DNA of 64,000 nt, from the NCBI RefSeq assembly GCF_027812955.1, contig NZ_JAPYZV010000004.1:248001-312000 (forward strand), in the 5' to 3' direction. The stretch comes from Pedococcus sp. 5OH_020 (GTDB lineage: Bacteria; Actinomycetota; Actinomycetes; Actinomycetales; Dermatophilaceae). Shown in pieces: positions 1 to 64,000 of the stretch (the first letter of the stretch is position 1; the number at the start of each line of letters is the position of its first letter). A program made the translations under genes and the position numbers. The notes under the pieces are model-generated. The model saw only the letters and a program-made list of their open reading frames with translations, searched no databases and was not told the DNA's origin.

Positions 1-696
1 GCCGCCCCAAGATACCGTGATATTGCGGACGTTCTCCGAATCGGGGAGCCGAGCGTAGTTTGGCGGTACAACCCAGTCCTGTTCGCTGCCCACCGCGATC
101 CAACGAGTGGCTCCGCCCAGACTATGGTGGATCGCGTCGCGGATGTCGGCGTTGCGTGGCCGGAGTTGGCCGATGATCTTGCCGAGGCCTGGTAAAGCAT
201 GAGGCGCGAGACAGGCGGTCGGCGTCCCGCGATGCGGGCTACCCAACGTTACGGCGACGTTCACCCAGTCGCGCATCCATGTGTGCGCTAGCGCCCATCG
301 AAGGACAACTCCGCCGAGGCTGTGAGCCACCACATTCGCGGATGCGCACCCCGTCGCGTCGCGCAGCCAGGCCGCTTCGCGTGCCAGATGCCTACCACAG
401 GCGGCAATGTCCGCGCCGAAGCACGAATACTCGACCGCATAGATGGTGTAGCCCTCGCCGTGGAGGGATCGCTCCATGTTGCTGAAGCAGGACCTGTTCG
501 ACGCCAAGCCGTGGACCAGAATGACGGGGCCCGGTAGCGTCCCCAGCCTCAGCTCGCTGGAACCGGCCAACTGCGTCCCATAAGCAGATGCACGCACGAG
601 CCGGGTCGCAGCCGAGAGGCCACTGGATATCTCCGGTACAAGGGTCGCAGCCGCCCGTAGCCGGCGGCCGGCGGTTCGTCGGGCAGACATCGGCAT
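1..696 (-). CDS. Lipase-like alpha/beta hydrolase (partial, runs off left edge)
   Basis: Read by hand on the minus strand from an ATG at 696; the frame stays open to base 1, so the C-terminus is missing. About 232 residues are visible. They show an oxyanion-hole type motif VILVHGLASN, a nucleophile elbow AHSLGG with the catalytic serine, and a GSPHRGTP motif typical of PGAP1-like and EstA-like lipases. A late segment GSEQDWVVPP probably carries the acidic residue. The catalytic histidine would lie beyond the window edge. The product probably hydrolyses an ester or lipid; the substrate is unknown. A second ATG at 690 is an alternative start. The gene is divergent from the biosynthetic operon starting at 1032. 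It has lower GC and less biased codons than its neighbours, which may mean transfer or relaxed selection. Confidence 0.75.
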   Translation of the reverse strand, partial: MPMSARRTAGRRLRAAATLVPEISSGLSAATRLVRASAYGTQLAGSSELRLGTLPGPVILVHGLASNRSCFSNMERSLHGEGYTIYAVEYSCFGADIAACGRHLAREAAWLRDATGCASANVVAHSLGGVVLRWALAHTWMRDWVNVAVTLGSPHRGTPTACLAPHALPGLGKIIGQLRPRNADIRDAIHHSLGGATRWIAVGSEQDWVVPPNYARLPDSENVRNITVSWGG

Positions 697-1031
697 GGTG
701 CACGGTCTTCCATTCCTTGGCAGGCGGGTCCCGCCGTTCACCCACAAGGAGGGACTGAAAGACACAGCAGATACGTCGCTCACTGGAAGTGGCCGTGGCC
801 TCACGAGCGTGGATGAGGCAACCGGCGCGCCGGTTGCCCGCTGCCGCTCTCCGTCTACCCGAGCACTCCTGCGCTCACGTCCACCCTCCGACGGTTGGAC
901 CTGCCCTGAACGGAGCCAGCCACCCACGCCGTGATCCCCGCAGCGGCGGCCTTCGTGAGGGCAGGCTGCGATGTATTTATCGGGCGTCCGACGGCTCTTC
1001 TTTGCAGGATCTGCCGACCCGAGGGTGAGCG
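697..1031. other. Intergenic region upstream of the 13-gene operon
   Basis: This 335-base gap separates the divergent lipase from the biosynthetic operon. Short frames in it look like noise. It should contain the operon promoter. A perfect 20-base palindrome lies at 818-837. A TTGGAC hexamer at 895-900 resembles a -35 box, but no convincing -10 partner was found at the usual distance. A purine-rich GAGGGTGAG just before 1032 can serve as ribosome binding site. Confidence 0.5.
818..837. promoter_or_regulatory. Perfect 20-bp palindrome, candidate operator
   Basis: The sequence GCAACCGGCGCGCCGGTTGC is a perfect inverted repeat with no spacer. It lies about 195 bases before the first gene of the operon. 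Dimeric repressors such as TetR or MarR types bind sites of this form, but no such regulator is encoded nearby. It is not followed by a T run, so a rho-independent terminator is less likely. The role is inference. Confidence 0.35.
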
Positions 1032-2165
1032 ATGAAACTACTGGAGAACGAGCGTGCGGCGCTACACATGTTCCTGCCCGGGCTTGACGAGTTCCTGTGC
1101 GGCGAGACGCTGACGGACCTGGAGAGCGCGCAGAGCAAGGGCATCGCCGCCTTCCGCGGCCATCGCGGCCCAGCGCTGCTCGTGCCGGCCGAACACTCGG
1201 GAAGCGGCGTGAGCGCGCTCGACGCCGTACGGGTGCAGCTCGCGATCGGCTCGCGCTCGCCGTCGCTGGCCGTCGCGACGACGATGCACCACTTCTCCGT
1301 CGCCAGCCTGGTCGCGCTCAGCGAGCTGTCCACCGGCATGGAGTGGATGATCCTCGAGGGTGTCGCCACCAACAACCTGCTGGTCGCCTCTGGCTTCGCC
1401 GAGGGTCGCGCCGGAGGCGCCATCCTGCAACCCACGATGCTGACCACGATGGTGGACGGCGGCGTCCGGGTGACTGGCGTCAAGCGACCGTGTTCGCTCG
1501 CGCGGTCCATGGACCTGCTGACGGCGAGCGTCCAGGTGCCGCGTCTGGACGGCAATGGAACCCAGCTGGCGGTCGCGCTCATCCCGGCTACCAGCGAGGG
1601 CATCGAGGTCACCCCGTTTTGGAGCACCTTCGCCCTCGCCGGCGCCGAGAGCGACCAGGTCAGCCTCACCGACGTCCTTGTGCCGAACGACTTGTTGGTG
1701 CGGACCGAGCTGCAGCCCGGTGAGCGGCTGGACGACGTGCAGACGACAGGGTTCGTCTGGTTCGAGCTGCTGATGATGGCGTCGTACCTCGGCGCCGCCG
1801 CGGCCCTGGTCGAGCGGGTCCTTGACAACGAGCGCGTGCCCGAGGCCGAGCGGGCCCGCATCGTCACCGACCTACTGGGAGCCGTCGCGGCCCTCGAGAA
1901 CATCGCGCGTCAGATCCCGGAGCGGCAGCGTGACCGCAACCTGCTGGCCGAGTCGCTCTTCGTCCGCTACGCCGTCCAGGGCGCGATCGCCCGGATCGTC
2001 CCGCAGGCGGTCGAGCTGCTCGGCGGGCTCAGCTTCATCAGCTCCGACGACACCGGCTACCTTGCCGCCGCGGTCAACGGGCTCGGCTTCCACCCGCCGG
2101 CACGCACCAAGATGGCGGCACCCCTGCTCGGCTACCTGGCCGGCGCACCTCTCGAGATCGCCTGA
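1032..2165 (+). CDS. Acyl-CoA dehydrogenase-fold flavoprotein, probable amine N-hydroxylase
   Basis: The 377-residue protein has the acyl-CoA dehydrogenase layout: a helical N-terminus, a central beta part (about 120-230) and a C-terminal helical bundle. The C-terminal stretch that in true dehydrogenases carries the conserved E-R-x-x-R-D-A pattern reads instead as ELLGGLSF, then DDTGYLAAAVNGLGFHPP. That pattern resembles the monooxygenase branch of the superfamily (VlmH-like amine N-hydroxylases) more than a desaturase. A flavin reductase four genes downstream could supply FADH2 or FMNH2, which supports a two-component monooxygenase. The proposed role is N-hydroxylation of an alkylamine. An alternative is alpha,beta-desaturation of the acyl chain, as for TamF in tambjamine biosynthesis. 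It is the first gene of the operon, with a GAGGGTGAG ribosome site before the ATG. Confidence 0.6.
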   Translation: MKLLENERAALHMFLPGLDEFLCGETLTDLESAQSKGIAAFRGHRGPALLVPAEHSGSGVSALDAVRVQLAIGSRSPSLAVATTMHHFSVASLVALSELSTGMEWMILEGVATNNLLVASGFAEGRAGGAILQPTMLTTMVDGGVRVTGVKRPCSLARSMDLLTASVQVPRLDGNGTQLAVALIPATSEGIEVTPFWSTFALAGAESDQVSLTDVLVPNDLLVRTELQPGERLDDVQTTGFVWFELLMMASYLGAAAALVERVLDNERVPEAERARIVTDLLGAVAALENIARQIPERQRDRNLLAESLFVRYAVQGAIARIVPQAVELLGGLSFISSDDTGYLAAAVNGLGFHPPARTKMAAPLLGYLAGAPLEIA

Positions 2166-2177
2166 AGGGGCATCCCC

Positions 2178-3239
2178 ATGCGAATCGCGCATCCCACCGT
2201 CCTGCTCACCGGGGCCTCCGGCGTCGTCGGCCGAGCCCTGATCGACGAGCTCAGCCCAGACCACCGGATCATCTGTCTGCGCCACCGCCGGGACCTCGCC
2301 GACCCGCGGGTCCACGAGGTCACCGGCTCTCTGGACGAGCCGCTTCTGGGGCTGACGCCGCACGACTACGACCGGCTGACCGCGGGGGTGGACCTGGTGG
2401 TCCATGCGGCGGCTGCGACGAACTGGAAGGCCAGCGCGGAGGCGATCAGGGAGACCAACGTCGCCGGCACCCGAGCGATGCTGGCGTTGGCGGAACGCGC
2501 GGATGCGCCCATGGTCTACGTCAGTACCGCGTTCGTCGCCAACCCTCCCGCCGGTGCCAACGGTCAGTTCGCCAGCGCACGCGCCTACATCGCCTCGAAG
2601 GCCGAGGCCGAGCAGAGCACCCGCGACAGCGCCGTTCCCACGGTCATCGTCCGGCCCTCGGTCGTGATCGGCGACTCCCGCGATGGCCACATGGCTGCCT
2701 TCCAGGGGCTGCACCGCGTGGCTGGGCTGATCGCCCAGGGCATGGTGCCACTGATCGCCTGCGACGAGGACGTACTGGTTGACACCGTCCCGCAGGACGT
2801 CGTCGCCGCCGCGATCGGGAGGGTGGTCCGCGAACGGCATACCGCGGGGGAGCTCTGGCTCACCGCAGGTTCGACCGCGATGACGGCGGGGGACATCTTG
2901 GGCAGCTCGTTGCGGCTCGGGCACGAGCTGGGGCTCGACCCGGCGGCACCGCGCTTCATCCCGGCTGAGGCGGTGGACCGGCTGTTGCTGCCGCTGATGG
3001 CCGACGCGATCAGCCCCGCGCTGCGGCAGATGTTCGCCGAGCTGCTGGAGATGACCTGGCTCTTCCAGATGCCCGCTGCACTGCCCACCTCCCTGCCTGA
3101 GCTGGGGCTCGGCGCCGCGGTGACGCGGCAGCGGCTGCAACGCGCCTTCGACCTGTCCCTGGGCTTCTGGGCCGACGTCAAGGGTCTGCGGCCCGCCTTC
3201 GGCGACGAGGACGCGGACGAGCCCGAGCTGGCGTCATGA
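2178..3239 (+). CDS. Fatty-acyl/thioester reductase, extended SDR (NAD_binding_4)
   Basis: The 353-residue protein belongs to the extended short-chain dehydrogenases. It has the nucleotide-binding motif TGASGVVG at residues 11-18, a YVSTAFV segment around 114-120, and the active-site Y-x-x-x-K as YIASKAEAE with Tyr137 and Lys141. The segment VRPSVVIGDS followed by G-H-M is characteristic of the male-sterility and thioester-reductase branch, which reduces acyl-CoA or acyl-ACP to aldehyde. It is a free-standing reductase with no carrier domain. The gene lies 12 bases after the ACAD gene and overlaps the aminotransferase by four bases. This fits aldehyde formation followed directly by transamination. 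NAD(P)H preference and chain length cannot be read. A simple sugar epimerase is less likely given the neighbours. Confidence 0.65.
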   Translation: MRIAHPTVLLTGASGVVGRALIDELSPDHRIICLRHRRDLADPRVHEVTGSLDEPLLGLTPHDYDRLTAGVDLVVHAAAATNWKASAEAIRETNVAGTRAMLALAERADAPMVYVSTAFVANPPAGANGQFASARAYIASKAEAEQSTRDSAVPTVIVRPSVVIGDSRDGHMAAFQGLHRVAGLIAQGMVPLIACDEDVLVDTVPQDVVAAAIGRVVRERHTAGELWLTAGSTAMTAGDILGSSLRLGHELGLDPAAPRFIPAEAVDRLLLPLMADAISPALRQMFAELLEMTWLFQMPAALPTSLPELGLGAAVTRQRLQRAFDLSLGFWADVKGLRPAFGDEDADEPELAS

Positions 3240-4498
3240 CCCTCCATTCGGCTCCCCCCATCGTGGACGTCACGGGCGGCCTGCTGGATACCTACCGCCG
3301 TCACCTGGGCGCCGGCCGCGCCGCCGTGGGGCAACTCCTCGGCGGGATGGTCGAGGTCGAGTCGTCCGGTGCCTGGATCAGGGTCGCGGACGGCCGGCGG
3401 TACCTGGACTTCGGCGGCTACGGGGTGTTCATCCTCGGTCACCGGCACCCCGTCGTCGTCGCTGCCGTGCACGAGCAGCTGGACCGCCACCCCCTCGCCA
3501 GCCGCACCTTCCTCGAGCCGGTCACGGCGGCGGCCGCGGGCGCCCTCGCGGAGACGACCCCCGAGGGCCTGGACCTCGTTCACTTCGTCAACTCCGGAGC
3601 CGAGGCCACCGAGGCGGCGCTCAAGCTCGCCCGGATCCACGGCTGCAGGTCGGTGATCACCACGACGTCCGGCTTCCACGGCAAGACCCTCGGGGCGCTG
3701 AGTGTCACCGCGAAGGCTGTCTACCAGCAGCCCTTCCGCCCGCTGCTCCCCGGAGTCACCGAGGTCGCCTACGGTGACCTGGGCCAGATGGAGGCTGCGC
3801 TGACAGGCGCTCCGGGACGAGCCGTCGTCATCCTCGAGCCGATCCAGGGCGAGGGCGGCGTGGTGATCCCGCCGGCCGGCTACCTCCGCGCGGTCGCCGA
3901 GCTCTGCCAGAGGACCGACGCCCTCTTCGTCATCGACGAGATCCAGACCGGCATGGGCCGGCTCGGCACCTGGTGGGGGATCGAGCCCGAGCACGTCGTG
4001 CCGGACATCCTGCTGGTGGGCAAGGGCCTGTCGGGCGGGGTCGTGCCGATCGCGGCCATGGTCGCCACGGAGCGGGCGTACGCGCCGTTCGCGAAGGACC
4101 CGTACCTACACACGTCCACGTTCGCCGGCTCGCCTCTGGCATGCTCGGCCGCCGTGGCGACCATCGCGGCCATCCACGACGAGGACATCGTGGGGCGCGC
4201 GAAACGGGTCGGCGCCCAGCTTCTGGAGAGCATGAGGGCGACCTGCCGGCAGCTGCGACCGGCCGGCCTGGTCGAGGTCCGCGGGCGCGGCCTGCTCATC
4301 GGCATCGAGTTCACCGACCCTGGCGCGGTGGGCGAGCTGGCCCTAGAGCTGGTCGAGCGCGGTGTCATCTCCTGCCACTCGCTCAACTCCTCGCGGGTGC
4401 TCCGCTTCACCCCTCCGGCAATACTCGATCAGAGCGAGATCGGGCAGTTCCTCACAGCCTTCGGCGCGGCAGTCGCTGCGCTCGGAACCGAAAGGTAG
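3236..4498 (+). CDS. Class III PLP-dependent aminotransferase
   Basis: The 420-residue protein matches the fold-type I class III (acetylornithine/GABA/omega-amine) aminotransferases in full length. Visible marks are the GAEATEAALKLAR segment that holds the cofactor phosphate, the PLP-ring binding stretch FVIDEIQTGMGR, and the Schiff-base lysine Lys263 in LLVGKGLSGG. Its ATG overlaps the reductase stop as ATGA, so the two are translationally coupled. The proposed role is conversion of the reductase's aldehyde product to a primary amine, as in tambjamine and related fatty-amine pathways. The amino donor is unknown. Use of an amino acid as the carbonyl partner, as in ornithine-type enzymes, cannot be excluded. 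Confidence 0.8.
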   Translation: MTLHSAPPIVDVTGGLLDTYRRHLGAGRAAVGQLLGGMVEVESSGAWIRVADGRRYLDFGGYGVFILGHRHPVVVAAVHEQLDRHPLASRTFLEPVTAAAAGALAETTPEGLDLVHFVNSGAEATEAALKLARIHGCRSVITTTSGFHGKTLGALSVTAKAVYQQPFRPLLPGVTEVAYGDLGQMEAALTGAPGRAVVILEPIQGEGGVVIPPAGYLRAVAELCQRTDALFVIDEIQTGMGRLGTWWGIEPEHVVPDILLVGKGLSGGVVPIAAMVATERAYAPFAKDPYLHTSTFAGSPLACSAAVATIAAIHDEDIVGRAKRVGAQLLESMRATCRQLRPAGLVEVRGRGLLIGIEFTDPGAVGELALELVERGVISCHSLNSSRVLRFTPPAILDQSEIGQFLTAFGAAVAALGTER

Positions 4499-4502
4499 AG
4501 CC

Positions 4503-4976
4503 ATGCCCAACGTCACGATCCACCTGCACGCGCCGGCGGTCGACCATCTCCAGGCCTACGCGCGGGTCAGCGACTTCGCCCGCTATCCGGGCCTCGTCGA
4601 GACGGTTCGACAGGTCGTCGTCGAGGAGCCCGAGACCGACGGCTCGGTCGTGTCCAGCTGGACGGTCGCCTTCCGTAACGGCCTGCTGCAGTGGACCGAA
4701 CGCGATGTGCTCGACCGGGTGGCCAACACGATCACCTTCACTCAGCTCAAGGGCGACTTCCACAGATTCAGCGGGCAGTGGCGGATCAGCCCGGCCGCGA
4801 ACGGCGGCACCGTCGTCGCCTTCGATGCAGCGTTCGACCTCGGCATAGCGAGTCTGGAGGCGATCCTCAACCCGATCGCGGAGAGGACGCTGCGCAGCAA
4901 CATTCGGCTGATCGTCCAGGGCCTGCTCGGCGAGGTCGCCGAGGTCGTCCCCTCCCCGGGCCGGTCGGGGCCGTGA
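4503..4976 (+). CDS. SRPBCC (START/COQ10-like) protein
   Basis: The start is placed at the ATG at 4503, four bases after the aminotransferase stop, because upstream in-frame residues overlap that gene and look like noise. The 157-residue product resembles polyketide cyclase/dehydrase and COQ10-type START proteins. It has an N-terminal beta strand, a segment FARYPGLVETVRQV typical of the family's first helices, a central sheet (WTVAFRNGLLQWTERD) and a long C-terminal helix. Such proteins bind hydrophobic ligands in a deep cavity, sometimes as cyclases and sometimes as carriers. In this operon it may hold or present the lipid-like intermediate. No catalytic residue can be assigned. Confidence 0.65.
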   Translation: MPNVTIHLHAPAVDHLQAYARVSDFARYPGLVETVRQVVVEEPETDGSVVSSWTVAFRNGLLQWTERDVLDRVANTITFTQLKGDFHRFSGQWRISPAANGGTVVAFDAAFDLGIASLEAILNPIAERTLRSNIRLIVQGLLGEVAEVVPSPGRSGP

Positions 4977-5479
4977 TGTGGGGCGCCGAGCTCGCGGAGG
5001 GCGGCCCCGGGCTCTCCAGATCGCTGAGCCTCTACCGACGGCTGGCGGCCGGGGTCAGCGTGGTCACGGCCCGCGGTGACGACTCTGCCGCTGCGCTCAC
5101 GGGGATGACGGCCTCGTCCGTGACGTCAGTGTCGCTGCGGCCCGCCCTGCTGCTCGTGTCGGTGGCCAACGGCTCGCGGACGCTTGCCGCGATCCGCTCC
5201 CGGCGGGCCTTCGCCGTGCACCTGCTGCGGGAGGACCAGCGGGACCTGGCGCGCCGGTTCGCGGCACCGGGTGACCGCCAGGTCAGCGATCGGGCCGTGC
5301 GAACCGTCCTGGGTGTGCCCGTCTTGACCGACGTGCTCGCCTGGTCGGTCTGCCTGCTCGAGGCGGAGCACGCCCACGGCGACCACACCCTGGTCATCGG
5401 TGCCGTTGCCGCCACGCACATCGGAGTCGGCCGCCCCTTGCTCTGGCACGACCAGGCGTTCGCCGAGCTGGCCGGCTAG
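4976..5479 (+). CDS. Flavin reductase (HpaC/VlmR-like)
   Basis: The ATG at 4976 overlaps the preceding TGA by one base, which decides the start over the longer upstream frame. The 167-residue product is a flavin reductase-like FMN-binding split-barrel protein. Marks are YRRLAAGVSVVTA at the N-terminus, the TGMTASSVTSVSLRPALLLV flavin-binding block, and a C-terminal HGDHTLVIGAV segment. These enzymes use NAD(P)H to make free reduced flavin for a partner monooxygenase. The natural partner here is the ACAD-fold protein encoded at 1032-2165, giving a VlmR/VlmH-like pair. It could also serve the PHBH-fold enzyme at the operon's end, although those usually reduce their own flavin. Confidence 0.8.
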   Translation: MWGAELAEGGPGLSRSLSLYRRLAAGVSVVTARGDDSAAALTGMTASSVTSVSLRPALLLVSVANGSRTLAAIRSRRAFAVHLLREDQRDLARRFAAPGDRQVSDRAVRTVLGVPVLTDVLAWSVCLLEAEHAHGDHTLVIGAVAATHIGVGRPLLWHDQAFAELAG

Positions 5480-5538
5480 CTCGGAAAGCCGGTTCAGCCA
5501 CCGACCAGCTCTTCGCAGAAGAACCGAGAGGAACCTGC

Positions 5539-6483
5539 ATGGACAACGACGGCACGCACGGCAACCAGACGTCCAACGACGGCTCGCCCCAGACGTCCGC
5601 AGGCGCGTCCCTGCTCGGTGCGCCGTTCCGCGAGATCGCGGTCAGTGGTGGCCGGATCCGCTACCGGCGGCTGGGGTCAGGTGTCCCGCTGCTGTTCGTC
5701 CACGGGGTGTTCGTCAACAGCGACCTGTGGCGCACCGTGGTCCCTCTGCTCACCGACCGCTTCGACTGCGTGGTGCTCGACCTACCCCTCGGCTCCCACT
5801 CTCTGCCGATGGACCCGAGGGCCGCGCTGTCGCCGGGTGACCTGGCTGCCATCCTCGCGCAGATCATCGAGGCGCTCGACCTCGGCCCGGTGCGCATCGT
5901 GGCCAACGACAGCGGTGGCGCGCTCGCGCAGATCCTGACCAGCCGCCGGCCCGACCTGGTGCACTCGATGGTCCTGACGTCCTGCGACACCTACGACTAC
6001 TTCTTCCCCCCGCTGTTCCGCACGCTGCCGATCGTCGCACGGATCCCCGGGGCGATCGCGGGACTGGCGCAGGCCTTGCGGCTGCGCTGGTTCCGCGCGC
6101 TGCCGATCGCCTACGGCTGGGTGACGGTGTCGCCGATCGCCGACGAGACGATGGACTCCTACATCCGGCCGATGCGCCAATCCGCCGCGGTCCGAGCCGA
6201 TCTGGCCTCGGTGCTCAAGGATGTCCGGCCGCACTACACCCTCGATGCGATGGAGCGGCTGCGGACGTACGACGGCTCGGTCCTGCTCGTGTGGGGCGAG
6301 TACGACAAGGTGTTCCCGCTCTCGCATGCCCGACGTCTGGCTGCCGACCTGAGAAACGCCGCGCTGGTCACCCTGCCGGGCGCGGGTGCGTTCGTCCCGG
6401 AAGACGCCCCGGTGAGACTTGCCGAGCTGATCGGCCGGTTCTTCGGGGACCCGGTCTCCGGGCCGCCTCGGACGGAGGGCTAG
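5539..6483 (+). CDS. Alpha/beta hydrolase with Asp at nucleophile position and missing His
   Basis: The 314-residue protein has a clear alpha/beta hydrolase core: oxyanion motif FVHGVFVNSDLW with His55, a nucleophile elbow IVANDSGGALAQ, and a late acidic motif VWGEYDKVFP. Two features are odd. The elbow places Asp124 where Ser is usual, as in haloalkane dehalogenases and epoxide hydrolases. The usual catalytic histidine in the G-A-G-H-F-V-P-E motif is replaced by Ala284 (codon GCG). With no histidine there, normal hydrolysis should fail, so the protein may be non-hydrolytic or structural. A first ~30 residues rich in Asn, Ser and Thr precede the domain. A GAGAGG ribosome site lies before the ATG, after a 59-base gap that may hold a secondary promoter. 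Confidence 0.75.
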   Translation: MDNDGTHGNQTSNDGSPQTSAGASLLGAPFREIAVSGGRIRYRRLGSGVPLLFVHGVFVNSDLWRTVVPLLTDRFDCVVLDLPLGSHSLPMDPRAALSPGDLAAILAQIIEALDLGPVRIVANDSGGALAQILTSRRPDLVHSMVLTSCDTYDYFFPPLFRTLPIVARIPGAIAGLAQALRLRWFRALPIAYGWVTVSPIADETMDSYIRPMRQSAAVRADLASVLKDVRPHYTLDAMERLRTYDGSVLLVWGEYDKVFPLSHARRLAADLRNAALVTLPGAGAFVPEDAPVRLAELIGRFFGDPVSGPPRTEG

Positions 6484-6485
6484 CG

Positions 6486-8879
6486 ATGGCCACCTCCACC
6501 ACAACAGCCACGTCGCTGCGCTCCAAGCGCCGCGCTCGGGCCGTGCTGCTGGTCGCCCTACTGTTCCTCCTGGTCGGTGCCGGAGCATCGCTGGACCTCG
6601 GTGAGCACCTCGGCGTGGGCGGCTTCTATGCCCCCGGCGACGAGTCCACGCGGGCCGATGCCGCGCTGAACGTCGGCCTGCCGGCAGGACCGCACAACCT
6701 CGTGGTCCTCGCCCAGGCCAACAACGGAGTAAGCGTGGACTCGGTCGGCGCCAGCGCGGGTGGCCTTGCCCTGACCACGTACCTGACGGGCCAGCAGGGC
6801 ATCTCGTCGGTCGTGTCGTACTGGACCACCAAGGACCCGAGCCTGCGCTCGACCGACCGGCGGACGGCTTTGATCCTGGCGCGGATCACCGGCAACGAGG
6901 ATCAACGCAAGGCCACCCTGCTGCGGCTGCTGCCCCGGATCCACGGTGAGCACGGGGCGCTCTCGCTCAAGCTCGGCGGCCAGCCCGCCGTGGAGCGGGA
7001 GGTGACCACGCGCAGCCAGCAAGACCTGCACCGAATGGAGCTGCTCGCCACCCCGGTCGTGGCCGTCATCCTCGTCCTGGTCTTCGGCAGCCTGGTGGCG
7101 AGCCTACTGCCGCTGGTGATCGGCCTCGCGGCCATCGTGGGCACCCTGGTGACCCTACGCGTGCTGACGATCTTCACCCACGTCTCGATGTACTCCCTCA
7201 ACATCGCCACCGCGCTCAGCCTCGGCATGGCGATCGACTACGGGCTGTTCATCGTGACGCGCTACCGCGAGGAGCTCGACACCGGCGCCTCGGTCTCGTC
7301 TGCAGTGTCCACGACGATGGCGACCGCCGGCAGGACCGTGCTGTTCTCGGCCATGACGGTCGCGCTGTCCCTGGCCTCCGTTCTGGTGTTCCCGCTGTAC
7401 TACCTGCACTCGTTCGCCTACGCCGGTATCGCGGTCGTCGCCTTCGCCGCCCTGAGCGCCGTCGTTGTCCTTCCCGCCGTGCTGACCCTGCTGGGCCGGC
7501 GGATCGACCGCTGGGACGTCCTGAGCGGACTGCGCATCGTGCGCGGCCAGAGCCACGGAGTCCACAGTCCCGTGGGCAAACGCAGGCCGCTGCGGTCGGG
7601 TGGCCGGCTGAGTCGCGCCGGTGTCGGGCGCTGGCACCAGATCGCGATGCTCGTCATGCGCCATCCGGTCCCGTTGCTCGTTGGCGGGGTGATGCTTCTG
7701 CTGGTCCTGGCCATGCCGTTCCGTGGAGTGCAGTATGCCCTGCCCGACGAGTCGAGCCTGCCGAAGAACAGCGAGAGCCATCACGTCAGCCAGGTGTTGA
7801 GCAATGGTTTCCGCCCGTTGGCGACCGACTCGATGTACGTGGTCTCGCCCGGCCATCGGCTCAGTCCCGGGCAGACCCGGGACTACGCGACGGCGGTCTC
7901 AGAGGTGACCGGGGTGTCGCAGGTGCAGTCGTCCGTGGGCACCTTCGTCCGCGGGCACCTGGTAGCTCCAGCCGCGCCACAGGTGGCGGCCCGGTTCGAC
8001 GGCGCCACGGCCTCCTGGCTCAGCGTGGGGCTGCAGGGCGATGCGCAGGGGCTCACCGCACAGGCAGCGGTCAAGCGCGTCCGGTCCGTTGTCGCGCCCG
8101 AACCGGTCCTGGTCGGCGGCAACGCCGCCCATCTCGTCGACACACGCCATACCCTCAGCGGCGCCCTGCCCTGGGCGCTGTCGATCGTCGCCCTCTCCAC
8201 GATGGTGCTGCTCTTCCTGTTCACCGGAAGCGTCGTGATCCCCGTCAAGGCTGTGCTGATGAGCCTGCTCAGCCTGACAGCGACCTTTGGCGCAGTGGTC
8301 TGGATCTTCCAGGAGGGGCACCTGCGATGGCTGCTCGGCGACTTCCAGACCAACGGCGCGCTCGAGATGACGACCCCGATTCTGTTGTTCACCCTAGCCT
8401 TCGGGCTCTCGATCGACTACGAGCTCTTTCTCCTCTCACGCATCAAAGAGGAGTACAGCAGGCTCAGGGACAACACAGCCGCGGTTGCCAACGGGCTGGA
8501 ACGCACCGGGCGACTGGTCACCTACGCAGCGCTTCTCTTCGTGATCGTCATGGTCAGCTTCGCCGCCTCGGGACTCAGTGTCCTGAAGCTGGTCGGCGTC
8601 GGCCTGGGGCTCGCGGTCTTCATGGACGCGACGGTGGTCCGGGCGATCCTCGTGCCGGCCGTCATGCGGCTCGCGGGCACCGCCAACTGGTGGGCACCGG
8701 GCCCCTTGCGAGCGCTGCACCAGCGCATCGGACTGCGCGAGGGGCCTGCCTCACCTGCCGTCCTCGGAGCCAGTAGCGAAGCCGGCGGGCAGCACCTCCG
8801 ATCGATGCGCCCGAAGGACGACATCCCACAGCTGACCTTCCAGTCACGACCACTAGGAGCAGACCATGGACCCGCGTAA
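6486..8879 (+). CDS. MMPL/RND-family lipid transporter
   Basis: The ATG at 6486 lies two bases after the hydrolase stop and gives 797 residues; an in-frame upstream start would overlap that gene. The protein has the duplicated RND/MMPL layout: TM1 near residues 16-37, an extracytoplasmic domain, a six-helix block with LGMAIDYGLFIVTRYREE, a second extracytoplasmic domain, and a second helix block with LSIDYELFLLSRIKEEY. The paired D-Y motifs are the proton-relay signature of MMPL proteins, which export lipids and lipid-linked metabolites using the proton gradient. Its place inside the operon suggests that it exports the product and that the product is lipophilic. The 3' end overlaps the next gene by 14 bases. 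Confidence 0.85.
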   Translation: MATSTTTATSLRSKRRARAVLLVALLFLLVGAGASLDLGEHLGVGGFYAPGDESTRADAALNVGLPAGPHNLVVLAQANNGVSVDSVGASAGGLALTTYLTGQQGISSVVSYWTTKDPSLRSTDRRTALILARITGNEDQRKATLLRLLPRIHGEHGALSLKLGGQPAVEREVTTRSQQDLHRMELLATPVVAVILVLVFGSLVASLLPLVIGLAAIVGTLVTLRVLTIFTHVSMYSLNIATALSLGMAIDYGLFIVTRYREELDTGASVSSAVSTTMATAGRTVLFSAMTVALSLASVLVFPLYYLHSFAYAGIAVVAFAALSAVVVLPAVLTLLGRRIDRWDVLSGLRIVRGQSHGVHSPVGKRRPLRSGGRLSRAGVGRWHQIAMLVMRHPVPLLVGGVMLLLVLAMPFRGVQYALPDESSLPKNSESHHVSQVLSNGFRPLATDSMYVVSPGHRLSPGQTRDYATAVSEVTGVSQVQSSVGTFVRGHLVAPAAPQVAARFDGATASWLSVGLQGDAQGLTAQAAVKRVRSVVAPEPVLVGGNAAHLVDTRHTLSGALPWALSIVALSTMVLLFLFTGSVVIPVKAVLMSLLSLTATFGAVVWIFQEGHLRWLLGDFQTNGALEMTTPILLFTLAFGLSIDYELFLLSRIKEEYSRLRDNTAAVANGLERTGRLVTYAALLFVIVMVSFAASGLSVLKLVGVGLGLAVFMDATVVRAILVPAVMRLAGTANWWAPGPLRALHQRIGLREGPASPAVLGASSEAGGQHLRSMRPKDDIPQLTFQSRPLGADHGPA

Positions 8880-9384
8880 CCTCTTCTTCACCCCGACCAC
8901 CTACCGGTTGATCCGGTCGGAGTACCTCGCCGGCCTGGTGGTCTGCACCGCGCTCGCCCTGACCCATGTCGGGCAGCTGCGCTGGCCAGTGTTCGTCGGG
9001 CTGTTCCTCTACATCGACGTGATCGGTTACCTGCCCGGGGTCATCGCGCACAAGCGTTACCGGACCGCCTACCTGCCTCGCGTGTACTACGTGCTGTACA
9101 ACACCATGCACAGCCTGACCAGTGCCAGCATCGTGGCCGGCCTCTGGTGCCTGTTGGTCCGCCCCGAGTGGGCGCTGTTGGCCCTGCCGCTGCACCTGTT
9201 CGGTGACCGGGCCCTGTTCGGCAACTTCTACAAGTCTTTCGGCATCGAGTTCGAGCCGAGCGCGCACCCGGACTACGCGCAGGCCAAGCCGCTGCTGGAT
9301 CGCCCGCGCCGGACCCTGACCATTGCCGCGTCCGCCCGGTCGGACGGGCTCGCCACCGTGGCCGCAGCCTCGAAGGTGGCATGA
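8866..9384 (+). CDS. Small His-containing integral membrane protein, candidate N-N bond former
   Basis: The 172-residue protein has about four hydrophobic segments (roughly residues 20-34, 41-60, 86-98, 102-113) and a soluble C-terminal tail. Polar residues sit at helix ends: His34, Asp51, His62, His82, His110 and Asp114 in LHLFGDRALFGN. That could be a metal-binding or catalytic set in the membrane. The gene overlaps the MMPL gene by 14 bases and the aminoacyl transferase by four, so it is tightly coupled to the latter. In valanimycin biosynthesis a membrane protein, VlmO, turns the O-seryl hydroxylamine into the hydrazine. Homology of this protein to VlmO could not be tested here. Function is therefore inference, and the family was not recognised with certainty. 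Confidence 0.55.
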   Translation: MDPRNLFFTPTTYRLIRSEYLAGLVVCTALALTHVGQLRWPVFVGLFLYIDVIGYLPGVIAHKRYRTAYLPRVYYVLYNTMHSLTSASIVAGLWCLLVRPEWALLALPLHLFGDRALFGNFYKSFGIEFEPSAHPDYAQAKPLLDRPRRTLTIAASARSDGLATVAAASKVA

Positions 9385-10400
9385 TGAGCGCCGTCCCGCT
9401 GCTCGACGGGAGCGAGCTGCTGGGCACGCTGCGCAGGCAGGCGCAGAACCCGTCCTCGTTCCTGGCTCTCAACGACGGGAACGAGTTCTTCCGCGCAGCC
9501 GGTATCGACGGGGTCGTCGCCTACCGCTCGATCGGCCGCCGGTACTGGGTCCAGTTCGCCGGGCCCTGCGCGGCGGCGAACGAGCGGGTACACCTGTGGC
9601 GGCTGTTCCTCGACGCGGCCGACGCCGCCAACCGCCGGGTGATCGGCGTGCAGCTGCACGCCGACGACGCCAGGGCAGCGGTGGACACCGGGTTCACGGT
9701 GAACCAGTTCGGCTCGTCGTACAGCATCGACCTGTCCGACTTCACGCTGAAAGGCCACGCCTTCGTCAAGACCCGCAACATGATCATGCGGTCCCGGCGT
9801 GAGGGCGTCACCATCGCTGAAGCAGGAGTCGACGTGCCGGACGACGAGGCGCTGGACGCCGAGCTGCGCCGGATCGACCACACCTGGCTGCGGAACAAGG
9901 GCTGGCACACCCGCGAGCTCACCTTCCTGGTCGGTCAGCGAGGGGGCCGGTTCCAGTCCGCGCGGCGACTCTTCGTCGCGCGCCGGGAGGGAGCGGTGGT
10001 CGGCTACGTCTCCTACTCCCCGGTCTTCGGCGACCGACCGGGGTGGCTGTACGACCTCACCCGCCGCGGCCCGGACGCACCTCCTGGAGTGATCGAGCAC
10101 ATCTTCTTCGAGGCCGCGCAGCGGCTCGCGGCCGACGGAGCCGCGTGGCTGCACCTCGGGCTCACCCCCTTCGTCGGGCTCGACGCCGAGCACACGCTCC
10201 AGGGTGGATCCCACGCGGTCGTGGACCGGCTGATGCACTGGATCGGCAGCAACGGGTCCTGGCTCTACCCGTCGGCCGGACAGGTCGCGTTCAAGCTCAA
10301 GTGGCGGCCCCAGCTGACCACTCCGGAGTACGTCGCCGTGCCGGGGCGTCCTCGACTACGCGACGGGCTCAGCCTGGCCCGCGCGACGAATGCGCTGTGA
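9381..10400 (+). CDS. DUF2156/MprF-type aminoacyl-tRNA-dependent transferase (VlmA-like)
   Basis: The 339-residue soluble protein matches the C-terminal catalytic domain of phosphatidylglycerol lysyltransferases (DUF2156, tandem GNAT fold). Visible family traits are KTRNMIMRSRREGV near residues 131-144, LFVARREGAVVGYVSY near 196-211, and GWLYDLTRRGPDAPPGVIEH starting at 221, followed by WLHLGLTPF. The multi-pass flippase half of MprF is absent. Soluble members include VlmA, which moves serine from seryl-tRNA onto an alkylhydroxylamine oxygen. With an N-hydroxylase pair in the same operon, that role fits here. Which aminoacyl-tRNA is used cannot be read, and no extra seryl-tRNA synthetase is encoded nearby. 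The ATG overlaps the previous stop as ATGA. Aminoacylation of a lipid head group is the alternative. Confidence 0.7.
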   Translation: MMSAVPLLDGSELLGTLRRQAQNPSSFLALNDGNEFFRAAGIDGVVAYRSIGRRYWVQFAGPCAAANERVHLWRLFLDAADAANRRVIGVQLHADDARAAVDTGFTVNQFGSSYSIDLSDFTLKGHAFVKTRNMIMRSRREGVTIAEAGVDVPDDEALDAELRRIDHTWLRNKGWHTRELTFLVGQRGGRFQSARRLFVARREGAVVGYVSYSPVFGDRPGWLYDLTRRGPDAPPGVIEHIFFEAAQRLAADGAAWLHLGLTPFVGLDAEHTLQGGSHAVVDRLMHWIGSNGSWLYPSAGQVAFKLKWRPQLTTPEYVAVPGRPRLRDGLSLARATNAL

Positions 10401-11815
10401 CTCCATGCCTGATCTGATCGAGCCCGAGACAGCACCTATCTGGTGGTGGGGGACAGCGACGACCCCCCTGCGGCCGAGCCTGGCCGGGGACGCGAAGGCC
10501 GACGTCCTGGTCGTCGGCGCCGGACTGGCCGGCACGGCGACCGCGTACTTCCTCGCGCGACAGCGGCCAGACCTGGAGGTACTTCTGATCGACGCCAGCC
10601 AGGTCGGACTGGGCGCCACCGGGCGGAGCACCGGCATCGTCGGGCCGGGCCTGAGCGCGCCGCTGCGTTCGATGCGCCGCCGCTATGGCGACCCGGTGAC
10701 CGCCGCCGCGTTCGCAAGCACGGTGGCCGGTGTCACGGAGCTCGGCCGGCTGATCCAGTCGGAGCGGATCGACTGCGACGCCCGGTTCGAGCGGCAGACG
10801 ATCTGCGCCCTGACCAGCCAGCAGGAGCGCCGGATGCGCCGGCACACGGCGGATCTTCGCGACCTGGGTCTCTCCGGCCGATGGCTCGCTGCGGGCGACC
10901 TGCGCCGCAGCGTCGGAGGGTTCTACCGGGCCGGTTTCGCCTACGACGACGTTCTTCTCGTCGACCCCTACCGGTTGGTCACCGGCCTGGCGGCCGCGGC
11001 AGAGCGGCGCGGCGTCCGAGTCCTCGAGCGCACCCGCGTCCACCGCATCCAGCCGGATGGCGACCAGGTCCTCGCGCACACCCCGGCAGGCACCATCCGG
11101 GCCGGACAGGTCCTCCTCGCGGTGGACGGCTACGGCGACGAGCTCAACCCTCACCCGTCGTCGGTCGTCCCGCTGCGCACACATGTCGTCGCCACCGCGC
11201 CGCTGACACCGGTGGAGCGGGAAGCATTGGGCTGGAACGGCTTCGGCGGCGTCATCGACCAGCGCAACTTCTTCAGCTACTACCGCCTGGGTGTCGATGA
11301 CCGGCTGATCTTCGGCGGGGGACCGGCACTGGTCGCCAGTGGAGACCCACGCCGTGACGCCCTCGGGTCTGCAGCCGTGTTCCGGCGCGTCGTGGAGGAG
11401 ATGCACCAGCGGTTCCCAGCGGTGCGCGACGTCCCCGTCGAAGCCCGGTGGTCGGGCCTGACCGGTGCCACGCTCGACCGGCTGCCCATCGTCGGTCCGG
11501 TAGGGGGCTCGTGGGGGGGGCTGCCGGGTGCACTTCGCGGGTGGCTGGTGCGGCCACGGGCTCGCGATGTGCGTCTCCACCGCGCTGCGCTACAGCAACG
11601 TGCTCGCCGGTGGGGGGTCGCCTACCGACGCGTTGCCGTGGTCGCGCAGCAGCACGGCGGGCGTCCCCTCCGCGTTGCTGCCCTCCCGCGGGCTGCCCGC
11701 CTACCTGCGGGCGATGGACCTACAGGACCGCGTCTCGCTCGCCCTGTCGCCGCATCACCCGGCCCTTGCTGTGCGGCCGTCAGCCCTCTCGACCCATACG
11801 AGGAGATCGTCATGA
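10390..11815 (+). pseudogene. FAD-dependent amine/amino-acid oxidase (DAO family), frameshifted in a G8 run
   Basis: The N-terminal 374 or so residues read in one frame: Rossmann motif VVGAGLAGTATAYFLA near 41-56 and a late RWSGLTGATLDRLPIVGPV motif typical of DAO oxidases. At a run of eight G (11513-11520) the frame breaks. The expected C-terminal motif VHFAGGWCGHGLAM continues in the next frame from 11528 and stops at TGA 11813-11815. That stop overlaps the next gene's ATG as ATGA, which shows that the second frame is the genuine end. With seven G the gene would be whole. As written, translation would run on into the isomerase gene to give an odd 701-residue fusion. Start may be 10390 or 10405. 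The enzyme could oxidise an amine or hydrazine intermediate. The shift may be a sequencing error, a true mutation or a phase-variable tract. Confidence 0.75.
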
Positions 11816-12495
11816 AGACCGACTACCTGCCCCTCATGCTCGAGGAGAGCCGAGACCTGGCAACGCTGCTCGACGCCCTCGACGACGCGCAGTGGCACGC
11901 GTCCTCACTGTGTGCGGGGTGGCGGGTCAAGGACGTGGTCGCACACATGGCGGTCGGTCACTCCATGTCCGTCCTGGCGTTCGGGGCCGCTGTGGCGCGG
12001 CACCGGTTCTCCGTGGACGCGACCTCGCTGACGCTGGCGAGGTCATTCGCGGAACGGCACTCGGAGCGGCAGGTGCTGGATCTGTTCGTCGCCGGGACCA
12101 GCGGACCGCCACGTGCCTCCGCGCGGTTCGTCCCCGTCCACGAGCTGTTCACCGACCACCTCGTGCACCACCAGGACATCCGGCGCCCCCTCGGTTTGCA
12201 CCGCGAGATCCCGTCAGGCCGCCTGCTGGCGGCGTTGGAGTCGCTGCCCCGGCTGAGCTCGCGCATCGGCAGCCGCAAGCGGATGTCGGGCCTGAGGGTG
12301 GTGGCGAGTGATGTCGAGTTCGACTCAGGCGCGAGCGGACCCGAGCTGAGGGGACCGGCCGAGGCCCTGGTGATGACGCTGACCGGTCGCCGTGCAGCGC
12401 TCGAGGAGCTTAGCGGCCCCGGCGTCGAGGTCCTCGCCACGAGGGTGTCCGGCTCGCCGCACCGGCTGGGCTCCAGTCCCGCCCCACGCGCCTGA
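11812..12495 (+). CDS. Maleylpyruvate isomerase-family (mycothiol-dependent, DinB-like) protein
   Basis: The 227-residue protein shows the TIGR03083-type pattern. An N-terminal helix bundle carries WHASSLCAGWRVKDVVAHMA, where Cys-x-Gly-Trp and the His of VAHMA are typical. A second helix has ELFTDHLVHHQDIRRPLG, whose histidines complete the three-His zinc site of DinB-fold proteins. Family members use mycothiol as cofactor for isomerisation, conjugation or detoxification. In this operon it may process or detoxify a reactive intermediate such as a hydrazine, azo or epoxide species; that is inference. Its ATG at 11812 overlaps the oxidase stop. In the uncorrected sequence it lies in the same frame as the start of the oxidase gene, so the two appear fused. 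Confidence 0.75.
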   Translation: MKTDYLPLMLEESRDLATLLDALDDAQWHASSLCAGWRVKDVVAHMAVGHSMSVLAFGAAVARHRFSVDATSLTLARSFAERHSERQVLDLFVAGTSGPPRASARFVPVHELFTDHLVHHQDIRRPLGLHREIPSGRLLAALESLPRLSSRIGSRKRMSGLRVVASDVEFDSGASGPELRGPAEALVMTLTGRRAALEELSGPGVEVLATRVSGSPHRLGSSPAPRA

Positions 12496-12565
12496 CCGCA
12501 CGCCACCAGACCTCACCGCCGAGCCCCGCCCACCCGACACCACCCGACCAGAACAGGAACTTCTC

Positions 12566-13048
12566 ATGCGCACCATACGACTTCGCACGGCACTTCGCGC
12601 CGGGCTGGTGATGCTCGTCCTCGAGGCCGTCACGATCGGCGTCCAGGCTCTCTTCTTCCCGATGTACTTCTACCAGAAGTTCCTCTTCGGACGCGGCTGG
12701 GTCGCGATGATGCCGCCTTACAACGAGCACATCACCCGAGACCTCGGGGCGCTGTACCTCGGCTTCGGCGTCGTCCTCGGGTATGCCGCGGTCAAGATGT
12801 CACGAGACCTGTTCAACGGTGCGGTGGCAAGCTTCGTCGTGGCCACGATCCCGCACATGACCTTCCACGCCGCCCACACCGACATGGCGCCGCAGCTGCT
12901 GGACAAGGTCCTTCAGGTGGGGGCCCTCGCCCTCACGGTCGCTCTGGGGCTCGCGATGATGTACCTCGGGCGGGGGTACTTCCGGTCGAGCGATGCCACG
13001 ACTGCCCCTGCGCAGGCCCACACGTCGACTCAGGGCGCCCTCCGGTGA
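12566..13048 (+). CDS. Four-helix integral membrane protein of unknown function
   Basis: The ATG at 12566 follows a GGAA ribosome site; longer upstream reading overlaps the isomerase gene and looks random. The 160-residue product has about four transmembrane helices (near 11-30, 52-72, 82-98 and 112-132) and a hydrophilic tail rich in Ala and Thr. Between helices it holds YNEHITRDLGALYLGFG and HMTFHAAHTD, with several His and acidic residues that could bind a metal or ligand. It resembles small uncharacterised actinobacterial membrane proteins. It could help export or anchor enzymes, or be an alternative candidate for the membrane-bound N-N forming step. It overlaps the following monooxygenase gene by four bases. 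No specific function is recognised. Confidence 0.6.
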   Translation: MRTIRLRTALRAGLVMLVLEAVTIGVQALFFPMYFYQKFLFGRGWVAMMPPYNEHITRDLGALYLGFGVVLGYAAVKMSRDLFNGAVASFVVATIPHMTFHAAHTDMAPQLLDKVLQVGALALTVALGLAMMYLGRGYFRSSDATTAPAQAHTSTQGALR

Positions 13049-14358
13049 CCGGTCCCAGCCCCTCGCTGGACACCCAGCCCTTCGACGTCGTCATCGTGGG
13101 CGGCCGGGTCGCCGGATGCGCCATGGCGATCAGGTTGGCCCGGTCCGGGCTGTCGGTGGCACTCGTGGAGCGGGACCCGGTCCCCAGCGAGACGCTGTCG
13201 ACCCACCTGATCCAGGATGTGTCGCTCTTCGCGGAGCTGGGCGTGCTCGGTGAGGTGATGGCCTGCGGCGCACCGCCGCTGCGTGAGGTCAGCATCCATC
13301 TGGAGGATGCCGACCTGTCGGCAGCGACGGCGGACCGGCCCTGGCTGTGCCTACGCCGGATCTCGCTGGACGCGGTGCTCCACCGCGCCGCGCGGGACGC
13401 CGGCGCCGAGGTGTTCGCGCAGACGGCCGTGGTGGACGCACTGTGGTCCGGTGGGCGGGTCAACGGCGTCGTCGCGCAGCGGCCGGACGGCACCCGAGTC
13501 GCACTCAGCGCACGCATCGTCGTCGGCGCCGACGGCCGCAACTCAACGGTGGCCAGGCTGGTGGGCGCCGAGCGCTACGACGTGCGGCCGAACGAGCGGA
13601 CGGCATTCTGGGGGTACTTCGCCGGTATCCCGATGCCCAACGTCTTCCACCTGGCGCGGCGTGGGCGGGACATGATCCTGGTGGCACCGTGTGATGACGG
13701 CATGACGCTCGTGGCCGGGCAACCGCCCCTGGACGACCACCGGGACTGGCGTGACCCCTCAGTGCTGGTGTCGGTCGCCAGTCAGCTCATCGGGCCGCTG
13801 AGGGGCACCATCGACGAGTCCAAGCTCGTGGGGGGCATGCGCAGCGTCCGCCGGATGGACGGGTTCTTCCGTCCAGGAGCCGGGCCGGGCTGGGCTCTGG
13901 TCGGAGACGCCGGTCACTTCAAGGACATCGTGGTCGGACAGGGGATCTGCGACGCCCTCCGTCAGGCGCGAGGGCTGTCCCGCTGCCTCACCAAGGAGTC
14001 GCTCCGGGACCCTGCACGGCTCGACCCGGCCCTGAACTCCTGGTGGCGCGAGCGGGACGCCGATGCCCGGCCGATGTCCTGGCTCGCCCAGGATCTCGGC
14101 CGGGTGCAGACGACGGTGTTGGACCACGAGCTCCTGCGGGTGCTCGCAGGGTCGACCCGGCATCGGCGGCACTTGCAGGACGTGCTCGCCCGCCACCGCC
14201 GGCCTGCTCATGTCGTCGGCCGCGCCGTGCAGAGCCAGGCGCTGGCCAGAGCGGCGCTGCGCGCATCGAGAGCCGACCTGCGGGACGCCGTCAGCGGAGC
14301 CCTCGGGAGGGAGCGCGACCGTCTGTCCGTGGGCCGCCGGGCGACCTTTGACACCTGA
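13045..14358 (+). CDS. FAD-dependent monooxygenase, PHBH fold
   Basis: The gene starts with GTG at 13045, overlapping the previous stop as GTGA. The 437-residue product shows the three marks of the p-hydroxybenzoate hydroxylase/geranylgeranyl reductase superfamily: a dinucleotide motif FDVVIVGGRVAGCAMA near the N-terminus, a central GADGRNSTVARLVG, and the late GWALVGDAGHFKDIVVGQG with the FAD-ribityl Asp. The C-terminal 90 residues are an Arg-rich helical extension. Relatives hydroxylate, epoxidise, halogenate or saturate lipophilic substrates. As the last gene of the operon it may tailor the alkyl chain or oxidise the N-N unit in place of a VlmB-type diiron oxidase; this is speculation. It should reduce its own flavin with NAD(P)H. 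Confidence 0.8.
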   Translation: MTGPSPSLDTQPFDVVIVGGRVAGCAMAIRLARSGLSVALVERDPVPSETLSTHLIQDVSLFAELGVLGEVMACGAPPLREVSIHLEDADLSAATADRPWLCLRRISLDAVLHRAARDAGAEVFAQTAVVDALWSGGRVNGVVAQRPDGTRVALSARIVVGADGRNSTVARLVGAERYDVRPNERTAFWGYFAGIPMPNVFHLARRGRDMILVAPCDDGMTLVAGQPPLDDHRDWRDPSVLVSVASQLIGPLRGTIDESKLVGGMRSVRRMDGFFRPGAGPGWALVGDAGHFKDIVVGQGICDALRQARGLSRCLTKESLRDPARLDPALNSWWRERDADARPMSWLAQDLGRVQTTVLDHELLRVLAGSTRHRRHLQDVLARHRRPAHVVGRAVQSQALARAALRASRADLRDAVSGALGRERDRLSVGRRATFDT

Positions 14359-14438
14359 GCGATCGACTCCTGTATCAGGCGAGGTTCGCGGACCCTCCTT
14401 CCGACGATGGGCCGCGACGACCAGCCGAGGAGGTCAGA

Positions 14439-16199
14439 ATGACCGGACGGGCCAAGCACGCCGGCACCTCAGTCGGCCGCGCCCGGCGGGTCGCCCGGAT
14501 CGCCTTGAGAGTCGGTGTCGTCGCCGCCGTGGCCGTGACGGTGCCCCTGTCGTTCTCGCGGGGCCGCACGGCGCACCCGGTGTGTACGGCCGCGAGCGGA
14601 CCGATCCACGTGACCGCCTCTCCCGACATCGCTCCGGTCGTAGAGGCTGTTGCGGCGACCCTTTCATCTGCCTCCCGCTCGACCTGCGTCACCGTCCGGG
14701 TCACCCGCCAGGACCCGGCGGACGTCATGGACCAGATCAAGGCCGGAGCCGCGCAGCTCCCGGACGTGTGGATCCCCGACTCGTCCACCTGGCTTCTGGA
14801 AGCCCGGGCGGCTGGACTGCAGCTCCCCGGTCAGCACCCCTCCGTCGCCACCAGCCCCCTCGTTCTCGCCGTGCCGGAGGCATCCGGCGTCGCACCGTCC
14901 GGGACCCACAGCCCGTCCGTCGCGGCCAGCGCCTCCGCGCCCACCGGTGAGTCCAGCCCTGCCCATGGGGATGGTCGCCTCCGGCCCGCGGATATCGCCG
15001 GGCTGCTCGCCAGCGGCGTCAACCCGAGGGTGCACCTCGTGCTGCCCGAACCGCAGCGCTCCACCGCTGGCCTGGCCGCCGTGCTCGGGCTTCAGGATGC
15101 TTTGGCTGGGCGTCCCCAGGCGCGCGCTGAGCTGACTGCAGCGCTCCGGTTGGCCCAGCCGGCGGCCACGACGAACGCGTCGGCCCTCCTCGACTGGGCC
15201 GCGGAGCGCTCGGATGTCGCGGTCCCGGCCAGTGAGCAGGCCGTGTGGCACCATCGCCTCGCCGGTCGCGACCGGACCGCAGCCGTCTACCCGCCGGGTC
15301 AAGCGCACGCGTTCGACTATCCCTTCGTCCTGCTCAACGCCCGGGACAGTGTGACCGGAGAGGCCGACGTCCTACTGAAGGCGTTGCAGTCGAGTGCCGG
15401 CCGGCAGCGCCTGCAGTCAGCGGGGTTCCGCGACTCTCACGGCCACGCGGGGCCGGCCCTCGCCGGTGTCGCCAGGTTCGGTCCGATCGGCCCTTCGGCC
15501 GACCGCCCACCCACGGTCGCCTCGGTCCAGCTGGCCATCCGGACGCTGCAGTCGATCCGCAAGCAGGCTCGCGTGCTGGCTGTGATGGACGTGTCCGGGT
15601 CGATGGACCTGCTGGTCCCTGGCGCGCACGGCGCCACCCGGCTGCAGCTGGCCCAGGCGGCTGCGGCTCGCGGCCTGGCCCTCTACCCTGACAGCACCGA
15701 CATAGGGCTCTGGGTCTTCTCCACCAACCTCACTCCGAGCACCGACTACCGCCAAGTCGTGCCGATGACGCGGATGACCGCCGGGGCCAACGGCGGGCGG
15801 CACCGGCTGTCTCGTGCGCTCGCAAGCATCCAGGACGTCCGCTACGGCGACACCGGGCTGTACGACACGACCCTCGCCGCCGTCCGCGCAGTGCGCAGGA
15901 GCTTCGACCCGAGCCGGATCAACGCCGTGGTGCTGCTCTCTGACGGCAAGAACGACGACGCCAAGGGGATCAGCCTCAGGCGCCTGCTCGGCACCCTCCG
16001 CAAGGAGCAGGACCAAGCGCACCCGGTGCCAGTCATCACGATCGCCTACGGGCCGGACAGCGACGCCACCTCGATGGCGGCGATCAGTGCGGCGACGGCA
16101 GGCTCGTCGTACCGGGCCAAGGACCCCCGCCAGATCAGCCGAATCTTCCTGGACGCTGTCGGGCAACGCGTGTGCCGACCGAGCTGCTCGCCATCGTGA
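14439..16199 (+). CDS. Secreted substrate-binding / von Willebrand factor A protein
   Basis: The start ATG has a strong GAGGAGG site. The 586-residue product begins with a basic stretch and a hydrophobic helix (about residues 22-42), a signal peptide or membrane anchor. Residues 50-330 look like a periplasmic-type binding protein (SBP_bac_11), with IHVTASPDIAPVV at its start and DVWIPDSSTWLLEAR further on. A VWA domain follows. Its metal-ion-dependent adhesion motif is DVSGS with Asp384, Ser386 and Ser388. The combination is known in actinobacteria as a surface protein of unknown function. It lies 80 bases after the biosynthetic operon and may have its own promoter. No membership of that pathway is claimed. 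Confidence 0.75.
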   Translation: MTGRAKHAGTSVGRARRVARIALRVGVVAAVAVTVPLSFSRGRTAHPVCTAASGPIHVTASPDIAPVVEAVAATLSSASRSTCVTVRVTRQDPADVMDQIKAGAAQLPDVWIPDSSTWLLEARAAGLQLPGQHPSVATSPLVLAVPEASGVAPSGTHSPSVAASASAPTGESSPAHGDGRLRPADIAGLLASGVNPRVHLVLPEPQRSTAGLAAVLGLQDALAGRPQARAELTAALRLAQPAATTNASALLDWAAERSDVAVPASEQAVWHHRLAGRDRTAAVYPPGQAHAFDYPFVLLNARDSVTGEADVLLKALQSSAGRQRLQSAGFRDSHGHAGPALAGVARFGPIGPSADRPPTVASVQLAIRTLQSIRKQARVLAVMDVSGSMDLLVPGAHGATRLQLAQAAAARGLALYPDSTDIGLWVFSTNLTPSTDYRQVVPMTRMTAGANGGRHRLSRALASIQDVRYGDTGLYDTTLAAVRAVRRSFDPSRINAVVLLSDGKNDDAKGISLRRLLGTLRKEQDQAHPVPVITIAYGPDSDATSMAAISAATAGSSYRAKDPRQISRIFLDAVGQRVCRPSCSPS

Positions 16200-16376
16200 C
16201 GACGGCCGCCGCCACGAGCCGCCGGACGCCGAGCCGGCTGATGGTGTATCAGCGAGGCAAGAGGGCGCTCTTTGATCCATTGGACGACGGGCTGCCCAGC
16301 GTGAGTCGCCGTCGGTCGCAACCCATCACAAGCAGTCCCAGAAGGCCAGTCAACCGGTGTTGCTCAGGAGGTCCCC

Positions 16377-16895
16377 ATGCCGATCACCTCGGCTGATGTC
16401 CGCACGAAGGTGTTCCCGCTGGCCTTTCGTGGCTACGCGGTCGATGATGTCGACGCGTTCCTGGCCAGCATCGAGACCGAGCTCGACCGCTTGGCGAGCC
16501 GCGGTTCCCCGCCAGTCGACGACGCGGCCGCGGATCCGTTGTCTCGGTCGCTCGCCCTCTTGCGGCTGGCCCAGCAGACGGCCGACGCCAGTCTCGCCGA
16601 GGCGCATGTCGAGGCAGCGCAGCTTCGGGCCGCCGCTCTCGAGGAAGCCGAGCTCCTGAGGGCACAGGCCGCCGCGGAAGCCGAGCGGATCGTCATCGAG
16701 GCCCAGATCTGCGCAGAGGGTCTCGTGGCGGAGGCGCATGCCGAGACCGGGCGGCTCACCGCCGACCTCAGTCGGCTGCAGCATCTGGACCGTACCTACC
16801 GCGACCGGCTGAGGTTGCTGCTGGTCGAGCAGCAGCGGCTGCTCGACGAGGAGGCTCCCGTCGCGCTGACTCTCGTGTCGTCCTCCGGGGACTAG
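16377..16895 (+). CDS. DivIVA-domain coiled-coil protein
   Basis: The 172-residue product has an N-terminal DivIVA-type motif. It starts with MPITSADVRTKVFPLAF and continues RGYAVDDVDAFLASIE, matching the F-x-x-x-x-x-G-Y-x-x-x-x-V-D-x-F-L signature. The rest is a long Ala/Glu-rich coiled coil of about 110 residues. Wag31/DivIVA proteins mark cell poles and recruit wall-synthesis machinery; short ones like this are common paralogues with unclear jobs. An AGGAGG ribosome site lies before the ATG. A 177-base gap separates it from the VWA gene, so it could have its own promoter. It is much shorter than a housekeeping Wag31, which is usually in the division cluster and not here. Confidence 0.75.
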   Translation: MPITSADVRTKVFPLAFRGYAVDDVDAFLASIETELDRLASRGSPPVDDAAADPLSRSLALLRLAQQTADASLAEAHVEAAQLRAAALEEAELLRAQAAAEAERIVIEAQICAEGLVAEAHAETGRLTADLSRLQHLDRTYRDRLRLLLVEQQRLLDEEAPVALTLVSSSGD

Positions 16896-17212
16896 GCCGG
16901 GCAACGCACGGCCCTGTGACCAGTGGTGCCGAAGCCATCTGGTCGGTGAAGAAGGCCTGGCGTGGTCAGGGGCGTGACCCAGTCAGTGACAAGGGCATCG
17001 GATCTCGCACCACACCGGAGGACGGTGGCCGACCCCTTTGTGCTCAATCAGGCTCACAGGAGACGCCTTGAGGAGTGTCGGACGCTCAGGTCCTCGGCGC
17101 GGCCCGACGAATCCCTTCCAACGGCAGCGGGTACCTCAGAGATGGCGTCATCGTCCACCTCCAGCAGCGTGGGGTTGGCGGTGCCGTCCCTGGGGCGCAA
17201 CACCTGGAGCTC

Positions 17213-17232
17213 GGGGGCGGCTGACCGCCCCC
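17213..17232. terminator. Perfect GC hairpin, terminator-like
   Basis: Eight-base arms GGGGGCGG and CCGCCCCC enclose a four-base CTGA loop. There is no T run after it, so it is a strong stem but not a classic rho-independent terminator. It may end transcription from the DivIVA-like gene upstream or be part of a structured RNA. Confidence 0.4.
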
Positions 17233-17350
17233 ACCAAACGCGGGCTCCCCGCTCACCCGGGTGGGGGAAGTGGCCTACGACACTGCGGTGCAACGATGAA
17301 GTTGTCACGCCCGCCACCACCACCCCCAGCCTGGCGGGCCGTCGACCAGC

Positions 17351-17388
17351 GCGCCCCCGCTTGCCTCTCGCGAGTTGGGCGGGGGCGC
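17351..17388. other. 10-bp stem hairpin with palindromic loop
   Basis: Arms GCGCCCCCGC (17351-17360) and GCGGGGGCGC (17379-17388) are perfectly complementary. The 18-base loop contains TCTCGCGAGT, with its own TCGCGA palindrome. Two T follow the stem. It may be a terminator or an RNA structure; no family is recognised. Confidence 0.4.
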
Positions 17389-17442
17389 TTACGTCATGCC
17401 CGGGGAGCCGGGATCTACGACGCCGAGGCGGTGACCGCATCT

Positions 17443-17579
17443 ACCCGTCTCTGGCCAACGCTCGCAAACGGTGTTTGTGCAGGTCCGGACGGCGCTGGGC
17501 CTCATCGGCGCGGATGAGCGCCAAGGGACTCCCGACGCTGGCATGGCCCATCCGGGCAGCGGGGCGTGCCGAGGACGGC
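17443..17579 (-). pseudogene. Possible tyrosine-recombinase C-terminal fragment
   Basis: A minus-strand frame reads AARMGHASVGSPLALIRADE and then runs about 20 codons to a TAG near 17443. The RMGHAS-V motif resembles the box near the end of phage-type integrases, where the catalytic Tyr would follow about ten residues later. No Tyr is present at that place and no upstream integrase body was found. At best this is a decayed remnant; chance similarity is quite possible. Confidence 0.2.
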
Positions 17580-17584
17580 CTGCC

Positions 17585-18601
17585 ATGATGTGGCTCATGC
17601 TGCGCTTGGACGACGCCTGGATCTGGGACTCATGGTGGTTCGACGACGGCACGCGCCACCACCTGTACTACCTCCAGGCGCCCCGGATGCCGCAGGGCGA
17701 CATGCGGCACGAGAAGGCCCGGATCGGACACGCGGTCACCGGGGACCTGAGGTCCTGGGAGGTTCTGGGCGAGACCTTCGGCCCGGCCGGAAGAGGCGCC
17801 TTCGACGATCTCGCTACGTGGACCGGCTCGGTCATCTCGGTCGGCGACCGGGCCTACCGCCTCTTCTACACCGCCATCTCGACGGCGGGGCACGGGTTGC
17901 GCGACCAGCGGCTGGGGATGGCCTCCTCGACCGACCTGCACACCTGGACCGACCGCTCGACCGCGCCCCTCGCCGCCCCGGACCCGCGCTGGTACAAGAC
18001 CCTGGAGGACTATCCCGACGTGGCCACCGCGGGCCCGCCAGTGGGCACCGTCAGTGAGACGTGGCGCGACCCGTTTGCTGTCCGCGACCCCGAGGGGGAC
18101 GGGTGGCACCTGCTCGTGACGGCCAGAGCCGTGGGCGCCGACCGCAACGACGACGGCGTCGTCGCGCACCTGCACTCTCCCGACCTTCAGACCTGGACCG
18201 TACTGCCCCCGCTGTCCTCGGCCGGGACCGGTTTCGGGCAGCTGGAGGTGCTTCAGACCCGTGAGGTGGACGGCCGCTGGGTGCTCGTCTTCACCTGCCA
18301 CCCGCAGGAGATGACCCCCGAGCGGGTCGCCCGGAGCGGGCACTTCTGCACGTGGTCGGTTCCCTGCGAGGGCCCGCTCGGGCCCTTCGACATCGACGCC
18401 GCGCGGCCGTTCACGCCCGACCCGACGCTGTTCGCCGCGCCGCTGGTCCGCCAGCGCGACGGGACGTGGGTGATCCTCGGCTTCCACAACCTGGAGGACC
18501 GTGGTGGGGAGAGCTTCGAGATCTGCGACCCGATCCAGGTCAGGCTGGATGAAGAGGGCTACCTGGTCGCTCGAGCCGAAACCGGCCGACGTGGGGCATG
18601 A
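17585..18601 (+). CDS. GH32/GH43-type five-bladed propeller glycosidase-like protein
   Basis: The ATG at 17585 gives 338 residues; ATGs at 17588 and 17597 are alternatives, and the last lies closest to the family's usual beginning LRLDDAWIWDSWW. The sequence shows repeated propeller features: an early W-x-W-D motif, HHLYYLQAPR, ARIGHAVTGDLRSWE, and a TWRDPFAV motif that matches the R-D-P signature of GH32/68/43 enzymes. No signal peptide is seen, so it should be cytoplasmic. Relatives act on fructosides such as sucrose, but this subfamily is often annotated only as hydrolase-like. It is followed after 54 bases by an alpha-glucosidase gene, which suggests a shared role in disaccharide use. Confidence 0.7.
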   Translation: MMWLMLRLDDAWIWDSWWFDDGTRHHLYYLQAPRMPQGDMRHEKARIGHAVTGDLRSWEVLGETFGPAGRGAFDDLATWTGSVISVGDRAYRLFYTAISTAGHGLRDQRLGMASSTDLHTWTDRSTAPLAAPDPRWYKTLEDYPDVATAGPPVGTVSETWRDPFAVRDPEGDGWHLLVTARAVGADRNDDGVVAHLHSPDLQTWTVLPPLSSAGTGFGQLEVLQTREVDGRWVLVFTCHPQEMTPERVARSGHFCTWSVPCEGPLGPFDIDAARPFTPDPTLFAAPLVRQRDGTWVILGFHNLEDRGGESFEICDPIQVRLDEEGYLVARAETGRRGA

Positions 18602-18655
18602 CGAACGTCCGACCTGACAATGGTGTCCTTCGCCGATGGGCCCTAGGTTCGCGGT

Positions 18656-20311
18656 ATGAGCGGCAGCGATGACGAGTCGGCTTGGTGGCGCGATGCAGTG
18701 ATCTACCAGGTCTATCCGCGCAGCTTCGCGGACGGGACCGGGGACGGCGAGGGCGACCTGCCCGGCCTCCGGGCGCGGCTTCCCTACCTGGCGGACCTCG
18801 GCGTCGACGGCCTGTGGATCTCACCGTGGTTCCCGTCTCCGATGGCCGACGGCGGGTACGACGTCAGCGACTTCCGGGGCATCCACCCGATGTTCGGCAC
18901 CCTGGCAGATGCCGATGCCGTGCTCCGAGAGGCGCATGCCCTCGGACTGCGGGTGATCATCGACCTGGTTCCGAACCACACGTCTGACCGGCACCCATGG
19001 TTCCTCGCAGCCCTGGCTGCGGAACCGGGCTCCTCGCTGCGGGACCGGTACTTCTTCCGTGACGGTCGCGGCCCTGATGGCGAGGAGCCGCCCAACAACT
19101 GGATCAGCGCGTTCGGCGGGTCGGCATGGGCGCGGGTCACCGAGGCCGACGGACGTCCGGGCCAGTGGTACCTGCACCTGTTCGCCCCCGAGCAGCCGGA
19201 CCTGAACTGGACCAACACCGCGGTGCTCGAGGACTTCGACGACGTGCTGCGGTTCTGGTTCGATCGTGGCGTCGACGGACTGCGGATCGATGCTGCGCCG
19301 GCGATGGCGAAGAAGGCCGAGCTTCCGGATGCCGACTACGGCGGGGTCCTGCAGTTCCGCACGGTGGACTGGGACGACAACCCGCACTGGGACGTCGAGC
19401 AGGTGCATGACATCTTCCGGCGGTGGCGGGCCATCGCTGACACCTATGACGGCGACCGCGTGTTCGTGGCGGAGGCCGTGGTGAGCACGCCGGAGCGGCT
19501 GGTGAAGTACCTGCGGCCGGACGAGATGCACACGGCGTTCAACTTTCCCTACCTCAAGAGCCCTTGGGACGCCGAGGCGCTGCACGACGTCATCGACGCG
19601 ACGCTGGCATCGTTCGAGCCGGTCGGCGTTCCGTCGACGTGGGTGCTGACCAGCCATGACGAGATCCGCCCGGTCACGCGCTACGGCCGTCCGACGACGA
19701 GCTCCTTCTTCATCACCGACGGGGAGGGCGAGGTGTCCGACCTCGCCCTGGGAACCCGGCGGGCCCGGGCAGCGGCGATGTTGATGCTCGCCCTGCCCGG
19801 GGGCGCCTACATCTACCAGGGTGAGGAGCTCGGGCTGCCCAACGTCGACGACCTGCCCGAGGAGGTGCTTCAGGACCCCATGTTCCTGCGCAGTGGCGGC
19901 GCGATACGCGGACGCGATGGCGCCCGGGTGCCACTGCCGTGGAGCGGCGTTGCGCCGCCGTTCGGGTTCTGCCCCGACGAAGCGCAGCCGTGGCTGCCCC
20001 AACCGGAGTCGTGGAGCGCCCTGACCGTCGAGGCCCAGTCCTCCGAGCAGGGGTCGATGCTCTCCCTCTACCGGGCGGCGCTGCGGCTTCGGCGCAGCAC
20101 CGAAGGGCTCCATGCCGCGCCCCTGGTGTGGCGCCGCTCCCCATCCGGGGTCCTGGACTTCGACCGCGGCACCGTCCTGCGGTGCCTGGTCAACCTAAGC
20201 CGGGAACCTGTCGAGGTCACGGTCGCCGAGGTCCTGTTGAGCAGTGCTCCGGTGGCCCGCGGACACCTGCCCGTCGACGCCGCCGCCTGGCTCCGCCCTC
20301 TGACGCAGTAG
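18656..20311 (+). CDS. GH13 alpha-glucosidase
   Basis: The 551-residue protein is a full-length GH13 alpha-amylase-family enzyme with an early WWRDAVIYQVYPRSFAD motif. Conserved regions follow in order: VIIDLVPNHTSD, GLRIDAA with nucleophile Asp212, VFVAEAV with acid/base Glu273, and SHDEIR with Asp335 as transition-state residue. The usual Asn before the last His-Asp is Ser here, which occurs in some subfamilies. The pattern fits exo-acting alpha-glucosidases of the oligo-1,6-glucosidase/AglA group that cleave maltose, isomaltose or sucrose-like sugars. There is no signal peptide, so it is intracellular. Its ATG follows the GH32-like gene by 54 bases, probably in the same transcript. Confidence 0.85.
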   Translation: MSGSDDESAWWRDAVIYQVYPRSFADGTGDGEGDLPGLRARLPYLADLGVDGLWISPWFPSPMADGGYDVSDFRGIHPMFGTLADADAVLREAHALGLRVIIDLVPNHTSDRHPWFLAALAAEPGSSLRDRYFFRDGRGPDGEEPPNNWISAFGGSAWARVTEADGRPGQWYLHLFAPEQPDLNWTNTAVLEDFDDVLRFWFDRGVDGLRIDAAPAMAKKAELPDADYGGVLQFRTVDWDDNPHWDVEQVHDIFRRWRAIADTYDGDRVFVAEAVVSTPERLVKYLRPDEMHTAFNFPYLKSPWDAEALHDVIDATLASFEPVGVPSTWVLTSHDEIRPVTRYGRPTTSSFFITDGEGEVSDLALGTRRARAAAMLMLALPGGAYIYQGEELGLPNVDDLPEEVLQDPMFLRSGGAIRGRDGARVPLPWSGVAPPFGFCPDEAQPWLPQPESWSALTVEAQSSEQGSMLSLYRAALRLRRSTEGLHAAPLVWRRSPSGVLDFDRGTVLRCLVNLSREPVEVTVAEVLLSSAPVARGHLPVDAAAWLRPLTQ

Positions 20312-20369
20312 CCCTCTCACGCAATAGAAGGCCGGGAGGCCCGAGATACCGGCCCGACGCGTCGAGCGG

Positions 20370-20648
20370 TCAGCGTCTGACGAGCTTGAAGAACGTGCTG
20401 TCCTCGCCGCTGGCCTTCTTCGCCTGGTAGAGGAAGGCGAGGTCGCTGTCCTCGAACGTGGCGAACCACTCGTCCCAGCTGATGTGCTCGAGCCGGTCCT
20501 CCCCCGCGCCGCCCGGGAAGTCGATGCGCAGCACTCCGGCGGAGTCGTCCGAGCCCGTGTCCCGGACCGCTGCAGGCTTGCCGTCGTGCTCCTCGACCCA
20601 GGAGCGGATCTCGTCGTGGTCGGTGGTCGTGTGGCTCTCGGACGCCAT
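20370..20648 (-). CDS. Small conserved actinobacterial protein
   Basis: The ATG at 20648 is preceded by a strong GGAGAGGAG site and gives 92 residues; longer upstream reading is not credible. The product is acidic and soluble, with HDEIRSWVEEHDGKPAAV near the N-terminus, a central LRIDFPGG, then ISWDEWFATFEDSDLAFLYQ, and ends STFFKLVRR. This pattern is shared by a small family in actinobacteria, sometimes mislabelled as a branching enzyme. Its function is unknown. It is convergent with the alpha-glucosidase gene. Confidence 0.75.
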   Translation of the reverse strand: MASESHTTTDHDEIRSWVEEHDGKPAAVRDTGSDDSAGVLRIDFPGGAGEDRLEHISWDEWFATFEDSDLAFLYQAKKASGEDSTFFKLVRR

Positions 20649-20797
20649 GGTGGCCGGGCTCCTCTCCGGTGAGGTAGGACGGTGCGGCAACTGCGGGGCC
20701 GTCGGGTGTCGGCTCCGCACGGGAGTCCTACCCCGGCATCCCGTCGGTATGCCGGGGTATCCACGGCTTTCCGGCGCTGAGGCCGGGGGCCTCGGCC

Positions 20798-22618
20798 CTA
20801 GGGTGCCAGGTCCCCGTAGATGTTCTGGTCCAGACCGCCCGCCCGTGGACAGGTGTCCCCGGCAGTGGCACTGGCCCGGCACTGCAGGACGTCGGCTCCC
20901 TCGTTCGGCTCCGGGGTTCCGGCGACCGACGTCTCGCGAGCGTCGGAACCGGGAACGGTGTCACGCCAGTCGGTCCAAGTCGTGAACGTGGTGGTTCCCA
21001 CACTGTCCACCCAGAGGTAATCGCCTGCGAACGGCACGGTGCGCCCACTGAACTGCTCGAAGTTCGGGTTGCTCGACGTGTCGCTCACCCGGACCGCAGT
21101 GCCAGCGGCGGGGCCGGTCGACACCGGGAACGCCTTCCCGTAGACGTCCAGGGCGTCCTGCACGACATGCCGGTCGGCGGTGTTGCCGACGGGCTGACGG
21201 GCGCAGGCTGTCGCGTCTGCGCAGCTGGAGTCGTTGCGGCTGTCCCACCAGATGACGTGGGCGGTTCCGGCATTCAGCGCGATGTCCGGGAAGAGCTGGT
21301 GCTGCTTGGTAGGCCTGTCGACCAGCACGGGTGCTGTGTGCGTACCCGTAGCGCCGTGGAGCACCACGTAGTACGCCGCCGACAGCGACCCCACGCCGGG
21401 AGCCACCATCCCGTAGGACGACCCCGTCGCCACGTCCGGCCCGTACGCCGCGTCATACACGATGTGGACGTTCTCGCTGGTGCGGTCGGCCTGGTCCGTC
21501 GCCGACCTCGGGGTGGTGTCCGCGCGGAAGAACGTGTAGCCGGAGGGGCAGGCGCTTGCGGCGTCGCCGCAGTCACGGAAGCCGCTGTCCTGGTGGGCGT
21601 AGCCCTCGAACGTCACGACCGTCCTGGCGGGCGTGAACGTAGCGCCGCAGGTGCTGCTCTTGGCGTACTGCACAGCATCCGTCTCGGTCCTCTTGTTGCC
21701 GATGGTGGCGAGCCACGTGACGTAGACGTGGCCGTTGCCGGTCACGGTGACCTCGGGGACCTGAACGTCGTTGACGCGGGTGGTGAGCAGCCGGGGCGTC
21801 GACCACGTGCTGCCGTGGTCGGTCGACCGTGACAGGTAGATGTTGCTGCTGTTGTTGGTGAAGCGCGACCAGGCGAAGTACACCGTCCCGTCGCAGGAGC
21901 CGCCGGTGCGGTCGACCTCGATGGCGGTCTTGTCGTTGAACTTGCCCAGCAGGTTGGGCGCGGACGAGCCGCGGGCCACGATCTCGGACCGGACGAACTC
22001 GCTGCCGTCGCGCAGGGTGCTGCCTGACGGGCCGGCCGGGTTCTGGAAGGTCGCCACCCAGGCGTCACCGAAGGTCTTCTTCGACCCGGCCGGGTCGTCG
22101 GAGCTTTCCGAGCCGGCGAACAGGCGCCCATGGTTGTCCCAGGCCAGCACCGGGTCACCGGCGCTGGCCGTGCGGATGTGCGCGCGGGCGGCGTAGGGGC
22201 TGGTGTCGCCCGGATAGCCAGGCACCAGCGAGCTGGCGAACGACCCACCACCGTTGGTGGAGCGGTAGTACCCGAGCCAGATGGGACCGGACGCGATGGG
22301 CGCACCGTCGGCGTCGACCCCGTCGTTGTACACGCCGCAGTAGTCGTTCGAGCTCCCGACCATCACGCGCTGGTCGCGCGGGTCGATCGCCACGGACGGC
22401 TCGTTCTGACGGCCACGAGAACGCGAGCACTCGGTGAGGGTGGCGTCGGTGTACGGTTGACCGGTCGCCATGGTGTAGGTGCTGGTGTAGCCACCTGCCC
22501 TGTCGTTGCTGAGGCGGACGTCGCTTCGAGGCGTCGACGCCGGTGCGGCGGTCGCGGTCAGCCCCGCGACGAACAGGGCGGTGATGAGGGTGGTCGTGAA
22601 GCGTTCGCGAGCGCGCAT
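20798..22618 (-). CDS. Secreted sialidase-fold (Asp-box/BNR) protein
   Basis: The ATG at 22618 is chosen because it begins a clean signal peptide: MRARERF, a hydrophobic core LITALFVAGL, then an Ala-rich cleavage region before APAS. The 606-residue product would be exported. It contains Asp-box motifs such as SRSTDHGSTW and YYRSTNGGGSF, which mark the beta-propeller of sialidases and related proteins. The segment QNEPSVAIDPRDQRVMVGSS is common in such exo-proteins. The clear catalytic Arg triad and Tyr of true sialidases were not identified, so a binding or non-sialidase role is possible. Many Cys residues suggest disulfides. The gene is divergent from the Gfo/Idh/MocA operon across a 250-base promoter region. 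Confidence 0.75.
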   Translation of the reverse strand: MRARERFTTTLITALFVAGLTATAAPASTPRSDVRLSNDRAGGYTSTYTMATGQPYTDATLTECSRSRGRQNEPSVAIDPRDQRVMVGSSNDYCGVYNDGVDADGAPIASGPIWLGYYRSTNGGGSFASSLVPGYPGDTSPYAARAHIRTASAGDPVLAWDNHGRLFAGSESSDDPAGSKKTFGDAWVATFQNPAGPSGSTLRDGSEFVRSEIVARGSSAPNLLGKFNDKTAIEVDRTGGSCDGTVYFAWSRFTNNSSNIYLSRSTDHGSTWSTPRLLTTRVNDVQVPEVTVTGNGHVYVTWLATIGNKRTETDAVQYAKSSTCGATFTPARTVVTFEGYAHQDSGFRDCGDAASACPSGYTFFRADTTPRSATDQADRTSENVHIVYDAAYGPDVATGSSYGMVAPGVGSLSAAYYVVLHGATGTHTAPVLVDRPTKQHQLFPDIALNAGTAHVIWWDSRNDSSCADATACARQPVGNTADRHVVQDALDVYGKAFPVSTGPAAGTAVRVSDTSSNPNFEQFSGRTVPFAGDYLWVDSVGTTTFTTWTDWRDTVPGSDARETSVAGTPEPNEGADVLQCRASATAGDTCPRAGGLDQNIYGDLAP

Positions 22619-22868
22619 GGCGTCTCCACAGGGTCTCTGCACTGCGACGATAGGGCGTCTCGCGACGGTACTCCTCCGGAGACTCTCGGAGTAGACCCAT
22701 CTGCACGAGTGAGCCGCAGGCGGGGTGAGGCCTAGAACCTGCTCCTCCACGCTGAGCGACCAGAAGTGCGGCACCGGGCTCAGTCGCGAGCTCACCGGCC
22801 TCGTTCGGCGTGTCCGGCGACGTGTCGTGTCGCCTCGGGGCCGCCACGCCGCGTGGTACTTTCTCGCC
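22619..22868. promoter_or_regulatory. Divergent promoter region
   Basis: This 250-base gap lies between the secreted Asp-box protein gene and the oxidoreductase operon, which point away from each other. Both promoters must lie here. No clear hexamers or operator palindrome stood out by eye. Confidence 0.4.
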
Positions 22869-23861
22869 ATGCTCGGCGCCCCCGCGCCTGTTCGCCTCGC
22901 CTTTCTCGGGTGCGGCTACATCACCGGCGTCCACAGCCGGAACCTGCGCGCCCTCGCGGGCCAGGTGGTGACCGGGTACGCGAGCCGGGACCGCGCCAAG
23001 GCCAGAGAGTTCGCCGCCCGGTATGGCGCGGACCGGACCTACCACGGCTACGAGGCGGCGGTCCAGGACCCGGAGGTCGACGCCGTCGTCGTCGCGGTCC
23101 CACCGAGGCTTCATCTGCCCCTGACGCTGGAGGCGCTGCGCGCCGGCAAGCATGTGCTGGTGGAGAAGCCGGCCTTCGTCCGCAGCGACGACTATGAGCT
23201 GGTCCGCGAGGCGCGCAGGGTCGCGGGGCGCGTCGTGCTCGTGGGGGAGAACGACCACTACAAGCCGTTGGCGGTGAGGCTGCGGGCGTTGGTCGGCAGC
23301 GGCGTCATCGGTGAGCTGGTGCTGGCGCACTTCGCGACCGTGGCCCACCGCCCCAAGCCCGCGGACGACTGGAGACACGACGAGACGATGGCCGGAGGTG
23401 ACGCCTTCTTCGAGGAGGGGGTCCACTGGCTGCACCTCGCGAACAGCCTCGGCCCGCGGATCACGAGCATCCACGGCCTGCGCCCCTCGACCGCGCGAGC
23501 CGCGGTCGGCGGCAGCGGCCGACGGGAGAGCATGCTCGTCGCGTTCGGCTACGACACCGGAGCGGTCGGCGCGCTCTACTACTCCCGCGAGGTTCCCTCC
23601 CCGCTGGGCGGGGTCAGGTTCTCCCACCTGTATGGCCGCGAGGGCGTCATCTCCTTCGAGTCCAACGGCGGGGTGGTCCTCGTCAGGGGCCGGGGTCTGC
23701 CGCGGATGACCATCCCCGGGCTTCGCGACGTGCGGGGCTACCAGGCGATGTACCGCGACTTCGTCGGCGCCATCCGGGGCGGCAGACCACCGCAGATGAC
23801 CCTGGAACGCGCCCTGGAGGACCAGCGGCTGATGGACCAGATCTACGCGAGCCTGGGCTGA
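22869..23861 (+). CDS. Gfo/Idh/MocA family NAD(P)-dependent oxidoreductase
   Basis: The ATG at 22869 lies just before the Rossmann motif LAFLGCGYITGVHSRNL, so the long upstream extension is rejected. The 330-residue protein has the family's EKPAFV motif (Lys of the E-K-P catalytic pair) and a C-terminal alpha/beta domain with EGVHWLHLANSLGP, where the His is in the usual catalytic position. Such enzymes oxidise or reduce sugar, inositol or glycoside hydroxyls. It leads a four-gene operon with GMC oxidoreductase, VOC and transporter genes. This suggests a sugar- or glycoside-oxidation route; the substrate is not known. Confidence 0.8.
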   Translation: MLGAPAPVRLAFLGCGYITGVHSRNLRALAGQVVTGYASRDRAKAREFAARYGADRTYHGYEAAVQDPEVDAVVVAVPPRLHLPLTLEALRAGKHVLVEKPAFVRSDDYELVREARRVAGRVVLVGENDHYKPLAVRLRALVGSGVIGELVLAHFATVAHRPKPADDWRHDETMAGGDAFFEEGVHWLHLANSLGPRITSIHGLRPSTARAAVGGSGRRESMLVAFGYDTGAVGALYYSREVPSPLGGVRFSHLYGREGVISFESNGGVVLVRGRGLPRMTIPGLRDVRGYQAMYRDFVGAIRGGRPPQMTLERALEDQRLMDQIYASLG

Positions 23862-23873
23862 GGCGCGCAGCTC

Positions 23874-25406
23874 ATGCCGCAGGAGCACTACGACGTCGTC
23901 ATCGTGGGGACCGGCGCCGGAGGCGGCACGATGGCGCACGCGCTGTCCTCGTCAGGCGCCAGCATCCTGCTCGTCGAGCGCGGGTACTCCGTGCCGCAGG
24001 AGGCCGAGAACTGGGACCCTGCCGCGGTGTGGAAGCAGCTGCGCTACCGCGCGGACGAGCGCTGGCTCAACGACGCGGGCCGAGAGTTCCATCCCTTCAT
24101 GCACTACGTCGTGGGCGGCAACACCAAGTTCTGGGGAAGCGTGCTGTACCGCCTGCGAGCGGAGGACTTCACCGGCGTCGAGCACCACGACGGCGTCTCA
24201 CCGGCCTGGCCGATCGACTACGCCACCCTGGCGCCGTGGTACGACCGCGCGGAGGCGCTCTTCCAGGTCCATGGGCAGGCCGGCGCGGACCCGACCGAGC
24301 CGCCCAGGACAGGGTTCCCGTTCCCTCCAGTGCGGCACGAGCCTCGTATGCAGCTGATCGTGGACGGGCTCCTCGCCCAGGGTCTCCACCCGTCATACCT
24401 TCCGCTCGGACTGATCCGTCCCGGCGAGCCGGGCGGGTGCGTCCTGTGCAACACCTGCAACTCCTTCCCCTGCCGGATCCATGCCAAGAGCGACGCAGAG
24501 CTGCTCTGCGTCCAGCCGGCGCTCGCCACCCCCGGCGTCACCCTGTGGGAAGGGGCCCATGCGGACCGGCTGATCACCGACGCCACCGGGGAACGGGTAC
24601 AAGAGGTGGAGATCACTCGGAAGGGGCGAACAGTCCGCGTCGGTGCCTCCACGGTGGTCGTCTCGTGCGGCGCCGTGAACTCGGCCGCGCTCCTGCTCCG
24701 CTCGGCGAACGACAAGCACAGGAACGGGCTGGCGAACAGCTCGGGGCAGGTAGGCAGGCGCTACATGGCACACCTGGCCACGATGCTCGAAGCCTTTCAT
24801 CCGTTCGAGGTCAACCCCACGGTGTTCCAGAAGACCGTGGCCGTCAACGACTTCTACTTCGCCGGCAACGGGCGCGAATACCCCCTCGGCCACCTGCAGT
24901 CCCAGGGCCGGGCCCACGGCGTCGTGGCGCAGACCGTGGCCCCCTCCATCCCGGTCTGGGCGTACAACGCCTGGGTGGCCCGTGGCGTCGACTGGCTCGC
25001 CCTGTCCGAGGACCTGCCACGCGAGGAGAACCGCGTCTGCGTCGAGCCGGACGGACGCCTTCGGGTGCGCTACCGGCCGAACAACGTGGTCCCGCACGCG
25101 GAGCTGGTGGCGGAGGCGGTGCGGATGCTGCGGCGGCTGGGCTTCTGGAAGGTCGTCACGCATTCGTTCAAGGTCCAGAACACCACCCACCAGTGCGGCA
25201 CCCTCGTGTTCGGCAAGGACCCGCGCACGTCGGTGCTCGACGAGTTCTGCCGCAGCCACGACATCGGCAACCTCTTCGTGGTCGACGCGTCCTTCTTCCC
25301 CTCGTCGGCGGCCGTCAACCCGGGGCTGACGATCATCGCGCAGGCTCTGCGCGTCGCCGACCACCTCGCTCGACACGACCTCCAGCACAGGGAGCAGCTG
25401 CCGTGA
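23874..25406 (+). CDS. GMC-type FAD oxidoreductase
   Basis: The 510-residue protein has the GMC layout: an FAD motif YDVVIVGTGAGGGTMAHAL at residues 6-24, the GGNTKFWGSVLYRL block that contacts FAD, and a C-terminal domain with HQCGTLVFGKDP and VNPGLTIIAQALRVADHL. The HQCG His and the Asn of the V-N-P-G motif match the catalytic His/Asn pair of GMC enzymes. A CVLCNTCNSFPC cluster in the middle is Cys-rich and typical of a bacterial subgroup near sugar 3-dehydrogenases. It likely oxidises a sugar or alcohol hydroxyl. It lies 12 bases after the Gfo/Idh/MocA gene, and its stop overlaps the VOC gene start. Confidence 0.8.
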   Translation: MPQEHYDVVIVGTGAGGGTMAHALSSSGASILLVERGYSVPQEAENWDPAAVWKQLRYRADERWLNDAGREFHPFMHYVVGGNTKFWGSVLYRLRAEDFTGVEHHDGVSPAWPIDYATLAPWYDRAEALFQVHGQAGADPTEPPRTGFPFPPVRHEPRMQLIVDGLLAQGLHPSYLPLGLIRPGEPGGCVLCNTCNSFPCRIHAKSDAELLCVQPALATPGVTLWEGAHADRLITDATGERVQEVEITRKGRTVRVGASTVVVSCGAVNSAALLLRSANDKHRNGLANSSGQVGRRYMAHLATMLEAFHPFEVNPTVFQKTVAVNDFYFAGNGREYPLGHLQSQGRAHGVVAQTVAPSIPVWAYNAWVARGVDWLALSEDLPREENRVCVEPDGRLRVRYRPNNVVPHAELVAEAVRMLRRLGFWKVVTHSFKVQNTTHQCGTLVFGKDPRTSVLDEFCRSHDIGNLFVVDASFFPSSAAVNPGLTIIAQALRVADHLARHDLQHREQLP

Positions 25407-25933
25407 AAGTGCACTCGTTCAGCCACGTCGCCATCACCGTCTCCGACTTCGACGAAGCCGTGCGCTTCTACTGGGAGACGTTCGGCTGCCCGGTAGTGGG
25501 AGTCTCCGACACTCCCACCCACCGCGTGCGGACGTTCTTCGGGGTGGATGCGCCGGAGCCGACGTGCAGGATCGGGTGGATCCGGGTGCCGGGCGGCGCG
25601 ACGATCGAGATCTTCGAGTTCGACCCTCGGCAGCCGGCGGCCGACGTGGCCTGGAACCGGGTCGGCATGACGCACATCTCCTTCAACGTGCGGGACACCC
25701 ACGCATGGCACGCGTATCTTGCGGGCAGAGGCGTCGAGATCGTGAGCCGGCCGGAACAGTCCCCGCACGGGCAGTTCTTCTTCTTCGTCAAGGACCCCGA
25801 TGGCAACCTCATCGAGCTCATCGACCTGCGGCACATGCGTCCGGTGCTCAAGTGGCTGGGCCCGCTGGGCGGCCTCGTCTTCCGGCACAGCCTGTACCGC
25901 CGCCACTACCGCACGAAGTCGGCCACTCGGTGA
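25403..25933 (+). CDS. VOC (glyoxalase/dioxygenase superfamily) protein
   Basis: The GTG at 25403 overlaps the GMC stop as GTGA and decides the start; the much longer upstream frame is a shadow. The 176-residue protein has two beta-alpha-beta-beta-beta modules. The first begins HSFSHVAITVSDFDEAVRFY, where His is a metal ligand, and the second holds MTHISFNV and FFFVKDPDGNLIELID with further His and Glu ligands. VOC enzymes isomerise, epimerise or cleave small oxygenated compounds. In this operon it may act on the keto-sugar made by the oxidoreductases. The last 25 residues are a basic tail with an unusual repeat of Arg and Tyr. Confidence 0.75.
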   Translation: MKVHSFSHVAITVSDFDEAVRFYWETFGCPVVGVSDTPTHRVRTFFGVDAPEPTCRIGWIRVPGGATIEIFEFDPRQPAADVAWNRVGMTHISFNVRDTHAWHAYLAGRGVEIVSRPEQSPHGQFFFFVKDPDGNLIELIDLRHMRPVLKWLGPLGGLVFRHSLYRRHYRTKSATR

Positions 25934-26796
25934 TCGGCGCCGTGGTGGCGGCGCTCGGCTCGGCCGCGTGCTTCGCGGTGTCCACGTCCCTTCAGCACCG
26001 CGCCGTCTCCTCGGCACCCCGGTCCGCGCACCGGTTCCGGGTGCTCCTGCGCTACCTCGTCCGGAAACCGGCCTGGCACCTCGGGCTCGTCGTGGGCGGG
26101 GTCGGGTTCGTCCTCCATGCGCTCGCCGTGCGGGTGGGGGCGCTCGCGCTCGTCCAGCCCCTGATGATCAGCGGGATCGTGTTCGCCGTCGTCGTGCGCG
26201 CTGCCCTGGACCGGCACCTCCCGTCGCACACCGAGGTCTTCTGGTCCTCGGTGGTGGCTGCCGGCCTCTGTGTGCTCGTCCTCGTGTCAGATCCCCTCCC
26301 CGGCCCGGGAACCGCCCACGCGCCGGCTGCCGGGGTGCTCATCGTCCTGGGCACGGTCGCCGTCTGTGGGTGCCTGTGGCGGGTGAAGGCTCCGATGGGG
26401 GGCAGGCCGCGGGGGCTTCTCCTCGGCGGTGCCGCGGGCGTGCTGTTCGGCCTGACCGCGGGCCTGCTCAAGATGTCGGTGCTCGCGGTGGTGGCCGGGG
26501 AGGTCGCTCTCTGGCCCCTCGCCGCGCTGGGGGTCCTCGGGCTTGCTGGGGTGGCGCTGAACCAGGCGGCGTACCGGCAGGCGCCTGTCTCGGTCTCGAT
26601 GCCGACCCTGAACGTCGTCGACGTCCTGGTGTCCATCGCCTTCGGCTTCTTCGTCTTCGATGAGTCGCCGAGCAGGCGCCCCGCGCTGCTGGTCCTGTAC
26701 GTGGCGTGTCTGCTCGTCATGGTCGTCGGCCTGCGGCGGCTCGCCACTGCTCCACCGGTCGATGTTCCTCACCCGTTGGTCGTAGGCAAGGGGTGA
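25930..26796 (+). CDS. DMT-superfamily (EamA/NIPA-like) membrane transporter
   Basis: The GTG at 25930 overlaps the VOC stop as GTGA. The 288-residue product is almost wholly hydrophobic, with about nine or ten transmembrane helices starting at IGAVVAALGSAACFAVSTSL. This opening, with its S-T-S-L-Q-H stretch, is typical of actinobacterial DMT/NIPA-like proteins. The repeat structure expected of the drug/metabolite superfamily is visible as two similar halves. The substrate is unknown; in this operon it could move the sugar or its oxidised product. It is the last gene before a gap and a signalling operon in the same direction. Confidence 0.7.
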   Translation: MIGAVVAALGSAACFAVSTSLQHRAVSSAPRSAHRFRVLLRYLVRKPAWHLGLVVGGVGFVLHALAVRVGALALVQPLMISGIVFAVVVRAALDRHLPSHTEVFWSSVVAAGLCVLVLVSDPLPGPGTAHAPAAGVLIVLGTVAVCGCLWRVKAPMGGRPRGLLLGGAAGVLFGLTAGLLKMSVLAVVAGEVALWPLAALGVLGLAGVALNQAAYRQAPVSVSMPTLNVVDVLVSIAFGFFVFDESPSRRPALLVLYVACLLVMVVGLRRLATAPPVDVPHPLVVGKG

Positions 26797-26862
26797 GGGT
26801 GGGGAGCACAATGCAAGGGTCGCTCCCCACGGCCGCCGGTGTGGCCGGGAACGGAGGCCGGG

Positions 26863-29523
26863 ATGGTCGGCTCCGCGAACACCAGCAGTGGGTCCGCTGC
26901 GGTCGCGGGGCAGGCCAGCCTCGCTGAGCGGCTCACCGAGACCCAGGAGCAGCTTGCCGCCACGAGCGAGATCCTCGCGGTGCTCGGTACCTCGAGCTCG
27001 GGGCAGATGGAGGTCTTCGACGCCATCGTGGAGCGGGCCCGCAGGCTCTGCCGGGCGGATGCCACCCAGATCCACCTCGTCCGGGACGACACCCTTGCGA
27101 TGGTCCACTCCGTCGGGCTCCCTCCGGCGTACCTGGAGCTCGCCAGCGCGGGGCCGGTCCCACGGAACCGCGCTTCCTTGATCGGTCGGGTCAGCCTGGA
27201 CGGTCGAACCCAGCAGATCGTCGACGTGCTCTCAGACCCCGACTACAACCGGCCGGAGTTCCAGCGGCGCGGGGGCTACCGGACGATCATGGGCGCCCCG
27301 ATGGTCGTCGGCGACGAGGTGGTCGGCGTCCTTTCCGTGTGGCGAACGCGGGTCGACCGCTTCGACGACCGGGTGTGCAGCCTGCTCAGCACGTTCGCGG
27401 CGCAAGGCGCCCTGGCGCTGCGCAACGTCGGACTCTTCCATGCCCTCGAGAGCAGGTCCGAGGAGCTGTCCCGCAAGGTTGCCCAGCTCGAGGCCCTGGC
27501 GCAGGTCAGCGAGGCGGTCAGCGCGTCCCTGGACCCCGACGAGGTGCTCACCACCATCGTCACCCACGCCGTCCGGCTGTCGGAGACCGACGGCGGCTCC
27601 CTGATGGAGTACGACGAGGACACCGAGCTCTTCCGTGTCCGGACCGCTTACGGCACCAGCCCCGAGGTCATCGAGGAGCTGCGCCAGTCCCGGATCCATG
27701 TCGAGGAGAGCTTCGTCGGCCGCGCGGCGGCCTCCGACACGGTGGCCCAGATCCCGGACCTCTCGGCGGTCGACCTCGACCCGCACCTCGCGGTGCTGCA
27801 CGCGGCCGGCTGGCGCTCTCTGGTCGCCATCCCGATGACCAGGCCCGACCGCATCGTTGGCGCGCTCGTCGTCCGCCGAAAGCAGCCGGGCGGCTTCAGC
27901 GCCGAGATCTGCGAGCTGCTGTCGGCCTTCGCGAGCCAGTCGACCATCGCCCTGGTCAACGCCAGGCTCTACCAGGAGCTGGAGCGACAGAGCGCAGAGC
28001 TCGCTGAGGCCAGCCGGCACAAGTCGGAGTTCCTCGCGAGCATGTCGCACGAGCTCAGGACGCCGCTCAACGCGGTGATCGGCTTCTCGGAGGTGCTGCT
28101 CGAGCGGATGTTCGGCGACCTCAACGAGCGGCAGGCCGACTACCTCCAGGACATCCTCGGCGCGGGCCGGCACCTCCTGGCGCTGCTCAACGACATCCTC
28201 GACCTCTCCAAGGTCGAGGCCGGCCGGATGGAGCTCGAGCTCCGCACCTTCGATGCCGCGGAGGCCTTGGCGTCCACCCTGGCGCTGGTGCGCGAACGTG
28301 CGTCGCAGCACGGCATCGCCCTGTCACTGGACGCGCCCGCAGAGCTCGGCGCGGTGTGGGCCGACCCGCTGCGCTTCAAGCAGATCGTCCTCAACCTGCT
28401 GAGCAACGCCGTGAAGTTCACGCCCGACGACGGGAGCGTTCGGGTGACCGCTCGCCGCGAGGAGGACAGCCTGGTCGTCACCGTCGAGGACACCGGGGTC
28501 GGCATTCCCGCCTCCGACCAGGCGCGCATCTTCGACTCGTTCCAGCAGGCGGGCCGGAACGCCGCCTCCGCAGAGGGCACCGGGCTGGGCCTGACCCTGA
28601 CCCGCAGGATCGTCGAGCTGCACGGCGGCACCATGTGGCTCGACAGCGAGCCGGGTCGCGGAAGCATCTTCGGCTTCAGCATCCCCCTGCACGCCGAGCC
28701 GGTGCCCGAAGCGGGCCCGGCGCAGTGGGAGCTCGTCGCACCCGACGAGAGGCCCCTGGTGGTCGTCATCGACGACGACGAGAGCTCCGCCGAGCTGGTC
28801 TCGGTCCACATCACCGCGGCCGGGCTCCACGCCGTACCCGTCCGGACCGGTGAGCAGGGGCTGGCTGCAGTCCGGTCCCTGCACCCGGCCGCGGTCATCC
28901 TCGACATCCGGCTGCCGGGCATGGACGGCTGGGCGGTGCTCAGCGCCCTCAAGGCGGACCCCGAGACCGCGGAGCTGCCGGTGGTCGTCGTCTCCGTGCT
29001 GCCCGAGCAGGGACACGGCTTCGCGCTCGGGGCGTCCGACTACCTCGTCAAGCCGGTACGCCGAGACGACCTCCTGGCTGCCCTGCGGCGGGTGGTGGTG
29101 GACCGGCCGGAGCCGGAGGCGGGGGCGCGGCGGATCCTCGTCATCGACGACGACCCGACCGCCCTCGAGCTCGTCCGAGCCACGCTCGAACCACTGGGCT
29201 GGGACGTCCGCACCTGTGGGGAAGGCACCGAGGCCCAGGCGATCGTCCGCGCCGAGCGGCCGGCGGTCATCCTCGTTGACCTGCTCATGCCGGACCCGGA
29301 CGGCTTCCGAGTCATCGACCAGGTTCATGCGGATCCTGCGACGCGCGGGACGCCGATCGTGGTGCTGACCGCCAAGACCTTGACGGCCCAGGACCGCCGG
29401 CGACTGCGTGGACGCGTCGAGTTCGTGGCCGGCAAGGGACACCTCGACCTGGTCCAGCTGTCCGCTCGCCTTGCCTCCCTCACCCACGCCGGCGGGGCGG
29501 CGGCCCAGGGGGTGCCGTCGTGA
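26863..29523 (+). CDS. GAF-GAF hybrid histidine kinase with two receiver domains
   Basis: The ATG at 26863 is chosen for its GGAGG site; a GTG at 26839 is possible. The 886-residue protein has no transmembrane helix. Domains run: GAF1 (about 45-190), a coiled linker, GAF2 (about 220-370), HisKA with phospho-acceptor His396 in SMSHELRTPLN, HATPase with NLLSNAVKFTPDDG and GTGLGLTLTR, receiver 1 with Asp681 in VILDIRLPGMDG, and receiver 2 with Asp806 in VILVDLLMPDPDG. It should sense a cytoplasmic ligand or redox state and relay phosphate. Its stop overlaps the GTG of the response regulator, the first of three coupled genes after it. Confidence 0.9.
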   Translation: MVGSANTSSGSAAVAGQASLAERLTETQEQLAATSEILAVLGTSSSGQMEVFDAIVERARRLCRADATQIHLVRDDTLAMVHSVGLPPAYLELASAGPVPRNRASLIGRVSLDGRTQQIVDVLSDPDYNRPEFQRRGGYRTIMGAPMVVGDEVVGVLSVWRTRVDRFDDRVCSLLSTFAAQGALALRNVGLFHALESRSEELSRKVAQLEALAQVSEAVSASLDPDEVLTTIVTHAVRLSETDGGSLMEYDEDTELFRVRTAYGTSPEVIEELRQSRIHVEESFVGRAAASDTVAQIPDLSAVDLDPHLAVLHAAGWRSLVAIPMTRPDRIVGALVVRRKQPGGFSAEICELLSAFASQSTIALVNARLYQELERQSAELAEASRHKSEFLASMSHELRTPLNAVIGFSEVLLERMFGDLNERQADYLQDILGAGRHLLALLNDILDLSKVEAGRMELELRTFDAAEALASTLALVRERASQHGIALSLDAPAELGAVWADPLRFKQIVLNLLSNAVKFTPDDGSVRVTARREEDSLVVTVEDTGVGIPASDQARIFDSFQQAGRNAASAEGTGLGLTLTRRIVELHGGTMWLDSEPGRGSIFGFSIPLHAEPVPEAGPAQWELVAPDERPLVVVIDDDESSAELVSVHITAAGLHAVPVRTGEQGLAAVRSLHPAAVILDIRLPGMDGWAVLSALKADPETAELPVVVVSVLPEQGHGFALGASDYLVKPVRRDDLLAALRRVVVDRPEPEAGARRILVIDDDPTALELVRATLEPLGWDVRTCGEGTEAQAIVRAERPAVILVDLLMPDPDGFRVIDQVHADPATRGTPIVVLTAKTLTAQDRRRLRGRVEFVAGKGHLDLVQLSARLASLTHAGGAAAQGVPS

Positions 29524-29906
29524 CGGGGAGCACCGTGCTGCTCGTGGAGGACAACCAGCGCAACGTCAAGCTGGCCCGTGACGTCCTGGAGTTCCACGGG
29601 TTCGTCGTCCACGTCGCGACCACGGGGGAGGAGGCTCTGGGCGAGGCGCTCCGGACGGCGCCGGACCTCATCCTCATGGATCTCCAGCTTCCCGGCATCG
29701 ACGGCCACGCGGCCCTCTCCCGTCTGCGCGCCGACCCCCGTACCGCCGCCATACCGGTGGTCGCCCTGACGGCCTTCGCCATGGCAGCGGACCGGGAGCG
29801 TGCGATGGACGCCGGGTTCGACGGCTACCTGGAGAAGCCCATCAGCGTGCGCGACTTTCCCGGGCAGGTCCGGCGCCACCTCGTCGCAGGAGGACCTGAT
29901 GGGTGA
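29520..29906 (+). CDS. Single-domain response regulator (DivK-like)
   Basis: The GTG at 29520 overlaps the kinase stop. The 128-residue protein is a lone receiver: acidic pocket LLVEDNQRNVKLA, phospho-acceptor Asp54 in LILMDLQLPGIDG, switch Thr in VVALTAFAM, and Lys in GYLEKPI. It has no output domain, so it likely shuttles phosphate or acts by protein contact, like DivK or Spo0F. It sits between the hybrid kinase and the receiver-cyclase and overlaps the latter by eight bases, so it is probably an intermediate in one phosphorelay. Confidence 0.9.
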   Translation: MTGSTVLLVEDNQRNVKLARDVLEFHGFVVHVATTGEEALGEALRTAPDLILMDLQLPGIDGHAALSRLRADPRTAAIPVVALTAFAMAADRERAMDAGFDGYLEKPISVRDFPGQVRRHLVAGGPDG

Positions 29907-31023
29907 CGACGGCAGGGTCCTGGTGGTCGACGACCTGGCGCAGAACGTCAAGCTGATGGACGCGATCCTCAGCCCCCGAGGCTTCACGGTGGAGACCGCC
30001 ACCTCGGGGGAGCAGGCGCTCGAAGCGCTCGGCCTGCGACTGCCGGACGTCGTGCTGCTGGACGTGATGATGCCGGGACTGGACGGCTACGAGACCTGTC
30101 GCAGGATCCGGGCCGACCCCGCGACCTCCTTCCTGCCCGTCGTCATGGTGACGGCGAGCGGTGGACGGGAACGGCTGCAGGCCATCGAGGCGGGCGCGGA
30201 CGACTTCGTCACCAAGCCGTTCGACCAGGCGGAGCTGCTCGCGCGGGTCCGCTCCCTGGTGCGCATCAAGCGCTACCACGACACGGTGACGGCGCAGGCC
30301 GCCGAGCTCCGTGCCTGGAACGAGGAGCTGGCCGGCCGGGTGGCCAGTCAGGTGGCCGAGCTCGAGCGGCTGGACCGGCTCCGCCGGTTCCTCGCTCCAC
30401 AGGTGGCCAGGGAGATCCTCGACAGCGGGGACGACGGCGTCCTGCGCAGCCACCGGCGGGAGATCACGACGGTCTTCACGGACCTTCGCGGCTTCACCGC
30501 CTTCGCGGAGACCTCCGAGCCGGAGGAGACGATGGCCGTCCTCGGGGACTACCACCGCACATTGGGGGAGCTGGTCTTCGCCTACGAGGGGACGCTCGAA
30601 CACTTCGCCGGGGACGGTCTCATGGTCTTCTTCAACGACCCGGTGCCCTGCGCCGACGCACCTGAGCGTGCCGTGTCGATGGCGGTCGAGATGCGGGCGC
30701 GGGTCGCCGAGCTGGCCGAGTCGTGGCGGTGGCGTGGTCACAGCCTGGGCTTCGGCGTCGGCATCGCGCAGGGCTACGCGACGCTGGGGCGGGTCGGGTT
30801 CGAGGGCCGCTACGACTACGCCGCGATCGGCACCGTCACCAACCTCGCCGCCAGGCTCTGCTCGGAGGCGGTCGACGGGCAGATCCTCGTCACCCCGCGG
30901 GTCCTGTCGGGGGTCACCGGTCCGGTGGAGGCCCGAGCGGTCGGCCCGTTGGCTCTCAAGGGCTTCTCCCGCCGCATCGAGGCGTACGAGGTTCTCGGCG
31001 TGCCCTCGCGGGTGTCGCCATGA
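29899..31023 (+). CDS. Receiver-class III adenylate/guanylate cyclase
   Basis: The ATG at 29899 follows a GGAGG site and overlaps the previous gene by eight bases. The 374-residue protein has a receiver domain (Asp55 in VLLDVMMPGLDGY, residues 1-120), a coiled-coil linker, and a class III cyclase domain (about 185-365). Metal-binding Asp195 lies in VFTDLRGFTAF and Asp239 in FAGDGLMVFF. The transition-state Asn and Arg are in TVTNLAARL. The usual purine-selecting Lys just before F-x-G-D is His here, so ATP versus GTP use is not settled. Phosphorylation by the upstream kinase probably controls cyclic nucleotide output. A Crp-type regulator lies 2 kb downstream. Confidence 0.9.
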   Translation: MGDDGRVLVVDDLAQNVKLMDAILSPRGFTVETATSGEQALEALGLRLPDVVLLDVMMPGLDGYETCRRIRADPATSFLPVVMVTASGGRERLQAIEAGADDFVTKPFDQAELLARVRSLVRIKRYHDTVTAQAAELRAWNEELAGRVASQVAELERLDRLRRFLAPQVAREILDSGDDGVLRSHRREITTVFTDLRGFTAFAETSEPEETMAVLGDYHRTLGELVFAYEGTLEHFAGDGLMVFFNDPVPCADAPERAVSMAVEMRARVAELAESWRWRGHSLGFGVGIAQGYATLGRVGFEGRYDYAAIGTVTNLAARLCSEAVDGQILVTPRVLSGVTGPVEARAVGPLALKGFSRRIEAYEVLGVPSRVSP

Positions 31024-32621
31024 CCGTGGTCGGCGCGACGGGCGCGACGGGCGCCACCACCCTGGCCGACCTCGACGAGGCAGCACGGTATGCCGTCTTC
31101 GACCGGCTCCAGGAGCGGATGCCCGCCGTCTGGCGGGGCATCCAGACCGCCGACCCGCTCGAGTCCGTCGTCGTCGTCCCCTCGCTGACCCTCGACCGGG
31201 TGACCGCCGGCAGTGCGGCCATGACCCAGGCCATGGAGGAGCGGTTCCTGTTCATGCTGCTCCTGCTCCGGCAGCCGCGCCTTCGAATGGTGTACGTCAC
31301 CTCCGTGGCGATCAACCCGGCGATCCTGGAGTACTACCTGTCACTCCTGCCAGGAGTCATCCCCGGTCATGCGCGCTCGCGCCTGCACCTGGTCGACGTC
31401 GGGGACTCGCGCGCCGGGTCACTGACCGCGAAGCTCCTGGCGCGACCCCGGCTGCTGGCCCTGATGCGCTCCCACATCCCCGACCCGCTGCGCTGCCATC
31501 TGGTGCCGTACAACACGACGACGCTGGAGCGTGACCTCGCGGTGGAGCTGGGCATCCCGATGTACGCCGCGGACCCGCGGCTCTTCCCCCTGGGCACCAA
31601 GTCGGGGTGCCGACAGGTGTTCTCGGAAGCCGACGTCCGGTTTCCTGCGGGGGCAGAGGACCTCCACAGTCTTGCTGACGTCGTGGGCGCTCTGGTCGAG
31701 CTGCGCGGTGACCATCCTGCTGTCCGCTCCGCCATGGTGAAGCTGAACGAAGGCGTCTCAGGGTCGGGGAACGCGGTGGTGGACCTGACCGGGCTCCCCG
31801 AGCCCGGCTCGGCCACCGAACCGGGCGAGGTGGAGCAGCGGGTCCTGTCGATGCAGCTCGAGTCCAGTCAGGTCACGGTAGGAGCCTTCCTCGACAAGCT
31901 GTCCGAGCGGGGCGGGATCATCGAGGAGCGGGTCGTCGGTCAGGACATCCGCAGTCCCAGCGTGCAGCTGCGGGTCACCCCCCTGGGCGAGCTCGAGATC
32001 CTGTCCACGCACGACCAGGTGCTCGGGGGACCGAGCGGACAGTCGTACCTGGGTGCCCGGTTCCCGGCCGAGCCGGCATACGCCTCGCTCATCACCGCGG
32101 AAGCGACCCGGATCGGCCAGGTCCTCGCGCGCAAGGGCGTCATGGGACGTTTCGCCGTCGACTTCGTCGTGGTCCACGACGGTCCGCAGGCCTCAGACGG
32201 CGCGGGGTGGACCAGCTACGCGATCGAGGTGAACCTGCGCAAAGGCGGTACCACCCACCCCTTCCTGACTCTTCAGTTCCTCACCGACGGCCGGTACGAC
32301 GCTGACTCGGGCCGGTTCCTGACGCCGAGCGGTGAGGAGCGACATCTCGTCGCCACCGACCACCTCGAGGACCCGCTGTTGCACGGGTTGCGGGTCGACG
32401 ACCTGTTCGACCTCGTCGCCCGGACCGGCATGCACTACGACCAGTCCCGTGGCCGAGGGATCGTCTTCCACATGATCAGTGCGATCACGGAGTGCGGCCG
32501 TGTCGGGATGACGGCGATCGCGGAGACGGCGGACGCTGCCCAGGCGGTCTACTCGGCTGCGGAGAGAGCCCTGCACGAGGAGGCCGAGGCCGCCCTGGCT
32601 GCTCAGCCTCTCCAGCTCTGA
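31020..32621 (+). CDS. PGM1-type ATP-grasp peptide ligase-related protein
   Basis: The ATG at 31020 overlaps the cyclase stop as ATGA. The 533-residue protein resembles the proteins related to the pheganomycin peptide ligase PGM1. An N-terminal half (about 30-200) has SVVVVPSLTLDR and RMVYVTSVAINPAILEYYL. A C-terminal ATP-grasp-like half has MVKLNEGVSGSGNAVVDL, MGRFAVDFVVV and YAIEVNLRKGGTTHP, where E-x-N supplies metal ligands. A carboxylate-amine ligase reaction is expected of the family, but substrates are unknown. Its coupling to a signalling operon is unusual and hints at a small ligated metabolite controlled by the same cue. It is followed by a short tandem-repeat region. Confidence 0.75.
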   Translation: MTVVGATGATGATTLADLDEAARYAVFDRLQERMPAVWRGIQTADPLESVVVVPSLTLDRVTAGSAAMTQAMEERFLFMLLLLRQPRLRMVYVTSVAINPAILEYYLSLLPGVIPGHARSRLHLVDVGDSRAGSLTAKLLARPRLLALMRSHIPDPLRCHLVPYNTTTLERDLAVELGIPMYAADPRLFPLGTKSGCRQVFSEADVRFPAGAEDLHSLADVVGALVELRGDHPAVRSAMVKLNEGVSGSGNAVVDLTGLPEPGSATEPGEVEQRVLSMQLESSQVTVGAFLDKLSERGGIIEERVVGQDIRSPSVQLRVTPLGELEILSTHDQVLGGPSGQSYLGARFPAEPAYASLITAEATRIGQVLARKGVMGRFAVDFVVVHDGPQASDGAGWTSYAIEVNLRKGGTTHPFLTLQFLTDGRYDADSGRFLTPSGEERHLVATDHLEDPLLHGLRVDDLFDLVARTGMHYDQSRGRGIVFHMISAITECGRVGMTAIAETADAAQAVYSAAERALHEEAEAALAAQPLQL

Positions 32622-32644
32622 CCGAAGGCATCACGCAGCCCGGG

Positions 32645-32706
32645 CGTCACGGAGCGAAGGCATCACGGAGCGAAGGCATCGGAGCGGAGGCATCACGGAG
32701 CGAGGG
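32645..32706. repeat. Imperfect 16-bp tandem repeat, four copies
   Basis: The unit CATCACGGAGCGAAGG occurs at 32645 (first base pair varied), 32661, 32677 (two bases shorter and with one change) and 32691. It lies directly after the PGM1-type gene. It has no spacers and is not a CRISPR. Confidence 0.7.
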
Positions 32707-32881
32707 TGGTGGAGTGCCTCAGCGCCTCGACCAGCATCTGGTGCCAGCTGGCCGGGCTGGGGGAGGTGCGGCATGACGCGCCGCCGCAGGAGCAGCTCCA
32801 GGTCCAGCGCCCCATCACGGTGCGCCGGACGACTGGATGGTGATGTGTCACGTCGGGGTGATGGTGAAGCCGGGTCGTCAT
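32693..32881 (-). CDS. Possible small CSCG-motif protein
   Basis: A minus-strand frame of 62 residues has a His-rich start with two HHHP clusters, then MGRWTWSCSCGG, SWHQMLVEAL, and ends RHSTTLAP. The paired Cys-x-Cys and the Trp pattern look like a small zinc-binding or redox protein rather than random sequence. Start choices are ATG at 32881, GTG at 32890 or an internal ATG at 32815. Its 3' end overlaps the last copy of the tandem repeat. No family is recognised, and it may not be expressed. Confidence 0.4.
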   Translation of the reverse strand: MTTRLHHHPDVTHHHPVVRRTVMGRWTWSCSCGGASCRTSPSPASWHQMLVEALRHSTTLAP

Positions 32882-33028
32882 GGCGGCCACTCCGTTCGTT
32901 CTCGGTGGTGTGGAGGAAGGACACGCTCAATCTCCGCGCCGACGGGACGGACGTCTGTTCCGCCGGTGACACACCGGCTGTGGCGGGTGCCACGTTGTGG
33001 GTTCGCCCGCGAGGTGCTCCACTCAGCC

Positions 33029-33676
33029 ATGGAGTGGCACCTGCTGAGCGGGCTGACCGAGCAGGACCGGACGCGAGTCCTCGAGCTCATGACGAGACGG
33101 TGCTACCGCCGGGGCGAGACGGTGCTGCACGAGGGGGATGCCTCGCAGTCCGTCCATTTCGTCGTCGAGGGTCACGTGCTGGTCCGCCGCACCACCGCGT
33201 CGGGAGACCGTGCGGCCTTCACGGTGCTCGGTGCGGGTGACGCTTTCGGCGAGCTCGCCCTGCTCGCGCCCAACGCGCGGCGCAGCTCCTCAGTAGTGGC
33301 GTTGGAGCCCGTCGTGACGCTCGTCCTGGGAGCCGACGACTTCCGCGTCCTGGTCGACGGCAGCCCTGCGGTGAACCGGCTCCTCGTCGACGTGCTCGCC
33401 GCCCAGGTCCGTCGCCTCTCCGACCACCTCATGGAGGCGCTGTACTCGAGCGTGGAGGAGCGCGTCGTAGGGCGACTGCGGGACCTGTGCCGGATCTACG
33501 GCGCTCCGCAGGGCCGGGTCGTCCTGCCTATTAGGCAGACGGACCTCGCCGAGATGGCGGGCGCCTCCAGGCCTGCGACGAACCGCGTGCTGCGCCGGCT
33601 CGCGGACGAGGGCAGCGTCGTGCTCTCGCGTGGACACATCCAGGTGCTGCGGCCGCGGGGTCTGGCGCCACGCTGA
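33029..33676 (+). CDS. Crp/Fnr-family transcription regulator
   Basis: The ATG at 33029 begins MEWHLLSGLTEQDR, the normal opening of a cNMP-binding domain; upstream residues look random. The 215-residue protein has the cyclic-nucleotide fold (about 5-120), with FVVEGHVLVRR and the GDAFGELALLAP phosphate-binding cassette, although the Arg typical for cAMP contact is displaced (NARRSS). A dimer helix follows, then a winged HTH with RQTDLAEMAGASRPATNRVL for DNA contact. No Fe-S Cys set of FNR is present. Its position next to a receiver-cyclase operon suggests that it reads that cyclic nucleotide; this is inference. Confidence 0.85.
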   Translation: MEWHLLSGLTEQDRTRVLELMTRRCYRRGETVLHEGDASQSVHFVVEGHVLVRRTTASGDRAAFTVLGAGDAFGELALLAPNARRSSSVVALEPVVTLVLGADDFRVLVDGSPAVNRLLVDVLAAQVRRLSDHLMEALYSSVEERVVGRLRDLCRIYGAPQGRVVLPIRQTDLAEMAGASRPATNRVLRRLADEGSVVLSRGHIQVLRPRGLAPR

Positions 33677-33745
33677 CCGCCTGCCGCCCCGTCATCGCCT
33701 GGGGGCCGGCGTGCTCCTCCTCTTGGCTCATGGCATGGTGTGGCC

Positions 33746-34027
33746 ATGGCTGGTGGAGGGCGGACCTGCCCGAAGTGCGAGAGTCCCAAGGTGGCGACGA
33801 TCAAGGTGCCCCGGCACGTACCGGCTGGTCAGCCGCCGGCGACCCAGACGGCCTTCCGGTGCCTGGTCTGCGACACCCAGTGGGTGGATCGCGACGCGTG
33901 GCTGGCCGAGCACGCCGGTGACAAGGACAGCGGTGACAAGGACAGCGGTGACACGGACGGCGGTGACAAGGACGGCGTCGACCAGGCTGGCCCGACCACC
34001 CTGACAGGGACGTCCGGGGACGCCTGA
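33746..34027 (+). CDS. Zinc-ribbon protein with acidic C-terminal repeats
   Basis: The ATG at 33746 gives 93 residues; a GTG at 33740 is also in frame. The N-terminal half is a zinc ribbon with Cys-x-x-Cys pairs in RTCPKCESPK and FRCLVCDTQW. The C-terminal half is a low-complexity acidic tail made of four five-residue repeats GDKDS, GDKDS, GDTDG, GDKDG, encoded by a 15-base tandem repeat at 33917-33976. The protein may bind nucleic acid or act in assembly; function is unknown. The gene lies 69 bases after the Crp/Fnr gene. Confidence 0.6.
   Translation: MAGGGRTCPKCESPKVATIKVPRHVPAGQPPATQTAFRCLVCDTQWVDRDAWLAEHAGDKDSGDKDSGDTDGGDKDGVDQAGPTTLTGTSGDA
33917..33976 (+). repeat. 15-bp coding tandem repeat, four copies
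   Basis: Four copies of GGTGACAAGGACAGC-like units start at 33917, 33932, 33947 and 33962. Copies one and two are identical, three and four carry point changes. The repeat keeps the reading frame of the zinc-ribbon protein and could expand or contract without frameshift. Confidence 0.85.
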
Positions 34028-34032
34028 GGAGC

Positions 34033-34132
34033 CGCCCGGCGCCCCCTGGCCTCACTCCCGCCCGGCGCCCCCTGGCCTCACTCGGTGCCCGCCACTCGAT
34101 GCCTTTCAGCCCGTCACTCGATGCCTTTCAGC
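34033..34132. repeat. Two adjacent pairs of direct repeats
   Basis: A 25-base unit beginning CGCCCGGCGCCCCCTGG occurs at 34033-34057 and 34059-34083. An 18-base unit CACTCGATGCCTTTCAGC occurs at 34093-34110 and 34115-34132. The second copy of the latter covers the last codons and stop of the GAF-ANTAR gene on the minus strand, so the first copy is a duplicated gene end. It looks like slippage-type duplication. Confidence 0.8.
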
Positions 34133-34815
34133 ACCGCCCGGGCCACGTCCGCCTCGTGCACCCCCGCACGTGCGGCGGCCTCCAGGAGCACCTCCCGGGC
34201 CGCGACGAGGTCGATCCGGCGGGCGGCGGCGACGTAGCCGGTGGCCCGGTCGATGACACCCTGGTCAGCCAGCAGACGAGGCGCCTCACGAGCGGCGACG
34301 CGACTGGAGAAGGTCATCTCGGCGTTCATCACCGCGCCCGGGGCCCACGCCCCCATGATCGCGGCGAGCGCCTCGTGCCGGCCGTTGAAGGCGTCGGGAG
34401 TGGAGGCGTAGAAGTTGACGCCGCCGATGACCCTGTCCTTCTCGCCGAGCGGCATGGAGAGAGTGCTCAGCACCCCGGCAGCGGCCCCCGCACGGGCGAA
34501 AGCCGCCCAGCGACCCTCGTCCAGAAGCCCCGCGCCGCCGCTCGTGTCGAGGATCTCCTCCTCGAGGACCGCGTCCACGCACGGCCCGCCGACGGCGTAC
34601 TGCACGGCATCCAGGGCGGCGATGTCCTCGGACGTGGCCACCAACGTGAACGTCAGCCCCTCCGTGAACATGGCCAGGCTCATGCCTACGCACTCCGGCA
34701 CGACCTGCTGGACCTTCTCCCCGCAGCGCTTCAGGTCGGCGAGCAGATCCTCCTCGGACCAGCTTCCGACCTCTTCGAGGGCCGCCGCGGTCTCGGGCAG
34801 CGGTTCTAGCGGCAC
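34114..34815 (-). CDS. GAF-ANTAR regulator
   Basis: Translation starts at GTG 34815 with a GGAGG site. The 233-residue protein has a GAF-like sensor domain (about 35-170), with EGLTFTLVATSEDIAALD, VGGPCVDAV and GVNFYASTPDAF, and a C-terminal ANTAR-like domain of about 60 residues. The latter reads LLADQGVIDRATGYVAAARR and then a helical ARAVLKGIE end. ANTAR proteins bind nascent RNA with paired hairpins and stop termination. The GVGGPC-V motif is shared by the actinobacterial GAF-ANTAR family. It is divergent from a second GAF-ANTAR gene across 228 bases. The 3' end is duplicated downstream. Confidence 0.75.
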   Translation of the reverse strand: MPLEPLPETAAALEEVGSWSEEDLLADLKRCGEKVQQVVPECVGMSLAMFTEGLTFTLVATSEDIAALDAVQYAVGGPCVDAVLEEEILDTSGGAGLLDEGRWAAFARAGAAAGVLSTLSMPLGEKDRVIGGVNFYASTPDAFNGRHEALAAIMGAWAPGAVMNAEMTFSSRVAAREAPRLLADQGVIDRATGYVAAARRIDLVAAREVLLEAAARAGVHEADVARAVLKGIE

Positions 34816-35044
34816 GACGATCGGTCCTCCTTCATCGGCCCCCTATTTCCCAGCCCAGGCAGGGCACAAACCCCTCCGGCCGTCCGGAAGCGGATGGGTC
34901 GGTTTTGGGGTCACCACCACGGGGTATGGTCGCCAGCGGCCCTGAGGCAGAGGGACAGCAGGGCTGGAGGGTCAGCAGGACAAGGGACGGCATCGCGCTG
35001 CGCCGGCAGGGTGGTGGATAGGTCGACGGGACTGGAGGTGCGAC
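34816..35044. promoter_or_regulatory. Divergent promoter region between two GAF-ANTAR genes
   Basis: The 229-base gap must hold promoters for both GAF-ANTAR genes. A stretch CGGCCGTCCGGAAGCGGATGG near 34877 is partly palindromic (CCGTCCGG), and GGGTCGGTTTTGGGG lies beside it, near a possible SigB/SigF-like GTTT with a GGGTA about 15 bases on (34907-34926). That pair is a plausible stress-sigma promoter for the plus-strand gene; it is inference only. Confidence 0.35.
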
Positions 35045-35791
35045 ATGAGCGGTAGTTCGGGTACCGGCGTCGCGCGGGTGCTTGCCACCGTGGCGCGGGA
35101 CATCAACGCACCACGAGACGTGGCCAGCACGCTGGACACCATCGTCAACGCGGCGCAGCGCTCGCTGCCGGGGATCGACCACGTCGGCGTCTCCATCACC
35201 CATCGGGACGGCACGATCGAGACCATGGCGGCCACGGACCCGTTGGTCCTCAAGCTCGACCAGCTCCAGTACGAGCTGTCGGAGGGCCCGTGTGTCGACT
35301 CCCTGCGCGACGCCGAGGTCGTGAGCGTGAGCTATGCGGACCGTTACTGGGACCGGTGGCCCCGGTACATGCCCAAGGCGGTGGACCTCGGGCTGCGTGC
35401 CCAGCTCGCGCTTCGGCTGTACGTGGAGGAGTCCACCCTGGGTGGGCTCAACCTGTACTCCACCGAGAGCGACGAGCTGCCGCCCGACACTCCCGAGCTG
35501 GCCGAGATCTTCGCCGCCCATGCGGCGCTGGCCCTCGGGCGCGCCAACACGGAGCAGAACCTCAACACCGCGCTGGCGACGCGCAAGGCCATCGGACAGG
35601 CGATCGGGATCCTCATGGTGCGGTACGAGCTCACCGAGGAGCGCGCCTTCCAGTACCTCAGCAGGGTCTCCCAGACGGGCAACATCAAGCTGCGCGACGT
35701 GGCTCTGGAACTCGTCGCCCAGACGGAGGCTGCGAACCAGCTCCCTGGCGAGCCACCGGCGTCGGGCGGAGGCAGGGGCTCCCTGCGCTGA
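35045..35791 (+). CDS. GAF-ANTAR regulator
   Basis: The 248-residue protein has a GAF domain (about 15-165), with GIDHVGVSITHRDG and the family motif LSEGPCVDSLRDAEVV, and a typical ANTAR domain near 180-235 reading ATRKAIGQAIGILMVRYELT then AFQYLSRVSQTGNIKLRDVA. The ANTAR domain is closer to the consensus than that of its divergent neighbour. It likely controls antitermination in response to a ligand or redox signal bound by GAF. A Gly/Arg-rich tail ends the protein. It is in the signalling island but not in the cyclase operon. Confidence 0.85.
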   Translation: MSGSSGTGVARVLATVARDINAPRDVASTLDTIVNAAQRSLPGIDHVGVSITHRDGTIETMAATDPLVLKLDQLQYELSEGPCVDSLRDAEVVSVSYADRYWDRWPRYMPKAVDLGLRAQLALRLYVEESTLGGLNLYSTESDELPPDTPELAEIFAAHAALALGRANTEQNLNTALATRKAIGQAIGILMVRYELTEERAFQYLSRVSQTGNIKLRDVALELVAQTEAANQLPGEPPASGGGRGSLR

Positions 35792-35837
35792 CTGGCAGCG
35801 GCGGGCGTGGGCCTGGCGGTCGGCCTACGGTGGATGC

Positions 35838-36494
35838 ATGCGGATCACCCATCTCGGACACTCGTGCCTGCTCGTCGAGACGGCGGACGCCCGCATCCTG
35901 GTCGACCCGGGGGGCTTCTCGCCGGGTGCCCGCGACCAGCGCGCCCTGGACGCGGTCCTGGTGACCCACCAGCATGCCGACCACCTGGACCGGGACATCG
36001 TGCCCGACCTGCTGCGAGGCAGCCCGGACGTCGTGCTCCTGGCCGACCCCGACTCCGCAGGACTGCTGCACGACCTCGGCTTCGACGCGCAGTCGCTCGG
36101 GGCGGGTGAGGAGGTCAGCGTCAAGGGCGCCACCGTCACTGGGGTGGGGGAGCTGCACGCGCTGATCCACGACGACCTACCGCGCATCCACAACACCGGC
36201 ATGCGCATCTCCGCCGCCGGCGAACCGACCCTGTTCCATCCCGGAGACGCCCTGGACGCAGAGCCGGAAGGTGTCGACGTGCTGGCCTTCCCGCTCCATG
36301 CGCCCTGGGCCCGCAGCCGCGAGATGACAGCGTTCCTGCGGCGGTTGGCTGCTCCCACCGCGGTGCCGGTCCACGACGGCCTCCTCAACGGCGCCGGACG
36401 CAAGCTCTATCTCACCCAGGCGCGCGACCTCGGCTCGCCGATCACCGCCATCCGGGACCTCGGGGACGGGCTGCCGGCAGACTTCGCACTCTGA
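35838..36494 (+). CDS. Metallo-beta-lactamase-fold hydrolase (UlaG-like)
   Basis: The 218-residue protein begins MRITHLGHSCLLVETADARI, the standard opening of the UlaG/L-ascorbate-lactonase-like branch. The metal motif H-x-H-x-D-H is present as THQHADHLD, followed by FHPGDAL with the later His and Asp, and VPVHDGL near the end. It should hydrolyse or oxidise a small substrate with a two-metal site; the substrate is unknown. The gene lies 46 bases after the GAF-ANTAR gene and may be its co-transcribed partner. No signal peptide is seen. Confidence 0.85.
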   Translation: MRITHLGHSCLLVETADARILVDPGGFSPGARDQRALDAVLVTHQHADHLDRDIVPDLLRGSPDVVLLADPDSAGLLHDLGFDAQSLGAGEEVSVKGATVTGVGELHALIHDDLPRIHNTGMRISAAGEPTLFHPGDALDAEPEGVDVLAFPLHAPWARSREMTAFLRRLAAPTAVPVHDGLLNGAGRKLYLTQARDLGSPITAIRDLGDGLPADFAL

Positions 36495-36545
36495 TCCCCC
36501 GCGACTTGTCCACCCGAGGCCGTCGCTTCGCGTAGTTTTCCCTGC

Positions 36546-37316
36546 ATGTCCCGTCCCGAGACCGCCCTGCGCCTGCGTGGGCTCACCAAGCGCTTCGGTG
36601 ACACGATGGCGGTCGACCACCTGGACCTGGACGTGCCTCGGGGCTCGTTCTACGGCCTCGTAGGACCCAACGGCGCGGGGAAGACGACCACGCTGTCCAT
36701 GGCCACCGGGCTGATGCGTCCCGACGCCGGCTCGGCAGAGGTCCTCGGCACCGACGTCTGGACCGACCCCGTGCAGGCGAAGGCAGGCATCGGCGTGCTA
36801 CCGGACGGGCTGCGGATCTTCGACCGCCTCACGGGCCGTCAGCTGGTCACCTATGCCGGCCTCCTGCGGGCCATGGACCGCCGCCTCGTGCTGGACCGCG
36901 TCGACGAGCTGCTCGTCGCCCTCGGCCTCGCTGACGAGGCCGACAAGCTCGTGATCGACTACTCCGCCGGCATGACGAAGAAGGTGACGTTGGCCTGCGC
37001 CCTCGTCCACGCCCCGCGGCTGCTCGTGCTGGACGAGCCGTTCGAGGCGGTGGACCCGGTGTCCGCCCGCACGATCCGCGGGATCCTCGAGGACTTCACC
37101 GCCGGTGGGGGGACCGTCGTCCTCTCCAGCCACGTCATGGACCTGGTGGAGCGGATCTGCGACCACGTCGCCATCATCGCCCGGGGCCGCGTCCGCGCGG
37201 CCGGCCCCGTGGCGGCCGTCCAGGCCGGGCTGAGTCTCGAGGACCGCTTCCTGGACCTGGTCGGGGAGAGTACCGCCGTGCAGGGCCTGGCATGGTTGCG
37301 CACCTCCTGCGACTGA
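36546..37316 (+). CDS. ABC transporter ATP-binding protein
   Basis: The 256-residue protein is a full ABC ATPase: Walker A in GPNGAGKTTT near residue 38, Q-loop region VLPDGLRIFD, the signature helix as DYSAGMTKKVTLA (a variant of LSGGQ seen in ABC-2 type systems), Walker B LLVLDEPFEAVD, and H-loop VLSSHVMDLVE. It overlaps the following membrane protein gene by 25 bases, so they form one exporter. The variant signature Y-S-A-G-M-T-K-K is typical of the drug or lantibiotic-type and ABC-2 group. The cargo is not known. Confidence 0.9.
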   Translation: MSRPETALRLRGLTKRFGDTMAVDHLDLDVPRGSFYGLVGPNGAGKTTTLSMATGLMRPDAGSAEVLGTDVWTDPVQAKAGIGVLPDGLRIFDRLTGRQLVTYAGLLRAMDRRLVLDRVDELLVALGLADEADKLVIDYSAGMTKKVTLACALVHAPRLLVLDEPFEAVDPVSARTIRGILEDFTAGGGTVVLSSHVMDLVERICDHVAIIARGRVRAAGPVAAVQAGLSLEDRFLDLVGESTAVQGLAWLRTSCD

Positions 37317-38863
37317 AGCTCGCGCTGCTGCGCAACGGCCTTCGGCGCAACGTCGCCGCGATCGTCGGAATGGTGGCCGGCGTCGTCTACGGCGGCGGGC
37401 TGCTGCTCGCGGCGATGACAGCGCTCGTCGCGCTGCGGCTTCAGGCCGACCCGGTGCTGACCCGCACCGCGGTGGTCCTCGGTGGGGCGGCGTTGACCGC
37501 CGGCTGGGGGCTGCTGCCCGTCCTGCTCTTCGGAGTCGACCCCACGCTGGACCCGGCTCGGTTCGCCCCCTTCCCGGTGCCGGTGCGCACTCTCGCGCTC
37601 GGGCTCGTGCTCTCGGCGCTGGTCGGGATCCCGGGGCTCGCCTCGTCGATGCTCGTGGTGGGAACCGTCGTGGCAGGGTCACGTTCTGCGGGCGCGGCGG
37701 TCATGGCGCTGTTGGGAGGAGTCGCGGGCCTGGCCGCGTGCGTGCTGCTGAGCCGGATCGTGACGGCGGCGGCGTCGGCGGTGCTCGCCAGCCGTCGGGG
37801 CCGGGACGTCGCCGGCATGGGCGTGCTCCTGCTCGTGCTCTCGTTGGCTCCGTCCGCCAGCCTGGTGGGCCAAAGGGGGGTCGACCGACACGTCCTCACC
37901 TCGCTGGCCGACGTGGTGGCGTGGACGCCGTTGGGTTGGGCCTGGGCGGCGGCCGGTGACGTCGCTCTCGGCCACTGGAGAGCGGCGCTGCTCCGCCTCC
38001 TGCTGGCCGGCGGGCTGTGCCTCGCGCTTTTCGCCGTCTGGGAGCGGCTGCTCGCCTCGGTGCTGTGCAGCCCCCGGTCGACGTCCGGGACCGACAGCGG
38101 GACCCGGCGGGGGCTCGGGCTGTTCGGCCGCCTCCCGGGTTCGCCCGTGGGCGCCGTCGCCGCACGTGCAGGCACCTACTGGGTCCGGGACCCTCGACTC
38201 AACCTGCCTGCGGTCATGACGGCGGTGCTTCCCTGCGGGCTGTTGCTACCCGGCCTCGGGTCGAGGGTGGACCTGGCTCTGGTGGCGATGCCGCTCGTCT
38301 CCGCATACCTCATCGGCTGGGGCCAGCACAACGACGTGGGCTACGACTCCACCGCCTTCTGGATGCACGTCGCCTCGGGCGTCGACGGGCTGAGCGACCG
38401 GCTCGGCCGGCTCTTCCCGTCAGGTCTCCTGGCTCTGGTCTGCGTGCCGGCGTACGCCCTCCTGGGTCCGCTCGTCGGAGGCCCGTGGCGGCTGCTGCCG
38501 GCGACTCTCGGGGTCGCGACGGCCTTGGCGCTCAACGGTTTCGCCGTCGCCTGCGTCACCAGCGCCGTGAAGCAGTACGCCGTGCCCCCACCGGGGGAGA
38601 ACCCGTTCAGCAGCCGTCCGGGGTCCGTCGGCGTGACGTTGGCCGTGCAGACCCTGTGCGGCGCCGCCGTCGTGTCGCTCTCCTCGCCAGCCCTGGTCCT
38701 CGGCGTTCTGGCCTGGACCGGACGCGACTGGGCCGGGTGGCTGGTCCTGGCGCTCGGCCCGGCCCTGGGCGCCGCCTGCCTTGTGACCGGGGCGCGCCTG
38801 GGGGCGCGGCTCTTCACCCGGCGTCAGGCCGACCTGCTGCAGGACCTCGTGGCGTTGCGCTGA
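37292..38863 (+). CDS. ABC exporter membrane permease
   Basis: The 523-residue protein has about 11-12 hydrophobic helices, starting with VAAIVGMVAGVVYGGGLLLA, and no nucleotide-binding motif. The 25-base overlap with the ATPase gene shows that they are partners. The layout fits the actinobacterial ABC-2-like permeases that pair with a single ATPase and form a dimer. The end is a helical basic segment. The substrate is unknown, and no biosynthetic gene is next to it. Confidence 0.8.
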   Translation: MVAHLLRLKLALLRNGLRRNVAAIVGMVAGVVYGGGLLLAAMTALVALRLQADPVLTRTAVVLGGAALTAGWGLLPVLLFGVDPTLDPARFAPFPVPVRTLALGLVLSALVGIPGLASSMLVVGTVVAGSRSAGAAVMALLGGVAGLAACVLLSRIVTAAASAVLASRRGRDVAGMGVLLLVLSLAPSASLVGQRGVDRHVLTSLADVVAWTPLGWAWAAAGDVALGHWRAALLRLLLAGGLCLALFAVWERLLASVLCSPRSTSGTDSGTRRGLGLFGRLPGSPVGAVAARAGTYWVRDPRLNLPAVMTAVLPCGLLLPGLGSRVDLALVAMPLVSAYLIGWGQHNDVGYDSTAFWMHVASGVDGLSDRLGRLFPSGLLALVCVPAYALLGPLVGGPWRLLPATLGVATALALNGFAVACVTSAVKQYAVPPPGENPFSSRPGSVGVTLAVQTLCGAAVVSLSSPALVLGVLAWTGRDWAGWLVLALGPALGAACLVTGARLGARLFTRRQADLLQDLVALR

Positions 38864-38872
38864 GTACTCCGC

Positions 38873-39631
38873 CTAGTGGTGATGTGCCGCCAGGTGCGCC
38901 GCACCGATGATGCCCGCCTTGTTCTGCAGCGTCGCCGGCACGATGGGGGTGCGCAGAGTCAGCAGCGGCAGGAACTTCTCCGAATCCTTGGACACGCCTC
39001 CACCGACGACGAAGAGGTCGGGCCAGAGGAGGGCCTCGAGGTGGCTGTAGTAGCGCTGCAGCCGGGTGGCCCACTCGGGGTAGCTCAGCCCCTCCTTGTC
39101 CTTCACGGAGGAGGCCGCCCGGGTCTCCGCGTCGTACCCGTCCAGCTCGAGGTGACCCAGCTCGGAGTTCGGGACGAGCTCGCCGTCGTAGATCAGCGCC
39201 GTCCCGATGCCCGTGCCGAGGGTCGTCATGATGACGAGCCCCTTCTGCCCCTTGGCAGCGCCGTAGTGCAGCTCCGCCACGCCGGCCGCGTCGGCGTCGT
39301 TCACCAGCACGATGTCGTGACCGAGCTTCTTCTCGAGCATCGGCTCGGCGTCGAAGTCCAGCCATGACTTGTCGATGTTCGCCGCAGACCTCACCACGCC
39401 GTGGGTCACGACGCCGGGAATGGTCACGCCGATGGGGGAGTCGCCGCGGACGTCGTCGAAGTAGTCGACGATCTGGTCGATCACGTCGGCGACTGCCTCG
39501 GGGGTGGACGGCACCGGGGTGTCGATGCGCTGGCGCTTGGCGGCGAACGCTCCCTTGGCAAGGTCGACCGGCGCACCCTTGATCCCGCTGCCTCCCACGT
39601 CGATGCCCAGGGGTAGCCCGTGCTTGGCCAT
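38873..39631 (-). CDS. ppgK: Polyphosphate glucokinase
   Basis: The ATG at 39631 starts [20 protein letters not shown], the phosphate-1 motif of a ROK-type kinase; the long upstream frame is rejected. The 252-residue protein also has [12 protein letters not shown], an ADAAGVAEL motif with catalytic Asp in the preceding VNDADAAG, and [14 protein letters not shown] for phosphate and adenosine. The size and the GVVTHGVV and GHLELDG motifs fit actinobacterial polyphosphate glucokinase, which phosphorylates glucose from polyphosphate or ATP. It faces away from a permease gene and is next to map, a common actinobacterial pairing. It lies in the cytoplasm. Confidence 0.9.
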
Positions 39632-39663
39632 GTCTTCCACCTCTCCTTGCCGTGGCCCCAGGG

Positions 39664-40527
39664 CTACGGCAGCGTCAGGATCTCGTTGCCGCTCTCGGTG
39701 ATCAGGATCGTGTGCTCGAACTGCGCCGACCGCCGCCGGTCCTTGGTGACGACCGTCCAGTCGTCGTCCCACATCTCCCACTCGTGCGTGCCCAGGTTGA
39801 GCATCGGCTCGACGGTGAAGGTCATCCCCGGCTCGATCAGCGTGCTGTACGACGGTGCCGCATCGTAGTGCGGCACCACGAGCCCCGAGTGGAAGGAGCG
39901 CCCGATGCCATGACCGGTGAAGTCGCGGACCACCCCGTAGCCGAACCGCTTGGCGTAGCTCTGGATCACCCGCCCGATGACGTTGAGCTCGCGACCGGGC
40001 AGTGCCGCCCTGATCCCGCGCATCATGGCCTCGTGGGTGCGCTCGACGAGCAGCCGCGACTCCTCGTCCACGTCGCCGACGAGGTACGTCGCGTCGGTGT
40101 CCCCGTGGACGCCGTCGAGGTACGCCGTGATGTCGATGTTGACGATGTCGCCGTCTTCGAGGGGCCGGCTGTCGGGGATGCCATGACAGACCACCTCGTT
40201 GACCGAGGTGCACAGCGACTTCGGGAAGCCCTTGTACCCCAGGGTCGAGGGGTAGGCGCCATGGTCGAGGAGGAACTCGTGGCCGACGCGGTCGATCTCG
40301 TCGGTGGTCACCCCTGGCGCGATGGCCTGCGCTGCGGCCTGCATCGCCTGAGCCGCGATCCTGCCGGCGACCCGCATCCGCTCGATCGTCTCCGCGTCCT
40401 TGACCTCGGGGCTGGTGTCGCGAGCCGGGGCAGGCCGGTCGACGTACTCCGGCCGGGGGATCGACGCGGGGACGGGACGACGCGGCGACACCTCGCCCGG
40501 GGCCACACTTGCGTACGTCAACGGCAT
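39664..40527 (-). CDS. map: Methionine aminopeptidase type I
   Basis: The 287-residue protein is a type Ib methionine aminopeptidase with an N-terminal extension of about 40 residues. Metal ligands are Asp, Asp, His, Glu and Glu, seen in order in [43 protein letters not shown] and the late [10 protein letters not shown]. The enzyme removes the initiator Met cotranslationally. The N-terminal extension with several Pro is typical of the actinobacterial form. It lies 32 bases before ppgK on the minus strand, so the two may be co-transcribed. A 62-codon gene diverges from it. Confidence 0.95.
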
Positions 40528-40576
40528 ACGGTGGAGTCTAGGGACGTGCGCAGATCCGTCGAGTTGGAGGGCACTG

Positions 40577-40765
40577 ATGGCCTACTGGTACAACCTCACC
40601 ACCGGGCAGGTCGAGCCGGACGACGCCAAGAGCCAGGGCGACGACCTGATGGGCCCCTACGACACCCAGGAGGCGGCCGCCAACGCGCTGGAGTCCGCAC
40701 GGGCACGGACCGAGGCCTGGGACGCCGAGGACAAGGCGTGGGAGGAAGGCTCCACCGACGACTGA
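40577..40765 (+). CDS. Small SPOR-like conserved protein
   Basis: The ATG at 40577 follows a GGAGG site. The 62-residue acidic protein opens [20 protein letters not shown] and continues [20 protein letters not shown]. The Y-W-Y-N-L start and the G-P-Y-x-T-x-E-A pattern resemble a short SPOR-like fold, and this small gene commonly lies next to map in actinobacteria. Its function is unknown. It is divergent from map. Confidence 0.8.
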
Positions 40766-40808
40766 GCCCTCCGAGTCGCCGGACGCAGTGCGAGTCGTGC
40801 CTGACCGC

Positions 40809-41435
40809 TCAGTCGTTGAGCCGGTGGACCGACACGGCATACCCGGAGTCGGGTCTCCAGCTCACCCGGTCCCAGCCGGAGTGCCGGCGCACGAAGGACA
40901 GCCCTGCCACGTCGCAGGCGCGGTCGTAGTCGGCCAGTGGGGTGACTGGACACCCCGGCGGCAGGTGCGCCTCGTCGAGCCCGAAACCTGCGACCAGCAG
41001 GCCGCCCGGCTGCAGGTGGGCGGCCAGCCTCTCCACCGCGGTCACGAGGGTTCCCGGTGCCAGGAGCGGGATGACGTTGCCGGCGAGGATGGCCACCTCG
41101 AAGGCTTGCGAGCGCAGCTCGAGCCGGCTCAGGTCCTGCCGGACCCACCGGGTGGAGGGGTCACGCTGCTCCGCGACCGCGATCATGTCGGGGTCTGAGT
41201 CCACACCGACGCAGTGGTAGCCCAGGGCCGTGAGCTGGGTGGCGACCCGGCCGGTACCGCAGCCGGCGTCGAGCACCCTCGCCGGCGGTGGCAGCAGCGA
41301 CTCGACGAAGGCCGCCTCGCCGTGGATGTCGACCCCCGAGGCTGCCAGGTCGTCGAACCGCTGCTGGTATGCCGTGGCACCGCCCAGGCCGGCGGAGACC
41401 TCGGACCAGCGGGTGCGGGGTTCCGTCTCGCTCAT
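40809..41435 (-). CDS. Class I SAM-dependent methyltransferase
   Basis: The 208-residue protein has a clear motif I (VLDAGCGTGRVATQL), an acidic residue after the second strand (GVDSDPDMIA) and a VAILAGNVIPLL motif. Start at ATG 41435. The N-terminal 25 residues form a substrate lid with a WSEVSAGLGGATAYQQRFDD segment. It should transfer a methyl group to a small molecule; the substrate is not known. It is 43 bases from the fgd-like gene and on the same strand. Confidence 0.85.
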   Translation of the reverse strand: MSETEPRTRWSEVSAGLGGATAYQQRFDDLAASGVDIHGEAAFVESLLPPPARVLDAGCGTGRVATQLTALGYHCVGVDSDPDMIAVAEQRDPSTRWVRQDLSRLELRSQAFEVAILAGNVIPLLAPGTLVTAVERLAAHLQPGGLLVAGFGLDEAHLPPGCPVTPLADYDRACDVAGLSFVRRHSGWDRVSWRPDSGYAVSVHRLND

Positions 41436-41477
41436 GCGTCCAGCGTAGATTCGGTTGTGCCGGAAGGGAACCGGGCG

Positions 41478-42485
41478 TCAGCCAAGCTCGCGCAGCCCTG
41501 GTAGCACCTGCTCGGCGAAGCTCGTCAGGAAGCGTGACTGGTCGGCCCCGGGCCCGTGGAAGACGAGGTGGTTGAAGCCCAGGTCCGTGTAGCTCCGTAC
41601 GGCGGCCACCACCTCGTCGGCGTCGCTGGACACGATCCAGCGCGACGCCACCTGCTCGTCCGGCAGGGCGTCGGCGAGCCGTTCGAGCTCCACGGGGTCC
41701 GTGGTCCCGTGCTTCTGCTCGGCCGTCAGGGACAGGGGCGCCCAGAACCGGCAGTTCCGGACCGCCTGCTCGTGGTCGGGGTCCCAGGACAGCTTGATCT
41801 CGATCATCCGGTCGAGGTCGTCACGTGAGCGGCTCGACCTCTCCAGCCCCTCGTCGACGGCGGGCAGGAGCTTGTCCCGGTACAGCTCCTCGCCCTTGCC
41901 GGACGTGCAGATGAACCCGTCGCCGGAGCGACCCGCATACCGCGCCACCAGCGGACCGCCGGCGGCGACGTAGACCGGCACGGGCGCATCGGGGCGGTCG
42001 TAGACCGTGGCGTCCGTCGTCGAGTAGTACTCGCCGTCGAACGTCACCCGCTCCTCGGTCCACAGGCGGCGCATCAGCGTGACCGCCTCGCGGAGTCGGG
42101 CGAAGCGCTCCTTGAACTCCGGCCACTGCTCGACGGAACCCACCACGACCTCGTTGAGCGCCTCACCCGTGCCGATGCCGAGCATGACCCGCCCCGGGTA
42201 CAGCGACCCCAGCGTGCCGAAGGCCTGCGCCACGACGGCGGGGTTGTAGCGGAACGTCGGGGTCATGACGGACGTACCGAGCTGGACACGCTCCGTCCGC
42301 TCGCCGACCGCGGCGAGCCACGCCAGGGAGAACGGGGCGTGGCCACCGTGGTGCCGCCAGGGCTGGAAGTGGTCGGAGATCATCACGCTGTCCAGGCCGA
42401 CCTGCTCGGCCTGGACCGCGTACTCGAGCAGCTCTCGCGGGGCGAACTGCTCGGCGGACGCCTTGTACCCGATGCGCAGGGTCAT
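41478..42485 (-). CDS. fgd: F420-dependent glucose-6-phosphate dehydrogenase
   Basis: The 335-residue protein matches mycobacterial Fgd closely: [20 protein letters not shown] at the start, [40 protein letters not shown] and [11 protein letters not shown]. Those stretches hold the F420-binding and catalytic His/Glu residues of the luciferase-like fold. The enzyme oxidises glucose-6-phosphate and reduces F420, feeding F420H2-dependent reductases. Its presence shows that the host makes coenzyme F420. It overlaps the upstream protease gene by four bases, an unusual coupling of a cytoplasmic enzyme with a secreted one. FGD-like paralogues with other substrates exist, so substrate assignment is probable rather than certain. 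Confidence 0.85.
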
Positions 42486-43546
42486 GAGACGGAGATCCCG
42501 CGGGCGGCGAAGCGGTCCTTGACCAGCGCTGCTGCCGCGGCGCCATCGTGCGTCAGGGCCTCGGTGTAGGTCGCCTTGGCCGCGGCGTCGAAGCTGGTGC
42601 CGGGGGCGTAGGAGAACTGGCTGTCGATGAGGGTGCGGTCCCAGGCGGCGCTACCCTTGCCCATCGCCTCGTAGCCCTTGCGGATCTCCCAGAGGGCCTG
42701 GCTCCAGATCTGGCCGTCGTAGTGCACCTCACCCTTCTTGTCCGCAACAGTGAGGTCGAGGTCGAAGTGGCGGATGCAGTGCGGGGTCTTGCTGGTGTAC
42801 GAGGTGGAGTCCCAGTCCATGGGGCAGGCCTGCGGCGCGTTGACCGGCCAGCCGTAGCTCTTGGCGGCCGCGAGGCCGACCGACACCGCGAAGTAGTCGC
42901 CGAAGGACTCGCCGATCGACCCCGCCTCCTCACTCGTGCCGTACCCGGGCACCTGGGACGCGTGGACGGCGTGGCCGTACTCGTGCACGATGACCTCTGC
43001 GTCCTCTGCGTCGTCCACCCCGCCCTTGCCCAGCCGGACCCGGTACGGCTTGTCCGTCTGGTACGAGTTGTCACCGCCGTACTGGTCGATCTTGACGGGG
43101 AAGGACTGGTGGACGATCCCGGGCAGGGTGGACCCGAAGCCCAGGGACTGCAGGTACTCCTGGGCCTGGTTGACCCAGAAGTAGGCCATCACCTGCTCGA
43201 ACTGGTCCTGGTGCCGGGTGTAGCGGAAGGTGTTCGTCGTGCTGTACGCCGGCGTACCGGTGGCCGACTGCACCGAGACCCAGGACCCTCGCAGGTAGCC
43301 GGACCCGTCGAGGTGGCGCAGCGGGACCGTGGCGTAGGCGGTGGCAGGCACGGCGGCGTCGGAGTCCTTCTGGTCGGTCAGCCCCTCGTTCCCGCTGGAC
43401 TGCACGGGGTTGACCATGAAGACCGCCCCGGAGCCGGTGGCGCTCCCGCTGCCGGTCTTGGTGGCCTGGGCAGGAGAGGCGGCCAGGCAGAGGGCTGCGC
43501 AGCCCGCGCCGACGGCGGTGAGGAGGGAGGCGCGAGGCTGGATCAT
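42482..43546 (-). CDS. Secreted zinc metalloprotease (M36/gluzincin-like)
   Basis: The 354-residue protein begins with a signal peptide ([20 protein letters not shown] core, cleavage after SPAQA). The zinc motif H-E-x-x-H is HEYGH at residues 188-192 within [16 protein letters not shown], and the downstream [13 protein letters not shown] holds the third ligand Glu of gluzincins. This fits fungalysin/M36 or thermolysin-like peptidases in a short form without the usual prodomain. It probably degrades extracellular protein. Its stop overlaps the start of fgd. Confidence 0.8.
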
Positions 43547-43628
43547 GGGATGTTCTCCGTTTCGGCTGGGTCGGTGTGGCTGCTACTGGCGATACTTGCG
43601 GTTCCTCGGGGTGGTTGGCGCTACGGGG

Positions 43629-44510
43629 CTACTCGGGGAACGAGTGCTCGGAGGCGGGGAAGGCGCCGGAGGCGACGTCTGCGGCGTACGCGGCGGCCGC
43701 TCGCCCCAGCTCGCCGCGCAGGTCGGCGTACTTCTTGACGAACCGCGGCGCCTTGCCGCCGCGCAGGCCCGCCATGTCCTGCCAGACGAGCACCTGCGCG
43801 TCACAGTCGGGTCCCGCCCCGATGCCGATGGTGGGGATGGTCAGGACCTCCGTGACGCGGGCTGCCAGGGGGGCCGGCACCATCTCCATCACGAGGGCGA
43901 AGCAGCCGGCCCTCTCCAAGGCCACGGCGTCCTCCACGAGGCGGTCGGCGGTGTCGCCGCGGCCCTGGACCTTGTAGCCGCCGAGGACATGCTCGCTCTG
44001 CGGGGTGAAGCCGATGTGCCCCATCACCGGGATGCCGGCGCGCACGAGGAGCTCGACCTCAGGCACCATCGGCTTGCCGCCCTCCAGCTTCACGGCGTGC
44101 GCCAGGCCCTCCTTCATCATCCGGGTGGCCGTGGCCAGCGCCTGCTGGGGGCTGGCCTGGTAGGACCCGAACGGCAGGTCCGCGACGACCATCGCCCGCC
44201 TGGCCGCCGAGGTGACCGCCCGCACCAGCGGCACCATGTCGTCCACGGTCACGGGGACCGTCGTCTCGTAGCCGTACACGTTGTTGCCGGCCGAGTCGCC
44301 CACCAGGAGAACCGGAATGCCTGCCTCGTCGAAGATCTCCGCGGCATACATGTCGTACGCCGTGAGCATCGCCCACCTCTCGCCGCGGTCCTTCATCGCC
44401 TGGAGGTGGGGGATGCGGACCCGACGCTGCGGCGCCGCCTGTGCGCCCGTCCCGTAGGGGGCGCTGACCTCGGTGAGGGGAGAGGGGGGCTGGTCGCTCA
44501 TGGTCGGCAT
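43629..44510 (-). CDS. panB: 3-methyl-2-oxobutanoate hydroxymethyltransferase (PanB)
   Basis: The 293-residue protein has the PanB hallmarks: the [20 protein letters not shown] start, [20 protein letters not shown] with metal Asp, [26 protein letters not shown] and a late [19 protein letters not shown] with metal and catalytic residues. It transfers a hydroxymethyl group from methylene-THF to alpha-ketoisovalerate to make ketopantoate for coenzyme A. A start at 44501 is possible; 44510 adds three residues. It is next to nadE in the same direction, a common actinobacterial arrangement. Confidence 0.95.
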
Positions 44511-44537
44511 ACTAGGTGGGCCCGCCGACCGGACGGC

Positions 44538-46262
44538 TCAGGAATCCTGCTCACGCCACTTGCTGGTGATCGGCAGGCGTCGGTCCCGGCCGAAGGCGAG
44601 AGCCGAGATCTTGGGTCCTGGCGCGAACTGCCGCCGCTTCCACTCCGCGCGGTCGACGAGGGACACGACGCGGTCGACGACGGCGGGCTCGAAGCCCGCG
44701 GCGACCAGCTGGCCCCGACCCTCGTTGCCCTCGACGTAGCGGTCGAGGACCGCGTCGAGCACCTCGTACGGAGGCAGGCTGTCCTGGTCCACCTGCCCCG
44801 GTCGCAGCTCAGCCGAAGGCGGCTTGGTGATGGAGCTCTCCGGGATGGGTGGCGTCCGTCCGGCGGCCGCGGCCTGGTCGTTGCGCCAGCGGGCCAGCTG
44901 CCACACCAGGGTCTTGGGCACGTCCTTGAGGGGAGCGAACCCCCCCACGCTGTCCCCGTACAGGGTCGAGTAGCCCACCGCCAGCTCCGACTTGTTGCTC
45001 GTGGCCAGGGTCAGGTGACCTTCCTGGTTGGCCAGCCCCATGAGGATGACGCCGCGGCACCGTGCCTGGAGGTTCTCCTCGGCGACACCCTCGAGCTCCA
45101 GCTGCGCCTGGAACGACTGCACCATGTCCTTGATCGGCTGCACCCGATAGTGCAGGCCGGTCCGCTCCGCGAGGTCGGCCGCGTCGTCCTTGGAGTGCTC
45201 GGAGGAGTAGCTGCTCGGCATCGACACGGCGTACACGTGCTCCGGTCCCAACGCGTCGCAGGCCAGCGCCGCCACGAGGGCGGAGTCGATGCCGCCGGAG
45301 AGCCCGAGCACCACCGACGTCATGCCGTTCTTGCGCACGTAGTCCCGGAGCCCGGTGACCACGGCGTGCCAGACCTCCCCCACGGGGTCCAGCCTCTGCG
45401 CGTGGGGTGGCACGGGCGCCCGGGCGTACGCAGCCACGGGCTCCTCGCTGACCGAGGTGAAGCTCACGCCGGCAGGGGGATGGGCCGCGTCGACCGTCGA
45501 CTCCTCGAGGTCGAGGTCGATGAGCAGCAGGTCCTCGCTGAACTGCGGGCCGCGGGCCAGCACGGTGCCGCCGGCGTCGACGACGAGGGAGTCGCCGTCG
45601 AACACGAGCTCGTCCTGCCCGCCGACCATGTTGAGGTAGGCGAGCGTGCATCCGGCCTGGGCGGCCCGGCGCGTGACGAGCTCCAGTCGCGTGTCGTCCT
45701 TCTCCTCCTCGTACGGCGAGCCGTTGACCACGAGTAACAGCTCCGCACCCGCCTCGCGGGTCTTGGAGACCGGTCCGCCCTCCTGCCACAGGTCCTCGCA
45801 GATGGCGATGGCCACGTCGACACCCCGGACGCGCACCACGGCGAGGTCGTGGCCGGGGGCGAAGACCCGGGCCTCGTCGAACACTCCGTAGGTGGGCAGG
45901 TGGTGCTTGGCGTACCGGGCGACGACCGCTCCGCCGTGCAGCACCGCTGCGCAGTTCTGCGGCAGCAGCCGGCCTCCGGGGGCGCGGTCCAGATAGCCGA
46001 CGACGACCGGCAGGTCGCCGAGGCCGTCCGCGGCCAGGTCCCGGGCGAGTCGTTCCAGGGCCGCCCGCGACGCCTCGACGAACGAGGGACGCAGTGCCAG
46101 GTCCTCCACTGGGTACGCCGTGAGCATCATCTCGGGGAAGGCGACCAGGTGAGCCCGCGCCGCGGCCGCCTGTGCCGACCACTGCCGGACGAGTCGGGAG
46201 TTGCCGGGGAGGTCCCCGACGGTGGGGTCCACCTGGGCGAGCGCGAGGCGCAGCTGAGCCAT
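44538..46262 (-). CDS. nadE: Glutamine-dependent NAD+ synthetase
   Basis: The 574-residue protein has an N-terminal nitrilase-type glutaminase with Glu in VAFPEMMLTAYP, Lys in YAKHHLPTYG and Cys in IAICEDLW. The C-terminal synthetase domain holds the P-loop VVLGLSGGIDSALVAALA. It makes NAD+ from nicotinic acid adenine dinucleotide with glutamine as nitrogen donor, and the long form is usual in actinobacteria. The ATG is at 46262. It is divergent from the M6-type protease. Confidence 0.95.
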   Translation of the reverse strand: MAQLRLALAQVDPTVGDLPGNSRLVRQWSAQAAAARAHLVAFPEMMLTAYPVEDLALRPSFVEASRAALERLARDLAADGLGDLPVVVGYLDRAPGGRLLPQNCAAVLHGGAVVARYAKHHLPTYGVFDEARVFAPGHDLAVVRVRGVDVAIAICEDLWQEGGPVSKTREAGAELLLVVNGSPYEEEKDDTRLELVTRRAAQAGCTLAYLNMVGGQDELVFDGDSLVVDAGGTVLARGPQFSEDLLLIDLDLEESTVDAAHPPAGVSFTSVSEEPVAAYARAPVPPHAQRLDPVGEVWHAVVTGLRDYVRKNGMTSVVLGLSGGIDSALVAALACDALGPEHVYAVSMPSSYSSEHSKDDAADLAERTGLHYRVQPIKDMVQSFQAQLELEGVAEENLQARCRGVILMGLANQEGHLTLATSNKSELAVGYSTLYGDSVGGFAPLKDVPKTLVWQLARWRNDQAAAAGRTPPIPESSITKPPSAELRPGQVDQDSLPPYEVLDAVLDRYVEGNEGRGQLVAAGFEPAVVDRVVSLVDRAEWKRRQFAPGPKISALAFGRDRRLPITSKWREQDS

Positions 46263-46470
46263 AACGGCAGCCTAGCCACGGGCAGACCGGCCGCATCCTC
46301 GCCCTAGCACGCTCGCTGTTCGCGGTGAGACGGGCGCACCCCGCCCTGACCGACCGTTCGGTCAGATTTTACGAAGCTCTTACCTGCACCCTCTTTGTCT
46401 GCTTTGTCCCCCGTGTTTAGGTCGACCTTGCGTGTGCCGCGAAGGGTGGCGCATATCAACTGGAGGATTC
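46263..46470. promoter_or_regulatory. Divergent promoter region nadE / M6 protease
   Basis: The 208-base gap must hold promoters for both genes. It is lower in GC than its surroundings between 46350 and 46410, with TTTTACGAAGCTCTTACC and CTTTGTCTGCTTTGTCC, as expected near promoter elements. A TGGAGG ribosome site lies at 46461. No clear operator was seen. Confidence 0.4.
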
Positions 46471-48771
46471 GTGAAGAGGCGTCATCTGAGCGTTCTCTCT
46501 GGCGCGGCCGTCGCGGCCGTCGCCATGAGCATGGCTTCCGCGCCGGCACAGGCAACCCCTGTGCAGGGCGACAAGGAGCCGAAGGCCACCAACCGCAAGC
46601 ACGACCTGCCCAACCCGCTGGGCGACGCAGAGCGCGCGCTGCGCAAGGAGGCCGTCGACAAGCTGGTCAAGGGCCAGGCGACCACCGAGACCCGGGGTGG
46701 CCAGCGGGTCATCAAGCTGAAGGGCAGTGACAAGGCGCCCAAGGGCAGTCCCGCGGCCAAGGACCGGTACGTGTCCTACCCCGTGGAGCGCGAAGAGGAC
46801 ATCTTCACCATCCTCGCCGACTTCGGGGACCAGGTGAACCCTACGACAGGCGGCACCGCCGGACCGGTGCACAACCAGATCCCGGAGCCGGACCGCAGCT
46901 GGGACGGGGACAAGACGGACGACAACTCCACGTACTGGACCCAGAACTTCGACACGGCCCACTACAAGGACATGATGTTCGGAGACGGGGAGTCCTTCAA
47001 GGACTTCTACTCCAAGCTGTCCAACGGCCGTTTCGTCGCCAAGGGCGACGTCTCGGACTGGGTGAAGGTGCCGTACAACGAGTCTCGCTACGGCAGCAAC
47101 AAGATCTCCGACGCTGCCGGCGCCTGGCCCTTCATCCGCGACAGTGCGGCGGCGTGGTACCACGCCCAGAAGGCGGCGGGCAAGAGCGACGCCGAGATCA
47201 CGACGTACCTGTCGCAGTTCGACAAGGTGGACCGTTACGACTACGACGGCGACGGCAACTTCAACGAGCCGGACGGGTACATCGACCACTTCCAGGCGAT
47301 CCACGCCGGAGAGGGTGAGGAGGCCGGCGGCGGCGCCCAGGGCGAGGACGCCATCTGGTCGCACCGCTGGTACGCCTACTCCACCCAGATCGGCACCAAT
47401 GGCCCGGCGCAGAACAAGGCCGGCGGCGTGCCGATCGGCGACTCCGGCCTCTGGATCGGCGACTACACGACGGAGCCGGAGAACGGTGGGCTCGGCGTCT
47501 TCGCGCACGAGTTCGGCCACGACCTGGGTCTGCCCGACTACTACGACACGCAGGGTGGCGACAACGGCACCGGCTTCTGGACCCTCATGTCCGGTGGCTC
47601 GTGGCTGAACCACGGTGGCAGCTCCATCGGCACGACGCCCGGCTACATGGGTCCGCTCGAGAAGCTCCAGCTCGGCTGGCTCGACTTCAGGACGGTGCCC
47701 TACGGCCAGGACATGACCGTCAAGCTCGGGCCGGCCGACAAGCCGAAGAGCACGTCCGACTACCAGGCCCTCGCGGTGACGTTGCCGGACAAGACGGTCA
47801 GGACGAGCTACAACACGCCGCACTCGGGCACGACCGAGTGGTGGGGTGGCGCGGCCGACAACCTGCAGAACACCCTGACGCGCGACGTCAACCTGGTCGG
47901 GAAGAGCTCGGCATCCCTGACGGCGTGGCTCCAGGCCGACATCGAGAAGGACTACGACTACGTGTACGTCGAGACCTCCACCGATGGCGCGAACTGGACG
48001 AAGGTCGGTGAGGTGACCGGCGAGGGCCAGCCCTGGGCGCAGAAGACCTGGGACCTGACCTCGCTGGCCGGCAAGGCCGGGAAGGTGCGGTTCCGCTACG
48101 CGACCGACGGCGGCCTGCACTACAAGGGTGCGTTCCTGGACGACCTGACCATCACCGCGGACGGCGCACCCCTCTTCACCGACGACGTCGAGTCCGGCGA
48201 CAACGGCTGGACGGCGGCGGGCTTCACCCGGATGAACGGGTCCACCTCCAAGGTGGTCAGCCACTACTACCTCGCGGAGAACCGCGTCTACAGCGGCTAC
48301 GACAAGACCCTCCAGACGGGGCCGTACAACTTCGGCTACGCCACCACTAGGCCCGACTGGGTGGAGCGGTTCCCGTACCAGAACGGCATGCTCGTCTGGT
48401 ACGTGGACGGCGAGTTCACGGACAACAACACCTCGTCGCACCCTGGGGGCGGACAGTCGCTGCCCGTCGACGCCCGTCCGGCGCCGGTGAGGTTCTACGA
48501 CGGCACCAAGCTGGGCAACCGGCGTCAGCCGTTCGACGCCACGTTCGGCCAGGAGGCAACCGACGCCGTGACGTTCCACAAGAACGGCATCGCCACGCAG
48601 GTGCCTTCGCAGCCCGCCATCCCGGTCTTCGACGACAGCAACCCGAACACGTACTGGGACGCTGCCAACCCCTGGTCCTCGGTGCAGGTCGCCGGGTCGG
48701 GCACCGAGCTGAAGGTCAACAAGACCTCGGACGCCGGCAACGAGCTGCAGGTGCAGGTCTCCTTCAAGTGA
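46471..48771 (+). CDS. Secreted M6-family (immune inhibitor A) metalloprotease
   Basis: The GTG at 46471, with a TGGAGG site, starts a signal peptide (VKRRHLSVLSGAAVAAVAMS, cleavage after APAQA). The 766-residue protein has the M6 catalytic region with HEFGH at residues 346-350 and DLGLPDYYDT directly after, and the Met-turn-like TLMSGGSW. A MAM/jelly-roll-like domain (about 455-590) follows and carries repeated W-x-x-x-x-D-L and GAFLDDLTI motifs. Family members such as InhA degrade host or environmental proteins. The protein is exported and may be cut at its prodomain. A strong terminator hairpin lies just downstream. Confidence 0.9.
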   Translation: MKRRHLSVLSGAAVAAVAMSMASAPAQATPVQGDKEPKATNRKHDLPNPLGDAERALRKEAVDKLVKGQATTETRGGQRVIKLKGSDKAPKGSPAAKDRYVSYPVEREEDIFTILADFGDQVNPTTGGTAGPVHNQIPEPDRSWDGDKTDDNSTYWTQNFDTAHYKDMMFGDGESFKDFYSKLSNGRFVAKGDVSDWVKVPYNESRYGSNKISDAAGAWPFIRDSAAAWYHAQKAAGKSDAEITTYLSQFDKVDRYDYDGDGNFNEPDGYIDHFQAIHAGEGEEAGGGAQGEDAIWSHRWYAYSTQIGTNGPAQNKAGGVPIGDSGLWIGDYTTEPENGGLGVFAHEFGHDLGLPDYYDTQGGDNGTGFWTLMSGGSWLNHGGSSIGTTPGYMGPLEKLQLGWLDFRTVPYGQDMTVKLGPADKPKSTSDYQALAVTLPDKTVRTSYNTPHSGTTEWWGGAADNLQNTLTRDVNLVGKSSASLTAWLQADIEKDYDYVYVETSTDGANWTKVGEVTGEGQPWAQKTWDLTSLAGKAGKVRFRYATDGGLHYKGAFLDDLTITADGAPLFTDDVESGDNGWTAAGFTRMNGSTSKVVSHYYLAENRVYSGYDKTLQTGPYNFGYATTRPDWVERFPYQNGMLVWYVDGEFTDNNTSSHPGGGQSLPVDARPAPVRFYDGTKLGNRRQPFDATFGQEATDAVTFHKNGIATQVPSQPAIPVFDDSNPNTYWDAANPWSSVQVAGSGTELKVNKTSDAGNELQVQVSFK

Positions 48772-48801
48772 CCCGTACCGGCGACTGACGCCGACAGCGT
48801 G

Positions 48802-48837
48802 GACAAGGCCCCGGGAGCTGCCTCCCGGGGCCTTGTC
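48802..48837. terminator. Strong rho-independent-type hairpin
   Basis: A perfect 16-base stem (GACAAGGCCCCGGGAG paired with CTCCCGGGGCCTTGTC) encloses a CTGC loop, 30 bases after the protease stop. There is no long T run, as is common in high-GC actinobacteria. It ends the protease transcript. Confidence 0.85.
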
Positions 48838-48933
48838 GTGCCGGTCCGCCTCTCGGCTGGTGCGCGCCGCACCGCCGCGACAGACTCGTACAGAGGCCGC
48901 CCACCCGGTGCGGCCCGGACGATGGAGGGCAGC

Positions 48934-49215
48934 ATGTCCGACAGCTTCCAGGTGGCTGAGCCGGCCGAGGGGGAGGGCGAGCTGGACGAGCAGAGGCGCC
49001 ACGAGATGGTGGCGGCCCAGCTGCGGGGCGAGGCCAAGGCGGCTGGTCAGCCTCCCGAGGCCGTGGAAGCCTCGGTGGCGGAGGAGCTCGAGGGGCTGGG
49101 TCTGGAGCCCAACGAGCAGGAGCTCGGGCGGCGGTACGAGGAGGTCGACCCCGACCTGCCGGTCACCCAGGACCGCGACCAGGACACCGGCAGCAGCGTC
49201 GACGACCCCCTCTGA
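48934..49215 (+). CDS. Small acidic hypothetical protein
   Basis: The ATG at 48934 follows a GGAGGG site; an ATG at 48922 is in the same frame. The 93-residue product is acidic and helical, with ELDEQRRHEMVAAQLRGEAK, AVEASVAEELEGLG and a C-terminal Asp-rich DRDQDTGSSVDDPL. It has no membrane segment or Cys. Similar small proteins occur in related actinobacteria, but no function is known. It stands alone between a terminator and an oxidoreductase gene. Confidence 0.55.
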   Translation: MSDSFQVAEPAEGEGELDEQRRHEMVAAQLRGEAKAAGQPPEAVEASVAEELEGLGLEPNEQELGRRYEEVDPDLPVTQDRDQDTGSSVDDPL

Positions 49216-49281
49216 CCGCCCCCGCGCCCCCGGGCCGCGGTAGGTCGTGCTGCCGGCCCGTCGTCGCGGCCGGCCCGTAGA

Positions 49282-50841
49282 GTGCCCGCCGTGGACTACG
49301 ACGACGTCGTCATCGGTGCCGGGCACAACGGGCTCACGGCGGCCGCCTACCTGGCGCGCGCGGGCCGGCGCGTCCTCGTCCTGGAGGCTGCCGACCATGT
49401 GGGCGGCGCGGCGGTCTCCGCGCAGGCGTTTCCCGGGGTCGACGCCAGGGTCTCCAGGTACTCCTACCTCGTCTCGCTGCTTCCCCGCCAGGTCCTCAGT
49501 GACCTGGACCTCGACCTCCGGCTGGTCCGTCGACGCTTCTCCTCGTACACGCCTGTGCCCGGACGGCCGGAGCTGGGCCTTCTCGTCGACCAGGGCGACC
49601 CTGCGGCCACGGCAGCGGCCTTCGCCTCGGTGACTGGCAGGCCCGACGAGCACGCCGCCTGGCAGGACTTCTACGGCCGGGTGCAGCGCCTGGCCCAGCG
49701 AGTGTTTCCCACGGTGCTCGAGCCGTTGCGCTCGGAGGCCGAGCTCGCGGAGCGCGTCGGTGACGCCGAGCTATGGGAGTCGCTGGTACGCCGACCTCTC
49801 GGCGAGGTGCTCGAGCGACAGTTCGGCGACGACACCGTGCGGGGAGTCGTGGCGACCGACGCGCTGATCGGCACGTTCGCGGACCTGCACGGAGCCGACC
49901 TCCGTCAGAACGTCTGTTTCCTCTACCACCTCATCGGGGGCGGCACCGGCGACTGGGACGTGCCGGTGGGCGGCATGGGGGCGCTCACCGACGCCCTGGC
50001 GCGTGCCGCGGTGGAGGCGGGCGCTCAGCTGGTCACCGGCGCGCGGGTCACGGCGGTCGACCCCGACGGCCGCGTGAGCTGGGAGACCGGCAGTGCGCGA
50101 GCCTCCGTCGTCCACGCCGCCTGCGCGCCCACCGTGCTCAACGGGCTGCTGGCCGCCGCCGGGGCGGCGCCGGTGGACACCGAGCCGGCCCCCGAGGGAG
50201 CGCAGCTGAAGGTCAACATGCTGCTGTCGCGGCTGCCGCGGCTGCGCGACGCCTCGGTCGACCCTGCTGCCGCCTTCGCCGGCACCTTCCACGTCAACGA
50301 GGGCTATCGGCAGCTCCAGGACGCGTACGCCGCCGCTGCCGACGGTCGCGTGCCGCAGGTGCCGCCGTGCGAGATCTACTGCCACAGCCTGTCCGACCGC
50401 TCGATCCTCGGCCCGGAGCTCGCTGCCACGGACGCGCAGACCTTGACGCTCTTCGGGCTGCACCTGCCGGCCCGGCTGTTCAGCGGGACGCAGGAGGAGC
50501 GCGACGAGGTCAAGGACCTCGCCCTCGCCCGGACGCTGGAGTCGCTCGGCTCCGTGCTGGCCGAGCCCATCCAGGACGTGCTGCTGCGAGATCCCGACGG
50601 CGCCTACTGCCTGGAGGCCCGCACTCCGGTGGAGCTCGAGGCGGAGCTCGGGCTCCCGGGCGGCAACATCTTCCACCGCTCGCTCCAGTGGCCGTGGGCG
50701 GAGAGCGAGGGCGAGGTCGGGACGTGGGGTGTCGAGACGCGGCATGACCGCGTGCGGCTCGCCGGCGCCGGGGCCCGCCGCGGTGGCGGAGTCAGCGGCA
50801 TACCGGGACACAACGCAGCGAGGTCGGTCCTCGGGACCTGA
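49282..50841 (+). CDS. Phytoene desaturase-like FAD oxidoreductase (PYROXD2/CrtI-like)
   Basis: The GTG at 49282 starts a 519-residue protein; a GTG at 49291 is possible. It opens with the FAD motif DDVVIGAGHNGLTAAAYLAR and has the second GG-doublet motif LEAADHVGGAAVSAQAF. A central VPVGGMGALTDALARAAVEA and a C-terminal GIPGHNAAR motif are typical of the CrtI/carotene isomerase group. No carotenoid genes are near, so the substrate is uncertain; members of this branch include all-trans-retinol saturase-like enzymes. It precedes glutamine synthetase without a clear functional tie. Confidence 0.8.
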   Translation: MPAVDYDDVVIGAGHNGLTAAAYLARAGRRVLVLEAADHVGGAAVSAQAFPGVDARVSRYSYLVSLLPRQVLSDLDLDLRLVRRRFSSYTPVPGRPELGLLVDQGDPAATAAAFASVTGRPDEHAAWQDFYGRVQRLAQRVFPTVLEPLRSEAELAERVGDAELWESLVRRPLGEVLERQFGDDTVRGVVATDALIGTFADLHGADLRQNVCFLYHLIGGGTGDWDVPVGGMGALTDALARAAVEAGAQLVTGARVTAVDPDGRVSWETGSARASVVHAACAPTVLNGLLAAAGAAPVDTEPAPEGAQLKVNMLLSRLPRLRDASVDPAAAFAGTFHVNEGYRQLQDAYAAAADGRVPQVPPCEIYCHSLSDRSILGPELAATDAQTLTLFGLHLPARLFSGTQEERDEVKDLALARTLESLGSVLAEPIQDVLLRDPDGAYCLEARTPVELEAELGLPGGNIFHRSLQWPWAESEGEVGTWGVETRHDRVRLAGAGARRGGGVSGIPGHNAARSVLGT

Positions 50842-50886
50842 GCGGCCGTAACGCCCGGGAAACACAACTAGGGCAGGATTCGTCAC

Positions 50887-52224
50887 ATGGACCGTCAGCA
50901 GGAGTTCGTCCTTCGCACCATCGAGGAGCGTGACATCCGCTTCGTGCGGCTCTGGTTCACCGACGTGCTCGGCACGCTGAAGTCTGTGGCGGTCGCTCCT
51001 GCCGAGCTCGAGGGCGCGTTCGCCGAGGGCATAGGCTTCGACGGGTCGGCCATCGAGGGTTTCGCCCGGGTCTACGAGGCCGACATGCTGGCCAAGCCGG
51101 ACCCGTCCACCTTCCAGGTGCTGCCCTGGCGGGGCGAGAACCCCGGCACGGCGCGGATGTTCTGCGACATCACGCTCCCTGACGGGACGCCCAGCTTCGC
51201 CGACCCGCGCCACGTCCTGCAGCGCGCGCTGGGCAAGGCGTCGGACCTCGGCTTCACCTTCTACACGCACCCCGAGATCGAGTTCTACCTGTTCAAGGCC
51301 GGCTTCCGGCCCGGCGAGACGCCGGAGCCGATCGACCAGGCCGGCTACTTCGACCACGTCCCGCACGGCACCGGGCACGACTTCCGCAGGGCCGCCATCA
51401 CGATGCTCGAGTCGATGGGCATCTCGGTGGAGTTCAGCCATCACGAGGGCGGGCCGGGGCAGAACGAGATCGACCTGCGCTACGCCGACGCACTGTCCAC
51501 GGCGGACAACATCATGACGTTCCGCACGGTGATCAAGGAGGTGGCGCTGGAGCAGGGGATCTTCGCCTCCTTCATGCCCAAGCCGTTCGCGCAGCATCCC
51601 GGCTCCGGCATGCACACCCACATGTCGCTGTTCGACGGTGACAGCAACGCGTTCCACGAGCCGGGAGCGCCCTACCAGCTGAGCAAGGTGGGACGGCAGT
51701 TCATCGCCGGGCTGCTGCGGCACGGGGGCGAGATCACGGCGGTGACGAACCAGTGGGTCAACTCGTACAAGAGGCTATGGGGTGGCGGCGAGGCGCCGGC
51801 GCACCTCACCTGGGGGCACAACAACCGGTCGGCGATGGTCCGCGTGCCGATGTACAAGCCCACCAAGGGGCAGAGCAGCCGGGTCGAGGTGCGCACCCTG
51901 GACGCGGCGTGCAACCCGTACCTGTCCTTCGCGCTCATGCTCGCGGCGGGCCTCAAGGGCATCGAGGAGGACTACGACCTCCCGGCCGAGACCGAGGACG
52001 ACGTATGGCGCCTGACGTCCTCGGAGCTCCAGGCGATGGGGATCGAGCCGCTGCCCACGTCCCTCTACGAGGCGATCCGGGTGATGGAGCACAGCGAGCT
52101 CGTGGCGGACACCCTCGGCGAACACGTCTTCGACTTCTTCCTGCGCAACAAGCGTGCGGAGTGGGACGACTACCGCGGCGAGATCACCCGCTTCGAGCTC
52201 GAGCGCTACCTTCCCGGGCTCTGA
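50887..52224 (+). CDS. glnA: Type I glutamine synthetase (GlnA2-like)
   Basis: The 445-residue enzyme has the GS marks: VRLWFTDVLGTLKSVAVAP, GFDGSAIEGF, HPEIEFYLF with metal Glu, NEIDLRY, HTHMSLFDG with metal His, the WGGGEAPAHLTWGHNNRSA nucleotide site and RVEVRTLDAACNPYL. It matches the shorter actinobacterial GlnA2 type. The Tyr of the adenylylation loop that GlnE modifies in GlnA1 is not obvious here: the tail reads PLPTSLYEAI where the K-x-x-x-D-L-Y-D-L motif would lie. It makes glutamine from glutamate, ammonia and ATP. GlnE follows directly, after a short tandem repeat. Confidence 0.9.
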   Translation: MDRQQEFVLRTIEERDIRFVRLWFTDVLGTLKSVAVAPAELEGAFAEGIGFDGSAIEGFARVYEADMLAKPDPSTFQVLPWRGENPGTARMFCDITLPDGTPSFADPRHVLQRALGKASDLGFTFYTHPEIEFYLFKAGFRPGETPEPIDQAGYFDHVPHGTGHDFRRAAITMLESMGISVEFSHHEGGPGQNEIDLRYADALSTADNIMTFRTVIKEVALEQGIFASFMPKPFAQHPGSGMHTHMSLFDGDSNAFHEPGAPYQLSKVGRQFIAGLLRHGGEITAVTNQWVNSYKRLWGGGEAPAHLTWGHNNRSAMVRVPMYKPTKGQSSRVEVRTLDAACNPYLSFALMLAAGLKGIEEDYDLPAETEDDVWRLTSSELQAMGIEPLPTSLYEAIRVMEHSELVADTLGEHVFDFFLRNKRAEWDDYRGEITRFELERYLPGL

Positions 52225-52237
52225 CCGGCGGTCGCGC

Positions 52238-52287
52238 GTGACCGCCCGTAGCTGGTGACCGCCCGTAGCTGGTGACCGCCCGTAGCT
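52238..52287. repeat. 17-bp tandem repeat, three copies
   Basis: The unit GTGACCGCCCGTAGCTG occurs at 52238-52254 and 52255-52271, with a third copy at 52272-52287 that ends CTA. It fills the gap between glutamine synthetase and glnE, over the probable ribosome-binding and control region of glnE. Copy number may vary and could change spacing. Confidence 0.85.
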
Positions 52288-52298
52288 AAGGTGGCGGC

Positions 52299-55200
52299 GT
52301 GATCTCCGGCCGCGCCGTCTCCCAGAGCGCCACCCTGGCCCGGCTGGGGTTTGCTGACCCGCCACGGGCGGCGCAGCTACTGGCAGACCCGGCGCTGGCC
52401 GGGCTGGTGGACCCCTTCGACGACGTCTTCAGCGACGGCCTGCCCGACGCCCTCGGCGCCGTGGCGGACCCCGATCTGGCCCTGCTCAGCCTCGTGCGGC
52501 TCATGGAGGCGCTTCGCTCCTCGGAGCCACGCCGACGGGACCTGGAGTCGGAGGCCGCCACGACGGTCTCCGGACTGGTCGCCGCCCTTCGCCGTCCGGG
52601 GGAGGCGCGTGACCGGCTGCTGGCCGTCCTGGGCGCCTCCGCAGCATTGGGAGACCACCTCGTCGCGCACCCGGAGCACTGGCGCAGCGTGGCGCACGCG
52701 CAGCCCAGCACGCCGCAGGACCGCATCGCCGAGCTGGTCGCGGCGGTGAGCGAACCGGGGGAGCACACCGCGTACGACGCGCTGCGCATCGGCTACCGGC
52801 GGCAGCTGCTGGGCATCGCCGCGCTCGACCTGACCTCCGGCGACCCGGAACGCGCCCTGCCGGAGGCGGCCGCCGCGCTGGCCGACCTGGCCGAGGCGGC
52901 TCTGGAGGCTGCGCTGGTGGTCGCGCGCAGCAACGTCGGCGAGGCGGCCGACCTGTGCGACTTCGCCGTGATCGGCATGGGGAAGACGGGGGGCCGGGAG
53001 CTGAACTACGTCAGTGACGTGGACGTCATCTTCGTCGCGGAGCCCCGTGCGGGCGTCGCCGAGCCGGAGGCGATCGCGGCGGCCACCGCCCTCGCGACGC
53101 AGCTCATGCGGGCCTGCTCCACGTCGACCGGGCAGGGCACCCTGTGGCCGGTGGACGCCGCGTTGCGGCCGGAGGGCAAGAACGGGCCGCTGGTGCGCAC
53201 GATCGAGAGCCACCGCACCTACTACGAGCGCTGGGCCAAGACGTGGGAGTTCCAGGCCCTGCTGAAGGCGCGTCCGGTCGCCGGCGACCGTGCCCTCGGC
53301 GAGGCCTACCTGCAGGCGGTGGAGCCGATGGTCTGGCGGGCAGCCTCCCGGGACAACTTCGTCGAGGACGTCCAGGCCATGCGGCGCCGGGTGGAGCAGC
53401 ATGTGCCGCCGGGCGAGGCCGACCGCCAGCTGAAGCTGGGTCCGGGCGGCCTGCGTGACGTGGAGTTCAGCGTGCAGCTGCTGCAGCTCGTCCACGGTCG
53501 GTCCGACGACTCTCTGCGCTCCGGCACCACCCTGGAGGCGCTCGAGGCGCTGGCGCTCGGCGGGTACGTCGGCCGTGAGGACGCCGCGACCCTGGACGCC
53601 GCCTACCGTCTGCTGCGCGCGTTGGAGCACCGCATCCAGCTGTTCCGGCTCCGCCGCACCCATCTCATGCCCACGGCGGACGCCGACCTGAGGCGCCTGG
53701 GCAGGGCGCTGGGGCACCGCTCGGACGCGGCGAGCGCAGTGGTGGACCAGTGGCAGCAGCAGGCCCGGGAGGTCCGCCGGATCCACGAACGACTGTTCTA
53801 CCGCCCCTTGCTCGCCGCCGTCGCCCGGCTCAGCAGCAGCGAGGCGCGGCTGGCCCCGGAGGCGGCCCGGGAGCGTCTCGGCGCCCTCGGCTTCCGCGAC
53901 CCCGCGGGGGCGATGCGGCACCTGGAGGTCTTGACGGCGGGCGTGAGCCGCCGCTCGGCGATCCAGCGCACCCTCCTGCCGGTGATGCTGGGCTGGTTCG
54001 CCGACGAGGCCGACCCGGACGGCGGCCTGCTGGCCTTCCGCAAGGTCAGCGAGGAGCTGGGGTCGACACACTGGTACCTACGGCTGCTGCGGGACGAGGG
54101 CTCCGCCGCCGAGCGGCTAGCCCACACCCTGGCTCGCAGCCGCTACGCCGCGGAGCTGCTGCTGGGTGCGCCCGAGTCCGTCGCGCTGCTCGGCGACCCT
54201 GGAGGCCTCGTGCCGTTGTCGCGGGAGGACCTCAGCAGACGGATGAGGGCCGTGGCGGGTCGCCAGGACGACCCCGACAAGGCCGTCCGCGCCGCACGCA
54301 GCATCCGCCGTCAGGAGCTGTTCCGCATCGCCGTGGCGGACCTCGCCGGACAGCTCGACCTGGCCGGGGTGGGGCGGGCGCTCACCGACCTCACCGCGGC
54401 GCTCCTCGAGGCGGCGCTGTCCGTGGCGGTGCGAGCGGTCGAGAGCAGGCGCGGTCCACTGGCGACCCGGCTGCTGGTCGTGGGGATGGGACGTCTCGGT
54501 GGCGCCGAGGTGGGGTACGCCTCGGACGCGGACGTCCTCTTCGTGCACGACCCGATGCCGGGGGCCGGCCCGCAGGAGGCCGCCGAGGTCCTTGCCCAGG
54601 AACAGGCGCTGGAGACCGTCCAGGAGCTGCGGCGGCTGCTCGGCGTCGCGGGGCCCGACCCCCAGCTCGGCGTCGACGCCGACCTGCGACCCGAAGGCAA
54701 GAACGGACCGCTCGTCAGGAGCCTGGCGAGCTACCGGACCTACTACGGCCGCTGGTCCCTGACCTGGGAGTCCCAAGCCCTCCTCCGCGCGTGTCCGGTC
54801 GCGGGTGACGAGGAGCTCGGGGCACAGTTCCTCGAGCTTGTCGACCCGCTGCGGTGGCCTCAGGGTGGTCTGGACGCGACGCAGGTGCGGGAGATCCGGA
54901 GGCTGAAGGCGCGGATGGAGTCGGAGCGGCTGCCTCGCGGCGCCGACCCGAAGAGCCACTTCAAGCTCGGCCGAGGCGGGCTCTCGGACGTCGAGTGGAC
55001 CGTCCAGCTCCTGCAGCTCCAGCACGCGTACGAGGTGCCGGGTCTGCGAACCACGAGCACCCTGCCGGCCCTGGAGGCGGCTCTCGACGCCGACGTGGTG
55101 AGCGGGGCGCACGCCGACGCCCTGCGCGAGGCCTGGACCTTCGCCTCCCGGCTCCGCAACGCCTCGGTGCTCTATCGCGGGCGCCCCGTCGAGAGCGTGC

Positions 55201-55343
55201 CGTCCGACCTGCGGGTCGCCGACGGGGTGAGCCGCATCCTCGGGGGCGAGCCGGGAAGCGGAGCCGAGCTGGCAGAGTCGTACCGCAAGGTGGCACGCCA
55301 CGCCCGCGCCGTCGTCGAGGCTGACTTTTACGGCGCCACCTAG
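52299..55343 (+). CDS. glnE: Glutamine synthetase adenylyltransferase/deadenylase
   Basis: The GTG at 52299 starts a 1014-residue protein with the duplicated GlnE plan. The N-terminal nucleotidyltransferase has Asp240 and Asp242 in NYVSDVDVIFV and is thought to be the deadenylase. The C-terminal copy has Asp743 and Asp745 in GYASDADVLFV and is the adenylylase. Each is followed by a PII-uridylyltransferase-type helical domain with LKLGPGGLRDVE and FKLGRGGLSDVE. GlnE modifies GlnA1 in response to nitrogen status; GlnA1 is not in the window. It follows glnA in the usual actinobacterial order. Confidence 0.95.
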   Translation: MISGRAVSQSATLARLGFADPPRAAQLLADPALAGLVDPFDDVFSDGLPDALGAVADPDLALLSLVRLMEALRSSEPRRRDLESEAATTVSGLVAALRRPGEARDRLLAVLGASAALGDHLVAHPEHWRSVAHAQPSTPQDRIAELVAAVSEPGEHTAYDALRIGYRRQLLGIAALDLTSGDPERALPEAAAALADLAEAALEAALVVARSNVGEAADLCDFAVIGMGKTGGRELNYVSDVDVIFVAEPRAGVAEPEAIAAATALATQLMRACSTSTGQGTLWPVDAALRPEGKNGPLVRTIESHRTYYERWAKTWEFQALLKARPVAGDRALGEAYLQAVEPMVWRAASRDNFVEDVQAMRRRVEQHVPPGEADRQLKLGPGGLRDVEFSVQLLQLVHGRSDDSLRSGTTLEALEALALGGYVGREDAATLDAAYRLLRALEHRIQLFRLRRTHLMPTADADLRRLGRALGHRSDAASAVVDQWQQQAREVRRIHERLFYRPLLAAVARLSSSEARLAPEAARERLGALGFRDPAGAMRHLEVLTAGVSRRSAIQRTLLPVMLGWFADEADPDGGLLAFRKVSEELGSTHWYLRLLRDEGSAAERLAHTLARSRYAAELLLGAPESVALLGDPGGLVPLSREDLSRRMRAVAGRQDDPDKAVRAARSIRRQELFRIAVADLAGQLDLAGVGRALTDLTAALLEAALSVAVRAVESRRGPLATRLLVVGMGRLGGAEVGYASDADVLFVHDPMPGAGPQEAAEVLAQEQALETVQELRRLLGVAGPDPQLGVDADLRPEGKNGPLVRSLASYRTYYGRWSLTWESQALLRACPVAGDEELGAQFLELVDPLRWPQGGLDATQVREIRRLKARMESERLPRGADPKSHFKLGRGGLSDVEWTVQLLQLQHAYEVPGLRTTSTLPALEAALDADVVSGAHADALREAWTFASRLRNASVLYRGRPVESVPSDLRVADGVSRILGGEPGSGAELAESYRKVARHARAVVEADFYGAT

Positions 55344-55360
55344 CGAGGTACCGTCGCCCC

Positions 55361-56713
55361 ATGGTGAGCGACAGACGGGGCGAGGTCTCGGTCCCGTCGT
55401 TTCGCGAGGTGCTCCGTGCCCCGGTGTTCCTGCCCGTGTTCCTCGCCTCGACACTCTCCACCTGGGGCGACTACATCGCTCGTATCACCGTCGCCGCGGT
55501 GGTCTTCAGCTGGACCGGCTCCGCCCTGGCCACCGCGGCCACATTCGCCGTCTCCCTCGTCCCGAGCATTCTCGGGCGGGCCCTCCTGTCCCCCCTGTGT
55601 GACCGGCTCGCGCCCCGTACCTGCCTGGTCGGCACGCACCTGATCCGGGCGGTCCTCGTCGGTTGCCTCGTGGCTGCGGTGACAGCCACCCGGTCGGTGG
55701 CGCTGGTGCTGGTGCTGCTGTTCGTTCTCGAGTTCGTCGGTGGTCCGGCCATCACGGCCAGCCAGATCCTGCTCACCGACCTCTTCCCGGACCGACGCCT
55801 CTACGCGCGAGCCTTCGGGCTCACCACACTGGCCACCCAGGTCAACCAGGCGATCGGACTGGCGCTCGGTGGGGTGATCGTGGGCCGGACGGGCGACGTG
55901 AACGCCCTGGCCCTTGACCTCGCCACGTTCCTCATCGGCGCGGCAGTGCTCTGGATGGTGGCCCCGCGGCGGTCCGAGGTCCCGCCCGAGGAGCAGAAGC
56001 TCGCCGGGCTGGTGGGCGACCTCGCCCAGGGCTGGCGCGAGATCCGGCGCAGCCGCGTGCTGACGATCCTGCTCGTCGTCTCACTGGCCAGCGCGCTCGC
56101 CATCGCCGCCCCGGAAGCCGTCGCCCTGCCGTACGCCAGCGGTCACAACGGCTCGCCGACCTGGGGTGGCTTCCTCATGGCCGCACCGATCCTCGGCACG
56201 GTGGTGGGTCTCATCCTCATCGGGCGCCGGCCCGCCGAGCATCAGACCCAGCTCGTCATGCGGCTCGCGCTGCTCACGCCGCTGCCGCTCCTGGTCACCA
56301 TCGTCGAACCGCCGCTGACTTCGGTCTGGGCCGCCTGGTTCGTCTGCGGCGCCCTCCAGGCCTACATGCTGCCGCTCCAGTCCGCGTTCACCCTCCTCGT
56401 GCCGCTGGCGATGCGTGGCCGGGTGTTCGGGCTCGCCGGAGCCCTGTCCGTAGGCGTGACCGGTCTGTGCTTCCTGCTCGCGGGGTGGATCTCGGAGCGC
56501 ACTTCGCCCGCCGCCTCGGTCGGGGTCTGCGCCGTCATCAGCCTCGGCGTGCTGGTGCTGCTCGCCGCGCGGTGGCCACGCGAGGAGATCTCCGCGGCGC
56601 TCGAGGCCACCTTCGACCCCGAGGTGGAGGGGACCCCGCCGCCCTCCACCCGGCAGCCCGAGGACGGCATACCGCGTCCCATGACGAGGCCGGGCGGCCT
56701 TTCCGGGGGTTGA
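55361..56713 (+). CDS. MFS transporter
   Basis: The 450-residue protein has 12 predicted helices, starting with VFLPVFLASTLSTWGDYIARI, and the MFS loop 2-3 pattern as CDRLAPRTCLVG. Sequence resembles the actinobacterial DHA3-type exporters related to tetracycline or macrolide efflux (Mef/MFS_3). A cytoplasmic C-terminal tail of about 40 residues is Pro-rich. It is 18 bases from glnE, in the same direction, and may be co-transcribed; no functional link is known. Confidence 0.8.
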   Translation: MVSDRRGEVSVPSFREVLRAPVFLPVFLASTLSTWGDYIARITVAAVVFSWTGSALATAATFAVSLVPSILGRALLSPLCDRLAPRTCLVGTHLIRAVLVGCLVAAVTATRSVALVLVLLFVLEFVGGPAITASQILLTDLFPDRRLYARAFGLTTLATQVNQAIGLALGGVIVGRTGDVNALALDLATFLIGAAVLWMVAPRRSEVPPEEQKLAGLVGDLAQGWREIRRSRVLTILLVVSLASALAIAAPEAVALPYASGHNGSPTWGGFLMAAPILGTVVGLILIGRRPAEHQTQLVMRLALLTPLPLLVTIVEPPLTSVWAAWFVCGALQAYMLPLQSAFTLLVPLAMRGRVFGLAGALSVGVTGLCFLLAGWISERTSPAASVGVCAVISLGVLVLLAARWPREEISAALEATFDPEVEGTPPPSTRQPEDGIPRPMTRPGGLSGG

Positions 56714-56756
56714 GACCAGGCGAGGTGGCCCTACGGCCGACACCTAGACTTGGGTC

Positions 56757-58127
56757 ATGATGTCCACGATCGACCTGAGGGGGCGTGCCCTCGGGGCCCG
56801 CGAGCTGCGCCGGCTCCTGCCGCGCGCCGAGTTCGACGTGGCGGCGGCCGTGGAGACCGTGCGCCCCATCTGTCTGGACGTCCAGCATCGCGGTGCGCAG
56901 GCGCTCTACGAGCTCGGCGAGCGGTTCGACGGGGTCCGTCCGCCGTCGCTGCGCGTGCCGGCCACCGTCCTGTCCGCTGCCCTCGCGGCGCTCGACCCGC
57001 AGGTGCGGGCTGCGCTGGAGGAGTCGGTCCGTCGGGCCCGCCTGGTGCACGAGGAGCAGCGCCGCTCCACCGTCACGACCACGGTCGTGCCGGGAGGCGA
57101 GGTGACCGAGCGCTGGGTCCCGGTGGACCGGGTCGGCCTCTACGTCCCCGGTGGCCGCGCCGTCTACCCGTCCAGCGTCGTGATGAACGTGGTACCCGCG
57201 CAGATCGCGGGCGTCGGTTCCCTGGCCGTGGCGTCCCCGCCGCAGCGCGAGAACTCCGGCGTGTTCGCGGGCTACCCGCACCCCACGATCCTGGCCGCCT
57301 GCGAGCTGCTGGGCGTCGACGAGGTGTATGCCGTCGGGGGAGCGCAGGCGGTGGCCGCGTTCGCCTACGGCTTCGACGACGCCTCCACCGGCTCGACGGT
57401 GGTCTGCGAGCCGGTCAGCCTCGTCACCGGTCCAGGGAACATCTACGTGGCTGCAGCCAAGCGGTTCTTGAAGGGCGTCATCGGCATCGACGCCGAGGCC
57501 GGCCCGACCGAGATCGCCATCCTGGCCGACGACACAGCAGACCCGGCCCATGTCTCCGCCGACCTCGTCTCCCAGGCCGAGCACGACCCGCAGGCGGCCT
57601 CCGTCCTCGTCACCTCCTCCCAGGCGCTCGCCGAGGCCGTGGCCACGGACCTCGAGCACCGAGTGGCGTCCACCAAGCATGCCGACCGCGTGCGACAGGC
57701 CCTGTCCGGCCGTCAGTCGGGGGTCGTCCTCGTCGACGACCTCGACGCCGGCCTCGCCGTCGTCAACGCGTATGCCGCCGAGCACCTGGAGCTGCAGGTC
57801 GCCGATGCACCGGCCGTGAGCGACCGGGTCCGCAACGCTGGCGCGATCTTCGTGGGGCCGCACTCGCCGGTGAGCCTGGGCGACTACGTCGCCGGGTCCA
57901 ACCACGTGCTGCCGACGGGAGGCTGCGCGTGCCACAGCAGCGGCCTGTCGGTCCAGACGTTCCTGCGCGGCGTCCACGTGGTCAGCTACACCCGGCAGGC
58001 TCTGGAGGAGGTCGCCGGCCACGTCGTGGCCCTCGCCCAAGCCGAGGACCTGCCCGCCCACGGCGAGGCGGTCCAGGTGCGCTTCGCACACGAGGCGGCC
58101 CAGGTTCCCGCCGTCGACGAGGTATGA
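56757..58127 (+). CDS. hisD: Histidinol dehydrogenase
   Basis: The 456-residue protein shows the HisD signature: [62 protein letters not shown], the Zn-ligand stretch [11 protein letters not shown] and the late [18 protein letters not shown] with catalytic Glu/His. It carries out the last two oxidations of histidine synthesis. ATG 56757 and ATG 56760 are equal candidates. Its stop overlaps hisC, at the head of the his operon. Confidence 0.95.
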
Positions 58128-59383
58128 GCGCGCCGATGACCGACACCGTAAGCGCCGCAGCCGACCGGGTCGAGAGCATCCAGCGACTGCTGCGCCCGGA
58201 CCTGCGCGGCGGCACACCCTACGGGGCCCCGCAGCTCGACGTGCCGGTGCGCCTCAACACCAACGAGAACTCGTATCCCGTCCCGCCGGAGGTCGTCGAC
58301 GACATCACCCAGGCCGTGGCCACCGTCGCGGTCGACCTCAACCGCTACCCCGACCGGGAGTTCACGGCGCTGCGCACCGCTCTCGCCGCGTACCTGAGTG
58401 AGGCCACCGCCGGGAACACGGTCGGGGACCCAGTCGAGGGCACTGACGAGGGCACTGACGAGGGCACTGACGAGGGCATGGACGAGGGCACGGACCGGGG
58501 CACGGTCGGGGTCCGTCCCGAGCAGGTGTGGGCCGGCAACGGGTCCAACGAGGTGCTCCAGCACCTCGTCCTCGCGTTCGGCGGCCCGCAGCGGGTGGCG
58601 CTGGGCTTCACCCCGGCGTACTCCATGCACCCCATCATCAGCGCCTCGGTCGGCACGACCTGGGTGGACGGGCTTCGCGGGCAGGGTGGGGAGCCGTTCG
58701 ACCTGACCGTGTCGTCGGCGGTGGCCCAGGCCCGCGACCACCAGCCGCACCTCGTGTTCCTGTGCTCGCCCAACAACCCCACCGGGACCGCACTGGACCT
58801 CGACGTGGTGGAGGCCGTGTACGCCGCGGCGGAGCGCGCGGTGGTCGTGGTCGACGAGGCCTACGCCGAGTTCGCCCGCCCGGGTACGCCGAGCGCCCTG
58901 ACGCTGCTGCCCGGAAGGCCCAGGCTGGTCGTCACCCGCACCATGAGCAAGGCGTTCGCCTTCGCCGGTGGCCGCCTGGGGTACCTGGCCGCAGACCCGG
59001 CCCTCGTAGACGCCCTGAGACTGGTGCGCCTGCCCTACCACCTGTCCAGCCCGACGCAGGCGATCGCCCTGGCGGCGTTGCGGCACTCCGGCACCATGCT
59101 CGGGACCGTCGAGGTCATCAAGGAGCAGCGCGACCGGATGGTCACCCGCCTCGCCGAGCTGGGCTACGCGCCGGTTCCGAGCGACGCCAACTTCGTGCTG
59201 TTCGGCGGACTCCGCGACGCCGCCCAGACCTGGCGCGACCTTCTCGACCGAGGAGTGCTCGTCCGCGACGTGGGCATCCCGCACTATCTTCGTGTCACGG
59301 CCGGGACCCCGGCCGAGACCGACGCGTTCCTGGCCGCCATGGCGCAGGTCGCGGCCCTCGCACCGGACAGGAGCACGTTGTGA
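58124..59383 (+). CDS. hisC: Histidinol-phosphate aminotransferase with repeat insert
   Basis: The ATG at 58124 overlaps hisD as ATGA. The 419-residue protein has HisC motifs: [48 protein letters not shown], and the PLP-lysine in [14 protein letters not shown], with RVTAGTP near the end. It converts histidinol-phosphate precursor by transamination with glutamate. Residues about 105-128 form an insert [20 protein letters not shown] encoded by a 12-base tandem repeat. It lies in the loop before the N-G-S-N-E motif and is acidic and probably disordered. The enzyme should remain active. Confidence 0.95.
58436..58507 (+). repeat. 12-bp coding tandem repeat inside hisC, six units
   Basis: Units GAGGGCACTGAC at 58436, 58448 and 58460 are identical. 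Units at 58472, 58484 and 58496 carry point changes, and the last is the most degraded. The repeat keeps frame and adds about 24 residues to a surface loop. Confidence 0.9.
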
Positions 59384-59994
59384 CCTCGGGTGACCGCACC
59401 GTCTCGCTGAGCCGCTCGACCTCGGAGTCGAGCGTCGAGCTGGAGCTCGACCTCGACGGCACGGGAGCGTCGGACATCCGAACGGGCGTGCGGTTCTACG
59501 ACCACATGCTCGCCTCGCTCGCCAAGCACTCCCTCTTCGACCTCAAGGTCAAGGCCACCGGCGACGTCGACGTGGACGCGCACCACACGGTCGAGGACGT
59601 GGCCATCGTCCTGGGAGACGCGCTGCGCGAGGCTCTCGGCGACAAGAGCGGCATCTCGCGGTTCGGCGACGCCACCGTGCCCCTGGACGAGGCTCTGGTG
59701 CAGGCCGTGGTCGATGTCGCGGGGCGGCCGTACGTCGTCCACACCGGGGAGCCCGAGGGCCAGCAGTACGTCGTCATCGGCGGCAGCTACGTCGGGTCCC
59801 TGACGCGCCACGTCTGGGAGTCCTTCGCGGGCCGGGCGGGCATTGCGCTCCATGTGCGGGTCCTGTCCGGCCGGGACCCGCACCACATCGTCGAGGCGCA
59901 GTTCAAGGCGGTCGCGCGCGCCCTCCGGGCCGCGGTGGCGCGCGACTCCCGCGTCACGGGCGTCCCGAGCGCGAAGGGCAGCCTCTCCACGTGA
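59380..59994 (+). CDS. hisB: Imidazoleglycerol-phosphate dehydratase
   Basis: The GTG at 59380 overlaps the hisC stop as GTGA. The 204-residue protein is a monofunctional His[13 protein letters not shown] and [20 protein letters not shown] with metal His/Glu, then the mirrored [18 protein letters not shown] near the end. The H-H-x-V-E-D and H-H-x-x-E-A motifs are both intact. It dehydrates imidazoleglycerol-phosphate. Confidence 0.95.
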
Positions 59995-60623
59995 GCGTCC
60001 CGTGGCAGTCCGCGGGCGAGTCACGCGGGCTGCTCCTGGTGCATGGTGAGCCCCGGCGCGTGTCGAGCTGGGTCCGTGGCGGGCTGGTGGCCTGCGACGT
60101 GGTCGAGCGCGGACCGTGGACGGTGCTGCTCCCGGCCGAGCCCTTCTCCCGTGCCGCGCCGCCGTACGACGACGCCCTCGGCGTCCTCGTGTCGCGGCCG
60201 GTGCCTCGGCGGCTGCGTCCTGCGCTGGGGTTCCTGGTGGTGGACGACCGCGCCCTCGTCACCGTGCAGCCCGGTGGCTGGGCCGTGCGTCGACGCTGGG
60301 TGGCCTGGGAGCCCGGGACCGGGGTGGTGCGCGTCCCAGGCTGGGACCTGGCGTCCCCGCGGGCCCTGGCCACGGCGGCCGCGGGCGCCGGCGCTCCGGG
60401 TCTGGCCGCGGCGGTCGCCGCGGTGCTCGCAGACCGCACCGGCGACGCCCAGTGGATGATGGACCGGCTGCTGGGGGCGTTGCGGCTGCCCGGCGCAGGG
60501 CTGCTCAGCCACGGGGAGGAGATCCTCGGCACGGTCGTGCGGCCCAGTGCCCGGGCGGTGGCGAGGTTCGACGCACGCATGACTGACCAGGCGCGGCATC
60601 GCGCGGAGCTGGAGGAGGGCTGA
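59991..60623 (+). CDS. Conserved hypothetical protein between hisB and hisH
   Basis: The GTG at 59991 overlaps hisB and the stop overlaps the hisH ATG, so it is part of the his operon. The 210-residue protein is soluble, has no Cys, and holds [20 protein letters not shown], a [15 protein letters not shown] stretch and a late [17 protein letters not shown]. Such a gene between hisB and hisH is a feature of some actinobacteria. It resembles no enzyme that I recognise; it may be a DUF-type assembly or regulatory protein. Confidence 0.75.
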
Positions 60624-61270
60624 TGAGCAGGGCCGGCAGGGTGGTGGTGTTCGACTATGGCAGCGGCAACGTCCGCTCGGCCGTGCGTGCGCTGGAGCAC
60701 GTCGGCGCCACGGTCGAGCTGACGGGCGACCGTGCGGCCGCGCTGGCCGCGGACGGGCTCTTCGTTCCAGGCGTGGGGAACTTCCACGCCTGCATGTCGG
60801 GGCTGCGCGCGGCGGACGGTCCGCTGGTCATCGACCTCCGGCTGTCCGGCGGCCGGCCGGTACTCGGCGTGTGCGTGGGGATGCAGGTGCTCTTCGACGG
60901 CTCAGAGGAGCCGTCCGCGGACCCGCAGGAAGGGCTGGGGGAGTGGCCCGGCACCGTGTCCCGCCTGGTCGCCGACGTGGTGCCGCACATGGGCTGGTCG
61001 GAGGTCACGCCGCCGTCCGGCACCCGCCTCTTCGCCGGGCTGGAGGGGGAGCGCTTCTACTTCGTCCACTCCTACGCCGTCCAGCACTGGTCGATGCAGG
61101 CCCCCACCGGTGCGTTCGCCGCGGTGGCGCCGAAGCTCACCTGGTCCGAGCACGGCCGCCCCTTCCTCGCCGCGGTCGAGAACGGGCCGTTGTCCGCCAC
61201 GCAGTTCCACCCGGAGAAGTCCGGTGAGGCGGGCCTGGGGTTGCTCGAGAACTGGGTCAAGTCGCTGTGA
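60623..61270 (+). CDS. hisH: Imidazole glycerol phosphate synthase glutaminase subunit
   Basis: The 215-residue protein is a class I glutamine amidotransferase: [18 protein letters not shown] at the start, [11 protein letters not shown] with the catalytic Cys at residue 84, and TQFHPEKSG with the His/Glu of the triad. It provides ammonia to HisF, which is not in the window. It lies directly after the unknown his-operon gene and 46 bases before priA. Confidence 0.95.
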
Positions 61271-61316
61271 CCCCATCCCGGCCGTCTGCTCGGCCCACCA
61301 CCTCGGAGGAAGCCGC

Positions 61317-62054
61317 ATGACCGACACACCCCGCCTGGAGTTGCTGCCCGCCGTCGACGTGGCGGGCGGCGAGGCGGTCCAGCTCGTCCAGGGCGTCGCC
61401 GGCACGGGGGGCAGGTTCGGCGACCCCTGGGAGGCGGCACTGGCCTGGCAGGAGGAGGGAGCCGAGTGGCTGCACCTCGTGGACCTCGATGCCGCGTTCG
61501 GCAGGGGCTCCAACCGCCAGCTCGTCGCCGACATCGTCGGACGGCTGGACATCGACGTGGAGCTCAGCGGCGGGATCCGCGATGCGGCGTCGCTGCAGGC
61601 AGCGCTCGCGACCGGGTGCCGGCGGGTGAACCTCGGCACTGCGGCGCTGGAGGACCCTGAATGGACCGCGCGGGCGATCGCCGAGCACGGCGACCGCGTG
61701 GCCGTGGGCCTGGACGTCAGGGGCACGACCCTGGCGGCTCGTGGCTGGACGCAGGAGGGGGGCGACCTGTGGGAGACCCTGGACCGCCTCGACCGCGAGG
61801 GGTGCGCCCGGTACGTCGTCACGGACGTGAACAAGGACGGGATGCTCAAGGGCCCCAACCTGGAGCTGCTCCAGGAGGTGTGTCGTCGGACCGCCCGTCC
61901 GGTCGTCGCCTCCGGCGGGGTGTCCACCCTGGAGGACGTGGCTGCTCTTCGACGTCTGGTCCCGCAGGGCGTGGAGGGGGCCATCGTCGGCTCCGCCCTC
62001 TACCGCGGGTCGTTCACGCTGCCCGACGCGCTCGACGTGGCCGGGCGCCCGTGA
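61317..62054 (+). CDS. priA: Phosphoribosyl isomerase A (HisA/PriA)
   Basis: The ATG at 61317 follows a GGAGGAAG site. The 245-residue TIM barrel has [20 protein letters not shown] with catalytic Asp, [11 protein letters not shown], and [20 protein letters not shown] with the second Asp in the actinobacterial form. The [12 protein letters not shown] region matches PriA, which does both HisA and TrpF reactions in many actinobacteria. Whether the host also has trpF cannot be seen. Confidence 0.9.
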
Positions 62055-62773
62055 GCGACGCCCGGGACTCGGCAGGGCTCCCGTTCGGCGGGCGGCGGGT
62101 GACCGACACGGGGTTCGGCGCCGACACCGGCGACGCCGACCCGGCCCTGCTGACCGCGCTGGACGACCGGGCGGACGAGACGTCGCTCATGCGGGCCCTC
62201 ACGCTCGCGCGGCTGCTGGTGCCCGTGGTCGCCGAACCGGCGGAGCTCGACTCCTGCGGCGCGCTGCCGGTCGAGAAGAAGACGGACCTGGCGGTGGTCA
62301 CGCTCGTGGCCCCGGACGGCGTGCGGGCGCTGCCGGTCTTCACCTCCCTGCAAGAGCTGGCCCGGTGGGACCCGGATGCCCGGCCGGTCCCTGTCACGGC
62401 GGCGCGGGCCGCCCAGGCCGCGGTGAGCGAACGATGCGACGTCATGGTGCTGGACGTCGCCGGTGACCGGCCGCTGTCCTTGCGTCCCAGCATGGTCTGG
62501 GCGCTCGCGCAGCAGCGCGACTGGCTACCGGCTCACGAGGACCCCACGGTGGCCGCCGCGGTGGCGACCGCACTGCAGGACCAGCCCGAGGTCCTGGGCC
62601 ACGAGCTCGGCACCGGCGAGCCTGGAGCCGGCATCCTGCGGATCTCCCTGACACTGGCGCCAGGGCTCCTGGCAGACACGGTGAGGTCGGTGGCTACGAC
62701 GGTCGGCGAGCGGCTGGCGACGGACGGGGAGCTCCGAGCACGCATCGACGGGCTCGCCTTCTCCATCCGCTAA
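62051..62773 (+). CDS. SseB-like protein
   Basis: The GTG at 62051 overlaps the priA stop as GTGA. The 240-residue protein has an SseB N-terminal-like domain: [34 protein letters not shown] and [16 protein letters not shown]-terminal domain resembles the SseB_C type. The gene follows priA in many actinobacteria. Function is unknown; roles in enhancing enzyme stability have been suggested for the family. There is no membrane segment. Confidence 0.8.
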
Positions 62774-62861
62774 GCAGTTCCCCGGCCCTCTCGGCGCCTC
62801 CGGGGCCTCGGGGGTCATAACCCGGTTGGCCGCTGTCGGTGCCGCCTGGGACAGTACGGGG

Positions 62862-64000
62862 GTGAACGTCGCCCGTGCCCGCTACAGCCGCGTCCTGGCC
62901 AGCAGCCGGCTGCGGCAGGCGCTGGTCCTCGGCTTCCTCGTGCGCATCCCCATATTCGGGGGCGGCGTGGTGCTGACGCTGCACGTCGTCTCCAGCCTGC
63001 ACCGCGAGTATGCCGCCGCGGGCCTGGTCTCGGCGGCGGCGACCGTCGCGATCGCGGTGAGCGGGCCCTGGCGAGGCCGGCTCCTCGACCGCATGGGGCT
63101 GCGCCGAGTGGTCGTCCCCTCGATCGTCGTGGCCGCCGGCTGCTGGTCGGTGGCACCTTTCGTGGGCTACTGGTGGCTTCTGACGCTCGCCGCTCTGGCG
63201 GGCCTCTTCGTCATCCCGTCGTTCTCGATCATCCGTCAGGCGGTGATCGCCGCGGTGCCCGAGGACGACCGCCGCACGGCCATCTCGCTGGACTCGGTCG
63301 CCGTCGAGCTGTCGTTCATGGTGGGGCCTGCGGCAGGGGTATGGGCGGCGACCGTGTGGCCGACGCGATGGGTGCTCTTCTGGTTCGAGATGCTCGGCGT
63401 GGCTGCGGGCGTGCTGCTGTGGGTCGCCAACCCGGTCCTCCACGACGAGGCCGCGGAGCCGGTCGACGACGAGGGCGTCCCCGGGTCGGGCAGCGTGGTC
63501 GTGGCCCGGGCGTCCTGGTTCCGCCCCCGGTTCGTCGCGATCTGTCTGGGCGCCGCCGCGACGACCGTGGTGCTCGGCGGCTCCGACATTGCCATCGTGG
63601 CCGCGCTGCGAGACTTCGGGGCGCAGCCCGCCATCGGGTGGGTGCTCGCCATCTGGGGGTTCGGCTCCCTGGTCGGCGGTCTGGTCTACGGCGGACTGCG
63701 GCGCTCCGTCTCCGCATTCTGGCTGCTGGGAGCCCTCGCGCTCGTGACGGCCCCGATGGCTCTGGCGACGGGGGCCGGGTCCCTTGCCGCCCTGTCGTTC
63801 GTGGCCGGTCTGCTCTGCGCTCCCACCATCACCGCCACCGTGGACCAGGTGAGCCGCGTGGTGCCTGCGGCGGCCCGGGGGGAGGCGATGGGCTGGCACG
63901 GCTCGTTCATGACGTCGGGCATGGCCTTGGGGGCGCCGGCTGCGGGCTTCGCCATCGACCGTCAGGGCTGGGGAGCGGGGTTCACGGTGGTGGCCGGGCT
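62862..64000 (+). CDS. MFS transporter (partial, runs off right edge)
   Basis: The frame opens at GTG 62862 and stays open to the window end, about 379 codons. It starts VNVARARYSRVLASSRLRQA, then has helices such as VLGFLVRIPIFGGGVVLTL, a loop WRGRLLDRMGLRRVVVPS (MFS motif A-like G-R-L-x-D-R-x-G-x-R-R), and about ten helices visible. It belongs to the MFS; substrate unknown. The C-terminus lies outside the window. Confidence 0.8.
   Translation, partial: MNVARARYSRVLASSRLRQALVLGFLVRIPIFGGGVVLTLHVVSSLHREYAAAGLVSAAATVAIAVSGPWRGRLLDRMGLRRVVVPSIVVAAGCWSVAPFVGYWWLLTLAALAGLFVIPSFSIIRQAVIAAVPEDDRRTAISLDSVAVELSFMVGPAAGVWAATVWPTRWVLFWFEMLGVAAGVLLWVANPVLHDEAAEPVDDEGVPGSGSVVVARASWFRPRFVAICLGAAATTVVLGGSDIAIVAALRDFGAQPAIGWVLAIWGFGSLVGGLVYGGLRRSVSAFWLLGALALVTAPMALATGAGSLAALSFVAGLLCAPTITATVDQVSRVVPAAARGEAMGWHGSFMTSGMALGAPAAGFAIDRQGWGAGFTVVAG

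Follow-up and report, generated by a model that had tools for sequence, protein, structure and literature searches.

The closest described systems are the valanimycin (vlm) and azodyrecin (ady/azd) clusters. The azodyrecin clusters of Streptomyces supply a fatty amine by fatty acyl reduction and a PLP transaminase, carry VlmH/R, VlmA and VlmO homologues, and have no private aminoacyl-tRNA synthetase; they also encode a VlmB (Ady8), the methyltransferase Ady1 and the desaturase Ady9, and a weak DUF4260 match was reported for Ady6 (PMC9379638). Published accounts describe aliphatic azoxy clusters as consistently pairing VlmO with a VlmB homologue (PMC11705231, PMC9379638). PMC11705231 reports D51, H82, H110 and D114 as essential VlmO residues. 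It also describes DAO homologues from other N-N pathways: hydrazine intermediates are the reported substrates of Spb39 and Apy10, with Apy10 attacking the C-alpha-N bond of an alanine-derived hydrazine, and Tri27 is named as belonging to the same family.

The locus studied here probably encodes an N-N pathway of the valanimycin/azodyrecin type that works on a lipid substrate and lacks VlmB, with a DAO-family flavoprotein in its place. It lies in a 64,000-nucleotide stretch of DNA (the window), where positions 1032-14358 hold 13 genes, all on the plus strand, with short gaps or overlaps between neighbours (Table 1). Families were assigned by Pfam and NCBIfam profile searches of the 13 translated genes, and Pfam concurs with the gene families named in the original prediction. 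A scan of positions 1-16000 against Rfam at the gathering threshold gave no match, and a tRNA scan of the whole window found none.

Table 1. Features of the operon, with roles assigned by similarity
Feature	Position	Strand	Basis
VlmH-like flavin-dependent amine N-hydroxylase, ACAD fold (P0001)	1032..2165	+	homology, VlmH grouping
Thioester reductase-type fatty acyl reductase	2178..3239	+	PF07993 NAD_binding_4/thioester reductase, E 4e-37; TIGR01746 below cut-off
Class III aminotransferase	3236..4498	+	PF00202; aldehyde-to-amine role inferred
SRPBCC lipid-binding-type protein	4503..4976	+	PF03364; start checked
VlmR-like flavin reductase	4976..5479	+	PF01613
Alpha/beta hydrolase, no role assigned	5539..6483	+	PF00561
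MMPL-family exporter	6486..8879	+	PF03176; best NCBIfam model MmpL3, below cut-off
VlmO-like membrane hydrazine synthase	8866..9384	+	homology and residues D51, H82, H110, D114
VlmA-like aminoacyl-tRNA:hydroxylamine transferase, DUF2156/LPG_synthase_C	9381..10400	+	PF09924, E 3e-53
DAO-family flavoprotein, N-terminal and middle part; VlmB slot after VlmA	10390..11514	+	PF01266
DAO reading-frame interruption, G-rich run	about 11500..11530	+	profile match changes frame
DAO C-terminal part, other frame	11504..11740	+	DAO profile positions 376-447
MDMPI/DinB-type (mycothiol-dependent-like) enzyme	11812..12495	+	PF11716 MDMPI_N; TIGR03083 E 2e-25, above cut-off
Small membrane protein	12566..13048	+	no Pfam match at E<=0.001
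PHBH-fold (group A) FAD monooxygenase, candidate azo N-oxygenase	13045..14358	+	PF01494 FAD_binding_3, E 2e-18

The operon shares the azodyrecin logic and departs from it in its oxidases. Both systems combine acyl reduction, transamination and an N-N core without a private synthetase, so the original prediction of an unfamiliar gene composition is only partly borne out (PMC9379638). By Pfam, none of the 13 genes corresponds to Ady8, Ady1 or Ady9, and the operon adds DAO, MDMPI, PHBH and MMPL genes. With valanimycin it shares the VlmH, VlmR, VlmA and VlmO homologues and the VlmO catalytic residues; in contrast, the 13 genes include no VlmB, decarboxylase, VlmJ/VlmK-type gene or, as predicted, VlmL-type seryl-tRNA synthetase, and the substrate is probably lipidic, where valanimycin uses a valine-derived amine. 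The N-N bond is made by a MetRS-cupin synthetase in the Spb39 and Apy10 pathways, whereas this operon has VlmA and VlmO; Pfam detected neither a SidA-type N-hydroxylase nor a MetRS/cupin hydrazine synthetase among the 13 genes. We found no published description of a VlmB-free DAO variant in the literature open to search.

Homology and synteny establish that the N-N set is real, with its activities inferred. The predicted VlmH, VlmR, VlmA and VlmO assignments held against clusters that carry annotated "VlmB-like protein" genes, a valanimycin-like one (L013) among them. The VlmH-like protein is 45% identical to the VlmH-position gene of L013 and 66-67% identical to its counterparts in L104 and L105. 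Its single Pfam match is the acyl-CoA dehydrogenase middle domain, below cut-off. NCBIfam matches are mixed and all far under cut-offs (L-prolyl-carrier-protein dehydrogenase and PigA, then SfnB, DszC and HsaA), and six PDB sequences match at E<=0.001: two carry the name acyl-CoA dehydrogenase type 2 domain protein, and the other four are of the DszC type. Grouping with true acyl-CoA dehydrogenases would have refuted the prediction; in our tree the protein clusters with VlmH-position proteins, and it is not one of the 15 PF00441 matches in its own genome. We relied on that tree for its VlmH side alone: its ACAD rows were chosen mechanically, as the longest open reading frame over the middle of each locus, and several have odd compositions or very long branches and are possibly off-frame.

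The flavin reductase is 43-60% identical to those of DAO units, about 29-38% to those in most VlmB loci, and 36% to the reductase encoded next to the S. cacaoi PHBH gene. The VlmA-like protein is 44% identical to the VlmA-position gene of L013. The VlmO-like protein keeps all four essential residues at the same positions as VlmO, and they are invariant in 40 of 40 aligned sequences, its own included. It shares 45-65% identity with 38 homologues and 30% with L014. This protein barely reaches DUF4260 (E 0.0085, below cut-off); its structure is predicted with moderate confidence (pLDDT 73), and the model has no PDB relative at E<=0.001. We give almost no credence to an MprF-like lipid aminoacylation operon without N-N chemistry: the DUF2156 protein does resemble the MprF C-terminal part (below the model cut-off) and MprF-type PDB chains, but it sits with adjacent VlmH and a VlmO bearing all four residues. 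VlmH genes occur in 17 of the 19 listed DAO units in the DNA examined, which also answers the concern that neighbours of such DUF2156 proteins might never include N-hydroxylases. In L046 and L086, VlmH and the aminotransferase are absent from the fetched DNA, a point against the VlmB-free reading.

DAO and VlmB exclude each other across VlmO loci. Among 95 VlmO-anchored units listed, 72 have VlmB, 19 have DAO, none has both and 4 have neither. These counts cover the matches listed (80 of 221 VlmO loci) and leave out L109, a wrong stretch. DAO matches lying on VlmA in L004, L031, L042 and L050 were false, produced by an out-of-frame query extension, and were excluded. The DAO occupies the slot normally held by VlmB: in the units listed, it immediately follows the flavin reductase in 12/19, VlmA in 5/19 and the SRPBCC gene in 2/19, and VlmB follows the flavin reductase in 56/72 VlmB units. 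Clusters with a "VlmB-like protein" have similar gene sets and order, and S. purpureus L071 has the same core with VlmB instead of DAO.

No VlmB match turned up elsewhere in this genome. The original prediction had noted no clear VlmB diiron oxidase; we searched window positions 1-20000 and the whole genome without a match, and positive controls worked. An ordinary azoxy cluster, its VlmB overlooked or located elsewhere and its DAO an unrelated tailoring enzyme, is thus largely refuted here and very unlikely overall. VlmB does occur outside the fetched cluster in 5 of 17 other DAO genomes, but the other 12 gave no match, no listed unit has both oxidases, and the DAO sits in the oxidase slot. 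A 339-residue protein shared by eight DAO units was considered as a hidden divergent VlmB and rejected: it has no Pfam match and, on reading the alignment, no VlmB-like metal motif.

Exchange between VlmB and DAO seems to have happened more than once, indeed several times. In a tree built from VlmO, VlmA and VlmH, the grouping of all DAO units into one clade is rejected (AU p 1.8e-7), with 5 label changes, and the inference of repeated exchange rests on this phylogeny.

The DAO frame of this operon is interrupted. The frame opening at 10390 breaks at the G-rich run, and the conserved C-terminus continues in another frame; a single reading frame spanning 10390-12495 was therefore rejected as an out-of-frame run from DAO into the separate MDMPI gene. 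Whether the break is a sequencing error or marks a dead gene is undecided, and the DAO protein is therefore possibly not made, which counts against the VlmB-free reading. A horizontally acquired, degenerate cluster that yields no product or stops at the hydrazine would also account for the long branch of this DAO (in a tree without outgroup), the upstream transposase gene, and the lack of VlmO in all 97 relatives searched, 10 congeners included. We consider this unlikely: all 12 remaining genes have open frames, and several overlap at their ends; the break coincides with G runs, which are sites of assembly errors; and in S. cacaoi, where DAO is open, the MDMPI, membrane protein and PHBH families occur as well. 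That uncharacterised S. cacaoi NBRC 12748 locus (L016) further shares VlmO, VlmA, VlmH, aminotransferase and SRPBCC genes. It differs in gene order and, in the DNA examined, has an aldehyde dehydrogenase match and no thioester reductase match.

The preferred VlmB-free reading implies a pathway inferred in every reaction, in its amino acid, chain length and final functional group. The thioester reductase would release a fatty aldehyde, which the class III aminotransferase would convert to a fatty amine. Pfam confirms both predicted enzyme families; the long-chain alkylamine product, substrate and chain length are inferred. VlmH/VlmR-like proteins would N-hydroxylate the amine, the VlmA-like transferase would add an amino acid from charged tRNA (serine or alanine by analogy), and the VlmO-like protein would turn the aminoacyl ester into an N-alkyl hydrazino acid. 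Judging from its apparent substitution for VlmB, the DAO is inferred to carry out a two-electron oxidation of this hydrazine to an azo compound or the tautomeric hydrazone. Oxygen may then be added by the PHBH-fold monooxygenase in this sub-type, yielding an azoxy group, and the MMPL protein would export the lipid product.

The DAO might instead break a bond. No enzyme of this DAO type has, to our knowledge, been characterised. Structure prediction places the S. cacaoi DAO nearest to glycine oxidase, proline dehydrogenase and sarcosine oxidases, and enzymes with such folds work by oxidising a C-N bond in N-substituted amino acids. This resemblance and the reported hydrazine substrates of Spb39 and Apy10 also count in favour of the preferred reading, in which the DAO oxidises the hydrazine. 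We could not convincingly map the carboxylate-binding residues known from glycine oxidase onto this DAO, so they offer no argument on substrate binding. Cleavage of the hydrazine C-N bond, as reported for Spb39 and Apy10 (PMC11705231), would give a long-chain alkylhydrazine and a keto acid, or a hydrazino acid and an aldehyde, and the pathway would end in a lipid hydrazine or hydrazide instead of an azoxy compound. We hold this possible but on balance doubtful; it shares its first steps with the VlmB-free oxidation reading, and the likelihoods of the two overlap. The nearest folds and the lack of a universal oxygenase in the listed DAO units speak for it, but replacement of VlmB in otherwise alike clusters suggests a similar next intermediate, and oxygenases are enriched in DAO units. 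Although an N-alkyl hydrazino acid is the expected substrate of this flavoprotein, as of Spb39, Apy10 and Tri27, the flavoprotein forms at best a distant subfamily, and its Spb39-subfamily membership is not clear. The DAO profile gave no HMM match at E<=1e-3 to the Spb39-like protein of L110, whose label rests on its gene neighbours; only profile comparison links the two (hhalign probability 96%).

Separate oxygenases are more common in DAO units than in VlmB units. Among the units listed, a P450 or group A flavin monooxygenase occurs in 15/19 DAO against 7/72 VlmB units, and the group A profile in 5/19 against 0/72. This enrichment, together with mutual exclusion, backs the earlier suggestion that DAO and PHBH stand in for VlmB. 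The oxygenases may be tailoring enzymes, since their kinds are unrelated, DAO units supplied most of the seeds for the profiles, and neither L104 nor L105 gave a match to them. A broader proposal is quite possible yet tentative: a glycine/sarcosine oxidase-fold DAO and a separate monooxygenase (PHBH-fold, halogenase-like FMO or P450) repeatedly replaced VlmB, forming a second, independently evolved hydrazine-azo-azoxy route, here on a lipid.

If true, the use of an unrelated flavoprotein for VlmB would uncouple the making of the N-N bond from that of the azoxy group and provide an enzyme candidate for hydrazine oxidation. VlmO with DAO and without VlmB would serve as a mining rule, marking clusters likely to yield azo, hydrazone or hydrazine lipids. 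Repeated oxidase exchange makes the question testable by a one-gene swap.

Accessory genes vary among these clusters. Beyond the window, and in the DNA examined, the MDMPI enzyme, the small membrane protein and this PHBH family were each found only in S. cacaoi L016. In the units listed, MMPL genes occur in 7/19 DAO units versus 2/72 VlmB units; a search for MMPL in other DAO genomes returned many paralogues and was uninformative. The SRPBCC family is present in 17/19 DAO and 59/72 VlmB units listed. The aminotransferase is 48-65% identical to those of related clusters and about 40% identical to those of two Paraburkholderia clusters.

The oxidases VlmB and DAO exclude one another among clusters anchored on the hydrazine synthase VlmO. 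A VlmO-alignment scan of genome contigs found 221 relatives; the best 80 of 221, chosen by likeness to the window, with 12 others and the window itself gave 93 loci, in which oxidases were called by profile searches over every ORF of 60 codons or more. The first tally gave VlmB in 72, DAO in 13, both in none and neither in 8. Among those 8, DAO lay about 6 kb downstream in L003 and L004 and was truncated by the contig end in L038. L106, which carries thioester reductase, SRPBCC and DAO genes, is probably a second contig for L078, a link that is inference only; the genomes of L037 and L028 each contain a further, complete DAO cluster (L104, L105). The final tally over 95 units, still from the best 80 of 221 plus others, was 72 VlmB, 19 DAO, 0 both and 4 neither (L014, L027, L028, L037). 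The Fisher p of 2e-16 overstates the exclusion because the clusters are related and the best 80 were picked by likeness to the window.

The window's own cluster comprises 13 genes whose spacing and overlaps are compatible with a single operon. As originally predicted, it lacks a clear VlmB: the VlmB query found no match in the whole genome, and the same query recovered VlmB from the two control genomes, each of which is represented in the query alignment by a row. Among the 17 other DAO genomes, five carry VlmB outside the fetched cluster DNA and 12 gave no full-length match. The window's DAO reading frame is broken at a G-rich run, its C-terminal part resuming in another frame; a sequencing error cannot be distinguished from a real break.

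Coordinates of features in the window and in related loci
Locus	Positions	Feature
Window	1032-14358 (+)	Operon: VlmH-like, thioester reductase, class III aminotransferase, SRPBCC, flavin reductase, alpha/beta hydrolase, MMPL, VlmO-like, VlmA-like, DAO, MDMPI, small membrane protein, PHBH-fold monooxygenase
Window	~11500-11530	DAO frame break
Window	14439-16199	Solute-binding domain fused to von Willebrand A domain, immediately 3' of operon; membership not established
Window	17471-20311	Adjacent Glycosyl hydrolase 32 and alpha-amylase genes, downstream of operon
L027	9555-13092	VlmH-AT-SRPBCC-VlmO-VlmA, then opposite-strand ORF close to end of contig; oxidase not found, although its closest relatives carry VlmB there
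L037	6228-10525	Aldehyde dehydrogenase-aminotransferase-SRPBCC-VlmO; VlmA, VlmH, VlmB and DAO absent from fetched DNA
L028	6297-10528	As L037, aldehyde dehydrogenase by position only; contig ends nearby
L046	10001-13850	VlmO-VlmA-SRPBCC-FR-DAO; VlmH and class III aminotransferase absent from fetched DNA
L086	10001-13844	As L046
L070	14674-15693	339-344 residue protein
L046	16188-17222	339-344 residue protein
Six more DAO units		339-344 residue protein
L014	13777-16620	Solitary VlmO homologue, MMPL transporter adjoining (small Pseudoalteromonas plasmid)

The rest of the N-N core is present. The window's VlmO-like protein carries the residues that a review (PMC11705231) lists as essential for VlmO (D51, H82, H110, D114) at identical positions, and none varies across 40 of 40 aligned VlmO-type sequences or in a smaller alignment (n=11). 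Against L013 (Streptomyces sp. NBC_00212), a locus we labelled valanimycin-like, with serS, ilv genes, a decarboxylase, VlmJ/K-like genes and a 'VlmB-like protein', window proteins show 45% (VlmH), 51% (VlmO) and 44% (VlmA) identity. The window's flavin reductase (FR) had no tblastn match in L013 at E<=1e-4; it matches flavin reductases of other clusters. The solitary L014 homologue is 30% identical and keeps all four catalytic residues.

The first protein of the operon, P0001, groups with VlmH-position proteins. Its best NCBIfam models were prolyl-carrier-protein dehydrogenases, scoring far under cut-off among mixed weak matches, and its PDB matches were DszC-type chains plus two named 'acyl-CoA dehydrogenase type 2 domain'. 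The prediction that it is VlmH-like and not a true acyl-CoA dehydrogenase was not refuted: P0001 is not among the 15 PF00441 matches of its own genome, and in a tree of 12 of those 15 loci with 17 VlmH-position proteins it clusters with four of the latter (support 100/100). All 17 fall on one side of a single branch (85/85) in this tree, several of whose ACAD rows are poor.

DAO sits in the position that VlmB usually takes, and the two seem to have been exchanged more than once. The gene immediately before DAO is flavin reductase in 12, VlmA in 5 and SRPBCC in 2 of the 19 units; before VlmB it is flavin reductase in 56, VlmO in 9 and VlmA in 6 of 72, VlmA also preceding one more at a distance. 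S. purpureus L071 reads VlmO-VlmA-VlmB-VlmH-TER-AT-SRPBCC-FR (TER, thioester reductase; AT, class III aminotransferase), and seven DAO units read VlmO-VlmA-VlmH-TER-AT-SRPBCC-(FR)-DAO or pieces of it. A concatenated VlmO+VlmA+VlmH tree under a mixture model (37 rows: the 19 DAO units in full, plus 18 VlmB units hand-picked from the 72 for spread) required five oxidase-label changes, four forced by starred branches, and rejected the 19 DAO units as one group (AU p 1.8e-7). A 90-row FastTree of all units with two of the three proteins again gave five changes, four forced. L036, L038, L070, L075 and L094 nest within VlmB clusters with good support; the long branches of L016 (S. cacaoi NBRC 12748) and L092 leave individual placements in the tree unsure. 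In the DAO tree, DAOs of actinobacterial clusters form a group (83/85, not starred) that excludes nine further DAOs from genomes in the set; the two Paraburkholderia DAOs stay unresolved, two label changes are needed and the root is not known. One or two recruitments of DAO, followed by transfer between clusters, are therefore possible.

DAO units differ from VlmB units in their companion genes. In the DNA examined, P450 profiles matched 10/19 DAO and 7/72 VlmB units and group A flavin monooxygenase profiles 5/19 and 0/72; either occurs in 15/19 versus 7/72 (Fisher p 8e-9). This enrichment is optimistic for three reasons: DAO units supplied most of the profile seeds, the units are related to one another, and the DNA read averaged 26 kb for a DAO unit against 20 kb for a VlmB unit (overlaps counted). 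A sixth flavin monooxygenase, in an extension of L003 not given to VlmB units, was left out; a contig end cuts the L087 cluster. L104 and L105 matched neither profile; both encode a metallo-beta-lactamase fold protein (L105 by similarity), and L104 also an MFS transporter. Genes of serS, VlmJ and VlmK type occur in 0/19 DAO units versus 31, 15 and 17 of 72 VlmB units, respectively. Thioester reductase (8/19 versus 2/72), MMPL (7/19 versus 2/72) and aldehyde dehydrogenase (7/19 versus 49/72) also differ. MDMPI, membrane protein and PHBH families together are common only to the window and L016 in the DNA examined. A 339-344 residue protein and a P450 co-occur in the same 8/19 DAO units; the protein is in 0/72 VlmB units and had no Pfam match in the two copies scanned (L070, L046). 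L046 and L086 may use a different N-hydroxylase.

In the pathway proposed for azodyrecin (PMC9379638), acyl reduction, transamination and N-hydroxylation lead to an aminoacyl transfer that has no private synthetase, after which VlmO/VlmB homologues take over. The window encodes a protein for every step as far as the hydrazine. For a modelled DAO from L016 (pLDDT 79), the nearest structures are glycine oxidase, proline dehydrogenase and sarcosine oxidases. The substrates that these enzymes oxidise are amino acids, N-substituted in many cases, and the expected VlmO product would likewise be an N-substituted amino acid. The DAO homologues Spb39 and Apy10 are reported to take hydrazines as substrates and to cleave them (PMC11705231). 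By model and analogy, then, a hydrazine oxidase role for DAO is reasonable. Oxidation could stop at the azo compound, form a hydrazone or cleave the hydrazine, which is not decided. The oxygenase enrichment favours an azo product that is then oxygenated; the Apy10 precedent and the lack of any single oxygenase universal among DAO units favour a hydrazine outcome.

DAO replacing VlmB was not described in the literature searched, including the accessible parts of PMC11705231, PMC13061610, PMC13274452 and PMC12945691. PMC9379638 reports VlmB/O/R genes as highly conserved near VlmA and names more than fourteen groups; its main text, supplement excluded, mentions Trp-halogenase-like genes and not DAO. 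Novelty is provisional, since central papers in JACS, ACS Chem Biol and Angew lie outside the literature covered.

The operon was likely acquired horizontally. A VlmO search of 97 relatives, 10 congeners included, found no match, 3/396 genomes in a phylum sample matched, counting the window's own, and a transposase gene (HTH_38, rve; locus L005) lies 0.6-1.9 kb before the window start. We take this transposase to be IS30-like. Elsewhere, on linear Streptomyces plasmids (L009, L011, L012, L110), a VlmB-type cluster lies beside an apparent second, hydrazinoacetate-type N-N pathway with FAD oxidoreductase and class I tRNA ligase genes; a SidA-type monooxygenase was seen in L110, the continuation of L011.
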